Position numbers and translations under genes: made by a program. From contig NZ_BBPP01000006.1 of NCBI RefSeq assembly GCF_000787835.1, forward strand, positions 1 to 33,719: a DNA stretch of 33,719 bases, given 5' to 3'. Below, piece after piece: positions 1 through 33,719 of the stretch. Numbering within the stretch: the first letter of the stretch is position 1; every line of letters starts with the position of its first letter. Source of the stretch: Streptacidiphilus melanogenes. Lineage in GTDB: Bacteria; Actinomycetota; Actinomycetes; Streptomycetales; Streptomycetaceae. The notes beneath the pieces were generated by a model. That model was given only the letters and a program-made list of their open reading frames with translations, had not been told where the DNA came from and did not search any database.

Positions 1-1359
1 GCCCGCACCGCCCGAGGTCGCCGCGCCGCTGCTGCCGCCGGGCCCACCGGAGCCGCCGCCGGCACCGGCTCCCCCGCTGCCGCCCGCGCCGCCCGTCCCG
101 GTGCTGCACTGGGTCGGGCCCTTCTTGTCACAAGCCGGCGGGTACGGCGCGGTCTTGGCCAGCGTGTTGCTCCCGTCCGAGGAGAAGGTCGGGTTGTTGC
201 AGTTCTTGATGGTGATGTTCTGCGCCTGCACCCCGGGCACCCGGCGGATCTGGGTCAGACCGGCCTGCACCAGGTTGATCGGCAGCGGCGAGTAGCCGAG
301 CGCGGGAGCCTGCTGTTGTCCCTGGCACAGGAAGTAGTAGGCGAACGCGCCGAGGGTGCGGCCCTTGTCGGTGTTGAACCCGCTCTCCACCGCGGTCGGC
401 AGGATCATGTAGCTGTAGCTGGACAGCGGGTATGCGCGGCGGTCCGGGCTGTTGTAGACGCCGTTGAGCTTCTGCGTCAGGTCGGAGTTGATCTGCGCCG
501 AGGTCAGCCCGACCGCGACCGCCGGGGCGGTCGGCTCGACGTAGTAGCCCGAGGCGTTCAGCATCTTGGCCACCGGGAAGCCGGTGTTGAGCGCGTAGGA
601 GTACTCGACGTAGGTGATCGAGCCCTCGTTCTGGTCCTGCGCGACGAAGCCGGAGACGCCCTGCGAGCCGCTCAGCGCGATGAACGGGGTGCCGGGGATG
701 ACCGGGTAGAAGGAGGTGACCCCGCAGGGCGAGCTGCGACCCGCCCTGACGCAGTAGGCGTTCCACTTGGACGCCTCGTTGGTCTGGCTCATCCACGTGG
801 TCAGCTGCGCGGTGGTGCCGGACCCGTCGGACCGCACGACCGGAACGATCGGCCGGGCGGGCAGCGTGAGCTCCGGGTTGTCGGCGGCGATCGCCGGGTC
901 GTTCCACTTGGTGATGGTGCCCGTGAAGATCCCGGCGATGGTGTCGCCGGACAGGCGCAGGTTGGTGACCCGGCGCCCGTTGATCTTCAGGTTGTACATG
1001 AAGGCGGTGCCACCGGCGACGATCGGCATGTAGGCGAAGTGGCGCGGCGGCGGGGCCTCGTAGACGCCCTGGTCGGTGATGCCGTACGGGATCTCGGAGA
1101 CGGCGAAGTCCACCGCGCCGTTCTTGAACTTCGCGCGGCCGTCGGAGGAGCCGGTGGCGTCGAAGTTGATCTGCATGCCGTACTGCTTGACGTTGGTGGC
1201 CCAGGCGTCCATCGCGTTGCTGCTCCAGGTGGAGCCGGCCCCGGAGATCGGCACGTAGTCACTGGCGAGGGCGCGCGGGGCTGCGCCCCAGACCAGCACC
1301 AGGGCAAGCGCGGTGACCGCGGCGGCGCCGCGCAGCAGCGCGAGGAGTCGGCGACGCAC
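1..1359 (-). CDS. pstS: Phosphate ABC transporter substrate-binding protein PstS (3' end outside window)
   Basis: Extracellular phosphate-binding subunit of the Pst importer. The chosen GTG at 1359 has an AGAAGGGA ribosome site about 7 bases upstream. It gives an Arg-rich N-terminus and a hydrophobic signal core (TALALVLVWGAA) ending near ALAS. The mature part begins DYVPISGAGST, the SGAGS/T phosphate-binding loop of PstS; DGSGTT and GSQGVSGFV further on are also PstS-like. There is no lipobox cysteine, unlike many Gram-positive PstS lipoproteins. The visible C-terminus runs into a Gly/Ser/Ala/Pro-rich stretch at about 1-95 that may lead to an anchor beyond the edge. The frame is the same as upstream pstA, with no stop between them, so this may be the second half of a fusion. 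Family assignment is very secure; the start and independence from pstA are less so. Confidence 0.93.
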   Translation of the reverse strand, partial: MRRRLLALLRGAAAVTALALVLVWGAAPRALASDYVPISGAGSTWSSNAMDAWATNVKQYGMQINFDATGSSDGRAKFKNGAVDFAVSEIPYGITDQGVYEAPPPRHFAYMPIVAGGTAFMYNLKINGRRVTNLRLSGDTIAGIFTGTITKWNDPAIAADNPELTLPARPIVPVVRSDGSGTTAQLTTWMSQTNEASKWNAYCVRAGRSSPCGVTSFYPVIPGTPFIALSGSQGVSGFVAQDQNEGSITYVEYSYALNTGFPVAKMLNASGYYVEPTAPAVAVGLTSAQINSDLTQKLNGVYNSPDRRAYPLSSYSYMILPTAVESGFNTDKGRTLGAFAYYFLCQGQQQAPALGYSPLPINLVQAGLTQIRRVPGVQAQNITIKNCNNPTFSSDGSNTLAKTAPYPPACDKKGPTQCSTGTGGAGGSGGAGAGGGSGGPGGSSGAATSGGAG

Positions 1360-2763
1360 GCCGGCATCCCTTCTGTCGGAGGGGGAGGCTTTGGACGCAG
1401 GGGATGTTGCGACTTCCAGGGGCGCGGGGAACTGCGCGACAAGCCACCCACGCAGAGGGAGACCCGGACGCGCAGGGCCGTCCGCTCGCCGGCGGCTCTC
1501 GCGCAGTTCCCCGCGCCCCTGGTTGCCACCGGCCGTGTGTGCGAATCTGAGCGCAAGTCGCGTCGACGCCGCTGCGCGGCGCCGTTGTTGGCGGGCGTTC
1601 AGGACGCCCGCGGGGCGGCCGCCGACCACGCGCGCCAGTACGAAGAGCAGGACCACCAGGCCCAGCAGGACCGCCGCCGCGCCGAAGCCGCGGGCGATCT
1701 GTGCCTGCGAGGGCAGCCGCACCAGGGTGAAGACCAGCAGCGGCAGGGAGACCTGCGGGCCGCTGAAGGGGTCCGCGTTGAACGCCTTGTTGTAGCCCGC
1801 GGTCAGCAGCACCGGCGAGGTCTCGCCGATGCCGCGTGCGGTGCCGAGGATGACCGCGGTCATCAGCCCGGAACGGGCGGTCGGCAGGACGACCCCGAGG
1901 ACCGTCCGCAGCCGGCCCGCGCCGAGGGCGTAGGAGGCCTCCTTGAGGGACGCGGGCACCAGCCGCAGCACCACGTCCGCCGCGCGGATGATGATCGGCA
2001 GCATCATCACCGAGAGCGCACAGCCCGCGGCGAAGCCGCTGCGGCCCCAGCCGAGGACCAGCACGAAGACGGCGTAGATGAAGAGGCCGGCCAGGACCGA
2101 CGGCAAGGCGGTCATCGCCTCGGTGAGGGTGCGCACGAAGCGGCTGAACGCGCCGGGGACCTCCGACAGGAACACGGCCGTGCCGATGCCCAGCGGGACC
2201 GTGATGGCGAGCGCGATGCCGATCTGCTCCAGCGAGCCGATCACCGCGTGCAGCACGCCGCCGGTGGTGAGGGGCGCGAGCGAGTCCGCGTCGGACATGT
2301 CCTGCGTGTAGAAGTTGCCGTGCGGCAGGGCGTCCCAGCTGCGGACGGCGACGTAGCCGATGACGAGCACCAGGGCCGCCAGCACCAGCGCGGCGACACT
2401 GTGCACGACCGCGGCCGCGAGGCGGTCGCGGACCGCGAGGCCGCTCTCCTCCTGGGCGACCAGCAGCGCGTAGAGGCCGAGGAAGCACAGCCACGCGGTG
2501 ACGACGAAGCCCAGTGGGCCGTCGAACGGCAGCAGGTAGTGGAAGAGCAGGGTGGTGAGCCCGACGGATCCGGCGAGCGCGCCGATGACGGCGTAGCGAT
2601 CGGCGGGCTTGGCGGCGCCGGGCCGACGCCGCTGCCGGCGTGGCGCACCTGGCGGCAGCGGGCCGCGGACCACGACGGTGGTCCGCGCCTGCGTCTGCGC
2701 AGGGGCCGGCGCCGGCGTCTCCGGCGTGGAGGACGTCCCGGACGAGGTCGCGGAGGTGGTCAT
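1360..2763 (-). CDS. pstA: Phosphate ABC transporter permease PstA (no stop codon before pstS)
   Basis: Inner-membrane permease half of the Pst phosphate importer. The ATG at 2763 overlaps the pstC stop (ATGA). After a Pro/Ala/Thr-rich cytoplasmic N-terminus come several hydrophobic segments and the permease EAA loop (EASYALGAGRLRTVLGVVLP), followed by GTARGIGETSPVLLTAG, typical of PstA. The usual PstA end would be near residue 381, after the last helix (VLLGLVVLLFVLARVVGG). Here the frame stays open through about 90 further Arg/Ala/Pro-rich residues, encoded partly by the 1416-1522 repeat, and enters pstS in the same frame. Reading plus-strand triplets in this phase from 1360 to 1620 gives no TTA, CTA or TCA. 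The end given here is therefore only the boundary with the pstS start, not a stop. Identity is secure; the gene end is unresolved. Confidence 0.88.
1416..1522. repeat. MITE-like inverted-repeat element, copy R1
   Basis: A 107-bp element bounded by perfect 24-bp inverted repeats (1416-1439 and 1499-1522; outer end CCAGGGGCGCGGGGAACTGC). Its core contains AAGCCACCCACGCAG and CGCAGGGCCGTCCG. The same core and ends recur at 17630-17761 (opposite orientation) and 22545-22674. It sits at the pstA-pstS junction and carries no stop in the pstA frame. From memory, similar sequences are scattered between genes in Streptomyces genomes. No transposase is encoded. Confidence 0.85.
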
Positions 2764-3773
2764 GAGGCGGCTCCGGAGCGGCTGCGGGCGACCACGGCCG
2801 AGGCCGCGAAGTTGACCGCCAGGGTCATCAGGAACAGGGCGAGCCCGGCGGCCATGAGCGCGGAGACGCCGAACGGCGAGGAGTCGCCGTAGTGCAGGGC
2901 GATGAGTGCGGAGACGGTGCTGGCGCCGCTCTGCAGCACGTGCGGCTGGATCGCGAAGACCATCGAGATGATCATGTAGACGGTGATGGTCTCGCCCAGG
3001 GCCCGGCCGAGGCCGAGCATGGTGCCGCCGATGATCCCGCCGCGTCCGTAGGGCAGCACGACGGAGCGGATCATGCCCCAGCGGGTCGCGCCGAGCGCGT
3101 AGGCGCCCTCGCGTTCGCCCGCCGGGGCCTGGCCGAAGACCTCCCGCATGACCGAGCACATGATCGGCGTGATCATGAAGGCGACGACCGTGCCCGCGAT
3201 GAAGGTCGAGGAGGTGTAGGCGGCGACGGGCGCGAGCGGGTCGTGCGGATCGGCGCCGTCGACCCTGAACACCGGGATCCAGCCGAAGTAGGTGGAGATC
3301 CAGCGGGCCAGGCCGGTCATCCGCTGCTCCAGGAAGAAGAAGCCCCACAGGCCGTAGACCACGCTCGGCACCGCGGCCATCAGGTCCACCAGGGCGATCA
3401 GCGTCTGCCGCAGGCGGCGCGGCGCGTACTCGGAGATGTAGAGCGCCGCACACAGGGCCATCGGCAGCGCCAGCGAGACCGCGAGCACGCCGATCAGGAC
3501 CGTGCCGGTCAGCACGGCGGCGATGCCGAAGTGGCCGCGGCCGGCGTCCGGCTCCCAGCTCTGGGTCGTCAGGAATGCGAAGCCGCCGACCCGCAGGGCG
3601 TGCGCGGCCTGGTAGGCCAGAAAACTGCCGACGGCGAGCATCACCAGCAGGACCGCGCCGCCGCTGACCCGCAGTCCGCCACGGAAGACCTGGTCCGAGA
3701 GCCCCACGCGCGCGACGGGCCGGCGGCCGGCGGGTCGGCCGCCGGCGGCGCGGACGGGAGCAGGGGCGCTCAT
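2760..3773 (-). CDS. pstC: Phosphate ABC transporter permease PstC
   Basis: The other membrane permease of the Pst importer, 337 aa, the normal PstC length. A basic N-terminus is followed by a first helix (AVLLVMLAVGSFLAYQ) and a large periplasm-side segment containing LTTQSWEPDAGRGHFG, the FLTxxxWxP region conserved in PstC. Next come SEYAPRRLRQ and a PSVVYGLWGF motif. The EAA loop is EGAYALGATRWGMIRSVVLP, then GLGRALGETITVYMIIS. The start at 3773 was chosen because its ATG overlaps the stop of the upstream DUF1508-like gene (ATGA); its own stop overlaps the pstA start in the same way. This indicates translational coupling along the operon. No PstB ATPase is in the window; it would be expected beyond the left edge. 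Confidence 0.95.
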   Translation of the reverse strand: MSAPAPVRAAGGRPAGRRPVARVGLSDQVFRGGLRVSGGAVLLVMLAVGSFLAYQAAHALRVGGFAFLTTQSWEPDAGRGHFGIAAVLTGTVLIGVLAVSLALPMALCAALYISEYAPRRLRQTLIALVDLMAAVPSVVYGLWGFFFLEQRMTGLARWISTYFGWIPVFRVDGADPHDPLAPVAAYTSSTFIAGTVVAFMITPIMCSVMREVFGQAPAGEREGAYALGATRWGMIRSVVLPYGRGGIIGGTMLGLGRALGETITVYMIISMVFAIQPHVLQSGASTVSALIALHYGDSSPFGVSALMAAGLALFLMTLAVNFAASAVVARSRSGAAS

Positions 3774-4207
3774 CGGGCCACCGCCCGGGAGAGGTCGCCC
3801 GGCGCGCGTCCGCCGCCCGTGCGGCGGACGGAGGAGCGCTGTTCGGGCAGCGCGTGCGGCGCGGCGTCGGCCAGGCTCACCCCGGTGTGGAAGTGCGCCA
3901 GGCTGTAGCGGCATTCGCGCAGCCGGTGGTAGGCGCGCCCGGACCGGGCCGCCTCGGTGCCGTCGATCTCGAGGCGCCAGCGCCACAGCGAGTCGGGCCG
4001 TACCACGTGGACCACGGGCACGGCGCGGTCGAGGTTGGCGCGCAGGTGGAGCACGGCCGCCTCGCAGTCCTCGCGCCGTGGGAAGAACGTGGCGCTGCGC
4101 CCCAACTCGCGGTTGTTGGCGCTGAGCAGGCGCCACCCGAACCACGGCGACTCGCTGCCGCTCTCCCGGTCGGTGCCGGTGGCGATCAGGAATCTGGCTC
4201 CACTCAC
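3770..4207 (-). CDS. YegP/DUF1508-like small protein, first gene of the pst operon
   Basis: A 145-aa protein with no signal or membrane segment. It shows two related halves. The first, FGWRLLSANNRELGRSATFF with a following CEAAVLHLR helix, fits the DUF1508 (YegP) fold in which F-x-W-R-L-x-x-x-N precedes a short helix. The second, WRWRLEIDGTEAARSGRAY, is a weaker copy. DUF1508 function is poorly defined. The start is GTG at 4207; its stop overlaps the pstC ATG by 4 bases (ATGA), so it is probably co-translated with the phosphate permease genes. The last 30 residues are Arg/Pro/Gly-rich and lie outside the domain. The domain call is from pattern only, so moderate confidence; that it is a real gene is well supported by the overlap. 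Confidence 0.7.
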   Translation of the reverse strand: MSGARFLIATGTDRESGSESPWFGWRLLSANNRELGRSATFFPRREDCEAAVLHLRANLDRAVPVVHVVRPDSLWRWRLEIDGTEAARSGRAYHRLRECRYSLAHFHTGVSLADAAPHALPEQRSSVRRTGGGRAPGDLSRAVAR

Positions 4208-4508
4208 GGTTCCCCATCTCCCGCACTGGACCGCACTGGTCGCGATCGGCCGAGGGAGACGGTCGAGGTTCCAAGCGGATTCACAGAATCAGAGCCAGGA
4301 ACGCCGGACATGGACAGGGTGAACGAGAAGTGTCGGAGATGTCGGCAAGTTGTGTACATCGGTCATGCCAATTCCGCACACGATCGGTCACCGTTTGTGT
4401 CACAGCTCTGCCGCGAATCCTCAAGATCGGCGCAACTCTGGTGTGACTCGTCCTCAAGGGCGGCCATACTTCTTGCGACGAAACGAGACGGGGGAAGGGG
4501 CGCGCAGC
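4208..4508. other. Intergenic region between the divergent pst and glnX operons
   Basis: This 301-bp gap has lower GC than its surroundings and must hold promoters for both operons. It contains a candidate PHO box on the minus strand (listed separately). It also has two direct TCCTCAAG repeats, the second followed by CATACT, which could be a -10 element for the plus-strand genes. A GGGGGAAGGGG ribosome site precedes the ATG at 4509. I see no coding sequence or RNA gene here. Confidence 0.6.
4292..4324 (-). promoter_or_regulatory. Candidate PHO box (PhoP site) upstream of the pst operon
   Basis: Read on the minus strand, 4324-4314 is GTTCACCCTGT, a full match to the GTTCACC core of Streptomyces PhoP direct-repeat units. 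11-base units follow: CCATGTCCGGC, then GTTCCTGGCTC. The 11-base periodicity fits PhoP boxes, but the second unit is poor. It lies 85-117 bases upstream of the first gene of the pst operon, a suitable place for phosphate control. Prediction only. Confidence 0.4.
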
Positions 4509-5885
4509 ATGGCGACACCGGCGACACGACCGGCGACCACGCAACCGGCCGGGCCGCGATCGACCATGCCATCGCAGCGCGGACGGCAGGACGGACCGGG
4601 GGCGGGCAGCGGCCTGACCGCCCGGCTGACGGCCACTCCGCCACGGCGGCTGCAGACCGGCGCGGCCCTGTTGGCCCTGCTGGCGCTGCTCTTCGGTGTA
4701 CTGACCGTCTGGCAGGTCAGCTCGCGCTCCGCCGCGGCCGACAACGTGGTCAACCACAGCCAGCCGCTCAGCAACGACGCCGCGCAGATCTTCCGCTCCC
4801 TCGCGGACGCGGACACCACCGCCGCCACCGGCTTCCTCCAGGCCGGCCAGGAGACGGCGGCCGTTCGCGCGCAGTACACCGACGACATCGCCACGGCCTC
4901 GCAGCTGCTGACCAAGGCGGCGGCGCAGAGCGGCTCGGGCGACCCGGGCCAGCAGTGGATCACCAAGCTCAACGCGGAGCTCCCGGTCTACGCGGGCCTG
5001 GTCGAGACCGCCAAGGCCGACGACCGGCAGGGCATCCCGCTCGGTGGCGCCTACCTGCGCTACGCCTCCGGGCAGATGCAGAACCAGATGCTGACCGAGG
5101 CCCAGAACCTCTACCAGGCCGAGACGGCGCGCCTGAACAGCGACTACGCCGACGCCCGCTCGCTGCCATGGGCCGCTGTCGGGCTCGGCGTCATCCTGCT
5201 GGTCGTGCTGGTGCGGGCGCAGATCCGGCTGTTCCGCAGTACCAACCGGGTGTTCAACCTCGGCATGATGTTCGCGACCGCCTGCGCGACCGTCGCGCTG
5301 CTCTGGCTGGCGGTCGGTCAGACCCTCTCGTCCTCCTACCTCGCGGACAGCGACGCCAAGGGCGCCGCGCCGCTGCAGATGCTGAACCAGGCCGAGATCG
5401 AGGCACTCAAGTGCCGCGCCGCGGAGAACCTCAACCTGGTGGCCCGCGGCTCGACCACCGCCTACGAGAAGGCCTGGGACACCGACAGCGTCAAGCTCGC
5501 GGGCCCGGGCGGCTACCTCGCCCAGGCGCAGTCGAAGACCTCCGGCGACGCCACCGCCCAGCAGGCGGTGATCGCCGCCGTCGCGTCCTTCCACAGCTGG
5601 CAGTCGCGGCACGACACCGCCCACGGCGCCAACCAGAGCGGCGACTACGACGCCGCCGTGAGCGACACCATCGGCAGCGGCGGCGGCACCGTCAACGCCG
5701 CCTTCACCTCGCTCAAGGGCAGCCTGGACACGGCCGCCGCACACGAACAGAGCCAGTTCACCAACCTCGCCGACAGCGGCCGCAGCGCCACCTCCCTGCT
5801 CGCGCCCGGCTCGGGCGTGCTGACCGTGCTCGCCGCGGCCGGCGTGGTGATGGGCGTCAACCGGCGTGTGGCCGAGTACCGGTAG
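4509..5885 (+). CDS. glnX: GlnX-like four-helix transmembrane sensor protein
   Basis: A 458-aa membrane protein. The ATG at 4509 was chosen for its GGGGGAAGGGG ribosome site; the frame is open further upstream but without a better start. The N-terminal 47 residues are Pro/Ser/Arg-rich and cytoplasmic. Helix 1 is at about 48-70, helices 2 and 3 at about 218-236 and 251-270, and helix 4 near the C-terminus (about 430-448). This leaves two extracellular helical regions of roughly 147 and 158 residues, an MCP/four-helix-bundle-like arrangement. In Mycobacterium tuberculosis GlnX (Rv0412c) sits beside GlnH and PknG and relays amino-acid binding across the membrane. Topology and the following glnH and pknG genes support the same role here. 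The name rests on context and topology more than on residue motifs. Confidence 0.8.
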   Translation: MATPATRPATTQPAGPRSTMPSQRGRQDGPGAGSGLTARLTATPPRRLQTGAALLALLALLFGVLTVWQVSSRSAAADNVVNHSQPLSNDAAQIFRSLADADTTAATGFLQAGQETAAVRAQYTDDIATASQLLTKAAAQSGSGDPGQQWITKLNAELPVYAGLVETAKADDRQGIPLGGAYLRYASGQMQNQMLTEAQNLYQAETARLNSDYADARSLPWAAVGLGVILLVVLVRAQIRLFRSTNRVFNLGMMFATACATVALLWLAVGQTLSSSYLADSDAKGAAPLQMLNQAEIEALKCRAAENLNLVARGSTTAYEKAWDTDSVKLAGPGGYLAQAQSKTSGDATAQQAVIAAVASFHSWQSRHDTAHGANQSGDYDAAVSDTIGSGGGTVNAAFTSLKGSLDTAAAHEQSQFTNLADSGRSATSLLAPGSGVLTVLAAAGVVMGVNRRVAEYR

Positions 5886-5895
5886 GGGGAGAGCA

Positions 5896-6867
5896 GTGAA
5901 CAAGACGTTCCAGAGACTGCTGCGGCCGGCGCTGCGACCGGGCGTGTGGGCGGTGACGTCCGCCCTGCTGCTCGGAGGCTTCGCGTTCGCCGGCAGCTCG
6001 GCGGCGGAGACCAACTCCGCGCCGGACCACACGGCGTCGATCCGGATCGCCGGCGCGCCGGAGGACGACAACAGCTGCGACCCGCTGGCGACCGCCTCGC
6101 CGAGCACCTCGGACGGCGGGCTGGACGTGCAGCGCATCATCCGGCGCGGCAAGCTCGTCGCGGGCATCGACACCAACAGCTACCTGTGGGGCTTCCGCGA
6201 CCCGAACAGCGGTGACGTCCAGGGCTTCGACATCGACCTGGTGCACGCGCTGGCCGCGGCGATCCTGGGCGACCCGAACAAGGTGACCCTGCTGGCCGTC
6301 CCCACCGACCAGCGCATCCCCGCGCTTCAGAACGGCCTGGTGGACGTCGTGGTGCGCACCTTCACCCACAACTGCGCGCGGGAGAAGCAGGTCTCCTTCT
6401 CCGCCGACTACTTCGAGACCGGCCAGCAGATCCTGGTGCCGAAGGACTCCAAGGTCACCGGCCTGAACTCGAGCATCAAGGGCCAGCGGATCTGCACCGC
6501 CAAGGGCTCCACGGCCGAGGGCCTGCTGCAGGGCAGCGCCTACAAGTCGCAGGAGGTCCCGGTCGAGAACCAGCTGGACTGCCTGGTGCTGATGCAGCTC
6601 GGCCAGGTGGACGCGACCATCACCGACGGCGCGCTCGCCGCCGGCCTCAACGCGCAGGACAAGTCGCTGCGGATCGTGCCGGGGACGCTGGACACCGAGT
6701 ACTACGCGGTCGCGGTCAAGCTCGGCTCGCACGACCTGGTCGCGCGGATCAACGCGGTGCTGCAGTCCTACATCGGCGGCGGCGCGTGGCAGCAGAGCTA
6801 CGGAAAGTGGATCAAGCCCATCACCGGACAGAACAGCGCCCCACCCGCCGCCCACTACACGGGCTGA
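5896..6867 (+). CDS. glnH: GlnH-like amino-acid-binding protein (SBP family 3)
   Basis: A 323-aa exported solute-binding protein. The GTG at 5896 follows GGGGGAGA and lies 10 bases after the glnX stop. A signal peptide (ALLLGGFAFAGSSAA) is followed by a low-complexity stretch, then a family-3 binding fold. IIRRGKLVAGIDTNSYLWGF and GFDIDLVHALAAAILG are the usual first-lobe motifs; QNGLVDVVVRTFT follows. Cysteines in RICTAKGS and QLDCLVL may pair. There is no lipobox, whereas mycobacterial GlnH is a lipoprotein, so how it stays near GlnX is unclear. No ABC permease is adjacent, consistent with a sensor rather than an importer. Mycobacterial GlnH binds Asp and Glu; the ligand here is inferred. 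Confidence 0.87.
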   Translation: MNKTFQRLLRPALRPGVWAVTSALLLGGFAFAGSSAAETNSAPDHTASIRIAGAPEDDNSCDPLATASPSTSDGGLDVQRIIRRGKLVAGIDTNSYLWGFRDPNSGDVQGFDIDLVHALAAAILGDPNKVTLLAVPTDQRIPALQNGLVDVVVRTFTHNCAREKQVSFSADYFETGQQILVPKDSKVTGLNSSIKGQRICTAKGSTAEGLLQGSAYKSQEVPVENQLDCLVLMQLGQVDATITDGALAAGLNAQDKSLRIVPGTLDTEYYAVAVKLGSHDLVARINAVLQSYIGGGAWQQSYGKWIKPITGQNSAPPAAHYTG

Positions 6868-6904
6868 CCGCGCCACCGCGTCAAGGTTGCACCAAGGTCC
6901 GCCC

Positions 6905-6946
6905 CCGGGGATCCTCCCCGGACCCGGATCTGACAGTCTGACTGTC
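6905..6946. promoter_or_regulatory. Hairpin plus 15-bp dyad between glnH and the next gene
   Basis: Two structures sit in the 107-bp gap. 6905-6921 is a perfect 7-bp stem with a 3-base loop (CCGGGGA/TCCCCGG). 6932-6946 is the dyad GACAGTC-T-GACTGTC, ending 28 bases before the ATG at 6975. The first could weaken transcription past glnH; the second looks like a small operator or part of an internal promoter. No function is known. Confidence 0.35.
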
Positions 6947-6974
6947 GGCACGACCACCAGGGAGACAAGCAAGC

Positions 6975-8303
6975 ATGGCGTTGACCGGACCCTACGGTCC
7001 CGTGATGACCCGCGAGGAGGTGGACCGTACCCTCAAGGGGCTCGGCGACGAGCGCGAGGCCGTCGAATCCTCCCTGCTGGCCTTGCAGGACCACCCGGGC
7101 CGACGTCTGCTGGAGGGCGCGCAGCTGACCGGCCGCACCGCCGAGCTGTGGAGCGCGGCCGAGCCGGGGCTCCAGCTGATGTGGAACCTCTTCGACACCT
7201 ACTCCGAGGCACTGGCCGCGGCCCGGGCGGTGCGCTCGCGGCGCAGCAGACCCACCCAGTCCGAGCTGATCGAGCTGACCGAGCTGCTGCGCGGCAAGGG
7301 CGTGACCGTCGCCGGCAACCAACTGCCCGGCGGCGCGCCGTCGCTGACCGGCGGCGCCCGGCTGAGCGAGCAGGTGAGCCTGCGCGACCTCGTCGACCGG
7401 ATGAACGAGTGGTACGCACGGATCATGGACGTCGCCTCGGCGGCGGACGCGGTCTGGTCGGCACTGCCGGCCCGCATCGACCTGTTGCTGGCCGAGCTCG
7501 GCCGGGTGCAGGCGCTGGCCCGTTCCGTCGGCGTCCTGCCGGGCGAACACCCGGCCGGCGACGCACTGGAGGAGCTCGGCAAGGAGCTCGCCGCGCTGCG
7601 CGGCGAGGTGGTCTCCGACCCGCTGCTGTTCTGGACCCGGCGACCCGTCGGCGCGTCCGCGCCCGGTCGGACGCCCGTGGGCGGCTCGGTGGAGACCGCC
7701 CGCTACGACCGCGCCGAACGCGCGGTGGAGGACATCCGCCTCGAACTGACCGACCTGGTGCGGCTGCGCGACGACGCCGACGAGCGGCTGGAACGCGTCG
7801 GCGAGACACTGGCCCGCGCCGACGCCACCCTGGCCGAGGCCCGCCGGGCGCGCGGCGAGGTGCTGGCGAAGATCGCGGCCACCGAGGTGCCGACCGTGCC
7901 CGGACCGGCCAGCGCGATGCGCGAGCGGCTCGCCCAGGCCGAGCAGCTGCGCCGGCACGGCCGCTGGTCGATGCTCGGTCCGCTGCTGGACACCCTGGAG
8001 GCCGCGTCCGAGCGGGAGTTGGAGCGGGCCCGGGAGTCGCTGACCTCGGTGACCGCTCCCCTGGCGGTCCGCGCGGAACTGCGCGGGCGGCTGGACGCGT
8101 ACAAAGCCATGGCGGCGCGACTCGGCGTCGCCGAGGACCCGGAGCTGATCGAGCGTTACGACCTGGCCCGGCGGATGCTCTGGAGCGCCCCCTGCGACCT
8201 GCGCGCGGCGGACCACGCGGTCCTGCGCTACCAGCAGGGACTGCGGGCGGTCCAGCAGCAACAGGCCGCCGGCCCGGTCGACGGACGCCCCTACGGTGCC
8301 TGA
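6975..8303 (+). CDS. Helical coiled-coil protein of the glnX-pknG cluster
   Basis: A 442-aa cytoplasmic protein with no signal or membrane segment. The ATG at 6975 has GGGAGA 9 bases upstream. The sequence is almost wholly helical and rich in Glu, Arg, Leu and Ala. Heptad-like coiled coil is likely at about 240-300 (region containing RLRDDADERLERVGETL) and about 310-350. A short Gly/Pro segment near 213-235 separates two helical halves. I recognise no catalytic motif. It lies between the sensor pair and the kinase, where mycobacteria have no such gene, so it may bridge GlnX's cytoplasmic parts to PknG; that is inference. Function unknown. Confidence 0.85.
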   Translation: MALTGPYGPVMTREEVDRTLKGLGDEREAVESSLLALQDHPGRRLLEGAQLTGRTAELWSAAEPGLQLMWNLFDTYSEALAAARAVRSRRSRPTQSELIELTELLRGKGVTVAGNQLPGGAPSLTGGARLSEQVSLRDLVDRMNEWYARIMDVASAADAVWSALPARIDLLLAELGRVQALARSVGVLPGEHPAGDALEELGKELAALRGEVVSDPLLFWTRRPVGASAPGRTPVGGSVETARYDRAERAVEDIRLELTDLVRLRDDADERLERVGETLARADATLAEARRARGEVLAKIAATEVPTVPGPASAMRERLAQAEQLRRHGRWSMLGPLLDTLEAASERELERARESLTSVTAPLAVRAELRGRLDAYKAMAARLGVAEDPELIERYDLARRMLWSAPCDLRAADHAVLRYQQGLRAVQQQQAAGPVDGRPYGA

Positions 8304-8324
8304 GCTCCGACAGGGGGAAGCATC

Positions 8325-8423
8325 ATGAGACAGCGCACGACCCGAAGCATGACCAAGGCCACGACCAAGGCACAGCAACTGACGACTTTTGCGGCACCGG
8401 CCGCAGGGGGATGGCGGGGATGA
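8325..8423 (+). CDS. 32-aa ORF translationally coupled to pknG
   Basis: The ORF has a very good ribosome site (CAGGGGGAAG, 4 bases before the ATG at 8325) and its TGA overlaps the pknG ATG at 8420 as ATGA. The product is 32 residues: a basic, Thr/Ser/Gln-rich start (MRQRTTRSMTKATTKAQQL) and an Ala/Gly-rich end. It may be a leader peptide that controls pknG translation or a small functional protein. It resembles no family I know. Its support is the ribosome site and the overlap only. Confidence 0.5.
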   Translation: MRQRTTRSMTKATTKAQQLTTFAAPAAGGWRG

Positions 8424-11044
8424 ACGCGGTACCGTGCACACGGCCGGACTGCACCGGCACGGGTGTCATCGACGCGGACGGCTACTGCACCGAGTGCGGG
8501 CTCGCGCCGCTCCAGACTGCGGCGCGCACCGGCACCGGGCAGGCGGGCGGACAGACGTCCGGCGCGCACGCCTCCGGCACGCATACGTCGGGCGCTGCGC
8601 CCACCGGACCGGGCGCGCCGTGCGCGCGCCCCGACTGCACCGGCACCGGTGTCATCGACGCCGACGGCTACTGCACCGAGTGCGGGCTCGCGCCGCTGCC
8701 GTCCGCGTCCATCCCGGCGCAGCACGGCGTCGGCAGCGGCTCCACCTCCCGGTCCACCTCCACCTCCCGCAGCTCCCGGACCATGTCCGGGCGTTCGCGC
8801 TCCTCGCGGACGGGCCGCAGCGGCTCGGTCTCGGTGCGCACCAGCAGCCGCGGCAGCCGCAGCCAGCGCGGCGCGCTCGGCGCGGGCCTGGTGACCGTGC
8901 CGCCGATCCCGAAGGAGGACCCGCGCTCCAAGGTGCTGGCCAACCCCGAGGTGGCCGAGCGCAAGCGGTACTGCAGCAAGTGCGAGTCGCCGGTCGGCCG
9001 GTCCAAGAACGGCGTGCCGGGCCGCACCGAGGGCTTCTGCACCAAGTGCGGCTCCGCGTACTCCTTCACGCCCAAGCTCTTCCCCGGCGACCTGGTCGGC
9101 GGCCAGTACGAGGTGGTCGGCTGCCTGGCCCACGGCGGTCTGGGCTGGATCTACCTCGGCGTCGACCGGCGCGTCAACGACAAGTGGATCGTGCTCAAGG
9201 GCCTGCTGGACACCGGCGACGAGGAGGCCCTGGCGGTCGCCATCGCCGAGCGCCGCTACCTGGCCGAGGTCGACCACCCCAACATCGTCCGCATCATCAA
9301 CTTCGTCGAGCACCCGGACCCGCGCAAGGGCACCCGGGACGGCTACATCGTCATGGACTACGTCGGCGGCAAGTCCCTCAAGGACATCGCCGACGAGCGT
9401 CGGATGCCGGACGGCAAGCGCGAGCCGCTGGCGGTCGAGCAGGCCATCGCCTACGCGCTGGAGGCACTGCCGGCCCTGGGCTACCTGCACCAGCGCGGCC
9501 TGATCTACTGCGACTTCAAGCTGGACAACGTGATCCAGTCCGAGGACCAGCTGAAGATCATCGACATGGGCGCGGTGCGCCGCCAGGACGACGACGGCGC
9601 GATCTTCGGGACCATCGGCTACCAGGCCCCCGAGATCGCCACCGAGGGCGTCTCCCCCGCCTCCGACCTCTACACCGTGGCCCGCGCGCTCGCGGTGATG
9701 ACCTTCGACTTCCAGGGCTACTCCACGGTCTACCGGGACTCGCTGCCCGGCCCGGAGGAGGTCGAGGTCTTCAACCGGTACGAGTCCTACTACCGGCTGC
9801 TGGTCCGCGCGACCGACCCCGACGCGGGCCGCCGCTTCTCCTCGGCGCAGGAGATGGCCGAGCAGCTCACCGGCGTGCTGCGCGAGGTGCTGGCCCTGCA
9901 GGACGCGCGGCCGCGCCCGGCGCTGTCCACCCTGTTCGGTCCTGAACTGCGGGTGGTCGACACCGAGTTGCTCCACGGTGAGCTGGAGGAGCCGCCCGCG
10001 TCCACCCGCGGCGGACGCCGCCGGCAGGCCGCGGCGGCCTCGCCCGGCAACCCCGTCATCGCGGTGCCGAACGGCACCGTCACCGTCCCCAGGGTGCTGC
10101 CGCTGGACACCCGGGCTGCGGCGCTGGCCCTCCCCGTCCCGCGGATCGACCCGGGCGACCCGAACGCCGGCTTCCTCGCCTCGCTGATGGCGACCTCGCC
10201 CGACGAGGTGCTGACGGCCCTGGGCACCGCGCCCGTCAACTCCGTGGAGCTGCGGCTGCGCGGGCTGCGCGCGCTGATCGAGAAGGGCGACCTGGTCGCC
10301 GTGCAGGAGGCGCTGACCCAGCTGGGCACCGACGCCTCCGACGACTGGCGGGTCGTCTGGTACCGCGGCCTGGCGGCGCTCGCCGCGTCCGCGGTTCCCG
10401 GCGGCCCCGAGGCGGGTGCGGCGCTGCGCGCGGCGGCGGAGTCCTTCGACGCGATCTACGACGCGTTCCCCGGCGAGGCCGCGCCCAAGCTGGCCCTCGG
10501 CGTCTGCGCGGAGGCTCTCGGCGAGCGCGAGGACGCGGCGGAGTTCTACCGCCTGGTGTGGACGACCGACCGCTCGTACGTCAGCGCGGCCTTCAGCCTG
10601 GCCCGCGTGCTGCTCGCCACCGGCGACCGGCCCGGCGCGGTGGCCGCGCTGGAGTCCGTGCCCGAGGCGTCCACGCACTACGTCGCGGCCCGCGTCGCCT
10701 CGGTCCGCGCGCGGCTGCGCGAGCGGGCGCCGCAGGAGCCGCTGCGGATCGACCTCGACGCGGCCTCGCAGCAGCTGGGCGGGCTGGGTCTGGACGCGCG
10801 CCGCCGCGAGGAGCTTTCGGTCGAGGTCCTCGGCAAGGCACTCGGCTGGGTCCTGGCGGGCCGTCCCGACGTCACCGGCGCGGCGGCCCCGATCACCCTG
10901 CTGGGCAACCCCGCGGAGGAGCGCGCACTGCGCTTCGCGCTGGAGGACTCCTACCGCAAGCTGGCCCGACTGGCCGAGAGCCCCGAACAACGGATCGCAT
11001 GGGTCGAGCGGGCCAACCGCACGCGCCCGAGGACCTGGGTGTGA
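8420..11044 (+). CDS. pknG: PknG-like serine/threonine protein kinase with rubredoxin and TPR domains
   Basis: An 874-aa soluble kinase. The start at 8420 was chosen because it overlaps the 32-aa ORF and has AGGGGG 9 bases upstream; ATG 8411 is an alternative. Two near-identical zinc-ribbon motifs (C6, C11, C23, C26 and C68, C73, C85, C88) come first, then a Ser/Arg-rich linker (about 100-150). The PknG rubredoxin-like site follows (C185, C188, C207, C210). Kinase domain about 228-490: CLAHGGLGWIYLG nucleotide loop, catalytic K260 (VLKG), catalytic loop YCDFKLDN with D365, IDMG with D382, and GYQAPE. The C-terminal half is TPR-like helical repeats, as in M. tuberculosis PknG. Mycobacterial PknG phosphorylates the FHA protein GarA to control glutamate metabolism. 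The tandem zinc ribbons ahead of the rubredoxin are additional to mycobacterial PknG as I know it. Confidence 0.95.
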   Translation: MNAVPCTRPDCTGTGVIDADGYCTECGLAPLQTAARTGTGQAGGQTSGAHASGTHTSGAAPTGPGAPCARPDCTGTGVIDADGYCTECGLAPLPSASIPAQHGVGSGSTSRSTSTSRSSRTMSGRSRSSRTGRSGSVSVRTSSRGSRSQRGALGAGLVTVPPIPKEDPRSKVLANPEVAERKRYCSKCESPVGRSKNGVPGRTEGFCTKCGSAYSFTPKLFPGDLVGGQYEVVGCLAHGGLGWIYLGVDRRVNDKWIVLKGLLDTGDEEALAVAIAERRYLAEVDHPNIVRIINFVEHPDPRKGTRDGYIVMDYVGGKSLKDIADERRMPDGKREPLAVEQAIAYALEALPALGYLHQRGLIYCDFKLDNVIQSEDQLKIIDMGAVRRQDDDGAIFGTIGYQAPEIATEGVSPASDLYTVARALAVMTFDFQGYSTVYRDSLPGPEEVEVFNRYESYYRLLVRATDPDAGRRFSSAQEMAEQLTGVLREVLALQDARPRPALSTLFGPELRVVDTELLHGELEEPPASTRGGRRRQAAAASPGNPVIAVPNGTVTVPRVLPLDTRAAALALPVPRIDPGDPNAGFLASLMATSPDEVLTALGTAPVNSVELRLRGLRALIEKGDLVAVQEALTQLGTDASDDWRVVWYRGLAALAASAVPGGPEAGAALRAAAESFDAIYDAFPGEAAPKLALGVCAEALGEREDAAEFYRLVWTTDRSYVSAAFSLARVLLATGDRPGAVAALESVPEASTHYVAARVASVRARLRERAPQEPLRIDLDAASQQLGGLGLDARRREELSVEVLGKALGWVLAGRPDVTGAAAPITLLGNPAEERALRFALEDSYRKLARLAESPEQRIAWVERANRTRPRTWV
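8447..8697 (+). repeat. Duplicated zinc-ribbon coding unit at the pknG 5' end
   Basis: Two 65-bp direct repeats, 8447-8511 and 8633-8697, are offset by exactly 186 bp (62 codons) and differ at only two positions. Each encodes the CTGTGVIDADGYC-to-TECGLAP part of a zinc ribbon. Such close DNA identity suggests recent duplication or ongoing gene conversion rather than ancient domain repetition. Confidence 0.9.
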
Positions 11045-12618
11045 GCGAAACCATGGACCAACTGACCCTCTCCTGCCCCAACTGCGCCCAGCCGGTGGCA
11101 GAGTCGGACCGCTACTGCGAAGAGTGCGGCATCGACCTCTCCACCGCCCGCGCCTCCGGCACGGACCCGCGCGCGACGGCACCCGCCCCGAGCGGCTTCT
11201 CCGCGACCCATCACGCCACCACCCCCGACGACTCCCCCCTGCCGTCCGGCACATCCGGCGCAGCCGGGGGGACCGGCGCTGACGGCGGCTACGACGCGGC
11301 ACCCGGCGCAGCCGGATCGCGCGGCACAGCCGCCCACGACGGCGCGACGGGCGGAGGTCTGCCCGCAGCCGCGGGAAAGGGAGCTGACGGCGCATACGGC
11401 GCGATGCCCGGCACTGGCGGCCTCGGCCCGACCGGGGGAGGTCTGCCCGGCGCAGCCGGGGAGCCGGACGCCGGCGGCGGCTACGACGCGGCCTTCGGCG
11501 CTGTCGGCGCCGCTGCTGCGCCGGTGCCCTCGGGTGCCACCGGGGACTTCGTGCTGGCCGCGCCGGTGCTCGCCACCGAGGTGGAGGAGCCGGAGGTCTC
11601 CGGAGCCGGTGCGCCGGATCCGTGGAGCAGTGTGCCGGCCGGGGATGCCCGGGTCTGCGTCGGCTGCGGCGCCCAGCGGATCGACACCGACGGGTACTGC
11701 GAGGCCTGCGGCCTCGCGCAGCCACGGCCGAGGGATCATCAGGAGCGGTCGCTGAACGGCGTCTGCGGGGTGAGCGACCGCGGGCACCGGCACCACCGGA
11801 ACGAGGACGCCTTCGCCGTCGCGGCGACCTCGCGACCCGACGGCGGCTCCGCCGTGGTCGCCGTGGTCTGCGACGGCGTCTCCTCGGCGACCCGCCCGGA
11901 CGACGCCTCGCAGGCCGCCGCGGACAGCGCCAGCGAGGCGCTGCTGGAGGCCCTGGAGTCCGGCGTGGAGCCGGAGACCGCGATGACCGAAGCGATCATG
12001 ACCGCGGCCAATCGCGTGGACGAGCTGGCGGACGAGTTCGAGCGCGAGCCCAGCCGCAACGCACCCGCCTGCACCATCGTCAGTGCGGTGCTGACGGAGG
12101 GACGGGTCACCGTCGGATGGGTCGGCGACAGCCGGGCCTACTGGTTCCCCGACGACCGCTCCGGCTCGCGCCGGCTGACCGTGGACGACTCCTGGGCGAC
12201 CCGGATGGTCGAGGCAGGGCTCATGTCGGAGGCGGAGGCCTTCGCCGATGCCCGCGCGCACGCCATCACCGGCTGGCTCGGCGCGGACGCGATCGAGGTC
12301 GAGCCGCACACCCTCACCTTCACCCCGGACGCCCCGGGCACCGTGCTGATCTGCACCGACGGCCTGTGGAACTACGCCGAGGCCGCCGCCGACCTCGCGG
12401 CCGTCGTCCCGGCGGACGCCCGTACCAAGCCGCTGCACGCCGCGCAGACGCTCGCGCGTTACGCCTGCGACCGTGGCGGGCACGACAACGTCACCGTCGC
12501 CCTGCTGCCGGTCGATGGCATCGAGCCGCACGAGCCGACCATGCCGAACCACCCGCCCACTCTCGTCGGCGACAGCCTCGATTCACCCACACTTCAGCTA
12601 CGCGAGGGGGAGAGCTGA
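11041..12618 (+). CDS. PP2C-family Ser/Thr phosphatase with two N-terminal zinc ribbons
   Basis: A 525-aa protein. The GTG at 11041 overlaps the pknG stop as GTGA, with GAGGA 7 bases upstream; ATG 11053 is a weaker choice. First comes a zinc ribbon (C12, C15, C26, C29), then a long Gly/Ala-rich linker, then a second ribbon (C206, C209, C220, C223, including IDTDGYCEACGLA, close to the PknG repeats). The PPM phosphatase domain runs from about 238 to 490. Metal-site motifs are complete: DRGHRHHRNEDAF, VVCDGVSS, WVGDSRAYW, ICTDGLWNY and GGHDNVTVAL. It should be an active Mg/Mn-dependent protein phosphatase. Overlap with pknG and the shared zinc motif make it the likely partner that reverses PknG phosphorylation; that pairing is inferred. 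Confidence 0.95.
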   Translation: MSETMDQLTLSCPNCAQPVAESDRYCEECGIDLSTARASGTDPRATAPAPSGFSATHHATTPDDSPLPSGTSGAAGGTGADGGYDAAPGAAGSRGTAAHDGATGGGLPAAAGKGADGAYGAMPGTGGLGPTGGGLPGAAGEPDAGGGYDAAFGAVGAAAAPVPSGATGDFVLAAPVLATEVEEPEVSGAGAPDPWSSVPAGDARVCVGCGAQRIDTDGYCEACGLAQPRPRDHQERSLNGVCGVSDRGHRHHRNEDAFAVAATSRPDGGSAVVAVVCDGVSSATRPDDASQAAADSASEALLEALESGVEPETAMTEAIMTAANRVDELADEFEREPSRNAPACTIVSAVLTEGRVTVGWVGDSRAYWFPDDRSGSRRLTVDDSWATRMVEAGLMSEAEAFADARAHAITGWLGADAIEVEPHTLTFTPDAPGTVLICTDGLWNYAEAAADLAAVVPADARTKPLHAAQTLARYACDRGGHDNVTVALLPVDGIEPHEPTMPNHPPTLVGDSLDSPTLQLREGES

Positions 12619-12621
12619 CCC

Positions 12622-13965
12622 ATGGCCAAGCTCACCAAGTCCAACTTCCCGCAGTTCTCCGTCGACATCTTCCAGAACGCGTACCTCGCGCAGGGGGCGA
12701 ACGAGGTCAACGCGATCGTCACGGTCACCGCGACCGGCGGCGGCACCAGCGCGGCGCTCCCGGCCGCGGGCTACGGCAGCTCGCTGGACGGCCCGGACGC
12801 GGCCGTGGTCATCGCCGTCGACTGCTCGGGCTCGATGGACTACCCGCCCACCAAGATCCGCAACGCGCGTGAGGCCACCGCCGTCGCGATCGACTCGGTG
12901 CGCGACGGCGTCGCCTTCGCCGTGGTCGCGGGCACGCACGAGGCCAAGGAGGTCTACCCGGGCGCAGGGCAGCTCGCGATCTCCTCCCCGGGCACCCGTG
13001 AGGAGGCCAAGCAGTCGCTGCGACGGCTCACCCCGGGCGGCGGGACCGCCATCGGCACCTGGCTGACCAAGGCCGACCAGATCTTCTCCACCCGCCCCGA
13101 CATCTCCATCCGCCACGCGATCCTGCTGACCGACGGCCGCAACGAGCACGAGCGCCCGGACCAGCTCCAGCACACCCTCGACCGGGTCCAGGGCCGCTTC
13201 ACCGCGGACTGCCGCGGCGTCGGGACCGACTGGGAGGTCGCCGAGCTGCGCCGGATCTCCTCCGCCCTGCTCGGCAGCGTCGACATCGTCGCCGACCCCT
13301 CGGGCCTCGCCGAGGACTTCCGGGCGATGATGGAGAAGGCCATGGGCAAGGCCGTCGCCGACGTCGCGCTGCGCGTGTGGACGCCGGCCAACGCCTCGGT
13401 GAAGTTCGTCAAGCAGGTCGCCCCGGTCGTCGAGGACCTGAGCGGCCGCCGCGTCGACGCGGGTCCGCGCGCGGGGGACTACCCGACCGGCTCCTGGGGC
13501 GACGAGAGCCGCGACTACCACGTCTGCATCGAGGTGCCGCCGGCGGGCGTCGGCGACGAGATGCTGGCCGGCCGGATCAGCCTGGTCGTGCCGCAGCCGG
13601 ACGGGACCTCCGAGGTGCTCTCGCAGGGTCTGGTCAAGGCGGTCTGGACGGACGACCTCAACGCTTCGACCAAGATCAACCCGCAGGTCGCGCACTACAC
13701 CGGCCAGGCGGAGCTCGCCGGCGCCATCCAGGAGGGTCTCGACGCCCACCGCCGCGGCGACCTCGACACGGCGACGGCCAAGCTGGGCAAGGCAGTTCAG
13801 CTCGCGGCCGAGTCGGGCAACGAGGACACCTTCAAACTGCTGTCGAAGGTGGTCGACGTGGTCGACGCGAAGGAAGGTACCGTTCGCTTCCGTAAGAACG
13901 TGAGCGAGGAGGACTCGATGACGCTCGAAACCCGCTCCACGAAGACTGTCAGGGTGAAGAAGTAG
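12622..13965 (+). CDS. von Willebrand factor A (VWA) domain protein
   Basis: A 447-aa cytoplasmic protein; the ATG at 12622 follows GAGGGGGAGA and the phosphatase stop by three bases. The N-terminal 55 residues form a short beta region. The VWA domain is at about 58-250 with an intact MIDAS metal site: DCSGS (D67, S69, S71), GGGTAIG (T142) and LLTDG (D171). A beta-rich middle and a helical segment near 365-410 follow. The tail is highly charged and Ser/Thr-rich (EEDSMTLETRSTKTVRVKK). MIDAS domains bind acidic partners through a metal ion. In bacteria, VWA proteins occur near PP2C/kinase/FHA sets. There is no signal peptide, so it probably acts with the kinase and phosphatase in the cytoplasm. 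Confidence 0.93.
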   Translation: MAKLTKSNFPQFSVDIFQNAYLAQGANEVNAIVTVTATGGGTSAALPAAGYGSSLDGPDAAVVIAVDCSGSMDYPPTKIRNAREATAVAIDSVRDGVAFAVVAGTHEAKEVYPGAGQLAISSPGTREEAKQSLRRLTPGGGTAIGTWLTKADQIFSTRPDISIRHAILLTDGRNEHERPDQLQHTLDRVQGRFTADCRGVGTDWEVAELRRISSALLGSVDIVADPSGLAEDFRAMMEKAMGKAVADVALRVWTPANASVKFVKQVAPVVEDLSGRRVDAGPRAGDYPTGSWGDESRDYHVCIEVPPAGVGDEMLAGRISLVVPQPDGTSEVLSQGLVKAVWTDDLNASTKINPQVAHYTGQAELAGAIQEGLDAHRRGDLDTATAKLGKAVQLAAESGNEDTFKLLSKVVDVVDAKEGTVRFRKNVSEEDSMTLETRSTKTVRVKK

Positions 13966-14032
13966 CGGGGCCCCGCCCCGCCGCTTCGAACGCGCTGCCG
14001 ACCGCCTAGCCAGCCCGAGGGGGGCTTGCACG

Positions 14033-15154
14033 ATGCCGATCTGCCCGAACGGCCACACCTCGCAGACCACGGACTACTGCGACTACTGCGGGACACCCAT
14101 GACCGGGCAGCCGGCCGCCCCGCAGCCGCAGCAGCCGGGCGCGGGCCAGCCGTGGCAGCAGCCCGCGCCGTCCGCGCCCGCACCTGCGACGCCGACGGCC
14201 GGTCTGCCGGTCTGCCCGATCTGCACCACGCCGCGCACCGGTCGCTACTGCGAGGAGTGCGGCTACGACTGGGACCTGGCGCAGCAGGGGGCTGCGCCGA
14301 GCCCCGCTCCGGTCCCGGGCGGGCCGTCCCCGATGGGACAGCCGTTCCAGCAGCCCGCGCAGCAGTCCGTGCAGCACCCGTTCCAGCAGCCGTTCCAGCA
14401 GTCGCCCGCGCAGCAGCAGCCCTTCCAGCAGCAGCCCTTCCAGCAGCAGCCGCCCTTCCAGCAGTCGCCCGCGCAGCAGCAGCCGTTGCAGCAGCCTCTG
14501 CAGTCGGGTCCGCCGCAGGCGCCGGTCCAGCAGCCCGGCCTCGCCGAGCCCGTCTCCGGGCCGGTCACCAACGGCGGCTACGGCGCGTACATCACCGGGG
14601 ACACCAACGGCGGCAACACCGAGTACGTCCTCGCGCCGCCGACCCCGGCCGGGCCGGACGGCGGCGGCGCGCCGGGTCTGGACCCCTTCGGTCCGCCGTC
14701 GGGCTCCATGGGGCAGGCGCCGCAGCAGGGCGCGCCGGGCTACCGGGGTACCTGGATCGCGGTGGTCAGCGCCGACCGGGACTACTTCCAGGACATGATG
14801 AACCGCAGCGGTCCTGACGCCGCCGGGCTCTACTTCCCGCCGTACTCCCCGGAGCGCCGGGTCCCGATGACCGGTCAGGGCCAGCTCCGCATCGGCCGCC
14901 GCAGCCACCAGCGCGGCACCGTCCCGGAGATCGACCTGTCCATCGCCCCGGAGGACCCCGGGGCCTCGCACAACCACGCCCTGCTCCAGGAGCAGCCGAA
15001 CGGCGGCTGGGTCGTCATCGACCAGGACTCCACCAACGGCACCTCGCTGAACGGCAGCGCGGACCCGCTGCCGGCGTTCACCCCGGTCGAGCTCAAGAAC
15101 GGCGACCGGATCCACGTCGGCGCGTGGACCACCATCACGGTCCACTGCGCCTGA
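14033..15154 (+). CDS. FHA-domain protein with zinc ribbons and a Gln/Pro-rich linker
   Basis: A 373-aa protein; ATG 14033 has GAGGGGGG upstream. The N-terminus has two zinc-binding motifs: C4/H8/C16/C19 (CPNGHTSQTTDYCDYCG) and C61/C64/C73/C76 (CPICTTPRTGRYCEECG). A roughly 60-residue tract of PFQQ-type repeats follows, then a second linker. The C-terminal FHA domain (about 285-372) has RIGRRS, the SHNH loop that contacts phosphothreonine, and DSTNGTSLNG. It should read threonine phosphorylation, most simply that laid down by PknG. Mycobacterial GarA is also an FHA partner of PknG, but GarA is much shorter, without zinc ribbons, and has an N-terminal ETTS phosphosite that I do not see here. 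It is not a plain GarA orthologue. Confidence 0.93.
   Translation: MPICPNGHTSQTTDYCDYCGTPMTGQPAAPQPQQPGAGQPWQQPAPSAPAPATPTAGLPVCPICTTPRTGRYCEECGYDWDLAQQGAAPSPAPVPGGPSPMGQPFQQPAQQSVQHPFQQPFQQSPAQQQPFQQQPFQQQPPFQQSPAQQQPLQQPLQSGPPQAPVQQPGLAEPVSGPVTNGGYGAYITGDTNGGNTEYVLAPPTPAGPDGGGAPGLDPFGPPSGSMGQAPQQGAPGYRGTWIAVVSADRDYFQDMMNRSGPDAAGLYFPPYSPERRVPMTGQGQLRIGRRSHQRGTVPEIDLSIAPEDPGASHNHALLQEQPNGGWVVIDQDSTNGTSLNGSADPLPAFTPVELKNGDRIHVGAWTTITVHCA
14338..14510 (+). repeat. In-frame CAG-rich tandem repeat coding PFQQ units
   Basis: Imperfect 9-15 base units based on TTCCAGCAG and CAGCAGCCC encode repeats of PFQQ, PAQQ and PLQQ in the FHA protein. It is a low-complexity flexible linker, and such a tract could change length between strains by slippage. 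Confidence 0.7.
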
Positions 15155-15205
15155 GCCGGAACCGACCGGCAGGCGACGACCCGGACACCGAACGGGGGGG
15201 GAACG

Positions 15206-16123
15206 GTGACAGGGGACGACGACGCGGCGATCACCGCCGACGGCCTGCGCAAGCGCTACGGCGCGGTGCAGGCCGTCGACGGGGTCTCGCTCTCGGTCCG
15301 ACGAGGCGAGTTCTTCGGTCTGCTCGGCCCCAACGGGGCCGGCAAGACCACCACCCTGGAGATACTGGAGGGCCTGCGCGAGCCCGACGAGGGCACCGCC
15401 ACCCTCCTCGGCGAACGCCCCTGGCCGCGCAACCCGCGGCTGCTGCCGCGCATCGGGGTGCAGCTCCAGGCCTCCGCCTTCTTCGAGCGGCTGACCGCCC
15501 GTGAGCAGCTGGCGACCTTCGCCTCCCTCTACGGCGTCGGCCTGCGCCGGGCCGAGGAGATGCTGGCCCGCGTGGGGCTCGCCGAGTTCGCCGGCACGCA
15601 GGCCGAGAGGCTCTCCGGCGGCCAGGCGCAGCGGCTCTCCATCGCCTGCGCCCTGGTCCACGAGCCGGAGCTGGTCTTCCTCGACGAGCCGACCACGGGC
15701 TTGGATCCCCAGGCCCGGCGCAACCTGTGGGACCTGCTGCGCGAGATCAACGCCGACGGCCGCACGGTCGTGCTGACCACGCACTACCTCGACGAGGCCG
15801 AGATCCTGTGCGACCGCGTCGCCGTCATGGACCACGGTCGCCTGCTGCGCACCGGCGCACCCGCCGCCCTGATCCGGGAGCTGGACGCGCCGACCCGCAT
15901 CAGTGTCCCGTCCGGCGCGCTGTCCGTGGACGAGGCCCGCACCGTGCTCGGCGAGGGCGCCCAGACCACGGACGACGGTGTCTCACTGGTCTTCGCCACC
16001 CGCTCCCCCGCGTCCGTCCTCGCCCTGCTGGGCGAGCGCGGCGCGCTGAACGGCCTGGAGGTGCGCGGCGGCACCCTGGAGGACGTCTTCCTGCACCTGA
16101 CGGGACGGGAGTACCGGGAATGA
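15206..16123 (+). CDS. ABC transporter ATP-binding protein (DrrA/ABC-2 type)
   Basis: A 305-aa ATPase of a drug/lipid-type exporter. GTG 15206 follows a GGGGGGG run. Walker A GPNGAGKT at 41-48, Q-loop region VQLQAS, signature LSGGQ at 136-140, Walker B LVFLDEP (D160, E161), D-loop GLDPQ and switch TTHYLDEAE are all intact. The C-terminal 80 residues are the regulatory extension common in DrrA/NodI-like ATPases, ending VFLHLTGREYRE. It overlaps the permease gene by ATGA, so the two form one transporter. It follows the FHA gene by 51 bp in the same direction. FHA-linked regulation of ABC transporters is known in mycobacteria (Rv1747), but here the domains are separate. Substrate unknown. Confidence 0.94.
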   Translation: MTGDDDAAITADGLRKRYGAVQAVDGVSLSVRRGEFFGLLGPNGAGKTTTLEILEGLREPDEGTATLLGERPWPRNPRLLPRIGVQLQASAFFERLTAREQLATFASLYGVGLRRAEEMLARVGLAEFAGTQAERLSGGQAQRLSIACALVHEPELVFLDEPTTGLDPQARRNLWDLLREINADGRTVVLTTHYLDEAEILCDRVAVMDHGRLLRTGAPAALIRELDAPTRISVPSGALSVDEARTVLGEGAQTTDDGVSLVFATRSPASVLALLGERGALNGLEVRGGTLEDVFLHLTGREYRE

Positions 16124-17187
16124 AAGCCTTCTTCTCCCTGTCCCGGGCTCTGCTGGTCAGCAACTCGCGCGACCGCACCTGGCTGTTCTTCACGGTGCTG
16201 TTCCCGCTGATGTTCCTGCTGCTCTTCGGCGTCCTGTTCAAGGGCGGCGCGACGGCTCACTCGACCGTGCTGCAGGTGGGCCCGGTCCGTGTGCTGGACT
16301 CGATGACCGCGGCCCAGCGGGCCGAGCTGGGCCGGACGCTGACGGTCAGACGCGACGACGACCTCGCCGACGCCCTGCGCAAGGTCCGCGACGGCACGGA
16401 CGACGGCGCGCTCCAGCAGACCGGCTCCGGGCAGCTGCTGCTGCACTTCTCGGCCGGCGACCAGACCCGCGCCGCGACGGTCCAGGGCCTGGTCCAGGTG
16501 GTGGTCCAACAGACCGACCAGGAGGCGACCGGCCGCCCGCCGGCCTGGACGCTGACCACCGCTCAGGTCGAGGACCAGTCCGTCAAGCCGATCCAGTACC
16601 TCACCCCCGGCCTGCTCGGCTGGGCCGTCGCCACCTCCGGCACCTTCTCCGCGGCGCTGACGCTGGTCGCCTGGCGTCGCAAGCGCATCCTGCGGCGGCT
16701 GCGGCTCGCTCCCGTCGGCCTGTCCGGGGTGATCGCCGCGCCGACGGCGGTGACGCTCCTGGTCGCCCTGGTGCAGACCGCCGTCTTCCTCGGCGTGGCG
16801 ACCCTGCCGTACTACGGCCTGCGGCTCACCGGGGACTGGTGGCTCGCCGTCCCGCTGGTGCTCAGCGGTTCGCTCTGCTTCATGTCCATCGGCCTGCTCG
16901 CGGGCTCCTTCGCCAAGACGGAGAACGCCGCCCAGAGCGCGGCGCAGCTCATCGTCCTGCCGATGGCCTTCCTCTCCGGTTCCTTCTTCCCGCTCGACTA
17001 CGCCCCCGGCTGGGTGCAGGACGTCGCCCAGGTGATGCCGCTGCACCACCTCGCGGCGGCCATGCAGGACGTCCTCAGCCGCGGCAAGGGCGTGGACGCG
17101 GCGCTGCCCACGATCGGCGGGCTGCTGGCCCTCGCGGCGGTGCTGTGCGTCGTCTCGCTGCGGCTTTTCCGCTGGGACGACACGTGA
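16120..17187 (+). CDS. ABC-2 type transporter permease
   Basis: A 355-aa membrane protein. ATG 16120 overlaps the ATPase stop (ATGA). A basic N-terminus leads into helix 1 (LFFTVLFPLMFLLLFGVLF), then an external region of about 140 residues. At least five further helices lie between about 170 and 350, ending in a short basic and acidic tail (RLFRWDDT). FLSGSFFPLDYAPGWVQDVA followed by MPLHHL is the conserved ABC-2 membrane motif region. It forms an exporter with the preceding ATPase. Substrate unknown; the large external loop is typical of the ABC2_membrane_3-like group. Confidence 0.93.
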   Translation: MKAFFSLSRALLVSNSRDRTWLFFTVLFPLMFLLLFGVLFKGGATAHSTVLQVGPVRVLDSMTAAQRAELGRTLTVRRDDDLADALRKVRDGTDDGALQQTGSGQLLLHFSAGDQTRAATVQGLVQVVVQQTDQEATGRPPAWTLTTAQVEDQSVKPIQYLTPGLLGWAVATSGTFSAALTLVAWRRKRILRRLRLAPVGLSGVIAAPTAVTLLVALVQTAVFLGVATLPYYGLRLTGDWWLAVPLVLSGSLCFMSIGLLAGSFAKTENAAQSAAQLIVLPMAFLSGSFFPLDYAPGWVQDVAQVMPLHHLAAAMQDVLSRGKGVDAALPTIGGLLALAAVLCVVSLRLFRWDDT

Positions 17188-17213
17188 CTTCCGCGGTCTG
17201 AGAGGATGGGCGC

Positions 17214-17615
17214 GTGGACCAGATCAAGCGAGGAACCCTGCAGAACCAGACCTTCTACGAGCGGGTCGGCGGCGAGCCGACCTTCCGCCGCCTGGTCCAC
17301 CGGTTCTACGAGGGCGTGGCCGCGGACCCCCTCCTCCGCCCGATGTACCCCGAGGAGGACCTCGGCCCGGCGGAGGAGCGCCTCGCCCTCTTCCTCATGC
17401 AGTACTGGGGCGGCCCCCGCACCTACAGCGAGGGCCGCGGCCACCCGCGCCTGCGCATGCGCCACGCCCCCTTCAAGGTCGACCGCGCCGCACACGACGC
17501 CTGGCTCCGCCACATGCGCGACGCGGTGGACGCGCTGGAACTCGACGCGGAACACGAGGAGGAGCTCTGGGGCTACCTCGTGTACGCGGCGGAAAGCATG
17601 ATCAACACGCCGTGA
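17214..17615 (+). CDS. glbO: Truncated hemoglobin, group II (trHbO)
   Basis: A 133-aa globin, the usual trHbO length. GTG 17214 was chosen by homology to the N-terminus (TFYERVGGEPTFRRLVHRFY). Key residues are visible: Tyr B10 (Y32), Tyr at CD1 (Y45 in PMYP), QYWGGP, proximal His F8 (H84 in RMRHAPF) and the Trp G8 diagnostic of group II (W97 in DAWLRHM). Group II globins bind O2/NO and peroxide. GAGGAT lies 6 bases before the GTG, so it could act as a ribosome site or a -10 for a leaderless message. It starts 26 bases after the ABC permease and may belong to the same transcript. Confidence 0.95.
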   Translation: MDQIKRGTLQNQTFYERVGGEPTFRRLVHRFYEGVAADPLLRPMYPEEDLGPAEERLALFLMQYWGGPRTYSEGRGHPRLRMRHAPFKVDRAAHDAWLRHMRDAVDALELDAEHEEELWGYLVYAAESMINTP

Positions 17616-17629
17616 GGTAGTGGCACGAC

Positions 17630-17761
17630 CCAGGGGCACGAGGAACTGCGCGAGCAACCACCGACATACGGATGGCCCTGCGCGTCCGGGCTCTGCCTGC
17701 GTGGGTGGCTTGTCGCGCCCACGCGGCGGAGCCGCATGCCCGCAGCGCCCCGCGCCCCTGC
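17630..17761. repeat. MITE-like inverted-repeat element, copy R2
   Basis: It lies between the convergent globin and reductase-deaminase genes. On the minus strand the core (AAGCCACCCACGCAG, then CGCAGGGCCATCCG) matches R1, and both ends carry CAGGGGC-type inverted repeats, less perfect than in R1. An extra GC-rich palindromic segment (about 17717-17745) makes it 132 bp. It may also act as a terminator for both genes. Confidence 0.8.
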
Positions 17762-17775
17762 GTGGTGCAACGCCC

Positions 17776-18936
17776 CTAGCTGACCAGGTGCGCGTTCACG
17801 GCCCTGGCCTCTTCCGCCAGGGCGGGCGTCTCGAGCACCGTCGCGCCCGCGGCTTCCAGCAGTTCGACCCCCTGGCAGTCGGCCACGAACAGCGCCGGCT
17901 CGCGCCAGGCCAGGACGACGCGGCCGATGCCCGCCGCGCGGATCAGTTCCGCGCACGGGGAGGGGCGGGAGGCACGGACGGAGCAGGGCTCCAGCGTGGA
18001 GTAGATCGTCGCCGTGCGGAGGCGCGGGTCGGCCGGGTCGATCTTTCCCAGAGCGGACTCCTCCGCGTGCACCTTGTCGTCGCCGCCCTCGCGCGAGAAG
18101 CCGCGCGCGATCTCCGTGCCGTCCGCGGCGACGATGACCGCGCCGACCGAGTACGCCGTCTCCGACGGCGGGCACTGGCGCGAGAGGTCGATCGCGACCC
18201 GCATCCAGCCGACGTCCGCCTGCGTGACCAGCGAAGCGTCGGACCGCCGTGCGGCGTACCGCAGCAGCACGATGTCGCCCAGAGTCTCCGTGCCCAGCAG
18301 CGTCATGCGCTGCGTCGCGCTCTGCGGGAACGCCGCTCCGGTCGGCGGGGCGAACCGCGGGGCGGATCCTTCGCCGACGAAGAACGGCGCGACCGCCAGC
18401 TGGATCTCGTCAACCAGACCCGCCGTCAGGAAGAGGGACTGGACCGCGCCCCCGCCCTCGACCATGAGCCGGCGCACGCCCCGCGCTGCCAGCGCGTCCA
18501 GCACACGCGCCGGGTCGAACTCGGCGCCCGTCCCCACGACCTCGGCCGCCGAGCCCAGTGACGCGCGCAGCCCGGGGACGGCCCCGTCCGGAGCGAGGAC
18601 GAGCTTCGCCCCGCCGCTGCGCCACAGGCGCAGCTCGGAGGAGAGACCGCCGTGCCCCGCCAGGGCCACCTTCAGCGGATGCTCGGTCAGGCCGCGTGCC
18701 ACGCGTGCCTCACGGCGCGCGGCGTCGCGAACCTCCAGGCGGGGGTCGTCCGCACGCAGCGTGCCCGCGCCGACGAGGATGGCGTCGCTCTCGGCGCGGA
18801 GCGCGTCGACCCGGTCGAAGTCCTCGGGAGAGGAGAGCATCAGGCGCTCGTCGGTGGCGTCGTCGATGTGTCCGTCGACGGACATGGCCGCGCTGATCAG
18901 CACGAACGGACGGGCGGGCGGGAGTTCTGGGCTCAT
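17776..18936 (-). CDS. Reductase-deaminase fusion of the RibD type with reversed domain order
   Basis: A 386-aa enzyme. The N-terminal half (about 8-225) is a RibD_C/dihydrofolate-reductase-like domain: ISAAMSVDGHIDD, GAGTLRADDPRL and MVEGGGA are its NADPH/substrate motifs. The C-terminal half (about 245-386) is a zinc deaminase: H290-A-E292, P317-C318 and C328 (EPCSVRASRPSPC). Classical RibD is deaminase first, reductase second, so this has the opposite order. It could perform both early riboflavin steps or act on another pyrimidine or pterin; context gives no riboflavin genes. ATG 18936 was chosen because it begins just before the conserved RPFVLISAAMS; GTG 18987 is an upstream alternative. 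The catalytic Glu and zinc ligands appear intact. Confidence 0.88.
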   Translation of the reverse strand: MSPELPPARPFVLISAAMSVDGHIDDATDERLMLSSPEDFDRVDALRAESDAILVGAGTLRADDPRLEVRDAARREARVARGLTEHPLKVALAGHGGLSSELRLWRSGGAKLVLAPDGAVPGLRASLGSAAEVVGTGAEFDPARVLDALAARGVRRLMVEGGGAVQSLFLTAGLVDEIQLAVAPFFVGEGSAPRFAPPTGAAFPQSATQRMTLLGTETLGDIVLLRYAARRSDASLVTQADVGWMRVAIDLSRQCPPSETAYSVGAVIVAADGTEIARGFSREGGDDKVHAEESALGKIDPADPRLRTATIYSTLEPCSVRASRPSPCAELIRAAGIGRVVLAWREPALFVADCQGVELLEAAGATVLETPALAEEARAVNAHLVS

Positions 18937-19157
18937 GAACCAGTCCAACGATTGTTCCCTTGCCGATATGCCCCCGTGTCTTGGCACGACACGGACCGTA
19001 GTGTCACACTCACTTCACGTCATCTTCACGCAATCAGGGGACCCCGCCTCGCACGCATGCGAGAACTTTCCGCATTCGGCCGATCGTGGGTAGTTGTGTT
19101 AGACGACTTTCATACCGGGGGACACAACACGGCACCCACCATCAGGGGTCCCGGGCA
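18937..19157. other. Divergent promoter region upstream of the reductase-deaminase and RND genes
   Basis: This stretch is relatively AT-richer than the genes. It holds two small dyads: CGTGTC/GACACG arms at 18975-18993 and AGTGTCACACT at 19000-19010. Either could be an operator for the divergent genes. I see no confident -35/-10 pair and no coding sequence. Confidence 0.4.
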
Positions 19158-19206
19158 CCCATGGCCGGCTCCATCTGACGGGTCGTCAGATGGAGCCGGC
19201 CATGGG
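19158..19206. promoter_or_regulatory. Perfect 23-bp inverted repeat in the leader of the RND operon
   Basis: Left arm 19158-19180 and right arm 19184-19206 are exact reverse complements, separated only by GGT. The hairpin ends 26 bases before the GTG of the first RND gene and just ahead of its GGGGGAAA ribosome site (19219-19226). It is not downstream of any gene, because the neighbour on the left is transcribed away from it, so an ordinary gene-end terminator does not explain it. It could be an attenuator, an mRNA-stability element or a large operator. Confidence 0.9.
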
Positions 19207-19232
19207 GGAACCAAGAACGGGGGAAACGTCTC

Positions 19233-22200
19233 GTGCGTTGGCTGATCTCTTCCTGCCTCCGACTCGCCGCCGCCGTCGTCGTCGCCGCGCTCGTACTGAT
19301 GGGGCTCGGCATCGGATCCCTGCGCCACGCCGCGGTGGACACGCTGCCCGAGTTCATGCCGCCGCAGGTGGAGGTCCAGACCGAGGCCGTCGGGCTGTCC
19401 ACGAACGAGGTCGAGCAGCTGATCACCGTGCCGATGGAGGACGAGCTCAACGGCATCGCCTTCCTCGACCACATGCGCTCCCGTTCGATTCCCGGCCTCT
19501 CCGACATCGAGCTGACCTTCCAGCCCGGCACCGACATCTACCAGGCCCGGCAGCTGGTCCAGGAACGCGTCACCCAGGGCCCGGCGGTGGTGAACGTCGG
19601 CACCCCGCCCGTCATGGTGCAGCCGCTTTCCGCCGAGACCCGCGCGCTGATGGTCGGCATCTCCTCCACCAGGATCAGCCCCATCAACCTGTCCACCCTC
19701 GCCCGCTGGCGCATCCGGCCACGGCTGCTGGCCGTGCCCGGCGTCGCCAACGTCACCATCTGGGGACAGCGCGACCAACAGCTCCAGGTCCTTGTCGACC
19801 CGGCGAAGATGCACGCCAAGGGCGTGACGCTCACTCAGGTGATCAACACCGCCGGTGACGCGATGTGGACCTCACCGCTCTCCTTCGTCGAGGCCTCCTC
19901 CCCCGGCGCGGACGGCTTCATCGACACCCCCAACCAGCGGCTCTCCATCCAGCACCTGCTGCCGATCTCCACCCCGCAGGACCTGGCGAAGGTCCCCGTC
20001 GAGGTCGACACCGGAGTCAGCAAGCTGAAGCTCGGGGACGTGGCGACGGTCGTCGAGGACCACCCGCTGCTGCGCGGCGACGCGGTGCTGACCTCACAGT
20101 CCGCCGACGGCACCGGCTTCCTGCTGGTCGTCGAGAAGTTCCCCGGCGCCGACGCGCTCGCCGTGGACCGCGGGGTGCGGCAGGCCATGGCGGAGCTGGC
20201 ACCCGGCTTGTCCGGTGTGAAGGTCGACACGGACGTCTACCGGCCGGCGAACTACCTCGACTCGATGCTGCGCAACCTCGGCTGGGCGGCGCTGGCCGGG
20301 CTGGTGCTGCTGGTCGCCTGGTTCGGGCTGGCCTGGCGCTCCTGGCGGGTGGCCCTGGTCGGTCTGGTCGCGATCACGCTGCCGCTGATCACCGCCGCCT
20401 GGGTGCTGCAGCTGCGCAGCGCGACCTTCAGCTGGTTCACCCTGGCCGGCCTCGCCGTCGCCCTGGCCGTCGTCGTGGACGACGCCGTCTCCGCGATCGC
20501 CGCGGTGCAGCGCGGCCTCGACGGGCCACGCGGCCAAGCCGACGCCGACACGGACGGAGCGGAAGGCACGGACGGAGCGGACGGCGACCGGCAGGACACC
20601 AGGGACGGCCGCGCGGGCGCGATCACCGACGCGCTGCTGGGCGTGCGCCGCCCGCTCGGCTGGGCGCTGGCGGTGCTGCTGCTCGCCGCCGTCCCGCTGC
20701 TGCTGGTCCCGGGCAGCAGCGGCGCGCTCACCCGGCCGATGCTCTTCACCTACGTGCTGACCATGGTCGCGGCGACCGCCGTCGCCCTGACGGTCACCCC
20801 CGCGCTCGCGCTCCTCCTGCTGCGCCGGGCGCCGGAAGGACGCACCGTCCCTCCCGTGGCACGCTGGATCGAGGCCGCCTACGACAGCGTGGCCGCGGTG
20901 TTCGCCCGGCGTCGCGCCGCGTCCCTCGTGGTGGCCGGCGTGCTGGCGCTCGGCGCGCTGGCGATCATCCCGCAGTTCGGCAGCGGCACCCTGATCCCGA
21001 CACCGCAGGACCGGAACCTGGTGGTGCAGTGGAGCGCCGCTCCCGGCACCTCACTGCCCGCCATGCGGCAGACCACCGAGGCGGCCGGCGCCGAGCTGCG
21101 CACCGTCCCCGGCGTGACGGGGGTGGCCAGCGACATCGGCCAAGCCCTGCTCGGCGACCAGATCGTCAACGTGGACTCGGCCCAGACCTGGGTCACCGTC
21201 TCGGGCGGCGCGAACCTGGACGCGACGACGTCGGCGATCACCCGGGTGCTCGGCCACTACCCCGGGCTGCACCACCAGCTCCTGACGTACGCACAGACCT
21301 CGCTCGCCAAGGCCCCGGCGTCGAACACCGACCCCGGCAACGGCGCACCCCTGACGGTCCGTCTCTACGGCACGGACTGGGCCACGCTGACCGCCGACGC
21401 GACGCGGCTGCGCTCCGTCGTCGACGGCATCGGCGGCGTCAGCGACGCGACGATTCACGAGCCGACGCAGGAGCCCTCCGTCCTGATCGACACGAACGTG
21501 GACAAGGCGGCCCAGTACGGCCTCTCACCCGGCGACGTGCGCCGCGCGACGGCGGTCCTGATCTCCGGCATCCCCGTCGGCAGCTACTACCAGCAGCAGC
21601 AGATCTTCGACGTCGCGGTGTGGAGCGTCCCTGCGGTCCGCGAGAACCTCGGCGACATCGAGAACCTGATGCTGGACACCCCCAGCGGCGGCCAGGTCGC
21701 GCTCAAGAACGTCGCCACCGTCAGCATCGCGCCCACGCCGACGGAGATCGACCACGAGCAGGCCTCCCGCTACCTCGACATCACCGCCCAGCTCCACGGC
21801 ATCGACGCGGACACTGCGGTCTCCCGCGTGCAGGCGGCCGTGCGCGGCGTCGCGCTCCCCCTCGGCTACCACGCCGAGGTCTCCAGCGGCCTGGCACAGC
21901 AGCAGGGCGCCGCTCTGGTGATCATCCTCGTCGCCATCGGCTGCGCGCTCGGCACGCTGCTGCTGTTCCAGGCGGCGCTGCGGAGCTGGCCGCGCGCCGG
22001 GCTGCTGCTCGCCTCGCTCCCGCTGTCGCTGGCCGGCGGCGCACTCACGGCGTACGCGGCGGGCCGCACGCTCACGGCCGGAACGCTGATCGGCTTCCTC
22101 GGCGTGCTGGCGCTGGCCGTGCGCGGCGGCATCCGGGTGCTGCGCCGCACCCGCGAACTGGAGCTGGGCGGCCGCGCGGGCGCGGCGGGCCTCGCCGCAC

Positions 22201-22730
22201 GGGAGGCGTCGTTCCCGGTGGTCGCCTCGGCGGTCGGTCTGATCCTCATGGTCGTGCCGTTCACCGTACGCGGGGACGTAGCCGGCCTGGAGCTGATCCG
22301 CCCGCTCTCCTTCGTCCTCATCGGCGGCGCGGTGACGGCCACGGTGGTCACGCTCTTCCTGCTCCCCGCGTTCGCGGGCCAGGGCCCGCTGGAGGAGGAC
22401 GAGGCGGAGCTCTTCCCGAGCGACGACGGCGGGCCGAGTGAGCGCGAGCCCGCCACCCCGGAGTTCGGCCGGAGCGCGACAGCGTTGGGCTCGGCGCGCG
22501 CCGCCGATGGTGCGTCAGGTTCGCTCCCGCAGGAAGGTGCACGGCCAGGGGCGCGGGGCTCTGCCGATCAGGGGCTCCGCCCCGGGGCGCGAGAAGCCAC
22601 CCGCGCAGGTAGAGCCCCGAACGAGCAGGGCCGTCCGCCCCGGGCGGCTGATCACGCAGTTCCCCGCGCCCCTGAGGTGCATGGCACCTCGCCTGCACAG
22701 CCACCCGCCCCCGGGGAAGGCGCAGCCTGA
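19233..22730 (+). CDS. RND efflux permease 1 (HAE/HME type, divergent)
   Basis: A 1165-aa RND pump. GTG 19233 follows GGGGGAAA. Helix 1 is followed by VDTLPEFMPPQVEVQTEAVG and LSTNEVEQLITVP, the CusA/CzcA-like porter start. Helices 2-4 are at about 349-430, with the proton-relay pair D416-D417 (VVVDDA). The VEN that normally follows is missing (DDAVSAIAAV), and the usual A(K/R)NGI motif in the second half is AVRGGI. A cytoplasmic loop near 430-465 carries an acidic repeat (TDGAEGTDGADG). The last about 60 residues are low-complexity, and about 1105-1147 are encoded by repeat R3. It overlaps the next gene by one base (TGATG). The substrate may be metal ions or small molecules; the altered motifs hint at a subordinate subunit in a heteromeric pump. 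Confidence 0.92.
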   Translation: MRWLISSCLRLAAAVVVAALVLMGLGIGSLRHAAVDTLPEFMPPQVEVQTEAVGLSTNEVEQLITVPMEDELNGIAFLDHMRSRSIPGLSDIELTFQPGTDIYQARQLVQERVTQGPAVVNVGTPPVMVQPLSAETRALMVGISSTRISPINLSTLARWRIRPRLLAVPGVANVTIWGQRDQQLQVLVDPAKMHAKGVTLTQVINTAGDAMWTSPLSFVEASSPGADGFIDTPNQRLSIQHLLPISTPQDLAKVPVEVDTGVSKLKLGDVATVVEDHPLLRGDAVLTSQSADGTGFLLVVEKFPGADALAVDRGVRQAMAELAPGLSGVKVDTDVYRPANYLDSMLRNLGWAALAGLVLLVAWFGLAWRSWRVALVGLVAITLPLITAAWVLQLRSATFSWFTLAGLAVALAVVVDDAVSAIAAVQRGLDGPRGQADADTDGAEGTDGADGDRQDTRDGRAGAITDALLGVRRPLGWALAVLLLAAVPLLLVPGSSGALTRPMLFTYVLTMVAATAVALTVTPALALLLLRRAPEGRTVPPVARWIEAAYDSVAAVFARRRAASLVVAGVLALGALAIIPQFGSGTLIPTPQDRNLVVQWSAAPGTSLPAMRQTTEAAGAELRTVPGVTGVASDIGQALLGDQIVNVDSAQTWVTVSGGANLDATTSAITRVLGHYPGLHHQLLTYAQTSLAKAPASNTDPGNGAPLTVRLYGTDWATLTADATRLRSVVDGIGGVSDATIHEPTQEPSVLIDTNVDKAAQYGLSPGDVRRATAVLISGIPVGSYYQQQQIFDVAVWSVPAVRENLGDIENLMLDTPSGGQVALKNVATVSIAPTPTEIDHEQASRYLDITAQLHGIDADTAVSRVQAAVRGVALPLGYHAEVSSGLAQQQGAALVIILVAIGCALGTLLLFQAALRSWPRAGLLLASLPLSLAGGALTAYAAGRTLTAGTLIGFLGVLALAVRGGIRVLRRTRELELGGRAGAAGLAAREASFPVVASAVGLILMVVPFTVRGDVAGLELIRPLSFVLIGGAVTATVVTLFLLPAFAGQGPLEEDEAELFPSDDGGPSEREPATPEFGRSATALGSARAADGASGSLPQEGARPGARGSADQGLRPGAREATRAGRAPNEQGRPPRAADHAVPRAPEVHGTSPAQPPAPGEGAA
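22545..22674. repeat. MITE-like inverted-repeat element, copy R3, inside the RND1 reading frame
   Basis: A 130-bp copy of the R1 family in the R1 orientation: outer CCAGGGGCGCGGGG and GCAGTTCCCCGCGCCCCTG, core AAGCCACCCGCGCAG and GCAGGGCCGTCCG. An internal insertion includes GGGGCTCCGCCCCGGGG. It is wholly coding in the RND1 frame without a stop and supplies most of that protein's C-terminal tail. Confidence 0.85.
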
Positions 22731-23191
22731 TGTCGCGGGTGCGCGTACTCGCCGCCGTGGTCGCCGCGATCATGGGGTTGCCCGTGGTCGCGGCCTGCGG
22801 GCCGAAGGACCAGACTCCCGCCTCCTACACGCCCGCGACGCTCGCGCCGCTGCCGAGCTCCGTCGCCGCGCTGCCCGGATACGGGCACGTGCAGAAGGTC
22901 GTGCTCACCCCGCTCGCGGAACAGCGCCTGCGGGTGCGGACCGTGACCGTCGCGTCGGCGGCGGGCGGTGAGACGCAGGTGCCCATCACCGCCGTGATCT
23001 ACGACCCCGACGGCGTGCCCTGGGTGTACGTCCCGGACGGCGGGCACGCCTACACGCGCCACGCCATCACCATCGCGCGGTACGACGGCGACACGGTCGT
23101 CCTCGGCGCGGGGCCGAAGGCCGGCACCTCCGTGGTCGTCGTCGGCGCGGCCGAGCTGCTGGGGACCGAGTACGGAGTGGGGGAGGAATGA
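22730..23191 (+). CDS. Lipoprotein resembling the C-terminal domain of an RND adaptor (mini-MFP)
   Basis: A 153-aa protein. ATG 22730 shares a base with the RND1 stop and has GGGGAAGG upstream. Signal peptide with a lipobox-like VVAAC (Cys at about 23), so probably a surface lipoprotein. The rest, notably VPITAVIYDPDGVPWVYVPD, RHAITIARYDGDTVVL and AGTSVVVVGAAELLGTEYG, resembles the membrane-proximal beta domain at the end of CusB/HlyD-type membrane-fusion proteins. The lipoyl and hairpin domains that reach TolC are absent, which fits a monoderm without an outer-membrane channel. Its stop overlaps the second RND gene (ATGA). It is probably the external partner of one or both pumps. Confidence 0.85.
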   Translation: MSRVRVLAAVVAAIMGLPVVAACGPKDQTPASYTPATLAPLPSSVAALPGYGHVQKVVLTPLAEQRLRVRTVTVASAAGGETQVPITAVIYDPDGVPWVYVPDGGHAYTRHAITIARYDGDTVVLGAGPKAGTSVVVVGAAELLGTEYGVGEE

Positions 23192-26100
23192 TGCGCGGTT
23201 CAGCGAAGGGGCACGGCGGCGTGATGCGCGCCATCGTCGCCTGGAGCCTCAGCTTCCGTTTTCTGGTGGTCGCGGCCGCCGTCGCGTTGATGACGGTCGG
23301 CATCGCGACCATGCCCAGTACGCCGCTCGACGTCTTCCCCGAGTTCGCTCCCCCGCAGGTGGAGATCCAGACCGAGAGCCTCGGGCTGTCCACCTCCGAC
23401 GTGGAGCAGCTGGTCACCGTGCCGCTCGAACTGGCGATGAACGGCATGCCGGGACTGAGCCAGATGCGGTCCACCTCGGTGCCGCAGCTCTCCTCGATCG
23501 TCATGGTGTTCTCGCAGAACACGAACCTGCTGCGGGCCCGTCAGCTGGTCGCGGAGCGGTTGGCCACCGTCCGGCCGACGCTGCCGCGCTGGGCCAGCCC
23601 GCCCGTCATCCTCGCGCCGGTCTCCGCGACCGCACGCGTCGTGCAGATCGGCATGACCGCCAGCGGCAACGGGCCTGACGGCAAGCCGCTGACGCCTATG
23701 GAGCTGTCGCAGCTCGCCTACTGGAACGTCAAGCCCCGGCTGCTGCACGTCGACGGCGTGGCGGACGTGTCGATCTGGGACCAGCGCCCGGAGACCTTCC
23801 AGGTCCAGGTGGACCCGAAGAAGATGGCGGCGCAGCAGGTCACCCTGGACAACGTGGAGCGGTCCACCGCCGACGCGCTGGACTCCGGCGCGCTGCAGTT
23901 CTCCACCGGCGCCGTCGTCGGCGCGGGCGGGTACCTCGACGGCCAGGGCGCGCCGGGGCTGGGGAACCAGCGGCTCCAGGTCGCCCACCAGCTGTCCGTA
24001 CAGAGCCCGGCCGACCTGGCCAAGATCCCGTTGGAGGACCAGGCCGCCCAGGGCAAGAAGGTGACGCTGGGCCAGATCGGCGACGTCGTCGAGAGCTACC
24101 AGCCGCTGATCGGCGACGCCGTCATCAACGGCAAGCCGGGCATCCTGCTGGTCGTCGAGAAGCTGCCGTGGGGCAACACCCTCAAGATCACCTCGGCGGT
24201 CGACGAGGCGCTCAGGTCGCTGCAGCCGGGCCTGAAGGGCGTGGCCTTCGACTCGCACATCTTCCGGCCGGCCGACTTCATCGACGACTCCATCCACAAC
24301 CTGCTGGACTCGCTGCTGCTCGGCTTCCTGCTGGTCGTGGTCATCCTGGTGCTGTTCCTGTTCGAGTGGCGGGTGGCGCTGATCAGCCTGGTCAGCATCC
24401 CGCTCTCGCTGACCGCGACCGTGCTGGTGCTCAGAGCCCTCGGCACCACCGTCAACACGATGGTGCTGGCCGGCCTGATCATCGCGCTCGGCGCGGTCGT
24501 GGACGACGCCATCATCGACGTCGAGAACATCCTGAGGCGCCTGCGCATCGCCCGCCGCACCGGCAAGGACGACGGCAAGGCCACCAAGTCGACGGCCCGG
24601 ATCATCCTGGGCGCCTCGCTGGAGGTCCGCAGCCCGATCGTCTACGCGACGCTGATCATCGTCGCGGCGGCCGTGCCGATCTTCCTGCTGCACGGCCTGA
24701 CGGCCTCCTTCTTCCGGCCGCTGGCCTTCGCCTACACGCTGGCGATCATCGCCTCGATGGCGGTGGCGCTCACCGTCACCCCGGCGCTGACCCTGATCCT
24801 GCTGCGCCGCGCGCCGCTCAAGCGGTTCCAGTCGCCGCTGGTCCGGGTGCTGCGCCGCTGGTACGAGCGGTTCCTGAACCGGATCGTGGCCCGCCCCACC
24901 GCCGCCTACGGCGTCTTCGCCGCCGTGGTGCTGTGCGGCGCGCTGGTCGCGCCGCAGCTCGGCCAGTCCCTGTTCCCGGCCTTCCAGCAGCGCGACCTGT
25001 TGATCCACTGGGACGCCATCCCCGGCACCTCCGACACCGAGGTGCTGCGCACCACCAACCAGCTCTACGCGGAGCTCAAGGCCATCCCGGGCGTCGAGGA
25101 CTTCGGCGCGCACATCGGCCGCGCCCCGCAGGGCGAGGAGATCGTCGGCATCAACGCGACCGAGGTGTGGATCCACATCGACTCCAAGGTCGACTACGAC
25201 AAGACCCTGGCCAGGGTCCGCCAGGTCGTCGACAGCCACCCCGGCCTGTACCGGGACGTGGAGACCTACCTCAACGAGCGCATCGAGGAGGTGCTCACCG
25301 GCTCCCAGCAGGCCGTCACCGTCCGCGTCTACGGCCAGGACCTGGGGCAGATGCGCAACACGGCGCAGTCCGTGCTCAACCAGGTCGCCGCCGTCCCTGG
25401 GGTCGTCGACCCGCACATGGCCCTCTCCGTCGACACGCCCCAGATCAACGTCGAGGTGAACCTCGCCAAGGCCGCGAAGTACGGCCTCAAGCCCGGTGAC
25501 GTGCGGCGGCAGGCCGCGACCATGGTGGCCGGCCAGGAGATGGGCAACGTCTTCGAGGACAACCAGGTCTACGGCGTCTTCGTGTGGAGCATCCCGTCCG
25601 CCCGCCAGAACGCGGGCTCGATCGCCGCCCTGCCGCTGGACACCCCGAACGGCGGCCACATCAAGCTGGGCGACATCGCGAACGTCACGCTCGGCCCCGA
25701 CCCCTACCTGATCACCCGTGAGGACAACTCCCGCTACATCGACGTCGGCGCGAACGTCCAGGGCCGCGACCTGTCCGCCGTGGTCGACCAGATCCGCGCG
25801 AAGCTCGCCGCCAACGTGACCGTCCCGCAGGGCTCGCACTACACGCTGCTGGGCGAGTACCAGGAGCGTCAGCAGGCGCAGCAGAGCCTGCTGACGACGG
25901 CGGCGCTGGCGGCCGTGGCCATCATGCTGCTGCTTCAGCTCGCCTTCGGCTCGTGGCGGCTGGCGACGCTGCTCTTCGTCACGCTGCCGATGGCGCTGAT
26001 CGGCGGCCTGATCGCGATCTGGTTCGGCGGGGCGGAGATCACCATCGGGGCGCTGGTCGGCTTCTTCACCGTCTTCGGGATCGCGGCGAGGAACGGGATC

Positions 26101-26424
26101 CTGATGATCAATCACTGCCAGCACCTGGAGACCGAGGAGGGCATGGCCTTCGGCCCCGACCTCGTCGTCCGCGGCGCGAGCGAGCGGCTGGCGCCCATCC
26201 TGATGACCTCGCTGGCGACCGGCCTGGCCCTGGTGCCGCTGGTCATCGCCGGCAACCAGCCCGGACGCGAGATCGAGTACCCGCTGGCCGTGGTCATCCT
26301 CGGCGGGCTGGTGAGCTCGACCCTGCTGACGCTGTTCGTGGTGCCCTCGCTGTACCTCCGGTTCAGCCGGCGCAAGGAGCAGGGCCCCACCGAGATGCCG
26401 CCCGCGGAGCTGCCGGTGGGCTGA
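23188..26424 (+). CDS. RND efflux permease 2 (CusA/CzcA-like)
   Basis: A 1078-aa pump of usual RND length. ATG 23188 overlaps the lipoprotein stop; ATG 23224 (MRAIVAWSL) is an alternative that matches the family start better. Porter start PLDVFPEFAPPQVEIQTESLG and LSTSDVEQLVTVPLE is CusA/CzcA-like. Helix 4 has GAVVDDAIIDVENILRR with D439-D440, and the second half has GIAARNGILMINHCQHLE, so the proton path looks intact, in contrast to RND1. A C-terminal helix pair ends in LYLRFSRRKEQG. The predicted role is proton-driven export of metal ions or toxic compounds across the cytoplasmic membrane with the small lipoprotein. The metal specificity cannot be read from the sequence. Confidence 0.94.
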   Translation: MMRGSAKGHGGVMRAIVAWSLSFRFLVVAAAVALMTVGIATMPSTPLDVFPEFAPPQVEIQTESLGLSTSDVEQLVTVPLELAMNGMPGLSQMRSTSVPQLSSIVMVFSQNTNLLRARQLVAERLATVRPTLPRWASPPVILAPVSATARVVQIGMTASGNGPDGKPLTPMELSQLAYWNVKPRLLHVDGVADVSIWDQRPETFQVQVDPKKMAAQQVTLDNVERSTADALDSGALQFSTGAVVGAGGYLDGQGAPGLGNQRLQVAHQLSVQSPADLAKIPLEDQAAQGKKVTLGQIGDVVESYQPLIGDAVINGKPGILLVVEKLPWGNTLKITSAVDEALRSLQPGLKGVAFDSHIFRPADFIDDSIHNLLDSLLLGFLLVVVILVLFLFEWRVALISLVSIPLSLTATVLVLRALGTTVNTMVLAGLIIALGAVVDDAIIDVENILRRLRIARRTGKDDGKATKSTARIILGASLEVRSPIVYATLIIVAAAVPIFLLHGLTASFFRPLAFAYTLAIIASMAVALTVTPALTLILLRRAPLKRFQSPLVRVLRRWYERFLNRIVARPTAAYGVFAAVVLCGALVAPQLGQSLFPAFQQRDLLIHWDAIPGTSDTEVLRTTNQLYAELKAIPGVEDFGAHIGRAPQGEEIVGINATEVWIHIDSKVDYDKTLARVRQVVDSHPGLYRDVETYLNERIEEVLTGSQQAVTVRVYGQDLGQMRNTAQSVLNQVAAVPGVVDPHMALSVDTPQINVEVNLAKAAKYGLKPGDVRRQAATMVAGQEMGNVFEDNQVYGVFVWSIPSARQNAGSIAALPLDTPNGGHIKLGDIANVTLGPDPYLITREDNSRYIDVGANVQGRDLSAVVDQIRAKLAANVTVPQGSHYTLLGEYQERQQAQQSLLTTAALAAVAIMLLLQLAFGSWRLATLLFVTLPMALIGGLIAIWFGGAEITIGALVGFFTVFGIAARNGILMINHCQHLETEEGMAFGPDLVVRGASERLAPILMTSLATGLALVPLVIAGNQPGREIEYPLAVVILGGLVSSTLLTLFVVPSLYLRFSRRKEQGPTEMPPAELPVG

Positions 26425-26434
26425 GGCACAGGCC

Positions 26435-26459
26435 CGGCCCCGAGTGCGGGCTGGGGCCG
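26435..26459. terminator. Bidirectional terminator between RND2 and the TetR gene
   Basis: CGGCCCC (26435-26441) pairs perfectly with GGGGCCG (26453-26459) across an 11-base loop. It lies 11 bases after the RND2 stop and directly beyond the end of the convergent TetR gene. There is no T-run, as is common in actinomycetes. Confidence 0.55.
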
Positions 26460-26460
26460 C

Positions 26461-27072
26461 TCAGCCCGGAGCGGCGATGCCGTCCAGGACCATGGAGAGG
26501 TACTGCCGGGCGATCTGCTCCGGGCTGTGCCCGCCGCCCGGCCGGTACCAGGACGCGGCGACCCACACGGTGTCACGGAGGAACCGGTAGGCGAGCCGCA
26601 GGTCCAGATCAGCGCGGAAGGCGTGCGCGGAGACCCCGCGTTCCAGGGTCTCCAGCCAGACCTGCTCGAAGCGCTGCTGCGAGTCGGCCAGGAAGGCGAA
26701 CCGCGGCTGCACGGCGAGCTGCCGGGCCTCCTTCTGGTAGATCGCCACCGCGTCCCGGTGCCGGTCGATCTCCCGGAACGACTCCGTCACCAGCGCCGCG
26801 AGGGTGTCCTTCGGGTCGAGCCGGGCGGCGAGGACTTCGTCGTAGCCCGCCCACAGCTCGTCCAGGAAGCCCGAGAGGATCTCCTCGAGCATCGACTCCT
26901 TGGAGTCGAAGTGGTAGTAGAGGCTCCCGGCCAGCAGCCCCGCCTCATCCGCGATCTTCCGCACGGTCGTGGCGTTGTAGCCCTGCTCCGCGAAGACCCG
27001 CGCGGCGGTCTCCAGAATCTCGCGCCGCCTGGCGGGAGACGCCGACTGGCTGCTTCTCTGTGTACTCGGCAC
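26461..27072 (-). CDS. TetR-family regulator, KstR2-like
   Basis: A 203-aa repressor of normal TetR length. GTG 27072 was chosen because AGGAGA lies 8 bases upstream; the frame extends further but into the divergent promoter. The HTH is at about 14-60: RRREILETAARVFAEQGYN, then TTVRKIADEAGLLAGSLYYH and FDSKESML. The ligand domain has VAIYQKEARQLAVQPRF and RFLRDTVWVAASWYRPGGGH, strikingly like KstR2 of mycobacteria, which senses a steroid-ring CoA thioester. No steroid or CoA-degradation genes are near, so the ligand and targets are unknown. It ends convergently with RND2 and diverges from the TPR gene, which it may regulate along with itself. Confidence 0.93.
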   Translation of the reverse strand: MPSTQRSSQSASPARRREILETAARVFAEQGYNATTVRKIADEAGLLAGSLYYHFDSKESMLEEILSGFLDELWAGYDEVLAARLDPKDTLAALVTESFREIDRHRDAVAIYQKEARQLAVQPRFAFLADSQQRFEQVWLETLERGVSAHAFRADLDLRLAYRFLRDTVWVAASWYRPGGGHSPEQIARQYLSMVLDGIAAPG

Positions 27073-27151
27073 CCCCACATTCTCCTGCACGAAACCCTGC
27101 GGTTCCCCAGCAGGGGCAGCGGAAGCCGGGCCGCCGCACAGAATCGTCGGG

Positions 27152-27194
27152 TGTCCGAATTGTCCGCCCGACTGTCCGTACACAGGGCTAGGGT
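27152..27194 (+). promoter_or_regulatory. Triple TGTCCG direct repeat and -10-like element before the TPR gene
   Basis: TGTCCG occurs at 27152, 27161 and 27173. TAGGGT follows at 27189-27194, 6 bases before the ATG at 27201, the distance expected for a -10 element driving a leaderless message, though AGGG could also serve as a weak ribosome site. The repeats could bind a regulator. Prediction only. Confidence 0.35.
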
Positions 27195-27200
27195 TCGGCC

Positions 27201-29162
27201 ATGGCTGATTCCGGAGACCTCGACGGCTTGCACTCGTGTTCGGTCGGCGGCGCGGAGCGACTCGACGCCGAAGGCGAGATCGCGGTGGCGCGTCTCGCCA
27301 TGGACGGCGGCGACCTCGCGCACGCCGCCACGCACGTCGGAAACGCGATCGCCAGCGCACCCCAACTGCCGGAGGCGCACGAGGTGCTGGGCGAGCTCGC
27401 AGCCCGGGCCGGTGGTGCCGAGGCCGCACTCGCACTGTTCCCGATGGACCGGCCCTACATCGGCGCCGTCGCGGCCCGTGCCAACCTGCTCGCGTCCTGC
27501 GGGCAGTGGAACCAGGCGGTGCGCCTGCTCGCGGAGGTCGTCGCCACGGAGCCGGGGCGGCCCTGGTCCGAGGTCGCCTGGCTGAGTCGCCGGGACCTGC
27601 CGGATCTGGTCAACCCCGAGGTCGTCGCCCAGTCCATCGGCCGGATCGTCGGCTCCGGCCTGCCCGACCCCTTCCCCGAGGTGCTCCGCACCAGCCTGCG
27701 GCCCTTCTACGACACGGTCCGCGCCGTCACCGCCGCCTGTCCGCAGCACGCCATGCTGCTCTCCCTCGCCTCCGGCCTGGCCCGACGCTACGGCGACCAC
27801 GACGAGTCCATCGCCTGGGCCCGCGCCGCCGTCGCCGCCGAGCCCACGCACATAAGCGCCGTCATGCTCGGCTACGCGCTGCGCGCCGCGGGCCGGCCCG
27901 ACGAGGCGATCGCCGTCTGGACGGACGAGCTGGCCCGTGACCCCTCCGATCTCAGCCTGCACGTGGACGTCGCCGAGCTGTACGCCGCGACCGGTCGGCC
28001 CGCACTCGGGCTGCCCTGGGCGGAGAAGGCCGTCGCCGCGAACGCCGAGGACCCGCTGGTCGTCCCGGCCCTCCACGGCATCCGCTTCGCCGTCGACCAG
28101 GACCCGGTCCACCTGGTCGCCCTCGTCGACCACCTGCGTGAGCACCCGGACCACGACTACGCGGCGACGGTTCTGGCCCAGCACAGCAGGGGACGCCCCT
28201 GGCTGGCGGGTGTCAGCCCCGCCCGTGAGGCGACGGCGAACGTCCTGCGGCAGTTCCTGCGCAGTCCCGACATTCGAGCGCACCACCGACTCTCCGTCGC
28301 GGGGTCCGCCGTCGAGGCGCCGAGCAGCGTGCTGACGCTGCTTCAGTGCTATCCCGGAGCCGAGCTGGAGTTCCGGTCCGTCCCCGAGCCCGACCCGCGG
28401 CACCCGCTGCGCCCGGTCGGCACGCAGGTCTGGAACTACCTCGGCACCGCGGCCGAGCCGGCCGTCCCGGCGCCGCCGGCGGAGGCGAGCGAGGCCGTGC
28501 GGACCGTCGCCGAGCACGCCTGGCCGTCGCTGCCCGCTGCCTACGACCGCGCCGTCCGGCTCGCCGCGGTCCCGATCACGCAGTTGCTCGGCGTGCTGGT
28601 GCACCCGCCGCTCCCCCGGAACGACGAACGCGGGCAGGCCCTCGCCGCGAACGCGCCCGACCTGTGGGTGCGCGCCGTACAGGCCTTCGCCTGTCTGGGC
28701 ATAGCCCACCACGGCACGGACACCCCGTGGCCGGAGTCGGAGCGCCGCCGCGTCCTGTCCGACCTGTTGGTCGGCCCCGAGGACTGGGTCACCGAGGCAG
28801 CCGCCCTCGCCCTGCTCGCCGTCGCCTGGAGCGAGCCCGCCACCAGGGAGGACATCGGACGGCTGCTGACCGCCCGCCTGACGCTCGCCATGGAGGCCTT
28901 CCGCACCCGGCCGGTCGAGGTGCTGCCGACGCTGTGCGCCCTCGTCCTCGCCTGCCCGTGGCTCGACGAGCGGGACCGGGAGCCCGCCCGGCTCGCGGCG
29001 GAGGCCGTCCGCCGCAGCGACGAGACGCCCGCGTCGACGGACGCGGAACAGCGGGGGCGTGAACTCGTCGCCGCTGGGAAGGAGCGCGCCAGAGAGAAGG
29101 AGCGCTCCGGAGAGGAAGCGGAGCCGAGGCGGCGGGGCCTCTTCCGTCGACGCCGCCGCTGA
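27201..29162 (+). CDS. TPR-repeat protein of unknown function
   Basis: A 653-aa protein without signal peptide or membrane helix. About residues 25-300 are TPR-like helix pairs, for example AEGEIAVARLAMDGGDLAHA, ALRAAGRPDEAIAVWTDELA and ELYAATGRPALGLPWAEKA. The second half is a different, mostly helical region with no motif I recognise (it includes QVWNYLG and ITQLLGVLVHPPLPRNDERG). The C-terminus is strongly charged and ends in RRRGLFRRRRR, which could bind nucleic acid, acidic proteins or membrane. It starts at ATG 27201. The two small genes downstream follow closely in the same direction and probably share the transcript. TPR scaffolds bind partner proteins; the partner is unknown. Confidence 0.88.
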   Translation: MADSGDLDGLHSCSVGGAERLDAEGEIAVARLAMDGGDLAHAATHVGNAIASAPQLPEAHEVLGELAARAGGAEAALALFPMDRPYIGAVAARANLLASCGQWNQAVRLLAEVVATEPGRPWSEVAWLSRRDLPDLVNPEVVAQSIGRIVGSGLPDPFPEVLRTSLRPFYDTVRAVTAACPQHAMLLSLASGLARRYGDHDESIAWARAAVAAEPTHISAVMLGYALRAAGRPDEAIAVWTDELARDPSDLSLHVDVAELYAATGRPALGLPWAEKAVAANAEDPLVVPALHGIRFAVDQDPVHLVALVDHLREHPDHDYAATVLAQHSRGRPWLAGVSPAREATANVLRQFLRSPDIRAHHRLSVAGSAVEAPSSVLTLLQCYPGAELEFRSVPEPDPRHPLRPVGTQVWNYLGTAAEPAVPAPPAEASEAVRTVAEHAWPSLPAAYDRAVRLAAVPITQLLGVLVHPPLPRNDERGQALAANAPDLWVRAVQAFACLGIAHHGTDTPWPESERRRVLSDLLVGPEDWVTEAAALALLAVAWSEPATREDIGRLLTARLTLAMEAFRTRPVEVLPTLCALVLACPWLDERDREPARLAAEAVRRSDETPASTDAEQRGRELVAAGKERAREKERSGEEAEPRRRGLFRRRRR

Positions 29163-29206
29163 GTCACCATGGGAACGCGAGCCGTCACCGACAGGAGAGG
29201 GTCGTC

Positions 29207-29368
29207 ATGAAACTGGGGAAGCTCGTCGCCAAGGGCGTCGCGGAGGACGTGGTCGACGCCACCGTCGAGGAGGCGCCTCCCGCGCGTGAGCCGGAGACCA
29301 CCGAGGCGGTCACCGTGCTGCCGCCCCGCGCGGAGCCGGTGAGCGCTGGGTCGAGCACAGAGCGGTGA
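29207..29368 (+). CDS. Small 53-aa protein coupled to the next gene
   Basis: The ATG at 29207 has a strong AGGAGAGG ribosome site 6 bases upstream. The product begins MKLGKLVAKGVAEDVVDATV, an amphipathic helix, and continues as an acidic, Pro/Thr-rich tail. Its TGA overlaps the GTG of the next gene as GTGA, a typical coupled arrangement, which argues that it is translated. Function unknown; it may be a small partner of its neighbours. Confidence 0.72.
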   Translation: MKLGKLVAKGVAEDVVDATVEEAPPAREPETTEAVTVLPPRAEPVSAGSSTER

Positions 29369-30081
29369 GCGGGTTCCGGCGCGCCCCCCGGGAGCGTCCG
29401 GAGCGTCCACCGGTCGGGTACAAGATCGCCCGACCGATGCTCTCCGCCGACGGCACCCGCCTCGGTTTCCGAGGCGTGTCGCTCGGCGGGGACATCGTCT
29501 ACGGGCCGCTCGACGACGCCCGCTGCGGCTACGAGCGGCGGCACCGCCCGCCGGCGCGCTGGTGTGCCTGCGGCTTCTACTGCCTGCACGACGCGGGCGC
29601 GGCGATCGAACTCGGCTGTGCGACGGAGTACCGGGACACCGTGCTGCTGGAGGTCGCGGTGCTGGGCGCCTACCTGCGCCACGAACGCGGCATGCGCTTC
29701 GAACGCCAGCGCGTGCGCCGTGTCCACTACCCACGGTGTGCCTGCGGCCGCGTGTCGGAGGGCGTCATCGACACCGGCGAGGGGGTGCTCGGCTGGCGCG
29801 CGATCACCGGCAGTTGCGCCGCCTGCGCGGGTCACCGCGCGCTGCTGCGGTTCGACACCTACTCCCACCTCGCGGGCCCGGAAACGGTCACCACCTGCGA
29901 CGAACGCCTCCCGCCCCCGGCCCCCGCATTCGCACGCACAGCCGCGCTGCCCCTGGATCAGGGCAAGGACGGCACGGACGCCCTCGTCCCCCAACTCGCC
30001 GCCGAGGCCGCCCTCCTCCAGGCCCGCCTGGACTGGTTCCAACTCCAACTCGGCAAACTGACGGGCCAGGGCGAGAGCTGA
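29365..30081 (+). CDS. Conserved-looking Cys-rich protein of unknown function
   Basis: A 238-aa protein starting at GTG 29365, overlapping the 53-aa gene by 4 bases. The N-terminal 45 residues are basic (RRAPRERPERPP) and contain GYKIARPMLSADGTRLGFRG. The middle is rich in cysteines: C-x-C-G-x-x-C (CACGFYC), CATEY, C-x-C-G (CACGRVS) and C-x-x-C (CAAC), enough for one or two zinc sites. The last 40 residues form a helix or short coiled coil (AAEAALLQARLDWFQLQLGKL). No signal peptide, no catalytic motif I know. Organisation suggests it works with the upstream TPR and 53-aa proteins. Confidence 0.83.
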   Translation: MSGFRRAPRERPERPPVGYKIARPMLSADGTRLGFRGVSLGGDIVYGPLDDARCGYERRHRPPARWCACGFYCLHDAGAAIELGCATEYRDTVLLEVAVLGAYLRHERGMRFERQRVRRVHYPRCACGRVSEGVIDTGEGVLGWRAITGSCAACAGHRALLRFDTYSHLAGPETVTTCDERLPPPAPAFARTAALPLDQGKDGTDALVPQLAAEAALLQARLDWFQLQLGKLTGQGES

Positions 30082-30450
30082 GGCCCGCGACGCCGCACGG
30101 CCCCGCCTCCGGTCCACGCGGGGCGTCACGGCCGTAGGTGGTAGGTGGGGGGACGAGACGAGGAGCCTCCCGCCCAGGAGCGGGGAAGGCATCCGCCCGC
30201 CGAAGGCTCGGCCGCGGTGCGTCCCGACCGGAGACCGGGAGCGGCTCACCACCGCCGGTCCACGCCTGTGCCCCAAACCCCTGGGCGGGTGACGGGGCAA
30301 GGGGCCTCCTCCCGTGCCACGGCTGCGGACGGCAGCCACCCGCTGAAGACGGAGCGGGGCAGGCCGGAGGCCGGTGTCGCTCCGTGCGGCCGGGGCAGGC
30401 GCGGGGTTGGTGCAACTGGGCGGCGTGGCCGGAGGCGTAGGGTGGGCCGC
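30082..30450. other. 369-bp intergenic region without a supported gene
   Basis: Very GC-rich and low in structure. It has the short direct repeat CCGGTCCACGC (about 30110 and 30257) and GGTAGGTGGTAGG-like purine runs. A 100-codon open frame at 30138 has no good ribosome site and an arginine/glycine-rich, non-protein-like composition. TAGGGT at 30438-30443, 7 bases before the next ATG, may be a promoter -10 for a leaderless transcript. Otherwise nothing recognised. Confidence 0.5.
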
Positions 30451-30831
30451 ATGGCTCAGGAGCTTCCGACCGCGCCGGTGCGGGTTGATGCGTGGATCTG
30501 GTCCGTGCGTCTGGCCAAGACCCGGTCCGCCGCCGGAACGGCCTGCCGGGCCGGGCACGTGCGGGTGAACGGGGAGCGGGCCAAGCCCGCGCAGCTGGTG
30601 CGGCCCGGTGACGAGGTGCGGGTACGTCAGGAGGGGCGCGAGCGGATCGTCATCGTGCAGAAGACCGTCGCCAAGCGCGTCGGCGCGCCCGTCGCCGCGG
30701 AGTGCCTGATCGACAACAGCCCCCCGCCGCCGCCCCGTGAGTTCGTCGCCACCGTACCCGTCCGCGACCGCGGCGCCGGCCGGCCGACGAAGCGGGACCG
30801 CCGCGACATCGAGCGGCTGCGCGGCTTCTGA
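30451..30831 (+). CDS. S4-domain RNA-binding protein, Hsp15/RqcP-like
   Basis: A 126-aa protein. ATG 30451 was chosen because VRVDAWIWSVRLAKTRSAA, the classical start of the Hsp15-type S4 domain, begins ten residues later. GHVRVNGERAKPAQLVRPGD completes the S4 fold (GxVxVNG, KP, GD). The basic C-terminus (GRPTKRDRRDIERLRGF) is usual in this family. Members bind 50S-peptidyl-tRNA complexes and take part in ribosome recycling or quality control (Hsp15 in E. coli, RqcP in Bacillus). A role on stalled ribosomes is inferred. The gene appears to be single, with its own promoter and a terminator hairpin downstream. Confidence 0.93.
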   Translation: MAQELPTAPVRVDAWIWSVRLAKTRSAAGTACRAGHVRVNGERAKPAQLVRPGDEVRVRQEGRERIVIVQKTVAKRVGAPVAAECLIDNSPPPPPREFVATVPVRDRGAGRPTKRDRRDIERLRGF

Positions 30832-30853
30832 CGCGCGCAGCCGAGCGCTTCGC

Positions 30854-30876
30854 CCTGAGGGCCCGAGGCCCTCAGG
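30854..30876. terminator. Bidirectional terminator hairpin between the S4 and methyltransferase genes
   Basis: CCTGAGGGCC (30854-30863) pairs perfectly with GGCCCTCAGG (30867-30876) across CGA. It lies between two convergent genes. The right arm is the first of tandem GGCCCTCA units that run into the methyltransferase stop (to about 30893). Confidence 0.7.
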
Positions 30877-30887
30877 CCCTCAGGCCC

Positions 30888-31847
30888 TCAGGCCTTCTTG
30901 ACTGCCACCAGTCCGTAGCCGCCGACCTCCGCGCGGGTGAGGCGGAGGTCCTCCTCGCTGACGGGCTCCGCGCCCGCCTGCCATTCGTTGATGGAGACGA
31001 CGCCGGGACCGGCCAGCTCCCAACCATCCTCGCCGCTGGTGCCGAAGCGCTGGACCTCGTCGAGGGGACGGGTGGCGACGGTGATGCCGCCGGCCTTGTA
31101 GATGCTCTCGACCGCGTCCTTGATCTCCTGCGTGGAGTGGTCCGAGCTGCCGTGGGTGAGGATCAGCACGCTGCCCGGGGCGAGCACCTGCTTGTAGCGG
31201 TCGAGCAGCGCGAGCGGCTCGTCCGAGTCCGGCAGGAAGTGCAGCAGTGCGACGACCAGCAGGGCCACGGGCTGATCGAAGTCGATCATCTCCTTGACCG
31301 CCGCCGCGTCCAGGATCGCGTCGACGTCGTGGAAGTCCGCGTCGACGTAGGCGGTGCGGCCCTGCGGGGTGCTGCTGAGCAGCGCACGGGCGTGGCTGAG
31401 GACCATCGGGTCGTTGTCGACGTAGACGATCCGGGAGTCGGGGGCCAGGCGCTGCGCCACCTCGTGGGTGTTCTCGGCGGTCGGGATGCCCGTGCCGATG
31501 TCGAGGAACTGGCGTATACCGAGACCGCTCGCGTAGCGGACCGCGCGGCCGAGGAAGCGCCGGTTGGCGCGGGCCGCATCCTGGACCGTGGGAATGAGCT
31601 TGACCACCTGCTCGGCCGCGGCGCGGTCCGCCGGGAAGTTGTCCTTGCCGCCGAGGTAGTAGTCGTACATCCGCGCCGGGTGCGGGACGTCGGTGCGCAG
31701 TTCGGTGCGGGGTTCGGCGTCGTCGTCCTCGGCCGCGGCCCAGTCCCAGTCGATCGCGGCCTCGGCGTCCGGTTCGGCGTTCGCAGCCGCTGCCTCCGCT
31801 GCCGCGTCCGCGCCTGTCTCGGCGTTGACGTCCGTGTTCTCAGCCAC
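30888..31847 (-). CDS. SAM-dependent methyltransferase, DUF574 (Methyltransf_19) family
   Basis: A 319-aa protein. GTG 31847 was chosen because GAAGGGGG lies 5 bases upstream; GTG 31862 is possible. The first 50 residues are an acidic Ala/Glu/Asp tail (AAAEAAAANAEPDAEAAIDW), unusual in length. The family signature follows: RTDVPHPARMYDYYLGGKDNF, ANRRFLGRAVRY, then the SAM-binding motif FLDIGTGIPT and VYVDNDPMVLSHARALL. This family is expanded in Streptomyces and its substrates are largely unknown. It is transcribed away from the MmcQ-like gene, across a 9-bp dyad. Confidence 0.94.
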   Translation of the reverse strand: MAENTDVNAETGADAAAEAAAANAEPDAEAAIDWDWAAAEDDDAEPRTELRTDVPHPARMYDYYLGGKDNFPADRAAAEQVVKLIPTVQDAARANRRFLGRAVRYASGLGIRQFLDIGTGIPTAENTHEVAQRLAPDSRIVYVDNDPMVLSHARALLSSTPQGRTAYVDADFHDVDAILDAAAVKEMIDFDQPVALLVVALLHFLPDSDEPLALLDRYKQVLAPGSVLILTHGSSDHSTQEIKDAVESIYKAGGITVATRPLDEVQRFGTSGEDGWELAGPGVVSINEWQAGAEPVSEEDLRLTRAEVGGYGLVAVKKA

Positions 31848-31877
31848 GTCGGCCCCCTTCACCCAACAACCCCGGCA

Positions 31878-31900
31878 CGGGGTGACAACTCGTCACCCCG
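31878..31900. promoter_or_regulatory. Dyad between divergent methyltransferase and MmcQ-like genes
   Basis: CGGGGTGAC (31878-31886) and GTCACCCCG (31892-31900) are perfect inverted repeats with a 5-base AT-rich centre, a spacing suited to a dimeric repressor. The adjacent TAACAT/ATGTTA (31912-31917) could supply a -10 element in either direction. A shared operator is plausible. Confidence 0.45.
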
Positions 31901-31941
31901 CGGTCCCCCATATGTTAGCTGTGAGACGCCACACTGAGGCC

Positions 31942-32355
31942 ATGGATCACGGATCGTTCACGTCTCATCAACTCCGAGCTCTCTGCCTGGACTTCAACGG
32001 TGCCGAGGAGACGTTCCCGTTCAACCCGGAGACCTCCGTCTTCAAGGTCGGTGGGAAGATCTTCGCCATCTCCGCCCTGGATGCGGCTCCGCTGCAGGTC
32101 AGCCTGAAGTGCGACCCTGAGCTCGCGGTCCGGCTGCGTGCCGAACACCCCGCCGTCACCGGCGGCTGGCACCTGAACAAGCGCCACTGGAACACCGTCC
32201 TGCTGGACGGCTCACTCCCGGACCGGCTGGTCAGGGAGATGGTCGAGGACTCCTACGATCTGGTCGTCTCCGCCCTGCCGCGCAAGCAGCAGTTGCTGCT
32301 GGACTGGCCCGGCCTCAGGGCGCGGCCTGAGAGTTCGCCGGAAGATCGATCGTGA
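31942..32355 (+). CDS. MmcQ/YjbR-family protein (DUF419)
   Basis: A 137-aa single-domain protein. ATG 31942 was chosen because the family begins there (LRALCLDFNGAEETFPFNP). FKVGGKIFAIS, LQVSLKCDPELAVRLR and GWHLNKRHWNTV are the conserved MmcQ/YjbR motifs, with the KRHWNTV segment highly typical. The fold is CyaY-like and is often described as DNA-binding on structural grounds; the cellular role is unclear. Its last 41 bases overlap the end of the convergent cupin gene. A dyad just upstream may control it together with the methyltransferase. Confidence 0.93.
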   Translation: MDHGSFTSHQLRALCLDFNGAEETFPFNPETSVFKVGGKIFAISALDAAPLQVSLKCDPELAVRLRAEHPAVTGGWHLNKRHWNTVLLDGSLPDRLVREMVEDSYDLVVSALPRKQQLLLDWPGLRARPESSPEDRS

Positions 32356-32683
32356 CGTAGGTCTTGCGCAGCGTCTCGTGGACCTCCCACACGCCGGTCC
32401 ACCCGGCCGGGGTCACCAGGGTGTCTCCGGGACCGATCTCCACCGGTTCACCGTCGGCCGGGGTCACCGTGGCGTGACCGGAGAGGATCTGGCAGACCTC
32501 GTGGTAGCCCTCGCGCGTGGCGGTGAACCGCCCCGGCGTCGCCTCCCACACGCCGGTCTCCACACCCTCCGGCGCCGTCCACACCGTGCGCAGCGCCTCC
32601 TGCTGTCCCTCGGTGGTGCTGGTCGGCTTGGGCGCGAAGGCGCCGAGCTCGGCCTTCTCGGCGCGGTGCAGAACGATGGCCAT
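32315..32683 (-). CDS. Small cupin-domain protein (DUF861-like)
   Basis: A 122-aa single cupin. ATG 32683 has AAGGAG 8 bases upstream. The barrel is visible as VWTAPEGVETGVWEATPGRF, GYHEVCQILSGHATVTPADG and EIGPGDTLVTPAGWTGVWEV. The fold and the W-x-x-x-PG, E-x-x-G and GD-x-x-x-x-PAG pattern match the EutQ/DUF861 cupins. The usual two-His metal motif is reduced to one His (YHE), so metal binding is uncertain. It converges on and overlaps the MmcQ-like gene by 41 bases. No pathway genes nearby indicate a substrate. Confidence 0.9.
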   Translation of the reverse strand: MAIVLHRAEKAELGAFAPKPTSTTEGQQEALRTVWTAPEGVETGVWEATPGRFTATREGYHEVCQILSGHATVTPADGEPVEIGPGDTLVTPAGWTGVWEVHETLRKTYVTIDLPANSQAAP

Positions 32684-32921
32684 GGGCGGTGCTCCTTGCG
32701 TGGATCGCCGGGACGGCGGGCAGACGGACGACCACGCTGCCAAAGCACGGTCACCCCGGGCCACCGGCAAGGTGTAACGCCCCGGCAGCCCGGTCCGACA
32801 ACCCGCTCCCGTGCCGGTCTCGTCGCGGTCCGGCAACAGTCCGGGGGCCGCGCTGTTCGTCCCCTTCGTGCGGCGATACGGTGCCGTCAGAGACGACCAG
32901 GATCTGGAGGGGGCGGCCGCC

Positions 32922-33680
32922 ATGCAGGCTGAGATCAAGGGCAGCACCATGCCGGTGCTCGAGGTGCAACTGGGGCCCGGCGAGTACGTGGTGACGCCGC
33001 ACGGCGAACTTTCGTGGATGTCCGCCAACGTGCAGATGTCGCAGACCATGTCGGGCGGCGCGCCCGGCGGTGGCGGAGGCGGCTTCATGGGCGCGATGAA
33101 GCGCGTCCTCGGCGGCGGCAGCCTCTTCATCACGCAGTACACCGCCCAGGGCGGGCCCGGCCTGGTCGCCTTCGCGTCCAAGGTGCCCGGCCACATCGTG
33201 CCGGTGGACATCGCCCCCGGCCGCACCGTCATGGTCCACCGCCACGGCTGGCTGGCCGGCACCCCCGGCATCACCCCGACCGTCGGCTTCCAGCAGAGCT
33301 TCCGCGGCGGCCTGTGGGGCGGCGACGGATTCGTGCTGCAGAAGCTCGAGGGCCAGGGCCGCGCCTGGGTCGAGCTCTCCGGCGAGCTCACCACCTACAC
33401 CCTGGGCCCCGGCCAGACGATGCTGGTCCACCCCGGCCACGTGGGCATGTTCGACCAGTCGGTGCAGTTCACGCTGACCCGCGTGCCCGGCATCGCCAAC
33501 AAGATCTTCGGCGGCGACGGCTTCTTCCTGGTCGCCCTGACCGGCCCCGGCCAGATCTGGCTCCAGAGCATGCCGCTGCCCAACCTCGCCCACTCCCTGG
33601 CCCCGTACCTCCCCGCGGCCGGCGCGGAGAACGTCGAAGCGGCCGGCGTCGGCGGCCTCATCGGCGGCATGCTGCGCTAG
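32922..33680 (+). CDS. AIM24/TIGR00266-family protein
   Basis: A 252-aa protein. ATG 32922 follows GGAGGGGG; the frame is open upstream but without a comparable ribosome site. The beta-rich AIM24 pattern is clear: LEVQLGPGEYVVTPHGELSWM, GGGSLFITQYTA, HIVPVDIAPGRTVMVHRHGW, LGPGQTMLVHPGHVGMFDQS and GGDGFFLVALTGPGQIWLQS. A Gly-rich loop (about 44-56) and an amphipathic C-terminus (GGLIGGMLR) are typical. Bacterial members are widespread but of unknown function; the yeast relative works in mitochondria. It stands alone, divergent from the cupin gene. Confidence 0.93.
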   Translation: MQAEIKGSTMPVLEVQLGPGEYVVTPHGELSWMSANVQMSQTMSGGAPGGGGGGFMGAMKRVLGGGSLFITQYTAQGGPGLVAFASKVPGHIVPVDIAPGRTVMVHRHGWLAGTPGITPTVGFQQSFRGGLWGGDGFVLQKLEGQGRAWVELSGELTTYTLGPGQTMLVHPGHVGMFDQSVQFTLTRVPGIANKIFGGDGFFLVALTGPGQIWLQSMPLPNLAHSLAPYLPAAGAENVEAAGVGGLIGGMLR

Positions 33681-33719
33681 GGCCTGCCGCACCGATCACT
33701 CCGCGCGCGGGGGCCGCAC

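Follow-up and report, generated by a model that had tools for sequence, protein, structure and literature searches.

A conserved seven-gene PknG module in Streptacidiphilus melanogenes, consistent with a nutrient-gated phosphorylation switch

The kinase PknG is of interest for the part it plays in the metabolism and survival of mycobacteria. In S. melanogenes, pknG lies within a long run of same-strand genes, raising the question of which neighbours belong with the kinase and what they might do together. We addressed this in a window comprising the whole 33,719-nucleotide stretch analysed (contig NZ_BBPP01000006.1). The source genome is that of a soil actinobacterium, and the gene set described below is common to many actinobacteria.

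The locus encodes, all on the + strand, GlnX, GlnH, a helical protein, PknG, a PP2C phosphatase, a VWA protein, an FHA protein, an ABC ATPase and an ABC-2 permease (Table 1). Profile and PDB matches place each gene where a sequence-only reading of the same DNA had put it, and the family-model and structural scores bear out its identification of GlnX, GlnH and PknG with the mycobacterial module. That reading had also described overlapping or closely spaced genes; this is fair overall, given spacings of −4 (PP2C indeed overlaps pknG), 3 and 10 bases, although three gaps measure 67–107 bases (from GlnX to the permease: 10, 107, 107, −4, 3, 67, 51 and −4 bases). A truncated haemoglobin, missing from its gene list, starts 26 bases past the permease end.

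Table 1. Features of the pknG locus, with positions in the window
Feature	Position	Strand	Evidence
GlnX family transmembrane signal transducer	4509..5885	+	NCBIfam NF058618 428.5 bits, cut-off 250; equivalog for PknG-activating GlnX (NF041460) 166.7 bits, under cut-off 780
GlnH-like solute-binding protein	5896..6867	+	SBP_bac_3 87 bits; best PDB match 6h1u (M. tuberculosis GlnH) 171 bits
All-helical protein, long helices; linker/scaffold candidate	6975..8303	+	Conserved family; AlphaFold2 mean pLDDT 90
PknG: N-terminal cysteine motifs, rubredoxin, kinase, TPR	8411..11044	+	PF16919, PF00069, PF16918; best PDB match 2pzi 520 bits
PknG N-terminal 4-Cys motif no. 1, zinc-ribbon-like	8435..8500	+	
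PknG N-terminal 4-Cys motif no. 2	8621..8686	+	
PP2C phosphatase with two zinc ribbons; 4-base overlap with pknG	11041..12618	+	PF13672, Zn_Ribbon_1; metal-ligand residues conserved
PP2C zinc ribbon no. 1	11074..11130	+	
PP2C zinc ribbon no. 2, DGYC type as in PknG	11656..11712	+	
VWA_3 + VWA_3_C protein, MIDAS intact	12622..13965	+	PF13768, PF18571; PDB 4fx5 494 bits; model pLDDT 92
VWA C-terminal tail, conserved	13927..13962	+	S439, T442 each in 89/91 rows
FHA protein: N-terminal zinc ribbon 14213-14263, Cys-rich motif 14042-14092, Gln/Pro-rich middle	14033..15154	+	PF00498 51 bits
ABC exporter ATPase; neighbour, judged outside module	15206..16123	+	PF00005; absent beside most module loci
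ABC-2 permease; neighbour, judged outside module	16120..17187	+	PF12698
Truncated haemoglobin; neighbour	17214..17615	+	PF01152 122 bits

Comparison across genomes defined the extent of the module. Seven families (GlnX, GlnH, the helical protein, PknG, PP2C, VWA and FHA) each occur in at least 12 of 15 diverse loci, while only 5 of these loci have the globin and 4 have ABC ATPases. Three further groups reached at least 12 of the 15, but these are antisense ORFs (71/77 are contained within a module gene on its opposite strand), and no other gene family did so. In the same family as the source genome (f1), the seven genes are in order in 32 of 33 PknG loci; in family f17, they are rearranged, with PknG-PP2C-VWA-FHA followed by GlnX-GlnH in 17 of 22 loci, and all seven are present in one genome of another class (locus L156). 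Streptomyces violaceoruber (L240) likewise has the full set. Retention of the same order across families shows that the arrangement is not due to chance. PknG_TPR is also found in 96 of the 101 VWA_3_C-positive genomes and VWA_3_C is lacking from 246 of the 251 PknG-negative ones, counts that are not phylogenetically independent. The set has weaker edges: the helical protein is poorly or not recognised in f26, f11 and 5 of 17 f17 modules and one f26 GlnX scores 213.9 (under the GlnX family cut-off of 250). Judged on these comparisons, the seven proteins constitute one conserved unit, upholding the proposal that sensor, writer, eraser and reader are gathered in one cluster.

The residues expected to be required for activity are conserved. 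PknG has the rubredoxin-kinase-TPR order with its catalytic residues, and the four active residues are present in all 111 rows of the alignment. PP2C metal-site residues are found in 90–93 of 93 rows, the FHA phospho-binding Arg, Ser, His and Asn in 88–90 of 90 and the VWA MIDAS residues in 90–91 of 91. The MIDAS, previously called intact, is so (D67, S69, S71, T142 and D171). The VWA protein matches PDB 4fx5 over 442 residues and is of the same family as that structure, which derives from Catenulispora. Its C-terminal tail, DEMTLETRST, resembles DEVTVETTSV of a GarA from the mycobacteria-like family f4, and we considered whether it copies the GarA phosphorylation site. We rejected this, as VWA proteins have R, A, N, G or some other residue in place of the second Thr, which the GarA rows that were read all retain. 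The structural model has a confident helix at residues 429–438 and lower confidence for the final few residues (block means 94 and 79, respectively); T442 may thus have a structural role. The tail is kept in three loci without PknG (L212, L213 and L215), which also makes a site tied strictly to PknG less likely. In L067 it is degraded, and in L101 and L136, two loci lacking PP2C, it is altered.

Of the seven GlnH pocket residues reported in PMC6069109, counted along the 6h1u alignment, four are identical (R147, T162, R169 and D250), two are conservatively changed (K161R and S164T) and one is replaced (W232Q); as W232 is not kept, Asp/Glu is only a putative ligand. No lipobox cysteine was seen on reading the GlnH N-terminus. 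The helical protein has no Pfam match. It can be aligned at 10 % identity to the EzrA cytoplasmic domain, a spectrin-like bundle, but the match is below the level that the search tool trusts for helical bundles and may reflect only a common arrangement.

An extra N-terminal cysteine motif of PknG is linked to the larger module, being present in 84 of 86 larger-module loci compared with 4 of 24 others, three of those four being cut by a contig end. The pattern used was written after the loci had been seen, is looser than its predecessors and matches 43 of 5500 shuffled N-termini. Locus L127 was scored negative, yet shows the first half of the motif. Earlier patterns missed family variants: one matched 40/83 VWA-positive and 0/21 VWA-negative loci, the low count arising because it left out the f1 form, and another matched 71/83 and 0/22, respectively. 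The motif resembles the zinc ribbons of PP2C, two of which are present in all 32 f1 proteins, and, in part, that of FHA. The FHA ribbon pattern was found in 16/18 f17, 12/13 same-genus and 6/6 f26 proteins, and in 0/32 f1 and 2/10 f18 proteins; docking through ribbons would thus not be universal.

We lean, by a narrow degree, towards a seven-protein phosphorylation switch in which nutrient supply gates an assembly of writer, eraser and reader. Outside the membrane, GlnH would bind an acidic amino acid, and GlnX would relay this state to the inside, following the published mycobacterial and corynebacterial scheme (PMC6069109, PMC9769921 and PMC8546545). The helical protein is a candidate coupler of GlnX to the remaining proteins; in a 2022 study, the GlnX-PknG interaction is described as "still elusive" (PMC9769921). 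PknG would phosphorylate threonine, the adjoining PP2C would strip the phosphates put on by PknG and the FHA protein would bind the phosphorylated partner. The VWA protein, with its metal-dependent binding site and helical C-terminal part, is a likely platform or client. The zinc-ribbon-like motifs of PknG, PP2C and, in several families, FHA probably dock these proteins on a common partner. GarA, encoded elsewhere, would stay a separate PknG substrate. The comparisons establish which genes these are, that they are inherited together, that their active sites are conserved and that the PknG cysteine motif goes with the larger module; we infer the ligand, the co-transcription, the assembly and who phosphorylates and reads whom.

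Alternatively, PP2C, VWA and FHA could form an independent trio serving a separate function, to which PknG is one of several inputs and is kept nearby for regulation. Four f18 loci (L212, L213, L215 and L217) encode the trio without a PknG match in the fetched stretch, suggesting that it can act apart, and in a fifth (L214), it is next to a PknG-like kinase in which the Pkinase match does not begin until profile position 55. However, just 5 of 394 genomes are VWA-positive and PknG-negative, all from f18 and three with weak matches, and the PknG cysteine motif tracks the trio; we consider this alternative unlikely.

Less probable still is an ordinary GlnX-GlnH-PknG operon controlling only GarA and 2-oxoglutarate dehydrogenase, with PP2C, VWA and FHA as neighbours, perhaps for turnover of GarA phosphorylation. 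GarA/OdhI is the end of the cascade in Mycobacterium and Corynebacterium (PMC6069109, PMC9769921 and PMC8546545), and a GarA with the ETTS motif is encoded here on another contig (locus L001; 156 bits to GarA 2kfu). The cluster FHA protein is not supported as the GarA-type substrate: none of the six frames of its locus (L010) contains ETTS. A GarA relative was found in all 24 genomes tested; however, five of these (G012, G016, G095, G277 and G309) have no PknG_TPR match. Moreover, the active residues of VWA and FHA hardly vary, and their genes are found together in one family after another.

The exporter had been suggested as a possible regulated output; with or without the globin, this now seems very improbable. 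The exporter pair follows FHA closely (gaps of 51, −4 and 26 bases through to the globin), and no terminator-like site was found between 4200 and 18000, a scan that says little since shuffled sequences averaged 2.7 such sites. In 4 of the 5 Kitasatospora-labelled loci, the pair likewise separates FHA from globin. However, it adjoins the module in only 2/33 f1 and 4/13 other same-genus loci, a permease search at E 1e-60 gave no match in 8 of 13 other same-genus genomes and in L046 and L246, globin and exporter are on the opposite side and strand. Among the loci compared, the globin is near the module only in Streptomycetaceae. Its distribution marks the exporter as a dispensable neighbour. A kinase-PP2C-vWA conflict or defence system is equally hard to credit, as the module is kept in all 38 PknG-positive f1 genomes and carries an amino-acid sensor, no PADLOC model matched the VWA, GlnX, GlnH, helical or FHA proteins at E 0.1 (PADLOC may hold no TerY model) and no GTPase family was found among 20 window ORFs scanned with Pfam.

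Returning to the seven-protein switch, its relation to the mycobacterial operon can be considered. In f4, GlnX-GlnH-PknG stand alone in 12 of 15 loci, and in PknG trees (all our trees are quick, with roots not inferred), reduced loci sit at four places beside fuller ones. The seven-gene locus is, therefore, probably not the extended form, and the notion that the module has gained genes probably has the direction wrong: given how widely the larger set occurs, the form with three genes appears to be the reduced one. The mycobacterial version, although well studied, would then be a cut-down derivative of the seven-gene set. One locus (L089) carries a seven-gene copy in an otherwise three-gene genome; horizontal gain was considered and provisionally set aside, as PknG trees place L089 beside the basic f4 clade (98 and 99, both starred), while the VWA tree does not resolve it and its branches are long.

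If the three-gene operon is reduced, the larger module holds its missing partners, namely a phosphatase dedicated to the system, a reader of phosphorylated sites and a candidate GlnX-PknG coupler, and does so in Streptomyces and relatives, in which the control of metabolism by nutrients is relevant to antibiotic production. Tentatively, and with somewhat less confidence than in the switch itself, we propose that the ancestral actinobacterial PknG system was an assembly of seven proteins linked to the membrane, its kinase, phosphatase and FHA reader being docked through matching zinc ribbons on a scaffold of the VWA and helical proteins. In mycobacteria and corynebacteria, only sensor, relay and kinase would have been retained; the ribbons would have disappeared along with their partners and general phosphatases would now be borrowed. 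A second, GarA-independent PknG output would still be to be found in other actinobacteria.

Three known systems are reminiscent of the module. The TerY-P phosphorylation triad brings VWA, PP2C and a kinase together, as here; however, the kinase in our module is PknG and a sensor is attached. Actinobacterial GAP1-N2 GTPase systems, as described in PMC7159879, likewise combine a zinc-ribbon-bearing kinase, an active PP2C and a standalone vWA, whereas the locus studied here has a PknG-type kinase, a solute-binding sensor, an FHA protein and a helical protein and no GTPase family was found among the 20 ORFs scanned. The GlnH-GlnX-PknG-GarA/OdhI cascade (PMC6069109, PMC9769921 and PMC8546545) shares the GlnX and GlnH families, the PknG rubredoxin-kinase-TPR architecture and a GarA in the genome. 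In contrast to that cascade, GlnH here has no visible lipobox and a replaced W232, PknG carries extra N-terminal cysteine motifs and the locus adds the helical, PP2C, VWA and FHA proteins.

Gene calling and profile searches of the window confirmed the genes and coordinates proposed from the sequence alone. The window opens a 270-kb contig (bases 1 to 33,719) in a genome of 8.77 Mb, and successive genes from GlnX to the globin are spaced by 10, 107, 107, -4, 3, 67, 51, -4 and 26 bases. The nearest named genomes are Streptacidiphilus, with the VWA protein 99 % identical in S. neutrinimicus, S. pinicola and S. anmyonensis. Elsewhere in the window, a small ORF with no Pfam match separates two tandem transporters of RND type (ACR_tran; 1165 aa at 19233-22730 and 1078 aa at 23188-26424).

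Genes of the cluster, with window coordinates
Gene	Position	Strand
GlnX	4509-5885	+
GlnH	5896-6867	+
Helical protein	6975-8303	+
PknG	8411-11044	+
PP2C	11041-12618	+
VWA	12622-13965	+
FHA	14033-15154	+
ABC ATPase	15206-16123	+
ABC-2 permease	16120-17187	+
Truncated globin	17214-17615	+

The sequence-only reading likened the first part of the cluster to the mycobacterial GlnX-GlnH-PknG module, and this held: the GlnX family model NF058618 (cut-off 250) matched GlnX with 428.5 bits, GlnH returned M. tuberculosis GlnH as its top match among solved structures (171 bits), and PknG matched 2pzi across the rubredoxin, kinase and TPR domains (520 bits). Against the narrower PknG-activating equivalog model, GlnX scored 166.7 bits (cut-off 780). 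Four of the seven GlnH pocket residues named in PMC6069109 are identical (R147, T162, R169 and D250), with K161 replaced by R, S164 by T and W232 by Q, which makes binding of an acidic amino acid plausible, if not proved. No lipobox was seen at the GlnH N-terminus (window 5896-6100) or in either of two same-family relatives checked; among 11 relatives examined in other families, 10 have a lipobox-like motif. A free versus a membrane-anchored sensor is a possible contrast here.

Module boundaries were assessed in 97 PknG loci from genomes listed with PknG_TPR, with gene order read using HMMs built from window-like proteins; six loci with the PknG match at a contig edge (G121, G169, G199, G285, G332 and G371) were excluded. 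Families are given by the search tool's own labels (f1 to f81), f1, the family of the window, probably being Streptomycetaceae, f4 myco/corynebacteria-like and f17 Pseudonocardiaceae-like. All seven genes from GlnX to FHA occur in order in 32/33 f1 loci, including L050, whose PknG is split; L067 departs from this, as a second copy of PknG accompanied by a VWA gene alone. Loci L067 and L218 are PknG-VWA pairs that lack both PP2C and FHA, and the VWA ORF of each has its own zinc-ribbon-like motif at the end. At L157 (G153, f1; 8230-15508), PknG, GlnX and VWA give only fragmentary matches, and ORFs for the helical protein, PP2C and FHA are still present; either module decay or poor sequence would account for this.

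The order GlnX-GlnH-PknG-PP2C-VWA-FHA recurs in f26 (6/6 loci), f11 (1/1) and, among the partly sampled f18 loci, 9/17. Family f17, also sampled in part, has PknG-PP2C-VWA-FHA followed by GlnX-GlnH in 17/22 loci; the helical gene was recognised in front in 12 of these 17 modules, and two (L104 and L112) gave weak VWA matches (35 and 131 bits). All three f17 GlnX proteins tested exceeded the NF058618 cut-off, and one from f26 fell below it (213.9). The 15 loci of f4, another partial sample, comprise 12 with GlnX-GlnH-PknG only, two with PknG alone and one with all seven genes (L089). Both f46 loci have the three-gene form, and the single f27 locus is interrupted by a contig end. Outside the class, one genome carries the complete set (L156), GlnH and GlnX there being encoded on the opposite strand. 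Four f18 loci (L212, L213, L215 and L217) carry a PP2C-VWA-FHA trio near which PknG gave no match; the genomes of the first three encode PknG elsewhere. At L214:12505-13794, a PknG-like kinase adjoins such a trio; its Pkinase match is partial, beginning at profile position 55, and the TPR domain gave none, making it a possible pseudokinase.

An all-against-all ORF comparison of 15 representative loci recovered GlnX, PP2C, FHA, PknG and VWA in every locus, GlnH in 14 and the helical protein in 12, with globin in five and ABC ATPases in four. Three further ORF groups, each in 13-15 of the loci, are antisense shadows, as 71/77 of their ORFs are contained within a module gene on its antisense strand.

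Within the class, PknG_TPR was found in 143/394 genomes, VWA_3_C in 101/394 and both in 96/394, these genomes being phylogenetically non-independent. VWA_3_C occurred without PknG_TPR in five genomes (all f18, three weak), and PknG_TPR without VWA_3_C in 47, 33 of them in f4. VWA_3_C was present in 14/396 genomes of the phylum sample and in none of 14 control genomes, among which Corynebacterium glutamicum exceeded the PknG_TPR cut-off. The window's own genome has a single VWA_3_C, located in this cluster.

Shared cysteine motifs further suggest that the genes work as a unit. PknG of the window carries two N-terminal CxRPDCTGTGVIDADGYCTECG-type motifs before its rubredoxin domain. In PP2C there are two zinc ribbons, the second likewise of DGYC type, and FHA shows one ribbon matching this pattern together with another Cys-rich motif; the pattern is absent from GlnX, GlnH, the helical protein and VWA. 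A looser form of the PknG motif, composed after the loci had been inspected, was found in 84/86 loci that have VWA or both PP2C and FHA, compared with 4/24 loci without; of these four, L107, L122 and L138 are truncated at a contig end and L114 is degraded. Two PP2C ribbons occur in 32/32 f1 proteins; the pattern was found in 0/32 f1 FHA proteins and is therefore not carried by every member everywhere.

That the module gains its extra genes here, as had been suggested, is not supported by the PknG tree (85 rows, f1 and genus loci thinned; unrooted, with several long branches). Labelling loci as larger (60 rows) or basic (20 rows), with five cut loci excluded, requires four changes. The basic rows sit in four places: those of f4 beside L089 (support 98, and 99 in a further PknG tree), those of f46, in that further tree, beside the Nocardia-labelled larger locus L253 (support 84), L114 beside L111/L113, and L130/L132/L135 beside L136. 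The simpler reading is that the three-gene form would have arisen by loss from a larger ancestor.

The exporter, previously counted as part and possible output of the cluster, appears not to belong to it on these data: the ATPase-permease pair lies near the module in 2/33 f1 loci (L059 and L046) and 4/13 other same-genus loci. No permease match at E 1e-60 was found in genome G758 or in 8/13 other same-genus genomes. The exporter stands between FHA and globin in 4/5 Kitasatospora-labelled loci; in S. neutrinimicus (L219, VWA 99 % identical) globin follows FHA with no exporter between. At L046 and L246, exporter and globin lie together on the other strand, upstream of the module; they thus act as a separate unit, and the exporter apparently moves with the globin rather than with the kinase.

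The cluster FHA protein is not GarA, the known PknG substrate, which is encoded on a separate contig (L001) with a zinc ribbon, an ETTS motif and an FHA domain (156 bits against solved GarA). A GarA relative was present in 24/24 genomes tested, five of them without a PknG_TPR match. The N-terminal zinc ribbon of GarA (loci L001 and L172-L187) appears in 15/15 rows shown outside f4, f46 and f37 and 0/5 f4 rows shown, 5/27 GarA loci having yielded no row; this distribution parallels that of the PknG cysteine motif.

In the published cascade, GlnH senses, GlnX relays and PknG phosphorylates an FHA protein. Together with the gene anatomy here, this makes a nutrient-gated writer-eraser-reader assembly the best reading of the seven-gene module. 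GlnH and GlnX would supply the input as in that cascade, PknG and the adjoining PP2C would set the phosphorylation state of a module protein, and FHA would bind the phosphorylated form; VWA and the helical protein may hold the assembly together or serve as its client. A literature search, with subscription papers mostly outside its reach, found no published description of the seven-gene set. The module contains the GlnH-GlnX-PknG system and is likened to it in its working. A kinase-PP2C-vWA theme is also known for actinobacterial GAP1-N2 GTPase neighbourhoods (PMC7159879); unlike the module here, these are described, in the available part of that account, without PknG or an amino-acid sensor.
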